Shown one piece after another: positions 1 through 23,588 of a stretch of DNA of 23,588 nt. Position numbers and translations under genes: made by a program. Under the pieces are notes generated by a model that worked only from the letters and a program-made list of their open reading frames with translations, was not told the origin of the DNA and did not search any database. This DNA is from a virus: IMG/VR virus record IMGVR_UViG_3300037119_005060, positions 1-23,588 of that record, one strand, 5' to 3'. Position 1 is the first letter of the stretch, and each line of letters begins with the position of its first letter.

Positions 1-452
1 TTGAGTCCTACGCTGGACGGCTCGACCCCGTTGAGCCAATGCTGCAAAGAGAGGAAGGCCCCGCCGTGGCGGCCGATCACCGCCCCATGCGGTTCGTTCG
101 GCTTCACCCGGACCAGGTTCGCGAATAACGCGGCGGATCCGTCCGGGGCCGTCTTTCCTACTAACTCCGGTGGGCAAATATCTTTACCCTGGAGGCTGAA
201 CTGGATCTCGCCTGAGATCAGCATCTCGTAGCTGTCAATGTCGGGATGGCCGTGCTCGGTCACGACCTTGGGATCCGGGCCGACGATCAGGAGCTCGGCC
301 TGGAACGGTGGGACCCGGTAAAGGACCAGGCTGCGCAGATCCCCGAAATCATAAACGCCGTACATCGGCGGGCGGAGCGCGGCGAATTGTTGGGCGAGGA
401 ACCACCTGGCAAAGGCGGAGAGTTGATCGAATGGAATTTGGTCGGCGTTCAT
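1..452 (-). CDS. Cupin-like protein, C-terminus cut by window edge
   Basis: This frame is open to the left edge, so about 150 N-terminal residues are visible and the C-terminus is missing. The ATG at 452-450 overlaps the stop of the upstream gene in an ATGA, which supports this start. Residues 60-85 and 117-135 resemble the two cupin half-motifs. EHGHP (H67, H69) is followed by E76 and a Gly in a beta-type stretch (SYEMLISGEIQF), and PNEPHG (H122) lies about 45 residues later. The H69-to-E76 spacing is a little longer than the classic cupin motif, so metal binding is plausible but unproven. Cupins are small beta-barrels that serve as sugar isomerases, dioxygenases or binding domains. Its place at the end of a structural operon fits either a virion-associated protein or a small enzyme acting on host sugars. 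No catalytic role can be assigned. Confidence 0.7.
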   Translation of the reverse strand, partial: MNADQIPFDQLSAFARWFLAQQFAALRPPMYGVYDFGDLRSLVLYRVPPFQAELLIVGPDPKVVTEHGHPDIDSYEMLISGEIQFSLQGKDICPPELVGKTAPDGSAALFANLVRVKPNEPHGAVIGRHGGAFLSLQHWLNGVEPSSVGL

Positions 453-811
453 TTGAAAGCAGTTTTTAACACGCGCTCCATCGGAATGATATGTAAACGT
501 CCGCCAGGACCGCGAAGCCCCCGCTTGAAACACAACCAGGGGAGCGGGGTCGGCATGAGCGAGCAGATCTCGCGCAGCGATCCGACCGCCATCTCCATGA
601 ACCAGGCCGCCCGGCCGTCCTCGAGCGTGATCGGTTTGGCCATCGCGAAGCAGCTCGGCCTCGAGGCAACGTAGCCGGTCCGCATGTAACGGTTGAGCGC
701 GGCCGCGAAGTCGATCCCTTTCGAGTAGTAGAGCTCGGCCGCGATATCGATCGGAGGCCGTCCGCTCCGCGCGATCGCCTGGTCTGCTTTGCGTTCGATC
801 GGCGTCCTCAT
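449..811 (-). CDS. Hypothetical phage protein, 120 aa
   Basis: I do not recognise this family. The protein is basic at its N-terminus and probably helical over residues 1-45, with many Ala and Arg and an AELYYSKGIDFAAALNRYM segment. A mixed hydrophobic part with several Cys and Pro residues follows. There is no signal peptide and no clear membrane segment. It is coupled on both sides by 4-base ATGA overlaps, with the 181-aa protein upstream and the cupin-like protein downstream, so it belongs to the same late transcript. The reading frame uses the same C/G-rich third positions as its neighbours, which supports it as a real gene. A role as a small virion or assembly protein is a guess from position only. 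Confidence 0.65.
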   Translation of the reverse strand: MRTPIERKADQAIARSGRPPIDIAAELYYSKGIDFAAALNRYMRTGYVASRPSCFAMAKPITLEDGRAAWFMEMAVGSLREICSLMPTPLPWLCFKRGLRGPGGRLHIIPMERVLKTAFK

Positions 812-1353
812 ATTTGGGTGTGCCGGGCGATCCAGGCTTCAAAAGCGGCGGCGGCCGGGCCTGGGCCTGTCTCGTGCGTCATCAGATGCGAGAACGGGAT
901 CGAGGTGCTCGTGTCCGTGGATCCGGCCGGGATCACCCCGCGCGGATTGTAAACCGGCTGGCCGTTGATCGAGTCGAAGCCCGCGACCGCCCCGCCGGCC
1001 GAAATCTCACCCGGTTGCATTGCGAAATTTCCAAAGCTCGAGGGGTAAGCGTTGACGAAGTTGGGACCGCCGAAACGCTGGATCGCGTTCCCGATCGGGG
1101 GTTGCGCGGCGGCCGTCGGTTGCTGTCCCTGGGTCGGTTGCTGCCCGAAATTCTCCGGGTGATTGATCGGGTTATTGGCCGGATCGCCAAACTGGCCCGT
1201 CGTCCCGTTGACCATGTGGATAAAACTGTTGATAAGCCGATAGATCGGGATCGAATCGACCGCGCCGTGCGCTGCGCCCTGGAGCCGGGAGAGCCCGGCC
1301 GGGGGGTTGATCGCGCCTCGAACTGCGCCTGGGATAATTCCTCCTGCTGGCAT
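808..1353 (-). CDS. Hypothetical Gly/Pro/Gln-rich phage protein, 181 aa
   Basis: The protein begins MPAGGIIPGAV and is rich in Gly, Pro, Ala, Asn and Gln. A low-complexity stretch at about residues 70-90 contains repeated GQQPT-type units. The composition suggests an extended or partly disordered protein, as seen in some virion-associated and ejection proteins. No catalytic motif, signal peptide or membrane helix is visible. The start ATG lies 4 bases after the stop of the upstream gene, and its own stop overlaps the next start in an ATGA. It follows two beta-rich proteins and the nozzle-like protein, so a structural or ejected virion component is likely. This is inference from position. Confidence 0.65.
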   Translation of the reverse strand: MPAGGIIPGAVRGAINPPAGLSRLQGAAHGAVDSIPIYRLINSFIHMVNGTTGQFGDPANNPINHPENFGQQPTQGQQPTAAAQPPIGNAIQRFGGPNFVNAYPSSFGNFAMQPGEISAGGAVAGFDSINGQPVYNPRGVIPAGSTDTSTSIPFSHLMTHETGPGPAAAAFEAWIARHTQI

Positions 1354-1357
1354 AGCT

Positions 1358-1804
1358 TTAGATCCTTACCATTGATAACACCAAACCGAGCGGGACCGAA
1401 TGGGCGGCCCCGCCGTCCATGTTACACGCCATTATAATGAGCGAAGTGGTCGAGTCGATGAAAGCGTGCAAGCGGAGGAACGGGGAGAGCGTGATCGCAC
1501 CCTGGACGACCGGCTGATCGATCAGGACCCGCTCGGTTAATGCGTAGGCTCCGGCGACTGTTTTCACGACCCCGCAGGTTGCGGCCGGGATGCTGACGGC
1601 GGCCCCGGTAATCGTCGTTTGCAAGTGCGTCGGGGGCGGGACGGTCCCCGCGATCGCGACCACGTCGGCCTCGACCAGGTTCGCGCTCCCGATCGAGTTT
1701 TCATCCATCCGCGCGACCGGGTTGGCCGTCGCGATCAGGGCCGCCATGAGATCTTGCGGCTTCTCGGCCCATTCATACCCCCGCGATGTTGTGACCAGGC
1801 TCAT
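1358..1804 (-). CDS. Hypothetical beta-rich virion protein, 148 aa
   Basis: The frame continues upstream to 1912, but the best start is the internal ATG at 1804-1802 (MSLVTTSRGYEW). That ATG overlaps the TGA of the upstream gene (ATGA), and the sequence before it reads as out-of-frame shadow. The product is rich in Ala, Val, Thr and Ile with alternating hydrophobic residues, which suggests a beta-sandwich. The segment LVEADVVAI resembles LITEDVVAI in the preceding 307-aa protein. Both also end in a beta-type segment with a short Ile/Leu-rich finish, so the two may be distant paralogues or share a domain. No enzyme motif is visible. Its place after the nozzle-like protein favours a virion surface or tail role, which remains unproven. 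Confidence 0.65.
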   Translation of the reverse strand: MSLVTTSRGYEWAEKPQDLMAALIATANPVARMDENSIGSANLVEADVVAIAGTVPPPTHLQTTITGAAVSIPAATCGVVKTVAGAYALTERVLIDQPVVQGAITLSPFLRLHAFIDSTTSLIIMACNMDGGAAHSVPLGLVLSMVRI

Positions 1805-2724
1805 ATCAGGCGTCCAAAGAAGTTGCTTCCGATCGGCACCGTGCTCACGGCCGCGTTTCGGTTGTAGATGCTGATCCGCACGAAGTTGACCGTGTCGACG
1901 GTCCCGGTCCACTCCAGGCCGTAGGGCACCTGGTCCGCGAGCTCGGGCGAATCGATGATTGGCACCTTGCCCAGGGCCGCACCCGTCAAAGGGAGCACAA
2001 AGGAAACGCTGTTGCGCGGGTTAATGATGTATTTGAGCGGGGTCGATCCGCTAAAGGGCAGTCCGCTCACGACCGGCGCGGCGATCTTGGCGATATCGTA
2101 AGGGATCAACTCGCGACGGCCGACACTCGGCGGCGAGGTTTTGACGGCGGCCGTCGGGCGCGCGGTCGCGTCCAGTTTCGCGGTCGTGATCGCTTCCCCG
2201 TTCGGGTTCCAGACGTAGCCCGGCGTCACGTCCAGGTAACCCGTATCGTCCGAGCTGTGATCGGGGAGCGGGGGCGGACCCACTCCTGGCGGCCGTCGGC
2301 TCGTAAAGTTAATCACGGTCAGTTGTGTTCCGGCCAGGATGACCGGGGCCGGGCCTAACGTGACGGCCGAGGCGTAGATGTTGACCGAGTCCGCTTGCGT
2401 GACGGTTGCGCCGAAATGGACGGCGAGGGTTTTAATAAAATCGCAGTAGACCGGATCGCCTGGCCGCGCCCCGAGCATCGGCACGCTCCCGAGCCCGGTC
2501 ACCGGCAGGACCAGGGTGAGCTCGTTGACCTGGGTGTAAACGGCCCGCAAGCCGAGGAGTTGCTCCGAGATAATTGCGACCACGTCCTCCGTAATCAGTT
2601 GAGCATCGCCGATCACCTGACCGGCTAGCTCCATCAGCGGGGATCCGGTATCGTTCAGATCGGCCAGGGAAATGTTTTCCTCGTCGTCTGTCCATCGCTT
2701 GGAAGGGTAGACCAGGACGCTCAT
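1801..2724 (-). CDS. Hypothetical beta-rich virion protein, 307 aa
   Basis: The open frame reaches 2844, but the start chosen is the ATG at 2724-2722 (MSVLVYPSKRW). It overlaps the stop of the nozzle-like gene in an ATGA, and the 40 residues before it are basic, shadow-like sequence. The protein has an acidic N-terminal part (WTDDEENISLADLND). After it come alternating beta-type segments, a Pro-rich linker around residues 165-175 (RRPPGVGPPPLPDHS), and a second beta-rich half. No signal peptide, membrane helix or catalytic motif is visible. Its neighbours are the nozzle-like protein upstream and a smaller, possibly related beta-rich protein downstream. A role as a tail or virion surface protein is likely from position only. 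Confidence 0.7.
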   Translation of the reverse strand: MSVLVYPSKRWTDDEENISLADLNDTGSPLMELAGQVIGDAQLITEDVVAIISEQLLGLRAVYTQVNELTLVLPVTGLGSVPMLGARPGDPVYCDFIKTLAVHFGATVTQADSVNIYASAVTLGPAPVILAGTQLTVINFTSRRPPGVGPPPLPDHSSDDTGYLDVTPGYVWNPNGEAITTAKLDATARPTAAVKTSPPSVGRRELIPYDIAKIAAPVVSGLPFSGSTPLKYIINPRNSVSFVLPLTGAALGKVPIIDSPELADQVPYGLEWTGTVDTVNFVRISIYNRNAAVSTVPIGSNFFGRLI

Positions 2725-4550
2725 GCTGTGCGTCCTTCCCGTTCGGCCGGGGCGCTTTCGACCACCGTCCCTAAGACCGTTGCGTTGCCTCCGTTGCTTT
2801 CCACCCGGTAACTGGCGTAGCGCGTCCGGCGCGAGAGCGAACATTGGACGACACTTTCCTGTTCCACTTCGATCGGGATCGGCTCGCTCCCAGGGAGGAA
2901 ACCGTCTCCCGCCCGGATCGCGTAGTCGAGGCGTTTCGGGGCCAGAAAATCGTCGTTGGCGTTGGTGATGAGATAGGGGGCTTGACTGAGCACGTCGTAC
3001 TTCGTTCGGTCCGGGTCGATCTTTTTCTTTACCTCCTCGTCATTCACCCCGGCCAGGAGCTCGGTCACGACCACGTTGGGATCATAGGTCGAGATGGCGA
3101 GCTGGAGCCCGGCCATTTTCCGTTTCATGTTCCCGGTCGCCCCGATCGTCGCGTAGCCGCGCGTCTCCATGACCCCCCGGATCGGGTAGGTCTTGGGCTC
3201 CTCGCCCGCCGCGTTGGCTTGCTGGAGTTGATCGTCGCGGCCCTCATACATGAGGCGCACCGCGGCCGGGCTGTTGCTCACCGCCCAAACGCGGCGACGG
3301 CCGTAGAACTCGAAGCCGATCAGGTTATCGATTCGGAGCGGGTTAGGGATCGGCGGATCCACCCGGCCCCGCCGGTCGACATGTTCCCGGCCAAACCAGA
3401 GATCCACCGCTGCCCATTTCCGGGTTACGATATCGAGGACCAGGACGGCGTTGTTAAAATTGCATCCGTCCATCGGGACCGAGAAATAGGCGAAAGTCCC
3501 GTCCATGTTCGCGCAAGCCTGGTCGATCGCGGCCCAATTGATCCGGTTAAAGAGCGGCGCGATCATGTCGCTCACTGGCGTCGGATCGATCTCGAGGCCG
3601 CCCGCCGGTTGCCCGGTCCGCCCGGTCTGGATGATCCGGTAAATCGCGCCTTTGCCCGCGTCGGAGAGGAACAGGAGCTCGCTCCCGGTAAACACCGCGC
3701 ACTTGCGAGCGGCCAGGCCGACCCCTGCGGGCCCAGGAATGTTGTTCATGCTCGGGGGCGGATCGCTCGCCGGGGAGAGGTTCAAGGCCAGGGCGCGAAA
3801 CCACGAATCGCCCAGGTCGCCCGGGATCGGGCCGAGCAGGTCAAAGGATCGGCCTTTGCCGATGATGAGCCCGAATTGCGCCGGGTAAGGGAAGGCCCCG
3901 ACAATGTCGTCGCTTGTCCCGGTGTTGATCCGAAACTTGTGCAAGATCGAATCGTAAAGGGTGTAGTTGTTGATATCGCTCGCCCCCATCCAACCGGGCT
4001 CGGTCGGGATCGGGAACCAGGCCCGGCCCAAAAAGTTGATACTCCAGGGTGCGCGCGGGATCGGGAGGAACCCGAGCCCCAGGCTCGGCTCAGGGATATC
4101 GGTAAAGCCGAGTGGATCCAGGCCGTCCCATTGCAGGGTCGGCATACTGATATCGTCCGAGTGCATCAGGACCTTGTCGAATTGCTGGCAAAACTCGATC
4201 CGGCCGAACGGCGCGAATGGTGTCGGGATCTCGACCGGCACGGTCCCGGAGCGGATTGAGATCACCTTGGTCTGCGTGGCTAGGAGGCCCATCTCGCGAC
4301 CGTTCGGGTTCGAGTAGGGGCCGCTCCCCAGGAGAGTGTTGGCCCCGTATAAATTGGCAAAGAGCGGGGTCCTGGTCCCCGGCCGGTCGGTCACCTTGCC
4401 GTCGTGACACCGCTTATTGTCCCCGCGAGCGTAGTAGCCTGGCTGGAGCGTCCACCTGGGATCGCGCATGTTCAAGCCGACGAAGCCCTCGTCCCCCTCG
4501 AGGGTTGGCTGCGACGGCGAAACCGGCGAGAGATTGTACGGGCCGCTCAT
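2721..4550 (-). CDS. Probable tail nozzle/stopper-like structural protein, 609 aa
   Basis: The N-terminal region (FVGLNMRDPRWTLQPGYYARG, then an RPGTRTPLF segment around residues 57-65) has the layout seen in phage tail-hub, stopper and nozzle proteins. In those proteins a short Gly/Asn/Arg-rich start precedes a toroidal beta-propeller-like body. The rest alternates short beta segments with Pro/Gly loops, for example repeated SIRSGTVP, LLFLSDAGKGAIYRI and LVLDIVTRKWAAVDL, as expected for propeller blades. The C-terminal 150 residues (GVMETRGYATIGATGNMKRK onward) look like a separate beta domain. There is no signal peptide. The gene starts 6 bases after the endolysin stop, and its own stop overlaps the next gene. 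A nozzle protein closes the tail tip of short-tailed phages. The assignment rests on remembered family style, not on a search. Confidence 0.5.
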   Translation of the reverse strand: MSGPYNLSPVSPSQPTLEGDEGFVGLNMRDPRWTLQPGYYARGDNKRCHDGKVTDRPGTRTPLFANLYGANTLLGSGPYSNPNGREMGLLATQTKVISIRSGTVPVEIPTPFAPFGRIEFCQQFDKVLMHSDDISMPTLQWDGLDPLGFTDIPEPSLGLGFLPIPRAPWSINFLGRAWFPIPTEPGWMGASDINNYTLYDSILHKFRINTGTSDDIVGAFPYPAQFGLIIGKGRSFDLLGPIPGDLGDSWFRALALNLSPASDPPPSMNNIPGPAGVGLAARKCAVFTGSELLFLSDAGKGAIYRIIQTGRTGQPAGGLEIDPTPVSDMIAPLFNRINWAAIDQACANMDGTFAYFSVPMDGCNFNNAVLVLDIVTRKWAAVDLWFGREHVDRRGRVDPPIPNPLRIDNLIGFEFYGRRRVWAVSNSPAAVRLMYEGRDDQLQQANAAGEEPKTYPIRGVMETRGYATIGATGNMKRKMAGLQLAISTYDPNVVVTELLAGVNDEEVKKKIDPDRTKYDVLSQAPYLITNANDDFLAPKRLDYAIRAGDGFLPGSEPIPIEVEQESVVQCSLSRRTRYASYRVESNGGNATVLGTVVESAPAEREGRTA

Positions 4551-4556
4551 AGGTTC

Positions 4557-5153
4557 TCATGCTGCCATGACGCGATCGGCGGCGGGCGATCCGAGCGTTG
4601 CCTCGGCCAGGATCTCGACCCGGTTCAGCCATCCGTCGAGGAAACGGTCACGGAAGGGTTTGCCGTTGAGCTTGGCCGGTCGTTTCCGGTAATAGGTGCA
4701 ACGTGCCCGCAGAAAATTGATGAGCTCCTGGTCCCCGGCCGCGTTCACGGCCGCGAGCGTCTTGGGACCGATGAGGCCGTCCACCTTTGCCCCTACGGCT
4801 TTTTGTAGATTCGTCCCGACCCATCCGATCCCGGGGTTGACGGCCGAGTCCAGGACGGCCAGGTCCCACGGCGCTTTCATTTCGGCGCAGCGCGCTTTGT
4901 CCCAGGCTTCGTGGCGATAGATCTCGATCGCTTCCGCCTCGGTCAGGTTGACCACGTCGACGTTCGGGTGGTCGCGTTGGTCGATCCCGTATTTGGTCGT
5001 CCCGCCGGGATCGTTCGGGTCGCGATCGATATGCGCTCCGCCCTCCCGGGCCAGAACGAATTTGACGCACTCCAGGAAGCGAGCCTCTGAGGACGGAGCA
5101 ACCTTGGGCTCGGCGGACCCGGTGCCTTGCTTTCCAGTTACTCCGTCGCTCAT
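4557..5153 (-). CDS. Endolysin: GH108-type N-acetylmuramidase with C-terminal peptidoglycan-binding domain
   Basis: This lysin is predicted to cut the glycan backbone of host peptidoglycan at the end of infection. After about 24 polar residues, the GH108 signature appears with REGG (catalytic Glu expected at E37), then DPNDPGGTTKYGI at residues 45-57. The motifs LTEAEAIEIYRHEAWDKARC and LDSAVNPG (101-108) are also typical. The C-terminal half (VDGLIGPKTLAAVN, then YYRKRPAK and FLDGWLNRV) matches the peptidoglycan-binding domain usually joined to GH108. The length of 198 aa is normal for the family. No signal peptide or membrane anchor is present, so release to the periplasm should depend on a holin encoded just upstream. 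A purine-rich AAAAGG (5163-5168) lies about 9 bases before the ATG. Confidence 0.92.
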   Translation of the reverse strand: MSDGVTGKQGTGSAEPKVAPSSEARFLECVKFVLAREGGAHIDRDPNDPGGTTKYGIDQRDHPNVDVVNLTEAEAIEIYRHEAWDKARCAEMKAPWDLAVLDSAVNPGIGWVGTNLQKAVGAKVDGLIGPKTLAAVNAAGDQELINFLRARCTYYRKRPAKLNGKPFRDRFLDGWLNRVEILAEATLGSPAADRVMAA

Positions 5154-5183
5154 TGTGGTTCGCCTTTTCCGGGGAAGGCCGTG

Positions 5184-5453
5184 CTAAGACGGCTGGCCGG
5201 GGTTCTCGCTCGGCGGCGTGTCCGCCTGGGTTTCTCCTTCGGGTGGCGGCGGCGTTTCGTCGCCCTCTTTTTCGGGCGCTTCACCAAGGCCCCCGGCGGC
5301 GACGCCCGCGCGGGCTTCGGCGACGCTCTGCGCGGCCTTGTTGATGCTCGGCGTGTCCGGCGTTCCTTCTTCGCGCACGGGCGGGGTTTCCTCCCCGGTG
5401 GCGGGATCTGTCTTTACTTCGGGATCAGCGGGATCTGTCTTTGGATCGTCCAT
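5184..5453 (-). CDS. Acidic Pro-rich low-complexity protein, 89 aa
   Basis: The frame opens at 5510, but a strong Shine-Dalgarno AAAGGAG immediately before the ATG at 5453-5451 fixes the start at MDDPKTDPADP. The product consists largely of Asp, Glu, Pro, Thr, Ala and Gly, with few hydrophobic residues, and contains TDPADPEVKTDPATGEETPP-type segments. A short Ala-rich helical part (NKAAQSVAEARAGVAAGG) lies in the middle. It is probably intrinsically disordered. It sits between the small membrane proteins and the endolysin in the lysis cluster. It could be a scaffold-like accessory, a lysis-timing protein or an unrelated small protein, and nothing in the sequence decides between these. No family is recognised. 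Confidence 0.7.
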   Translation of the reverse strand: MDDPKTDPADPEVKTDPATGEETPPVREEGTPDTPSINKAAQSVAEARAGVAAGGLGEAPEKEGDETPPPPEGETQADTPPSENPGQPS

Positions 5454-5457
5454 TTTT

Positions 5458-5464
5458 CTCCTTT
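5458..5464 (-). promoter_or_regulatory. Shine-Dalgarno AAAGGAG of the acidic Pro-rich gene
   Basis: The minus-strand sequence AAAGGAG is followed by a run of A and then ATG at 5453-5451. This is one of the strongest ribosome-binding sites in the window, and it selects the internal Met instead of the upstream Met at 5510. Confidence 0.75.
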
Positions 5465-5506
5465 GGTTGTTAGGTTTGTTAGGTTGAGCCTGGAGGGTAA
5501 CAAAGT

Positions 5507-5704
5507 TCAAAATCCAAATAGGTAAAAGCCCAGGATCCCGAACAGGATGATTTGCACGGCGGCGGTCCCACGGACCACGTTAGGGTTATCTCTCCACCCG
5601 AATGAGCCGATGGCCCAAAGGATCAGGAGCAGCCAGAAGATGATGCGCGGCATCGTTAGATCGCCCCGGCTGCTGACCTGGGCGAGGATCGTTAATAGGT
5701 TCAT
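5507..5704 (-). CDS. Small two-helix membrane protein, holin candidate, 65 aa
   Basis: The protein has two hydrophobic segments. One covers about residues 20-36 (IIFWLLLILWAIGSFGW) and the other about 47-65 (TAAVQIILFGILGFYLFGF). A short charged loop (RDNPNVVRG) separates them, which is the hairpin layout common among small holins. The ATG at 5704-5702 is supported by AAGGA (5712-5716) 7 bases upstream. That site overlaps the last codons and stop of the preceding membrane protein, so translation is probably coupled. An alternative start at the internal Met18 (MPRIIFW) would remove the polar N-terminus and could give a shorter product of different activity, as in dual-start holins, but no good ribosome site precedes it. 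The position beside the endolysin supports a lysis role. Confidence 0.7.
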   Translation of the reverse strand: MNLLTILAQVSSRGDLTMPRIIFWLLLILWAIGSFGWRDNPNVVRGTAAVQIILFGILGFYLFGF

Positions 5705-5708
5705 GTTT

Positions 5709-5921
5709 TTATCCTTCTACTTGGGTTTCTTTTGCCGTCCAACGGCCTACCAGCTTTAAGACTAACGTCGCCCCGATCCCGATCTTGATAATCCAGGGGA
5801 CCCAGGTGGCCGGGAAAATCTGATTAACCAGGTCGAGCGTGTCCTTGTCGTAAGGGATGGCCGCGACCAGGGTGAACGCCATCGTGAGATCTGAGGCTAC
5901 GAGTGTTTTGTTGATCTTCAT
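5709..5921 (-). CDS. Small membrane protein, holin candidate, 70 aa
   Basis: The product begins MKINKTLVASDLTMAF and has a moderately hydrophobic first segment (about residues 12-24). A stronger membrane segment follows near the C-terminus (VPWIIKIGIGATLVLKLVG, about 41-60), and the tail is charged (RWTAKETQVEG). Size and layout fit a small phage holin that permeabilises the inner membrane and lets the signal-less endolysin out. The start overlaps the stop of the upstream TM/coiled-coil gene in an ATGA. Its own stop lies within the ribosome-binding region of the next membrane-protein gene, so the three form a tightly coupled set. Which of the small membrane proteins is the true holin cannot be decided from sequence. 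Confidence 0.7.
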   Translation of the reverse strand: MKINKTLVASDLTMAFTLVAAIPYDKDTLDLVNQIFPATWVPWIIKIGIGATLVLKLVGRWTAKETQVEG

Positions 5922-6208
5922 GGGTCCACTTTCCGTTGTAAGTCTTTCACTTCGCGCTCCAGCTCCTTCAACCGCTCATTCTGGCGTTCCTGTTGCTTGT
6001 CGTAATTCTTCTCGAAGATTTCAAATGAGACTGTGCCCTTGCTGTCCATCCGCTCGATCCTTGGCGCGATCTCCTCTTTCCAGATAACCAGGTCGTGGAC
6101 TTTTTGGCGAGCCCCCCCAACGACAAAAGCAGCAACGATGACACCGGCGACAAAAGAGAGGATCTGTTTGCCGATCCCAAACCACTCTGTTTTGTGCTCG
6201 GGCTCCAT
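5918..6208 (-). CDS. N-terminal TM plus coiled-coil protein of the lysis cluster, 96 aa
   Basis: The frame extends to 6277, but the preferred start is the ATG at 6208-6206 (MEPEHKTEW), 4 bases after the esterase stop. Residues 14-33 form one membrane helix (ILSFVAGVIVAAFVVGG). A long charged helix follows (WKEEIAPRIERMD, then KQQERQNERLKELE), predicted to be a coiled coil reaching the C-terminus. This architecture is seen in small phage lysis accessories such as XhlA-type proteins and inner-membrane spanin-like proteins. It heads the group of three small membrane proteins before the endolysin. The role could be holin partner, spanin subunit or membrane tether. No lipoprotein partner (o-spanin) with a lipobox was found nearby. 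Confidence 0.72.
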   Translation of the reverse strand: MEPEHKTEWFGIGKQILSFVAGVIVAAFVVGGARQKVHDLVIWKEEIAPRIERMDSKGTVSFEIFEKNYDKQQERQNERLKELEREVKDLQRKVDP

Positions 6209-6212
6209 CCCA

Positions 6213-7118
6213 TTACACGTTCCCTTTGAGCCAGGTGATGACGGCGTCCCGGACCAGGATCGAGCTCCCGTTCTCAATTGGCAGGTTCCAATACTTGAAA
6301 GCGTGGGTCTGTTCGATCACTGGCACCGTCGCGAGCTTGAACGTGTTCGGCTCCGGCGTGTCGGCCTGGCTCTCGGTCATCCCGCATTTCAGCAGGCCCC
6401 GGATCAGGCTCGGGAACTGGAACGTGTCCACTCCGCCCGAGTCGTCGCTCGAGATCAACGCGAAGATCGGCGGGAGATTGTCTCGTTCCGCGTAGGTGAG
6501 CGGCGAGGCTTTGCGCAACGCCTTCATGTCCCAGGGACCATCGGGGAAGGTGTCCGGGATATCGACGTAGTTGGTGATCGCGTCGTGGTAGTTAGTCTCC
6601 CCGGGCGGATAATCGACTTTGAGATGGGCCTCGTCGTCGAACTGGTAGACCCCGCTGCATAGCACAACCAGGTCGGGCTTGTCATCGCCCCACTTCCCGC
6701 GCGCCGCCATGTACATCGCGTGCGAAGCGCCGGCCGATCCGCCGATACAATAAACGCGACCGTCACACCGTGGATGCGCGCGCGCAGCTCGCACGGCCGC
6801 CCGGCAATCGTCGCTCTGTTTCGGGTAATGACCCTCGTCGCCTACCGTGTTCTGACCTGGGGCCTGGTGGTTGGGCTCGTTCATCGCGTCGTGCGGTGGG
6901 GCCAGGCGATACTCGCTCGGGATCCCGATAAACCCGGCCCGGGCCAGATCGTCGGCCACGTTGAGCGGTCCCATCTCGCCCGACTTGAACCCGCCCGGGT
7001 GCCAGACAAGGCAGGCCGGGGCTTTCTCCGAGCCTGGCGGGAGGATGATGGACCATAGCAGTTGCACGCCACTGGAGGCGGTTCTAAAGGGGATTCGATC
7101 TGGTCGTTGTTGAGGCAT
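6213..7118 (-). CDS. Stand-alone alpha/beta-hydrolase (HSL/BD-FAE-like serine esterase), 301 aa
   Basis: This is a predicted carboxylester hydrolase. The oxyanion-hole motif HPGG lies at residues 40-43 (the family usually has HGGG). The nucleophile elbow GGSAG is at 126-130 with Ser128, a candidate acid is in SSDDS (Asp226), and the catalytic His is in THAF (His272). The length is normal for a single-domain esterase. It is clearly related to the N-terminal domain of the 1230-aa protein at 8391-12083. Both carry HPGG, then KSG, EYRLAPP, PGQ, GHYPKQ, DD, CDGRVY, IGGSAG and SH in the same order. There is no signal peptide, and no strong Shine-Dalgarno precedes the ATG at 7118-7116. It lies between a tail-fibre-like gene and the lysis cluster. 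A virion-associated polysaccharide deacetylase is attractive, but an intracellular esterase is not excluded. Confidence 0.85.
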   Translation of the reverse strand: MPQQRPDRIPFRTASSGVQLLWSIILPPGSEKAPACLVWHPGGFKSGEMGPLNVADDLARAGFIGIPSEYRLAPPHDAMNEPNHQAPGQNTVGDEGHYPKQSDDCRAAVRAARAHPRCDGRVYCIGGSAGASHAMYMAARGKWGDDKPDLVVLCSGVYQFDDEAHLKVDYPPGETNYHDAITNYVDIPDTFPDGPWDMKALRKASPLTYAERDNLPPIFALISSDDSGGVDTFQFPSLIRGLLKCGMTESQADTPEPNTFKLATVPVIEQTHAFKYWNLPIENGSSILVRDAVITWLKGNV

Positions 7119-7149
7119 AAGTTTGGATTTTTTTGAGCGTTTCGGTTGG

Positions 7150-7740
7150 TTATGGGATCGGGTAAATTGTGACGTAAAAGGAAATCGTCCCGGTGTTGAT
7201 GCTGTTCGCCATCTGCCGGATGACCAGTGAGCTCGAGATTGACATAACGGCGGCCGCGTTCGCGCCCCAATTGTTCGCGGTCGGGCTGCTGGTCGCGGCC
7301 GGGGCGGTCGTTTGCAGCATTTGTGTCCCTCCGCCCGCTGCCGCGTCGAAAAGTGCGAGCGTCCCGGCGGCCATCGATCCGGTTTGCGTCTCGTTCACGA
7401 ACCAACTGCACGCCGTGACGGCGGTATTGCCGCGCACCGCCCAACGGGTAACCCCGGCCGGGAGCGTGATCGTCGCGATATCCCTCGGGTTGCCGCTCGT
7501 CGTGATCGCCTGGCTTTTGAGGTAAAACGTGATCGCCCCGTTAATGACGGTGGCGTCGGCGGCCGTGGTCGTCATTTGCGCCTGGTTGATCGCGCCGGTC
7601 AGTTGGCTCCCGGCGATTGATTTGTTCGTGAGCGTTTGGGTCCCGTTGGTCGTGACGTTGCCCCCGGGGATCTGGATCTTTTGGGCGGATGCGGTCGCGA
7701 TCGCCGCGACCAGGAAGCTAAGAGCAAGAATGTTTTTCAT
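7150..7740 (-). CDS. Signal-peptide-bearing tail-fibre-like protein, 196 aa
   Basis: The start chosen is the ATG at 7740-7738 (MKNILALSFLVAAIATASAQ), 4 bases after the upstream stop. A start five codons earlier (MHLNT) is possible. Residues 1-20 form a textbook Sec signal peptide with a Lys, a hydrophobic core and an ASA-Q cleavage site. The mature part starts with Gly/Asn/Thr-rich sequence containing NGTQTLTNKSIAGSQLTGAI (about residues 32-51), a motif style typical of phage tail-fibre shafts. Beta-rich sequence follows (TLPAGVTRWAVRGNTA and SSSLVIRQMANS). The C-terminal part resembles a small tail or host-like beta domain. A cleavable export signal on a fibre-like phage protein is unusual. 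It could be displayed on the infected cell or the phage, or be a host-derived gene. Confidence 0.75.
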   Translation of the reverse strand: MKNILALSFLVAAIATASAQKIQIPGGNVTTNGTQTLTNKSIAGSQLTGAINQAQMTTTAADATVINGAITFYLKSQAITTSGNPRDIATITLPAGVTRWAVRGNTAVTACSWFVNETQTGSMAAGTLALFDAAAGGGTQMLQTTAPAATSSPTANNWGANAAAVMSISSSLVIRQMANSINTGTISFYVTIYPIP

Positions 7741-7744
7741 AGTG

Positions 7745-8386
7745 TTAAGGTGCAATTTTCCAGGCGATATAACGAGGGGATCCGGTCATCGAAATGACAC
7801 TGACGGCCCCGGTCCAGTTGTCGATCCTAACCTGGCCGCCCCGGCCATCGTCGGCCGCGACTCCGCAGGGCAGGATGAAACTGAGTGAGCTCGTCGTTGG
7901 GCTCGCCCCAAATTTCACCCCGAGCGCGTCGGCCGCGTCCAGGTTTTGAATAAACCCAACCTCTCCGGCGGCCAGAGTAAAGACGGTTGTGTTGTCGGTC
8001 GTTGAGATCGTGAAAGTGCTGGGGACCCCGGCATACTGTTTTAGGACGGCCGTGTTGGTCTTGATCGCGTCGATATCGGTCGTCAGGCGTCGCAGTTTGG
8101 CGGAGATCGAGCCTGTGCCTCCGGCCGATGAGACAGAATCCGCCAAGGTCCCCTCGACTACATCGGCCCCGTCCGCGATCGTGACGGCTCCGCCCCCGCC
8201 ACCACCGCCCCCGGTCGCGTCGACGTAGGCCCCGGCCGTGTCGACCAGGCGGACCGGGAGCGCGTGCGTCCCGTCGCTGTTCACCTTCACCTTGGGATCG
8301 TTGATGTTGACGTTGCTGGTCTGACCGATGGCCAGTTGGCAGAGGGCGAGCCCGGCGAGGGCCAGGACGAGGATCTTTGTTTTCAT
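7745..8386 (-). CDS. Signal-peptide-bearing tail-associated-like protein, 213 aa
   Basis: Residues 1-21 (MKTKILVLALAGLALCQLAIG, followed by Q22) look like a Sec signal peptide. A Cys lies inside the hydrophobic core, but there is no convincing lipobox at the cleavage point. The mature region starts VNINDPKVKVNSDG and PVRLVDTAGAYVDATG, and then has a run of eight Gly (about residues 59-66). After the linker come ADGADVVEGTLADS and a SISAKLRRLTTDIDAIK segment. The C-terminal beta domain (about 115-213) contains TISTTDNTTVFTLAAGEV and is probably a small jelly-roll. The Gly-rich linker joined to an ADGADV-type segment recurs in phage tail-associated proteins. The ATG lies 4 bases after the stop of the 1230-aa gene. 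It is paired with another signal-peptide protein downstream, so the two are probably functionally linked. Confidence 0.75.
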   Translation of the reverse strand: MKTKILVLALAGLALCQLAIGQTSNVNINDPKVKVNSDGTHALPVRLVDTAGAYVDATGGGGGGGGAVTIADGADVVEGTLADSVSSAGGTGSISAKLRRLTTDIDAIKTNTAVLKQYAGVPSTFTISTTDNTTVFTLAAGEVGFIQNLDAADALGVKFGASPTTSSLSFILPCGVAADDGRGGQVRIDNWTGAVSVISMTGSPRYIAWKIAP

Positions 8387-8390
8387 GTTT

Positions 8391-11300
8391 TTATGTTGGT
8401 GGATTTGGGACTACATCGCCCCACTCGTTCAAACAGGTGTCCGAAATTGTATTGACCGTGTCGGCCGGTGGCAAGGTTACTGCGAGCACGACCTGGCGGC
8501 CCCATCGGCGCGGGCCGGTCAGTCGGTAACGTGGCGGGTTCGCACCGACCTCGAGATGTTTGTCCTCGGCGCGGGCCAGGAACTTCGCGGCCTCCTTCTG
8601 GAACATGCCTTTTTGCTGGAGATCGGCCGCCTCGTCGCTTGCTACCATGTAAGTCACGTAGCCCGCCAGGAAGGCCGGGAACGGCACGAGCGCCCAATAC
8701 TGATCCGCCGACGTGTTTCCCGGATCGATCCCCTGGACCGGCTGGAGCGCCCGGTAAACGTCGCCGTCGCTCCAGAGCTGGAGATCGAGAGTTTTGTAGA
8801 GTTTCGTAGAATCGAAATCGCTCGCGCTGAAATGGTAGGTGACGGCGCGATATTTGATGAACACGGTCGCACCGCCGAACCGGAACACCTCGAGGCCGCG
8901 TGTGCTCATTTGCCAGGGGAGCGAGCGCGGGGTCGGCCGGGTCACGTCGCGCGGATCGCTCGGGAACACTTCCAAGACCTGGCCGAGCCGACGACGGCAA
9001 CGCTGGAGCTCCTCGACAAAGAAGTCGTTGGCGGCGAGCTCGAAGGAATTGAAGAACGCGATATTTGTCGGGACCGTGCCCCTGGGTGCGTCCAGGAAAC
9101 AACGATAATATCCCTGGCCGGTGACCAGGCCATCGACCCCGACCTGGCCCAGGTAATAGACTTCGTCGCCGACTTTCCAGTCGTCGATCGCGTTCCAGAT
9201 CCGGCGGAAAGCGCGCTCCTCGGTGATAGTCAGATCCGCCCAGGCGTGCAGAGTCCAGGCGTACTCGAGATGCCGGAAGATTTCCGAGATCCAGCGGCGC
9301 GCTCGAGCTGGCGTGAGATCGAACCACTCGATGGCCAGGAGATCCGCGATCGCAAACAGGATATGATCCCGGAAATTGAGCCGTTGATAGTTGAGCGACG
9401 GCGGAGGGATGAACGAGGGCAGGGGCGGGGGCGGTGGCTCGATGATGATTCCACCCGTAAAGAGGTCATGCGAGTATTCGATGGCGCCGGGGATCCCGAG
9501 CGCGTCGGCCGAATACATCTCCCGGTAATTGGCCCCGTAGCCAAAGATGATATTGCCGACCGTGTTGGAGATCGTCGTCGGATCGCCCGCCACTCCGCCG
9601 TTCATGCGGAAGTTGGGATCGTTAAAGCAAAACCAGAGATCCTGGCCCGCGACGAAGTTGCCCCGTTGATGAATATCCCAAAGGAGCTTGAGGGTCCCGG
9701 TTCCTGGGGCCAGTGGCGTCCTGGTTGAAAATGAGTTGACCGTGGTTACGAGGCGATTCGGGTAGGCAAAATTGATGTTCCCGCAGGTCGTTTTGGCCAG
9801 GAAATTCGGGATATCAGGGTCGCCCGCCAGGTCGGCCGCCGTCTTGTCGAGCACGTCCCCGTTATTGCCGATCGCCGTCTCGATCAGGACCCCCGGGAAA
9901 GCGGCCGTTGCCACGTCGAAGAACCCGGTCTGACGGAAGCGCACGTCCAGGACGACATTGCTCGCCGTCGCCGTCGTGTTATTGGTCAACTGGACTTCGG
10001 TCGGGCTCGTCCAGCTCGCGATAAAGGTCAGGTTTGGGATCCCGGCTCCTTCCACGCCTTTGCCAACGTCGGCCAGGGTCCAGTTCGCGCTGAGTGAAAC
10101 CAGGCGCTTGTTGCTGAACGTCTGGCCATCAGTGAGCGCGAAATGGGAGGTCTGCTTGATCGCCGTCTCGTTCATTTTGGCCGTCGTATAGCCCGCCCCG
10201 CGCGTCGCGAACGTGGTCCCGATCGGCGAGTTGAGCCATTGCTGGTTCCAGTCGATCGAGGGATCGCTCGGATCCTTGCCGTGCGGGACGTTCCAGTCCT
10301 CGGTCTGCGAGTTGGCGTACGCGATCCGAAACACCACGATCGACGATTTTTCGAGCGGGGTCAGGAGGTTGGTGAAGAACAGATCGTAACCCAAGCGGTT
10401 AATCATCCGCTTTTTGTATTTGCCGAAAGTCGGTTCCCAAAATACCGGGATCGTCGTCTCGTCCGGGCCGCTGTGGAATGGGCTCGGATCGTTGTAGGTG
10501 AAGGTCGTGCCGTGGACCATGTCGTTGTTGTTCGGCGCGACGCGCGGGCGGCCCGCAATCGTCCAGGCGCATCCGCTATGGCTGCCGGTCGCGTTCACGT
10601 TCACCTGTGAGGTTGGGCTCGAGGAGAGTTTGGCGGTCGTCCCGTTGGTGACGGTGCCGATGTAGGTCGGCGCTCCCGGGATATCGGTCCCGGTGATTTG
10701 GCGGTGCACGTCCGCATCCGAGAAATTGGCCAGGGCCGAGGTAATAACTTCCGACCCGATCGTGACTCCGTCGGTCACTGAGCCGGGGTTCCCGGCCGGG
10801 GTGTTGCCGATCGCCGTGAAAACGAAATCCGGGGTTTTGCCGAAATTGGTATCCGCGCCCGCCATCGTCGCGATCGTTAATTGGACCTTCTTCCCGGCCG
10901 CGACGGCCGCCTGGATCCGGGGGACCAGGTTGGTCACGGTGTATTCGTAGACGCCGTCGAGCCGCTCGTAATCTTTCCAGTCGGTGTTGATCCCGATGCA
11001 ATCGATGTTGGGGTCGTCGAGGATTTGTTGGGCAATGTCTTGCGACCCTGAGATCCCGACTATTACGCCCTGGAACGCTCCGCCGCTCGGGGGGATCGGG
11101 ATCCCGCCCTGGAGCCAGGCAATCATCGCCTGGCCCGCTGTCGTGTGCCCCGCGATCCCGTCGATCGGCGTGTCCCAGACTTGGAAAGCGTGTTGGTGAC
11201 CGGGCGATTGGACTACGTCGTATTTGACCTTGCGATATTCGGGAATGGCCAAGGTGGACCGGGTAAAGCCAACGGCCGGACTGGTCAGTTTGGGGATGAG

Positions 11301-12083
11301 GCCGTTTTGGACCTGGTCCTCGAGTGGCCCCTGGTCGCTTTGTCCGACGAGCCCGGTTGAGGTCGGGATCCCGAGCGAATCGTGGACCGACATCAGGACA
11401 TAACAGGGGGGCATGTCCGGGGTCATGTAAGTGACCGGCGAAGCCGTCGCGAGTAGCGCCAGGTCGGTCGGGTTCGGGAGGACCGGGTAGAGATAGGGGA
11501 TCCCGGTGTAGTTGGCGATCGCGTCGTAAGGATTGGTTTCGCCCGGGGTTGGCGGCAGGGAGAGGAGAATCGTGTCGGCCAGGTTGGAGACGCCGCAGCT
11601 CAGGATCCCGCAGAGATCCGGCCGATCGTCCCCGGCCGTGCCGGTCGCCATCATGTAAGCAACGTGCGAGCCGCCGGCCGATCCGCCGATTGCATAGACC
11701 CGGCCGTCGCACTCGACCCGAGCTCGAGCTGCCCGGATCGCTCTTTGCACGTCGTCCGTTTGCTTCGGGTAGTGGCCGCTGTCGTTGACCGTGTCCTGGC
11801 CGGGCACCGGGTGGTTGTTTCCGTTCGGTGGCGCGGCTGATTTCATCGCGTTCGCCGGAGGCGCGAGGCGATACTCGCAGGCCAGGACAACGAACCCGGC
11901 CGCTTGCAGGGAGTTGCTGACGGTGCCGTTGTCGTGCCCGCCCGATTTGTAGCCGCCGGGGTGGAACATGCAGACGACCGGCCAGGTCGGGCCGCCGCTC
12001 GTCGGAACGTAGCGCGTCCAATAAAGGGCGACGTGGCCGGGGATCCCGTCCGCGTCTGCGTATTTTTCGTAGACTCCAGCCAT
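8391..12083 (-). CDS. Multi-enzyme virion protein: esterase + glycosidase-like domain + C-terminal anchor, 1230 aa
   Basis: This is a very large fusion protein. Residues 1-327 form an alpha/beta-hydrolase with HPGG (41-44), GGSAG with nucleophile Ser135, a candidate acid Asp235 in SVHDS, and His298 in HQHAF. After a Pro-rich linker (about 328-335), residues 336-880 look like a TIM-barrel glycosidase-like domain. It starts with an IGINTDWKDYERLDGVYEYT segment and ends with GANYREMYSAD (850-860). Two related beta modules (about 437-500 and 651-714) interrupt this domain. A PPPPPLPSFIPPP linker leads to residues 896-1230. That part has helices, then a CBM5/12-like stretch (VGDEVYYLGQ, then YYRCFLDAPRGTVPTN) and beta-rich sequence, probably a virion anchor or binding part. 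The ATG overlaps the upstream TAA (TAATG). Enzyme activity and glycan substrate are inferred, and the TIM-barrel catalytic acids could not be assigned. Confidence 0.75.
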   Translation of the reverse strand: MAGVYEKYADADGIPGHVALYWTRYVPTSGGPTWPVVCMFHPGGYKSGGHDNGTVSNSLQAAGFVVLACEYRLAPPANAMKSAAPPNGNNHPVPGQDTVNDSGHYPKQTDDVQRAIRAARARVECDGRVYAIGGSAGGSHVAYMMATGTAGDDRPDLCGILSCGVSNLADTILLSLPPTPGETNPYDAIANYTGIPYLYPVLPNPTDLALLATASPVTYMTPDMPPCYVLMSVHDSLGIPTSTGLVGQSDQGPLEDQVQNGLIPKLTSPAVGFTRSTLAIPEYRKVKYDVVQSPGHQHAFQVWDTPIDGIAGHTTAGQAMIAWLQGGIPIPPSGGAFQGVIVGISGSQDIAQQILDDPNIDCIGINTDWKDYERLDGVYEYTVTNLVPRIQAAVAAGKKVQLTIATMAGADTNFGKTPDFVFTAIGNTPAGNPGSVTDGVTIGSEVITSALANFSDADVHRQITGTDIPGAPTYIGTVTNGTTAKLSSSPTSQVNVNATGSHSGCAWTIAGRPRVAPNNNDMVHGTTFTYNDPSPFHSGPDETTIPVFWEPTFGKYKKRMINRLGYDLFFTNLLTPLEKSSIVVFRIAYANSQTEDWNVPHGKDPSDPSIDWNQQWLNSPIGTTFATRGAGYTTAKMNETAIKQTSHFALTDGQTFSNKRLVSLSANWTLADVGKGVEGAGIPNLTFIASWTSPTEVQLTNNTTATASNVVLDVRFRQTGFFDVATAAFPGVLIETAIGNNGDVLDKTAADLAGDPDIPNFLAKTTCGNINFAYPNRLVTTVNSFSTRTPLAPGTGTLKLLWDIHQRGNFVAGQDLWFCFNDPNFRMNGGVAGDPTTISNTVGNIIFGYGANYREMYSADALGIPGAIEYSHDLFTGGIIIEPPPPPLPSFIPPPSLNYQRLNFRDHILFAIADLLAIEWFDLTPARARRWISEIFRHLEYAWTLHAWADLTITEERAFRRIWNAIDDWKVGDEVYYLGQVGVDGLVTGQGYYRCFLDAPRGTVPTNIAFFNSFELAANDFFVEELQRCRRRLGQVLEVFPSDPRDVTRPTPRSLPWQMSTRGLEVFRFGGATVFIKYRAVTYHFSASDFDSTKLYKTLDLQLWSDGDVYRALQPVQGIDPGNTSADQYWALVPFPAFLAGYVTYMVASDEAADLQQKGMFQKEAAKFLARAEDKHLEVGANPPRYRLTGPRRWGRQVVLAVTLPPADTVNTISDTCLNEWGDVVPNPPT

Positions 12084-12487
12084 TAGCGTTTAAATCCGTC
12101 GATTTGGACTTGGATCTTTTTCGATCGGCTCCGCACCCGCATCTCAGGGTGACGGTTCAAAGTGTCGCGCAGCGTGGCCTTGTCCCGGAACCAGTTCGGG
12201 CCGTACTTCACACAAAGGAAATCCCAATCCTTTTTGCAGATTGAGGCGACTTGTTCCCCCAGGCCCTCGATATGCGCCCGCTGGACCCGGGCGTTGGCGC
12301 GGGCCAGCTCGAGCCTGTCACTGGCGGCCGCGATCGCTCTTACTTGCGCCCGCCGGATCAGGGCCGCGAGGCGCGGACGCAGGACCCGGCTTGTCTCCAA
12401 CTCGCGCAGGACGGGAGCACTCACGTTCTCCGGGAGCAGGATCGAGGTCCCCTCCTGGTCGAGCAGCTCCGGCAGTCCTGGCGTCAT
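12083..12487 (-). CDS. Hypothetical helical phage protein, 134 aa
   Basis: I do not recognise this family. Residues 1-30 are mixed and contain LLDQEGTSILLPENV. Residues 31-80 form a long Arg/Ala/Leu-rich helix (LETSRVLRPRLAALIRRAQ, then LELARANARVQRAHIEGLG), likely a coiled coil. The C-terminal 50 residues contain KKDWDFLCVKYGPNWFRDK and a basic finish (RVRSRSKKIQVQIDGFKR). The start ATG at 12487-12485 lacks a clear Shine-Dalgarno and follows the tRNA-like gene by 17 bases. The stop TAA overlaps the ATG of the large esterase fusion by one base, so its translation is probably coupled to that gene. A role as an adaptor or chaperone for the large fusion protein is possible but unsupported. Confidence 0.65.
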   Translation of the reverse strand: MTPGLPELLDQEGTSILLPENVSAPVLRELETSRVLRPRLAALIRRAQVRAIAAASDRLELARANARVQRAHIEGLGEQVASICKKDWDFLCVKYGPNWFRDKATLRDTLNRHPEMRVRSRSKKIQVQIDGFKR

Positions 12488-12504
12488 CGTTTTGAAAAGG
12501 TGAC

Positions 12505-12592
12505 CGTTAAGAGCAGGGCCGGGGATCGAACCCGAGTTTTGCCCGCCAAAATGGCGAGCCGCCTTCCCACTTGGCTACTCCTGCTCTTAACG
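12505..12592 (-). repeat. 13-bp perfect inverted repeat enclosing the tRNA-like gene
   Basis: The arms at 12592-12580 (CGTTAAGAGCAGG) and 12517-12505 (CCTGCTCTTAACG) are perfectly complementary. They extend the acceptor stem well beyond the 7 base pairs of a normal tRNA. In RNA this would give a long stable stem, which could act as a processing site for cellular RNases or stabilise the transcript downstream of the capsid genes. The arms themselves are seen directly, and the function is inferred. Confidence 0.85.
12511..12585 (-). tRNA. tRNA-like gene, possible UUU anticodon (isotype uncertain)
   Basis: The minus strand folds into a cloverleaf. The acceptor strands are AGCAGGA and CCCTGCT, with an A-C mismatch at the last pair. 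The D-arm is GCC, loop AAGTGGGAA, GGC. The anticodon arm is CTCGC, loop CATTTTG, GCGGG, and the T-arm is TCGGG, TTCGATC, CCCGG. The T-loop is canonical. The anticodon loop is not: position 33 is A where U is nearly invariant, and the arm can also be drawn with a 9-base loop. By position the anticodon is UUU (Lys), but this is uncertain. CCA is not encoded. It sits in a 121-base gap between the small capsid protein and the next gene. It could be a functional phage tRNA, a degenerate one, or a tRNA-mimic processing signal. Confidence 0.65.
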
Positions 12593-12608
12593 AATTTGTT
12601 TACCCGGC

Positions 12609-13100
12609 TTACTTCGCGAACGAGACGGCCCCCTTCACGTCCATGAGCGGGTTGGGATTAACGATCCGCACGAGCACGTCGATCTGGCCCTTGTTCAAGG
12701 CCAGGAGAGCGGTGCCGGACTTGGGCGTCCAGGTCGTCTTGAGGATATCGTCGGCCGTGTAGACCGCCGCGCTCAGGGTGCCCTCCTGGGGATCCACGAT
12801 TTCCGAGCCGTTGAGGTTGACCTCCTTGTTGGCCAGGACGGTCGCCACGCCGACGCCATCGCCGACGCTAACCCCTGTCGTGTTGTTCGTGTTATCCGCC
12901 GTGTTTTGAAACGGGATCGTGTTGCGGAGCTCGACCTGGATCTTGCTCCCTTTGGGGATCGGTCCGTGTTCGAGTGTTTGCGTGGTCGTGACGGTGGCGA
13001 GGGTGAGGTCGCCCGCTGTCACGGTGAAGATATGCGTGTATCCGTTCATCGCGGACACTTCCGGCGCGGTGAGCGGCCGGAGTCTGTAACTGGTTTGCAT
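12609..13100 (-). CDS. Small beta-rich capsid protein, decoration-protein candidate, 163 aa
   Basis: The gene follows the major capsid gene by 33 bases, the usual place for a head decoration or cement protein. The product has an N-terminal MQTSYRLRPLTAPE, then alternating beta-type segments rich in Thr, Val, Asn and Gly. Examples are YTHIFTVTAGDLTLATVTTT, GSKIQVELRNTIPF and KGQIDVLVRIVNPN. It ends MDVKGAVSFAK. No signal peptide, membrane helix or catalytic motif is seen. A purine-rich AAGGAAAGGA (13112-13121) lies about 11 bases before the ATG. Binding to the outside of the capsid lattice is inferred from gene order and size. An alternative is a minor head-completion protein. Confidence 0.65.
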   Translation of the reverse strand: MQTSYRLRPLTAPEVSAMNGYTHIFTVTAGDLTLATVTTTQTLEHGPIPKGSKIQVELRNTIPFQNTADNTNNTTGVSVGDGVGVATVLANKEVNLNGSEIVDPQEGTLSAAVYTADDILKTTWTPKSGTALLALNKGQIDVLVRIVNPNPLMDVKGAVSFAK

Positions 13101-13133
13101 AGGTGAGTTTGTCCTTTCCTTGGGGTGCTCGGC

Positions 13134-14174
13134 TTACGGGTGAGAGTAAGCCAACGGGTCGATTTTCATGTGCTGCAAGGGGTTGCCAAACTCGAGGCCG
13201 AGGATCGTCTCGATCAAGCCTTCCAGGCCCGCGCCCATATAGGGGAGCATGGAGTGACGCAGATAGAACAAGGGCCGGGTCTGGACCTTGGTCATATCGA
13301 GCGCGTAGCCTCGTGTCACGTAGGGCATGAAGCTGCATTGTTCGATCTGGACCGTGCCGTTGTCGCCCTCGAAAACGTCGATCCCTTTGGTCAACGTCTG
13401 GCTGTCACCACGCGAGAGCCGAGTGATCGCCGTGAAACCCGTTTTGTTGGCTTCAAAGCGGCCGAAATTCTCGCTGATGTGCGCCTTCAAGAGCGTCCCG
13501 CAGAACAGAGTCAGTTCCGCGGTGCCCCCGAGCTGGTCGTGGCGGCTGCGGAGCATGTCGTTGAGCTTCTTCTCCGTGAAGGTCGGGGTGACCAGGTCGC
13601 TTGCGACCAGGTAATCGGTGTAGATCTGCGCCGTCGGCGTCCGGTAATCCTGCGGGATCGCCGTTTGTGTGTCGCCGAAGGTGAGCGCCGCGCCCGAGGC
13701 CCCGATCGAGGTCCCATCGTTGATCGCCCGGCCGAGCGCCATCAGCGCCTCGCCCTTGTCTTTCACTCCCTGATCTTCCTTCGCGTCCTGATCGCTCAGG
13801 AGCACGGTTTCAACGTCGAAGGATTGCTCGCGGATTTTCTTGGCCTTTTGGCCCTTATAATCCTGGCTTGCGCCCAAGAGCCCGCCGAGTTCTTCCGCCT
13901 CGGTCGTGACCATCGGGGTCCGCCAGAATTTCTGTTTCCGGTTGTAGAGCTTTTTCGCGTTGTCGCCTTCAAAGGCGTAAACGTCGATTCCTTCCGGCAC
14001 CGGAGCAGTCCGGCGCGCATTGGATTTCTCGACACCCCATCCATAAGGGCTGTCCATCATTTTCGGCCCCTTACGCACGCGGGCCAAGAATGTGACATTA
14101 CGGTCGTCGGCGAGGATGAGCGCATCGCTCAGATCCTCATGGCGGACCTGGTCCGCCTTGGTAACTCCCGGCAT
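13134..14174 (-). CDS. Major capsid protein, SU10/DUF5309-like, 346 aa
   Basis: This is predicted to be the shell-forming head protein with the HK97-type fold. The open frame starts at 14237, but a strong AAGGAG 8 bases before the ATG at 14174-14172 fixes the start at MPGVTKADQVRHEDLSD. The N-terminal part (NVTFLARVRKGPKMMDSPYGWGVEK), followed by an acidic YAFEGDNAKKLYN segment and a long helix (REQSFDVETVLLSDQDAKED), resembles the DUF5309/SU10-type capsid family. The C-terminal beta-rich half contains FCGTLLKAHISENFGRF and IEQCSFMPYVTRGYALDM. The length suits a capsid protein without an N-terminal delta domain, which agrees with a separate scaffold gene just upstream. The family assignment is from memory of sequence style, while the capsid role is strongly supported by gene order. 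Confidence 0.82.
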   Translation of the reverse strand: MPGVTKADQVRHEDLSDALILADDRNVTFLARVRKGPKMMDSPYGWGVEKSNARRTAPVPEGIDVYAFEGDNAKKLYNRKQKFWRTPMVTTEAEELGGLLGASQDYKGQKAKKIREQSFDVETVLLSDQDAKEDQGVKDKGEALMALGRAINDGTSIGASGAALTFGDTQTAIPQDYRTPTAQIYTDYLVASDLVTPTFTEKKLNDMLRSRHDQLGGTAELTLFCGTLLKAHISENFGRFEANKTGFTAITRLSRGDSQTLTKGIDVFEGDNGTVQIEQCSFMPYVTRGYALDMTKVQTRPLFYLRHSMLPYMGAGLEGLIETILGLEFGNPLQHMKIDPLAYSHP

Positions 14175-14182
14175 AGTAAATT

Positions 14183-14188
14183 CTCCTT
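14183..14188 (-). promoter_or_regulatory. Shine-Dalgarno AAGGAG of the major capsid gene
   Basis: The perfect AAGGAG lies 8 bases before the ATG at 14174-14172. It lies in the frame upstream of that ATG and so favours the internal Met over the one at 14237. It is among the strongest sites in the window, which suits the most abundant virion protein. Confidence 0.8.
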
Positions 14189-14205
14189 GGTTAGTTGTTG
14201 GTTTT

Positions 14206-15408
14206 TCAGACCATCGCCAACCCCACCCCACCCCCACCCTGGGCTTCGCTCAGGGCCTCGACATAATCAGCGTAGTCCTCATCGGTCTGGCTGCTGGCGA
14301 GGTATTTGGCGCGGGCTTCCTTCACGGACGTATCGGCCCCTGGGGCCGGTGGCGTTCCGCGAGCCGCCGAGGGCACGGCCGGAGCACGCTTGGGTTTCGG
14401 TGCGAGAAACGGTTGCAACTTGGGATCCACACTCGAGGACGGAGCGGCCGCTGCGCGCGCCGCCTGGGCCGGGAGCAGTCCGGCCGCGATCAGTTCTTCC
14501 TGTTGCTCGATCGCCGCCCTGGCCAGGGTCGCCGCGATCCAGCGACCGTTGATAGCGGTCTTGAGCGCCGGGAATTGCTCCAGCGTTTGGCTCGTCCATT
14601 TCGACATGTCACTCTCGGGATCACGCAGCTCGGGATGTTTGGTTTCGACGTGACGCTCCCACCCTGGGCGGAGCTCCTCCGCTTTTACTTGCGCGGCCGC
14701 CTGCTGTCCTTCCTGCTGGATCTGGATCCGGCGGGCCGGGATCTGCTTCGCGATCGCGTGGTTGGCCTTGACCAACATCTCGCGAACCTCTTGCGGCGTG
14801 AAATCCTTCGTCTCTTTCGAGTCGCCCTCTCCCACTTCTATCCCGAAAGCGCCGTCCAGGTTAAGGATGGCCCAATCGTGGATCTGTTCCGCGATGCGGA
14901 GGTGTTCGTCCAACGCCTCCATCGTCTTGAGGTTCTCGTATGGATTGCCGGAGCGCGCTGGCTGATCGGCCGGTGCGGCCGGTGGAGTCTTTTCGCCTGG
15001 CTGCTTTTCGAGGAGAGCCGTGAGTCTCTTGATCTCGGCGTCTTTCTCGGCCACTTGCGGCTCCAGTTCCCCTTTTATTTTGCCGGTGAGTGCGTCGATC
15101 CGGGCCAGGAGTTTCGGGTCGGTGTTGCGACGCTGTTCCTCCGTGAGCTCGGTCCCTTGCTGCGGAGCAGTCGATTGCTGCTCCTGGTGTTGCGGTTGCT
15201 GTTTCTCGACCTTGGCCCTGGCGCGATCCAGGATCTCCTTGGGCACGTCCATGAGTTCCAGCATCTCGAGCTCGGGCGCGCGGTCATCGACCGGCTCCGA
15301 GTGGGTTTGCTGTTCTCCTGAGCGGTCCTGTGGCCCTGGTGAGGCGACGTTGGCGCTGGTCTGACTTTCCCCGGTGACGCCCGGAGCGGCGGCTGGTTCA
15401 GCGTTCAT
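14206..15408 (-). CDS. Capsid scaffold-like protein, 400 aa
   Basis: The preferred start is the ATG at 15408-15406 (MNAEPAAAPGVTG), preceded by GGGAGG with 8-base spacing. The frame opens 30 residues earlier without such a site. The protein is acidic and rich in Gln, Glu, Ala and Pro. It has a disordered N-terminus, a helical part with KIKGELEPQVAEKDAEIKRL (coiled coil), a central ordered block around residues 150-300, and an Ala/Pro-rich tail ending GGGGVGLAMV. This composition and the position directly before the major capsid gene are typical of scaffolding proteins, which guide head assembly and then leave. No Ser protease triad was recognised, so no maturation protease is claimed. Its stop lies 31 bases before the capsid ATG. 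Confidence 0.75.
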   Translation of the reverse strand: MNAEPAAAPGVTGESQTSANVASPGPQDRSGEQQTHSEPVDDRAPELEMLELMDVPKEILDRARAKVEKQQPQHQEQQSTAPQQGTELTEEQRRNTDPKLLARIDALTGKIKGELEPQVAEKDAEIKRLTALLEKQPGEKTPPAAPADQPARSGNPYENLKTMEALDEHLRIAEQIHDWAILNLDGAFGIEVGEGDSKETKDFTPQEVREMLVKANHAIAKQIPARRIQIQQEGQQAAAQVKAEELRPGWERHVETKHPELRDPESDMSKWTSQTLEQFPALKTAINGRWIAATLARAAIEQQEELIAAGLLPAQAARAAAAPSSSVDPKLQPFLAPKPKRAPAVPSAARGTPPAPGADTSVKEARAKYLASSQTDEDYADYVEALSEAQGGGGVGLAMV

Positions 15409-15570
15409 GGAATAGACCTCCCAAGTGGCAACAACACTTATTTGGCTCGTGGCCCGAGGTTGGAGTGAAGGAATGGCCTCGCATTGCGGTCCGAGCAAAA
15501 CTCGGCCGGAGAGGCAAAGTCAAAGATTCCGCTATGGTCGGCGGACGGGATCAGACGTGATCGGCCAGGA
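15409..15570 (-). other. Intergenic region before the scaffold gene
   Basis: No convincing gene is seen here. It contains a small hairpin, CCGAG with loop TTTTG and CTCGG (15491-15505 on the minus strand), without a T-run after it. A TTGACT (15524-15519) could be a -35 box but has no good -10 partner at the right distance. The scaffold Shine-Dalgarno is at its left end. Confidence 0.5.
15417..15422 (-). promoter_or_regulatory. Shine-Dalgarno GGGAGG of the scaffold-like gene
   Basis: The minus-strand GGGAGG is followed by 8 bases and then ATG at 15408-15406. It decides the start of the scaffold-like protein, because the upstream Met at 15498 has no comparable site. Confidence 0.65.
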
Positions 15571-15756
15571 TCAGGCCGGATCGGGAGAGTTCTCGTCTCG
15601 TTTAGGGTCCGGGAGGCTCGTCCAATCCTCGGTGTGGCGCTCCGCTCCGCTCGCTCCGCCAATCACGTAAAGGGGGACCTTCATCTCCCGAGCAGCTTCT
15701 TGCGCCCGTTTAATGAGCTCGCGGCCGTGCTCGAGCCCTCCGTGGGACTCGAGCAT
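15571..15756 (-). CDS. Small doubtful ORF between TIM-barrel gene and scaffold, 61 aa
   Basis: The ATG at 15756-15754 starts MLESHGGLEHGRELIKRAQ, and the frame continues through REMKVPLYVIGGASGAERH to an acidic, Pro-rich end. The frame is open further upstream into the end of the TIM-barrel gene, and no ribosome-binding site precedes the ATG. The first 40 residues look like a helix and a beta strand of a real small domain. The end looks less protein-like. It could be a genuine small protein, translated by coupling to the upstream gene, or the remnant of a larger gene. The neighbouring gap 15409-15570 holds an overlapping frame in another phase, which leaves a frameshifted remnant possible. 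Confidence 0.4.
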   Translation of the reverse strand: MLESHGGLEHGRELIKRAQEAAREMKVPLYVIGGASGAERHTEDWTSLPDPKRDENSPDPA

Positions 15757-15773
15757 GAGAAGCAGGTAGGCGT

Positions 15774-16655
15774 TTATTTGAAAATCCCGTTGTATTTGAC
15801 CAGGAGATCCCGGTAGGCCGGATTTTCCCCGTCGGCCGAGTAGACCTCGACGAAATCCGCGCCCATGTTGTTCGCCGCGATGAAGCACTCCTCGAGCGTG
15901 CCTTTGAGATCGCCGCCGACGCTCCCGTCAGACGCTCCGGTCATCTGGAACCCGCCCGGGTGCGTGTCGTTAGCCGTAATCAGGTTGTTGATGTAAAACC
16001 CGCTGTTACTTTTGGCGTTGAGGCCCCATTGCATGACGCCAAAGAGCGGATAAGCCAGGAGAGCGCGGTTGACGATCGCGATTAGCTTGGCCTGGGCGCT
16101 CGGATCCTTGAAGGGCGTCCCTCCCGCCAGGATGAACGGAGTTTGACGGAGATAGGCCGCGTAAGTGTCGACCAGGAGATTTGCGACGACCGTCCAGGAG
16201 GCCATAAAATCCTCGTTCGTTTCCGCCAGGCCGATATCGGCCGGGAGCGGCATGTAGCTCTCGGTCTTGTAACCGAACCCGCCCATCGTGATGTAATCGA
16301 CCAGGCCGTCCAGGTGGATGCAAAGCTCGCGCGTAAACCGGATCAACTTGGGCTGCACGATCGGATCAAACGGGAGGATCATGGGCCCGGTCCCGAACTG
16401 TGGCGCGGTGTAGGCTTTTGCCCCGGCCCCGATCAACCAATCCGGGTATTTGGAAAGGCAATTGACGCTCACGCCCAATTGCTTCCGCGCGGCGACGGCC
16501 TCCGCGATCGCTTTGTCGATTACGCCGAATTTGAAAACGCCATCCGACGACTCGCATTGGTTCCAGCCAATGGTTTGTCTGTCGCCCCCGAAACCGGGGT
16601 TACTGAGCGGGTTGCCTCCAATTTCAAAGAGGCCGTGCGGTCGTTTGATTCTCAT
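15774..16655 (-). CDS. Stand-alone TIM-barrel glycosidase-like protein in the head module, 293 aa
   Basis: The sequence has the rhythm of a beta/alpha-barrel sugar hydrolase. It opens with TIGWNQCESSDGVFKFGVID, then a helix and a strand (AVAARKQLGVSVNCLSKYPDWL), later LDGLVDYITMGGFG, and ends with GADFVEVYSADGENP (about residues 265-279). The same ending motif, GA-x-x-x-E-x-YSAD, occurs at 850-860 of the large fusion protein. Both also share an opening of IG-x-N followed by a DGV(F/Y)-type segment, so they are homologous domains. Which Glu residues are catalytic is unknown, although E270 is conserved between the two copies. There is no signal peptide. It lies between portal-linked and scaffold genes, an odd place for a glycan enzyme. 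It could be a virion-bound hydrolase or a catalytically dead structural barrel. Confidence 0.7.
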   Translation of the reverse strand: MRIKRPHGLFEIGGNPLSNPGFGGDRQTIGWNQCESSDGVFKFGVIDKAIAEAVAARKQLGVSVNCLSKYPDWLIGAGAKAYTAPQFGTGPMILPFDPIVQPKLIRFTRELCIHLDGLVDYITMGGFGYKTESYMPLPADIGLAETNEDFMASWTVVANLLVDTYAAYLRQTPFILAGGTPFKDPSAQAKLIAIVNRALLAYPLFGVMQWGLNAKSNSGFYINNLITANDTHPGGFQMTGASDGSVGGDLKGTLEECFIAANNMGADFVEVYSADGENPAYRDLLVKYNGIFK

Positions 16656-16696
16656 GGGGTTAAATTTATCTCATAGGATCCGTGCCAAGTCCATTT

Positions 16697-17020
16697 TCAC
16701 GGCCGGGTCGGTGCCATTTTCGCGGAGTTGCGGATCCGGCCTTGCACTCGGCGAGCGTAGAGAGTTGAGCGCAGATCGGAGAGAGCTTTGGATCCGCCCA
16801 GGTGCCCGGCGGCCGTCGTCGGATCGCCCAGGTAAGCCTGGGCGCTTGCGATCGAGTTGCGCTCGGCCGTGTCGATCAACTGGTTGAACGCTCGCCAGGC
16901 CGGATGCGTGTCGGGCAAGGTGGTCAGGATCTCGTTGAGCTCGAGCTCGCCTAACTGTTTCCCCTCGCGCACGACCACGATCGGCGCGGGGCGGAAAATG
17001 GCCTCGAGGAATTTATTCAA
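16697..17020 (-). CDS. Small portal-linked hypothetical protein with TTG start, 107 aa
   Basis: The only sensible start is TTG at 17020-17018, which overlaps the portal stop TGA in a TTGA. This implies translation coupled to the portal gene. The protein begins (M)NKFLEAIFRPAPIVVV, then has a helical part (LNEILTTLPDTHPAWRAFNQLIDTAERN) and a SKALSDLRSTLYARR segment near the end. Small helical proteins of this style, with a HP-x-W/L-x-A motif before a long helix, often follow the portal gene in phages, but their function is not established. It may help head assembly or DNA packaging. There is no signal peptide or membrane helix. Confidence 0.65.
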   Translation of the reverse strand: MNKFLEAIFRPAPIVVVREGKQLGELELNEILTTLPDTHPAWRAFNQLIDTAERNSIASAQAYLGDPTTAAGHLGGSKALSDLRSTLYARRVQGRIRNSAKMAPTRP

Positions 17021-19257
17021 TAGCCGCCCCCTGTGCTCGGGCCTTTGGTCGTCGGGAGCGCCTTTTGCGGTTCGATCGCCGAGGTCGCCAGGGTCCGGCC
17101 GATTTCCGGGTTGTCCCGGTATTGCTGGATCTGTTTTTGGAAGAATTGCAGCCGTTGTTGCAAGATCTCGACCGTGTCGGGGTTATCGGCCAGGCGTTTC
17201 GCCATCCTTGGGTTTTTCGACTGGAACGTCGCGTTCGTCAGCACGTCGGCCCGGAGCTGGTGGTTGCCGTGCATTGGCGGCGGGACTTCCAGGCCGTTAA
17301 AGGCGCTATTGATCGCCCCGAGCTCGTCTTTCATCTCTTGCTGCGTGGCTTCCTGCTGTGGTCGGCTGATCCGATCGACCAGGCTCGGGTCGAGCATCTC
17401 GAGGCCAACGTCCGCGACCTGGCTCATGTCGTATTTGCCGGTCTGATCGAGCTGGAGGAGCTGCTGGACAAGCGGGATCATTTTGGCCGCGTATTCCTCG
17501 CCCAGGTTGCGCGGATCGTAGAGTGCCCGGATCTCGTGCTGCGCCTGGATCGCGCGGGCGTCCAGGTGAAACGGCCGGCGGAGTGGTCCGACCACGGCCT
17601 GGACTTTGGCGTCCGCCTCGAACTGTTGCATCAGCATGAAAGTATGTTCCAAGACCTGGGTGTATTCGGCCAGGATATCGAAGGTCATTTCCTGGCGGTA
17701 AGCGGCCTTGAGCTCGGGATCGATGTTGACCCCAAAGAGCGGGAGAAACTCCTCCGCCCGCAGTTCCACCCGGTTCTCGATCTCGATCGAGCGCACGCTC
17801 GGCGGGGGCAAATTCATAAACTGGTAATCGGTCGCGCGATCGACCCCGAGGACGGCTCGCGGGAGCGGGTAGCCGCCCAGGGTGTCCATTCGGTTCTTGG
17901 GCACGATCAGGGGCGGGCCGAGCTCGAGCGCGGTTAGATCGGTCCGGCCGTCGCATTGCGTCTTGATCTCTTTCTCCCAGGTGTAGAGCTTTTCCGGGAT
18001 CCCTTCGCTCGAGAAGATCGGGCCGTCTGTGTGCTCAATCCGGTGCACCACGTAGGGGTAACGGCCGTGATCGTAGTCCAGTTTCTCGTGCGTGGCGTAA
18101 AACGGGTTTTTGCCCTTGTCCCCGATCGCGAGCGGGTTGAACACCGTCTCGTAAATGCACGTCGAACCCTGCTCGCTCGTCCGATAGCGGGTGTGATAGA
18201 GCTCGTACATCTCCTTGAAGGTGCCGTCCCATTGCGGTTGGTAGTGGCCGGTCCGGCTGCTCGCCCCGTCCTGATAATAGTTGCGCTCGCCCATTGTCCG
18301 GCCGGTCCAGGTCGCGTTCGCCGTCTCGCCCTTGTGTTTGAGGAGCTCGGCCACGAAGTCCTCGCGGTAATCGCGCAAGCGGATCCGGCTGATGAGATCC
18401 TCGCGCGTCACCCATTCGCGATCGGCGATGTAAGGCGCGGCCTGGAGATCGCGCGTCTCGAGAGGGAAAAGCACGTCCACCCCGAGCCGTTTCGCGGTCC
18501 ACCGCGGTTGTGATTTGTAGGTGTAACGAACCGGGACCTGGGCTGTGCCCATGACCTGGAGATCGTCCAGGACCCGGGCCGCTGTCCGCCTCGTCAGCAC
18601 GTCGGAGATCTGCATCAGGAGCTCGATATAATTCTCCTCGTAGGCCGGATCCCGGAGCGTCTCCATGATCCGCACCATGTTGTTAGGCTTGCCCGTCTTG
18701 GACTGGATAAACATGTCGATCAACGGGAGCGTGAGCTCGTGCTCGTCGATCCGCTCCTCCTGAGCCCACTCGACCGCCATCAGGCACGCCCCGTAGGCGT
18801 ACCGCCAGTTGAGGCACAAGGGGATCTCGCGCCGGACGTTTTCCGCCATTTTGGTCCCTACCATCCACTTGAGGAACATCGTTGCCTGGCTCGTCTCGCG
18901 GGTGCCGATCGCGGGCCGGAACGCTTCGCATTGGATCTTGGCGTTGTAGCTAATGATCTTGCCAACCATGACGTGGCGGCGGACGTGTTTCTCGGCCAGG
19001 CGGATCCGGGTGTCGGAAGATCCTTCCCAGGGAAAGGGTTCGTCTGGATCGTCGGCGTAAGCGTGCTTGAGGCCGTCGTCGCTTTGCCCGTCCCATCTGG
19101 CGTGCCAATAGCCGTAGCAGTTATCCCAACGATCATAGACTCCGTTCAAGTCAGTCAGGGATTTGTTAATGGCCGCGCTGAGAGCCTTGATTTTCGGCTT
19201 CTCGCTGGCCAGTTCGATGAGATCTTCTTCGCGTTCGCGTTCGGTTAATTCGATCAT
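17017..19257 (-). CDS. Portal protein, 746 aa
   Basis: This protein is predicted to form the dodecameric ring at one capsid vertex, through which DNA is packaged and ejected. An N-terminal helical part with YWHARWDGQSDDG is followed by PDEPFPWEGSSDTRIRLAEKHV (about residues 71-92). That segment has the PFP-G-x-SD pattern common near the start of portal proteins. A long alpha/beta body follows. Residues near 405-520 contain FSSEGIPEKLYTWEKEIKTQ and PLIVPKNRM, and a helical region with VLEHTFMLMQQFEADAKVQ resembles the portal stem and crown. The Gln-rich C-terminal helix (VEILQQRLQFFQKQIQQY) is also usual. The length suits large podovirus-like portals. The start overlaps the upstream zinc-ribbon gene (ATGA), and the stop overlaps the TTG of the next gene. 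The terminase upstream and scaffold/capsid genes downstream support the call. Confidence 0.85.
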   Translation of the reverse strand: MIELTEREREEDLIELASEKPKIKALSAAINKSLTDLNGVYDRWDNCYGYWHARWDGQSDDGLKHAYADDPDEPFPWEGSSDTRIRLAEKHVRRHVMVGKIISYNAKIQCEAFRPAIGTRETSQATMFLKWMVGTKMAENVRREIPLCLNWRYAYGACLMAVEWAQEERIDEHELTLPLIDMFIQSKTGKPNNMVRIMETLRDPAYEENYIELLMQISDVLTRRTAARVLDDLQVMGTAQVPVRYTYKSQPRWTAKRLGVDVLFPLETRDLQAAPYIADREWVTREDLISRIRLRDYREDFVAELLKHKGETANATWTGRTMGERNYYQDGASSRTGHYQPQWDGTFKEMYELYHTRYRTSEQGSTCIYETVFNPLAIGDKGKNPFYATHEKLDYDHGRYPYVVHRIEHTDGPIFSSEGIPEKLYTWEKEIKTQCDGRTDLTALELGPPLIVPKNRMDTLGGYPLPRAVLGVDRATDYQFMNLPPPSVRSIEIENRVELRAEEFLPLFGVNIDPELKAAYRQEMTFDILAEYTQVLEHTFMLMQQFEADAKVQAVVGPLRRPFHLDARAIQAQHEIRALYDPRNLGEEYAAKMIPLVQQLLQLDQTGKYDMSQVADVGLEMLDPSLVDRISRPQQEATQQEMKDELGAINSAFNGLEVPPPMHGNHQLRADVLTNATFQSKNPRMAKRLADNPDTVEILQQRLQFFQKQIQQYRDNPEIGRTLATSAIEPQKALPTTKGPSTGGGY

Positions 19258-19730
19258 GGCGTGGGCTGTTGTTGTGGCGGCGCCGGGTCGAGGCCGATTT
19301 TGTGGAAAACTCTTGCTGCGTAAGTCGTAAATTGGAGAGGGATAGCGGGCGGGAGCGGGGCGCGGCGAACGAATTTCAGGCGATCCTGATGCACGCTACG
19401 CACTAGACCATTCTTAAATCGAACGTCAAAGATTCCCCTCCCGGTGACCCTAAGCGGAGCCCCATAGCGGTTACACCTTGGACAGGCCAATCGGCAAAGC
19501 TGGACCTCGAGCTGGCAGGCGTGGCAGGTCGCGCGTTTGTCGTGCGCCGTTTCCGAGAGGAGCTTGACCTGGCCGAGCATGAAGCAGTTAGGACAGACCA
19601 GGCGGTCCTGTTGCAGTTCGCGGCCGCAATCCATACAACTCCACCAGCTTCCCCAGGGCCGGATGATCTCACCCTCGCCGATCCCGCGCGCGACGTGCTT
19701 AACAATGTCATGCGGTTTCCAGGCTCTCAT
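19254..19730 (-). CDS. Double zinc-ribbon protein, 158 aa
   Basis: Four CxxC knuckles are visible. C32/C35 and C46/C49 form one likely zinc ribbon (CMDC, CPNC). C69/C72 and C83/C86 form a second (CHAC, CPRC), with an extra Cys at 79. The N-terminal 30 residues (WKPHDIVKHVARGIGEG) precede the ribbons. The C-terminal part is basic and ends with a Pro/Gln-rich tail. Zinc ribbons of this type bind nucleic acid or proteins, but no specific family is recognised. The gene overlaps the portal start in an ATGA and follows the helical protein by only 5 bases, so it sits between terminase and portal. It could help packaging or DNA handling, or be an accessory (moron-like) gene. Confidence 0.7.
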   Translation of the reverse strand: MRAWKPHDIVKHVARGIGEGEIIRPWGSWWSCMDCGRELQQDRLVCPNCFMLGQVKLLSETAHDKRATCHACQLEVQLCRLACPRCNRYGAPLRVTGRGIFDVRFKNGLVRSVHQDRLKFVRRAPLPPAIPLQFTTYAARVFHKIGLDPAPPQQQPTP

Positions 19731-19735
19731 AGGAC

Positions 19736-20380
19736 CTAGTTGGCTAGTTTCAGCATTACATCGGCGACCTTGTCCAGGGTCCCGTCGGCCGAGAGGGCTT
19801 TAAGTTTTTCGCATAACCGAACAAACTCAGAAAGTCGCACCATCTCCTTCTCGTAATCGTGACCCAGGAAGAACTCTCGCAACTCAGTCAGAGCTTTGAT
19901 TGACAGGGTTTTTTCGGCCTCCATCGTCATGCGCCAGGAGCGCAAGTTTTTGACGGCTTTAGGGAGCTCGTCCGTGAAATTCATCACGTCCTCCCGGAAG
20001 TTATCCGTCGCTTCTTCCAGGATCCGCCTGGCGAGCTTTACCTCCTGGGCGTACTCGACGATATCGGTGTCCATAAGTGCTTTTTTCTTTCTAACTATCA
20101 GGTCCGCGACCGGCGCAACTAGCTCCGCCTCGAGTTTTTTCCAATTCTCCTCGCGATAGGGAATGTTTTGTATTTCTCCGCCTCTTGGCATATCAAACCT
20201 CGGCCGCTCTCTCGGCGGGTGGTAAATCTCGCTGCTCCTCGAAAGTAACTTTGCTGCTTCCCGGTTGATTGGTTTCCAGGCGATCGTCCCGCCCGCGACC
20301 AGCTCCCGGCTCGGCCGGACCAGTCGCCTCGGCGGTGGTGGGAGCGGCACGATGTGATCGGGTCGCAACACTGGATTCAT
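19736..20380 (-). CDS. Hypothetical helical phage protein, 214 aa
   Basis: The N-terminal 80 residues are Pro/Arg-rich and probably disordered (VPLPPPPRRLVRPSREL, then IYHPPRERPRFDMPRGG). From residue 85 on the protein is mainly helical and charged. Examples are NWKKLEAELVAPVADLIVRK, EYAQEVKLARRILEEATDNF and EKEMVRLSEFVRLCEKLKAL, so a helical bundle or coiled coil is likely. No family is recognised. The start lies 3 bases after the Lar-like gene stop. GATC sites are rare here (three in 645 bases) compared with about one per 50 bases elsewhere, and the sequence is visibly less GC-rich, which hints at a separate origin. A DNA-packaging or small-terminase-like role is possible from position but unsupported. 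Confidence 0.65.
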   Translation of the reverse strand: MNPVLRPDHIVPLPPPPRRLVRPSRELVAGGTIAWKPINREAAKLLSRSSEIYHPPRERPRFDMPRGGEIQNIPYREENWKKLEAELVAPVADLIVRKKKALMDTDIVEYAQEVKLARRILEEATDNFREDVMNFTDELPKAVKNLRSWRMTMEAEKTLSIKALTELREFFLGHDYEKEMVRLSEFVRLCEKLKALSADGTLDKVADVMLKLAN

Positions 20381-20383
20381 GGC

Positions 20384-21007
20384 TCATTTCTTCTCCTTGG
20401 CTTGGGCGGCGAAATAGTGACGGCACCTGCTCTGCGCCCACTTAACAAAATCCTCTGCTGTATCCAATGGAGCACCCCAAACTTTGTAGTTGGCGTCCCT
20501 TATGTTGCACAACTCTGCCTCCGCCGTGGCGAGTCGGGCGCGAAGGTCGGATCTCTCCTGTTCACCGAAATAATTCTGGACTGCACAGAGTTTCTTGTAT
20601 CGCTCCAACTCAGCCTCCGCTGTGGCGAGTTGGGTGGAAATGCAATAAGCACAGCCATCTTCCGTCGTATCGTGTCCGCAATCAGAACAAATTCTGTCGA
20701 TGGCTACTAATCCCTTGCGGCGCTTGTAGTCCTCCAACTCTGCCTGCACTAGCGCGAGGGCGGCTTCGTGATTGGCACGGGAGATGTAACTTGTGTCCAC
20801 GCTGGCGCTCGGTTGCTGGCGCTGCGCGCTTAGTTCGCGTCGATTCCATGCAACGATAGCTGATTCTTGTCCGAGTGAGTTGTTATTGTAGGAACCACAT
20901 TTTGCACAGCCGACTCTCCAATGATCTTTGTGCGTTTCTGCCAGCTCAGGATCTGGATTGCCACAGAATGGGCAGGGTAAAAGTTTAGGCGTGTCGCTCA
21001 TGCTCAT
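20384..21007 (-). CDS. Lar-like zinc-ribbon protein fused to a second Cys cluster and coiled coil, 207 aa
   Basis: Residues 9-57 match the Lar (restriction alleviation) style: LLPCPFCGNPDPEL with C12/C15, then VGCAKCGSYNN with C34/C37, then AIVAWNRR. Known Lar proteins help phage DNA escape host type I restriction, but many phage proteins with this zinc ribbon have no tested role. A second zinc-binding cluster follows (CSDC, CAYC; C107/C110/C119/C122). It is surrounded by helical repeats LVQAELEDYKRR, ATAEAELERYKKL and ATAEAELCNIRD, which are likely coiled coils. The whole gene is clearly lower in GC and has only three GATC sites in 624 bases, unlike its surroundings. The ATG overlaps the upstream stop (ATGA), and a second Met lies at codon 3. 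It is probably an accessory gene acquired by the phage. Confidence 0.75.
   Translation of the reverse strand: MSMSDTPKLLPCPFCGNPDPELAETHKDHWRVGCAKCGSYNNNSLGQESAIVAWNRRELSAQRQQPSASVDTSYISRANHEAALALVQAELEDYKRRKGLVAIDRICSDCGHDTTEDGCAYCISTQLATAEAELERYKKLCAVQNYFGEQERSDLRARLATAEAELCNIRDANYKVWGAPLDTAEDFVKWAQSRCRHYFAAQAKEKK
20511..20634. repeat. Imperfect 28-bp direct repeats inside the Lar-like gene
   Basis: Positions 20511-20538 and 20607-20634 match at 25 of 28 bases (aactctgcctccgccgtggc against aactcagcctccgctgtggc, and onward). A weaker third copy starts near 20736. They encode the repeated ATAEAEL helix segment, so they arose by internal duplication of a coiled-coil unit. Confidence 0.8.
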
Positions 21008-21201
21008 TTCGGTGCGACTAATCCCAGGGATTGCTTGACGGCGGGCCAGTCGTATTTCTTGCGACCGTGCTCGCTGAATTTTCTCGGCTTGATCTCGCCT
21101 TCCCGGATCAGTCGGTTGACCTCGTTCTTGCCGACACCCAGGGCGGTTAGGGCGTCGATCAGTTCGCTCCGGTTGAGAAATCTCGTTAGTCTCTTACTCA
21201 C
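21004..21201 (-). CDS. Small winged-helix DNA-binding protein, 65 aa
   Basis: The product has a helix-turn-helix/winged-helix layout typical of small excisionase/AlpA/MerR-type or gpNu1-type DNA-binding domains. Its parts are FLNRSELIDALTALGV, then GKNEVNRLIREGEIKPRKFS (recognition helix and turn), then a wing GRKKYDWPAVKQSLG. The start is GTG at 21201-21199, overlapping the upstream gene by 8 bases, and its stop overlaps the next ATG (ATGA). In many phages a winged-helix protein next to the large terminase is the small terminase subunit, which recognises packaging sites. Here it lies downstream of the large subunit and is very short. A regulator of late genes or an excisionase-like protein is equally possible. 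Confidence 0.7.
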   Translation of the reverse strand: MSKRLTRFLNRSELIDALTALGVGKNEVNRLIREGEIKPRKFSEHGRKKYDWPAVKQSLGLVAPK

Positions 21202-21388
21202 GTTGCGGGTGGATTTTGGTTTTGATGGCCGACCATCGTTTGCGGATGCTATCGGCGGTCTTTTCCAGGGGCTCGACGTAGAGGGCCGTAGGGCAAATTA
21301 ACACCGGCTCACCCTGGAGATAGTTCGCCCTGGCGTGCATCTCTTTTGGCATACCGCAGCGGGCACAAGTGTCATTTTCGATTTCCAT
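21194..21388 (-). CDS. Small Cys/His zinc-binding-like protein, 64 aa
   Basis: The sequence contains CARCGMPKEMHA (C8, C11, H18) and a later ICPTALY (C32). This C-C-H-C arrangement probably binds one zinc ion. The C-terminal half is basic and helical (LEKTADSIRKRWSAIKTK). Small proteins with CxxCG-x-P and a following His are common in phage genomes, but their function is unknown. The ATG lies 3 bases after the terminase stop, and its own end overlaps the winged-helix gene. It begins a run of three Cys-containing small proteins among the five genes between terminase and portal. No other family features are seen. Confidence 0.7.
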   Translation of the reverse strand: MEIENDTCARCGMPKEMHARANYLQGEPVLICPTALYVEPLEKTADSIRKRWSAIKTKIHPQRE

Positions 21389-21391
21389 TTT

Positions 21392-23461
21392 TTAGTAGTG
21401 GCCTCCGCCTTTCCAGACCATTTGCATTTCGTCGACGTAATCGAGCTCGCAGAGCACGGCGTAACGGAGGCAATCGACCGGATCCTTGCACGCCCCATGC
21501 GTCCCGTCCCGGCCGGTCCATTCCTTGAGCGCAAAGCGCAAATTCGGGCAGGTGTCCGCGATGAACAGTCGGGGCTCGTTTAGACGTTGCAGTCTCGGGG
21601 AAAACTCTCCCTGGTCGACTTCGTCGTCGTAGGCCAGGAGGGTGTTGATCTTTTCGATCGAGCCGTCGCTCCGGCTCGTGATGTTTTGCTCGCTCGGGGC
21701 CGCCCGGAAGATCAGGCCGACTTTTTCGCACTCGATAATGTTGGTGGTCGGCGCTTCCTTGGCCAGGGTCGGCGAGGAGGCATAGCGCGAATCCATCCAA
21801 CGCTCATAGATCCGCTCCCCGGCTTCTTTTTCTTCGTCCTGGACGGCCAGGCCCGGCCGGGCGGGCAACGCGCGACGGCGGCCGAACAGGCCCCGGCGGA
21901 CCGGCATACGGCGCGGCTCGCCCTCCGGTTTCGCGATGTAGAATCCCTCGCGACCCTCGAGCCGGAAAATTTCGTCCCGGTAACGGTCCAGACCGAATCC
22001 AAAGGGAGCTTGCGCGGGCCCAGGACTGCCGTCAAAGGCCACGCGGCCGCCAATCGTGCCCCGGGTGCCTCCGGCGGTCGCCCAGGGACCAGGATCGCCG
22101 ATCCCTTGCACGTACGCGCTCGGCTGGTTGTGTCCCGTCGAGGGCCATTCCCGATAAACGAACCAACGGCCGGCCGGATCGATCAAAATCCAAAGCATGA
22201 ACCAGTTTCGACCTGGGCAAGGGTCCACGATCAGGTAACGGGTCCCATGCGCCGGGATCCGCTCGAGAGTAACCTCGTGCCAGGACGTGTTGAAGGTCGG
22301 AAATTGCTGCAAACGTGCCCGGGAGAGGATCCCGTAGACGCGCGAGAGAATTTTCGACCTGGTCGCGTTCCGCCAGAGCTTGTAAAAGCGTTCGGCCCCG
22401 AAAATTGATCGTTTCCCGGCCTCGGCCGTGCTCGGGTTCCAGGAAAATCCGTAGTAGGGGTTGTCGGTGATGTGAAAATAGACGATCAGCGCCCGCTGAT
22501 TGCCGTCCGAGCCTGGTCCGGCGAGCTTGACCCTGGGGACCTTCTCGAAACGGCCGCTCGGACGACCATCCGCCCCTTTGATCGGGAGCAATTCGGCATC
22601 CGACTCGAGCACGACCTTGCTGCCGTGGTCGTATTCGTCGACGATCGCGGTGTAATTCTGATCGATCGACGTGAAAGTGACGAGCACGATCCCGCCCCGG
22701 TCGCCCATGCGGACCCGCAGCGTGCGCAGGAGCTCGGGATCCCGGAGCTCGTCGCACCAAAGCGCGTCGAGCTGGTCGCCCTCCATGTCGGCCGGGTTTT
22801 GTTTGTAATTTTTGAACCAGTTCTGGCTCTCGTTAGGCAATTTGAATTTGTTCCCGACGAAATTCGTCCCGTTCCAGTTGATCCGGGCCGAGATCCCCTC
22901 CTTGAGCTTCCCGGTCCCGGAGATCCGGGCGCGGATATCGGCGGGCATGTAGCGCCAAAGGATCGGCTGCTGGCGGGCGATCGATACGTCCTCCGAATCG
23001 GCAAAGCACCAGGTCCGGCGTTCGGCGGCCGCCATCAGGATCCGCATGATCTTTTTTCCGGCGTACTCGCTTTTGCTCGAGCGGTTGCTCCCGGAGATCC
23101 AGATCTCGAGAGCTCCTAAGATCGTTAGGGGTCCGGCCCCGCTCTTTTTCCGGCGGGCCGCTTCGCGCAGGAAATCATCCGGGATCGTTCGGCAAAATTT
23201 CCGGTCCTGGAGGTTCCAATTTGGGTTGACCAGGACGACCTCGTTGCCATCGCAAAGGAGCTGGTCGATCACGTTCCAGATCGGCGAGTTGTAACCCCTG
23301 GTGAAGGGATCCCGCCGCTCGGCGTTCATAATTCGCGCCCGTTCCTGCTTCAAAAACAGGATATCCTGGCGGGCCTGGGCCTCGCCAAACTTAGCGACCC
23401 GAGCGTGGACAGACTCGAGCGAGGGCAAAGGTAGGAGCGGATGAGGTATGTCGAGATTCAT
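21392..23461 (-). CDS. terL: Terminase large subunit (DNA-packaging ATPase/nuclease), 689 aa
   Basis: This is the motor that pumps DNA into the empty head and cuts the concatemer. The ATPase part has a Walker A-like GSNRSSKS (124-131), Walker B LDALWCDE (231-238, with the catalytic Glu last) and a coupling motif TFTS (262-265). The nuclease part has an RNase H-like layout. It includes YLIVDPCPGRNWFMLWILID (first Asp at 413), a FVYREWP strand with Glu438, a region with MDSRYASS (D557), and the closing KDPVDCLRYAVL (D660/D663). The length of 689 aa is long for TerL because of an extended N-terminus and an Arg-rich stretch near 517-545. The start overlaps the upstream gene (ATGA). The Walker A lacks the usual Gly before Lys (SSKS), which is tolerated in some terminases. 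Confidence 0.93.
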   Translation of the reverse strand: MNLDIPHPLLPLPSLESVHARVAKFGEAQARQDILFLKQERARIMNAERRDPFTRGYNSPIWNVIDQLLCDGNEVVLVNPNWNLQDRKFCRTIPDDFLREAARRKKSGAGPLTILGALEIWISGSNRSSKSEYAGKKIMRILMAAAERRTWCFADSEDVSIARQQPILWRYMPADIRARISGTGKLKEGISARINWNGTNFVGNKFKLPNESQNWFKNYKQNPADMEGDQLDALWCDELRDPELLRTLRVRMGDRGGIVLVTFTSIDQNYTAIVDEYDHGSKVVLESDAELLPIKGADGRPSGRFEKVPRVKLAGPGSDGNQRALIVYFHITDNPYYGFSWNPSTAEAGKRSIFGAERFYKLWRNATRSKILSRVYGILSRARLQQFPTFNTSWHEVTLERIPAHGTRYLIVDPCPGRNWFMLWILIDPAGRWFVYREWPSTGHNQPSAYVQGIGDPGPWATAGGTRGTIGGRVAFDGSPGPAQAPFGFGLDRYRDEIFRLEGREGFYIAKPEGEPRRMPVRRGLFGRRRALPARPGLAVQDEEKEAGERIYERWMDSRYASSPTLAKEAPTTNIIECEKVGLIFRAAPSEQNITSRSDGSIEKINTLLAYDDEVDQGEFSPRLQRLNEPRLFIADTCPNLRFALKEWTGRDGTHGACKDPVDCLRYAVLCELDYVDEMQMVWKGGGHY

Positions 23462-23588
23462 AGCTCGAGCTCTCCTTGTTCCCCGCCGCCCAATTGTCGG
23501 CGGACCTGGTCCGCATAGTCACCGTGGAACTCGTAGCCGTGTGATGCCTCAAAGAACGAAATGTTAGGTTTCTCGAATCGCGTTACTC
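23458..23588 (-). CDS. Unidentified gene upstream of terminase, C-terminal fragment
   Basis: Only the last 42 residues are inside the window. They read in a frame open to the right edge, include ISFFEASHGYEFHGDYADQV and end RRQLGGGEQGELEL. The stop TGA overlaps the terminase ATG (ATGA). From position it could be the small terminase subunit, but nothing in the visible part confirms this. Confidence 0.6.
   Translation of the reverse strand, partial: VTRFEKPNISFFEASHGYEFHGDYADQVRRQLGGGEQGELEL

Follow-up and report, generated by a model that had tools for sequence, protein, structure and literature searches.

Gene content and organization of the locus

The window, i.e. the whole 23,588-nucleotide stretch of IMG/VR virus record IMGVR_UViG_3300037119_005060, derives from an uncultivated bacterial virus and contains several virion genes, and all features described here lie on its minus strand. 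They include a portal gene (17017..19257; 25–36% identity to the portals of relatives), a major capsid gene of the SU10_MCP family (13134..14237; Pfam, 9e-25) and a gene for a nozzle or head-closure-like protein (2721..4550) similar to the C75C1 'head closure Hc3'. A small gene (12083..12487) between the capsid region and our gene of interest has a stop codon that overlaps the ATG of the latter (TAATG). That gene (8391..12083) comprises 1230 codons with zero internal stops, and its product, hereafter P0001, consists of an N-terminal esterase domain, an orphan middle region and a C-terminal adaptor-family domain.

The first-pass annotation had described a single 1230-residue protein, and the uninterrupted open reading frame (ORF) bears this out. 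It recurs at 100% protein identity in two longer sibling contigs (IMGVR 3300037071_003817 and 3300037070_006048), with which DNA identity spans 21.8 and 19.5 kb, respectively. At the sequence level these copies argue against a random misjoin, yet they are not fully independent because they come from sibling assemblies: every known copy of the fusion belongs to one identical lineage, and no SNP occurs among the sibling assemblies. The three segments of P0001 have similar GC3 values (0.76–0.81) that resemble those of adjacent genes. A tblastn search of 50,697 phages with the whole protein gave no match, and searches with back-translated patterns for relatives of the fusion, its middle region, its C-terminus, the esterase pair and the orphan ORF P0003 returned only the two sibling contigs. 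A defence-gene identity for P0001 was dropped, PADLOC having returned none.

Esterase domain and orphan middle region

Judging from sequence, the N-terminal third of P0001 (residues 1–330; 11094..12083) is an alpha/beta-hydrolase esterase of the HSL/BD-FAE type with a complete-looking predicted triad. It matches Pfam BD-FAE (PF20434; E 1.9e-9, 37.8 bits against a cutoff of 26.8) and the phrog_3341 esterases (E 1e-7), and has weak HSL-type matches in the PDB. A beta-propeller match in the same PDB search is due to chance, with one short GG motif repeated.

The window also encodes a stand-alone esterase paralogue of 301 aa (P0002; 6213..7118), overlooked on first reading, with 42–46% identity to the esterase domain of P0001.

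In P0001, the GxSxG nucleophile, Asp and His occur in order, namely (i) Ser135, the predicted nucleophile (GGSAGG; 11679..11681); (ii) Asp235, the predicted triad acid (11379..11381); and (iii) His298, the predicted triad base (11190..11192). The oxyanion motif at residues 41–44, HPGG, is a variant of HGGG. All three residues and the HPGG motif are kept in P0002, which, together with the above-cutoff BD-FAE match, confirms the serine-esterase domain and apparent triad proposed previously. The phrog_3341 esterases (mycobacteriophages LittleE, Courthouse and others) belong to the same broad alpha/beta-hydrolase family, but stand alone with ∼26% identity and are not joined to a structural protein. 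A profile of the esterase pair found nothing in genome contigs, and a weak search that had no positive control found neither the esterase nor the middle region in the records of 30 relatives. Among 241 Verrucomicrobiota genomes, we obtained weak generic hydrolase matches and one adaptor-like match (30% identity, residues 937–1139).

A linker (IPIPPSGGA, residues 328–336; 11076..11102) leads to the orphan middle region (residues 337–880; 9444..11075), previously proposed to be a TIM-barrel glycosidase-like domain. This proposal is not established by our results: the region has no match in Pfam, the PDB or the phage and plasmid sets (with and without its inserts for the PDB, Pfam and plasmids), no glycoside hydrolase profile or structure match, and a single-sequence AF2 model with a pLDDT of 31.9, which is uninformative as to fold. 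For the suggested coupling of de-esterification and cleavage, the glycosidase half finds no positive evidence beyond motifs read by eye. A possible role of the middle module is to bind or cleave the polysaccharide that the esterase would target.

Within the middle region we also observed a duplicated beta repeat that had been overlooked, with insert 1 at residues 426–509 (10557..10808) and insert 2 at residues 646–712 (9948..10148) sharing 33% identity (E 1e-7). The start of the region (residues ∼353–425) is weakly similar to P0003, a stand-alone orphan ORF of 293 aa (15774..16655; E 0.007 in a one-to-one comparison), for which no relatives were found.

The C-terminal adaptor-family domain

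A proline-rich linker, EPPPPPLPSFIPPPS (residues 882–896; 9396..9440), precedes the C-terminal domain (residues 897–1230; 8394..9395). Sequence comparison and modelling indicate that this domain is a member of the head-to-tail adaptor family, i.e. the dodecameric neck-ring proteins. The C-terminal 345 aa match the stand-alone protein L021 (419 aa) with E 1.4e-29 to 7e-34 and 31% identity, and further homologues include the stand-alone L138 and L140–L143, as well as L018. An iterated search gathered 51 distinct adaptor-family proteins, P0001 counted; all 51 are encoded on the strand of the major capsid gene and downstream of it, at a median distance of 800 nt, and plain adaptors of 200–280 aa are common among the relatives. 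The phrog_1161 head-tail adaptor profile matches one of 30 relatives (7e-4) and not P0001 itself. BLASTP of the C-terminus against C75C1 CDS0038, an adaptor-position protein, found nothing, and homology between the two is accepted only via profile intermediates. Nanobody matches to the C-terminus (E 0.03) are attributed to chance.

An AF2 model of the domain built from 30 sequences is of fair quality (pLDDT 75.5, pTM 0.67) and has a helix–helix–[beta insertion]–helix–helix–C-arm layout with a low-confidence arm. The same four-helix, beta-insertion and C-terminal-arm layout has been described for DEV gp83 (PMC10925440) and SU10 gp11 (PMC9509320). Foldseek top matches in the PDB are mostly adaptor or neck chains (9bgm DEV, 9efk LME-1 [prob 0.99], 9d83 B2, 9d80 Moo19, 8ck1 Carin1, 9nwi Pa223, 7qoi crAss001, 7wmp KHP30 and 7z47 SU10), with a best E of 6e-3, target-normalized TM of 0.35–0.47 and low global TM. 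Searching BFVD adds entries named 'head to tail adaptor' and 'tail tubular protein Gp11'.

The beta insertion (residues ∼952–1120; 8724..9230), modelled as strands between helices 2 and 3, contains CBM5/12-like stretches. No CBM_5_12 match above cutoff occurs in P0001, while the relative L106 has one (E 4e-7, 30.4 bits against 26.2). The C-terminal CBM5/12-like stretch of the first-pass annotation is present, but as an insertion of what appears to be a complete adaptor-family domain. A separate CBM anchor domain was rejected: the stretch lies within the adaptor fold and is present in stand-alone adaptors.

In layout and post-capsid gene position, and less clearly in Foldseek matches, the P0001 C-terminus resembles the podophage adaptors DEV gp83, SU10 gp11, T7 gp11, P22 gp4 and B2 gp50. 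Known podophage adaptors are, however, ∼200–250 aa long and enzyme-free, whereas ∼885 residues lie ahead of the adaptor in P0001. To our knowledge, no solved structure offers a precedent for a 12-mer ring with an N-terminal load as bulky as these 885 residues. The adaptor-class tail tubular protein A (TTPA) of phages KP32 and KP34 has reported polysaccharide-hydrolysing activity (PMC5440376, PMC5741709). These Klebsiella phage proteins and P0001 would both be dual-function adaptors, but TTPA activity is ascribed to the small adaptor itself, with no separate hydrolase domain fused to it. Virion-borne esterases that act on O-antigen or surface polysaccharide are described for G7C, Moo19 (gp82) and B2 (gp48/49), and the DEV fibre gp53 has an esterase-like domain (PMC11654681, PMC10925440). 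For a podophage tail to bear an esterase is thus not unusual per se, but the location of the esterase in P0001 is: esterase spikes and fibres of N4-like phages are separate trimers that dock non-covalently to the neck or tail, whereas the P0001 esterase is fused to the adaptor. P0001 does not follow the order of a trimeric tail spike, in which an N-terminal virion-binding domain is followed by an enzyme, but has the opposite order (enzyme N-terminal, structural domain C-terminal).

Another parallel is the homologous L140 adaptor (IMGVR 3300050821_006553, 876 aa; 30% identity), whose accessory modules are of a surface-binding kind; one of them is a ConA-like lectin (Laminin_G_3, 2e-11). Its extension is C-terminal and of binding type, while that of P0001 is N-terminal and an enzyme. 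Among ∼57 proteins, P0001 is the only N-terminal, enzyme-bearing adaptor fusion; the extended relatives extend at the C-terminus.

A putative esterase-bearing neck ring and its alternatives

Head-to-tail adaptors form 12-mers on the portal, and fibres normally dock via an outward beta insertion. We consider that P0001 is probably a podovirus-like head-to-tail adaptor with an N-terminally fused esterase and an orphan module of ∼540 residues. Computation shows that the ORF is continuous, that no alternative start is available, that the N-terminus is of an esterase family with a conserved triad and that the C-terminus belongs to the adaptor family; ring assembly, outward display, virion location, catalysis and substrate are what we infer. 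Under this reading, the C-terminus would be a subunit of the portal-bound neck ring, with the esterase and middle module tethered covalently at its N-terminus via the proline-rich linker. Up to 12 enzyme copies per virion would then be built into the ring around the neck, and the esterase would strip ester groups off the host surface polysaccharide while the particle closes on the cell. The earlier idea of a virion protein combining an esterase and an anchor is supported in so far as a virion-attached esterase fusion is indicated, with a head-to-tail adaptor as the anchor; it would not be a classical tail spike or fibre.

It is rather unlikely, but worth weighing, that the C-terminal domain represents not the portal-bound adaptor but a paralogue that serves as a second ring or fibre-docking protein of the neck/tail, with the enzyme still displayed on the virion. 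The close relatives L021, L140 and L141 each have two adaptor-like proteins, and in L140 and L141 one of the two adjoins the portal; which of them forms the portal ring in these relatives is thus ambiguous, and it is the copy after the capsid gene that bears accessory modules. However, only one copy was found in the phage of P0001 (window and sibling flanks), and almost the whole family maps to the head-completion region, a short distance downstream of the capsid gene.

We regard as improbable that the fusion is cleaved, or internally started at a non-standard codon, to give a plain adaptor ring and an esterase–middle part that is freed or separately packaged. Proline-rich linkers on both sides of the middle module and the many relatives with a plain adaptor would fit such a process. 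However, neither a protease site nor a separate start is apparent, and because the linker at residues 882–896 has no in-frame ATG, GTG or TTG, the fusion is apparently the sole form in which the adaptor is produced.

A conventional tail spike or fibre with an esterase, a glycosidase barrel and a CBM-type C-terminal anchor, as first suggested, is very improbable: the esterase domain and CBM5/12-like stretches are present and Foldseek also yields chitinases and chitin-binding tail proteins for the C-terminal model, but the CBM-like stretch belongs to the adaptor fold and the P0001 gene occupies the adaptor position. There is hardly any likelihood that read-through or an assembly chimera, an error anticipated by the first reading, joined a free esterase gene to an adaptor gene: all copies come from SNP-free sibling assemblies and no independent fused relative was found, but the 3.7 kb frame is open, GC3 matches, proline linkers occupy both junctions, a separate adaptor would have no start codon and a phage without the fusion would have no adaptor.

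If P0001 is indeed an esterase-bearing adaptor, it may exemplify a broader arrangement. Podophages normally carry their enzymes on spikes that dock to the neck and can be exchanged. We give an even chance to the idea that this phage group uses its adaptor ring as a covalent display platform, with lectins at the C-terminus in relatives and the esterase and orphan module at the N-terminus here, where a 12-fold enzyme collar would replace docked spikes. If true, (i) an essential ring protein would double as a host-surface enzyme; (ii) covalent fusion would fix the enzyme copy number and limit enzyme loss; and (iii) neck proteins would have another route to acquire host-interaction domains. Relatives whose adaptors are extended by lectins turn covalent display into a testable general idea.

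The C-terminal domain and the adaptor family

Residues 897–1230 of the 1230-residue fusion protein (8391–12083, minus strand) appear, from sequence and a structural model, to belong to the head-to-tail adaptor family, which is our main new result. A portal-based scan returned 80 related viral contigs, whose ORFs were searched with the C-terminal 345 residues of the fusion. Matches were found in contigs L021 (419 aa, 1.4e-29), L018 (279 aa, 3e-8) and L023 (236 aa, 6e-4), and their profile extended to a large family containing CDS0038, the adaptor-position protein of phage C75C1. After loci were added, the family comprised 51 distinct members, fusion included. All 51 are downstream of the major capsid gene on the same strand (median 800 nt) and all but one lie within ~2 kb; the remaining one, at a distance of 11 kb, is a second paralogue carried by the L021 contig. 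A final scan with the adaptor domain alone revealed five closer relatives (L138, 33%; L140, 30%; L141, 29%; L142, 26%; L143, 27%).

The AlphaFold model of this domain, built from 30 aligned sequences, is fair (pLDDT 75.5, pTM 0.67) and shows a long beta insertion flanked by two helices on each side, followed by an arm of low confidence at the C-terminus. The same layout is described for DEV gp83 (a helical bundle in twelve copies, whose insertion between helices 2 and 3 points outward and whose arm inserts between portal subunits; PMC10925440) and SU10 gp11 (a helix bundle, fibre-dock domain and embracing loop, whose dodecamer provides attachment sites for six long fibres; PMC9509320). The top Foldseek matches in the PDB are mostly adaptor/neck chains (DEV, LME-1, B2, Moo19, Carin1, Pa223, crAss001, KHP30 and SU10), with modest scores (best E 6e-3, probability up to 0.99, none passing 1e-3); in BFVD, entries for head-to-tail adaptors and Gp11-like proteins are among the matches. 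The first-pass annotation described an anchor with a CBM5/12-like stretch. The stretch is present inside the adaptor's beta insertion (in the L106 adaptor it exceeds the Pfam cutoff), while the homologues and the adaptor-like model argue against a generic anchor.

Alternatively, this domain may represent a second ring protein, because the close relatives L021, L140 and L141 each have a second adaptor-like paralogue. Second paralogues of 505–524 aa lie at L098:17736–19292, L140:12554–14128 and L141:14149–15666. In L140 and L141 the paralogue adjoins and precedes the portal gene, itself downstream of the capsid block. Searches of the window and of the sibling-contig flanks gave no second adaptor copy, and no in-frame ATG, GTG or TTG occurs in the linker EPPPPPLPSFIPPPS or just past it. 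Read as the adaptor, the domain therefore seems to be made solely as a fusion.

Esterase and middle regions

Residues 1–330 match Pfam BD-FAE above cutoff (37.8 bits, 1.9e-9), in agreement with a match to PHROG 3341 'esterase'; named phages contain only distant relatives (mycobacteriophage esterases, ~26% identity, E 0.2). The window also encodes a second, stand-alone esterase (301 aa; 6213–7118, minus strand) that is 42–46% identical to the fused domain. The triad proposed previously (Ser135, Asp235 and His298) stands because these residues and the HPGG oxyanion motif are invariant between the two copies. The stand-alone gene is close to a GH108-type endolysin gene (4557–5153, minus strand; Pfam 1e-17, PHROG 315 5e-39), and its product could act in lysis or serve as a backup for the fused domain.

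The middle region (residues 337–880) has no match in Pfam, NCBIfam, PDB, phage or plasmid searches, and removal of its inserts leaves it matchless in PDB and Pfam. The TIM barrel assigned to it is thus unconfirmed; an AlphaFold model made without an alignment (pLDDT 31.9) is uninformative in either direction. The glycosidase label was guessed from motifs, and this half of the fusion is less certain than first suggested. The region contains two ~70-residue beta repeats (426–509 and 646–712; 33% identical, 1e-7), and its first ~70 residues weakly resemble (E 0.007 one-to-one, hhalign P 0.003) a 293-aa orphan ORF between the portal and scaffold genes (15774–16655, minus strand), for which searches gave no relatives.

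Architecture and integrity of the fusion

The relatives reverse the order, with the adaptor first and extra modules after it. An 876-aa protein of L140 (L140:7881–10511) ends in a ConA-like lectin (Laminin_G_3, 2e-11), and other C-terminally extended adaptors occur in L106 and L113 (755–768 aa) and L138 (at least 558 aa). The fusion ends directly after a conserved T-I-S-D-x-C-x-x-E-W-G motif and prolines, where the relatives' extensions start. It alone among ~57 distinct family members has an N-terminal enzyme, and we found no adaptor fused to a hydrolase in an open-access subset of the literature. As an adaptor–enzyme fusion, it partly confirms the unusual layout noticed initially.

A misjoin is unlikely because the ORF runs through 1230 codons without interruption, the protein is 100% identical in two longer contigs from sibling samples, and GC3 (0.76–0.81) is alike in the three segments and neighbouring genes. 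The DNA of the 23.6-kb virus record has zero differences from these contigs across 21.8 and 19.5 kb, the three assemblies being not fully independent. The fusion's ATG overlaps the preceding gene's stop (ctAATGg), as expected for translationally coupled genes.

Possible role and genomic surroundings

We infer virion assembly and display, as well as activity and substrate. With enzyme and adaptor joined in one chain, the neck would be encircled by as many as 12 esterases. Fibres of SU10-like phages dock non-covalently on the adaptor, whereas here the enzyme is covalently part of it; this location makes the fusion more interesting than an ordinary tail spike. By analogy with the spike esterases known from Moo19, B2 and G7C (PMC11654681), the enzyme would probably strip O-acyl groups from a surface polysaccharide, such as capsule or O-antigen, as the phage approaches the cell. 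A functional precedent is the KP32 tail tubular protein A, which belongs to the adaptor class and is reported to hydrolyse polysaccharide (PMC5440376, PMC5741709).

The genes adjoining the adaptor (7745–8386 and 7150–7755, minus strand) have, by eye, signal-peptide-like (Sec-type) N-termini despite their location in the structural block, as do genes beside the relatives' adaptors (L138:7349–7777, L140:7449–7874, L141:7470–7898). A tRNA-Lys (TTT; 12510–12586, minus strand) lies within this block, flanked by the post-capsid gene on one side and the small pre-fusion gene on the other. A small double-zinc-ribbon-like protein, below the Pfam cutoff, is encoded between the terminase and portal genes (19254–19730, minus strand). 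Past the window, the sibling contig L097 contains a phage-integrase-like gene (L097:9905–11263, plus strand; sub-cutoff Pfam 0.002), which hints that the phage is temperate. MAGs of Kiritimatiellae, Opitutae and other Verrucomicrobia contain distant relatives of the portal, and one genome from this phylum has an adaptor-like match.
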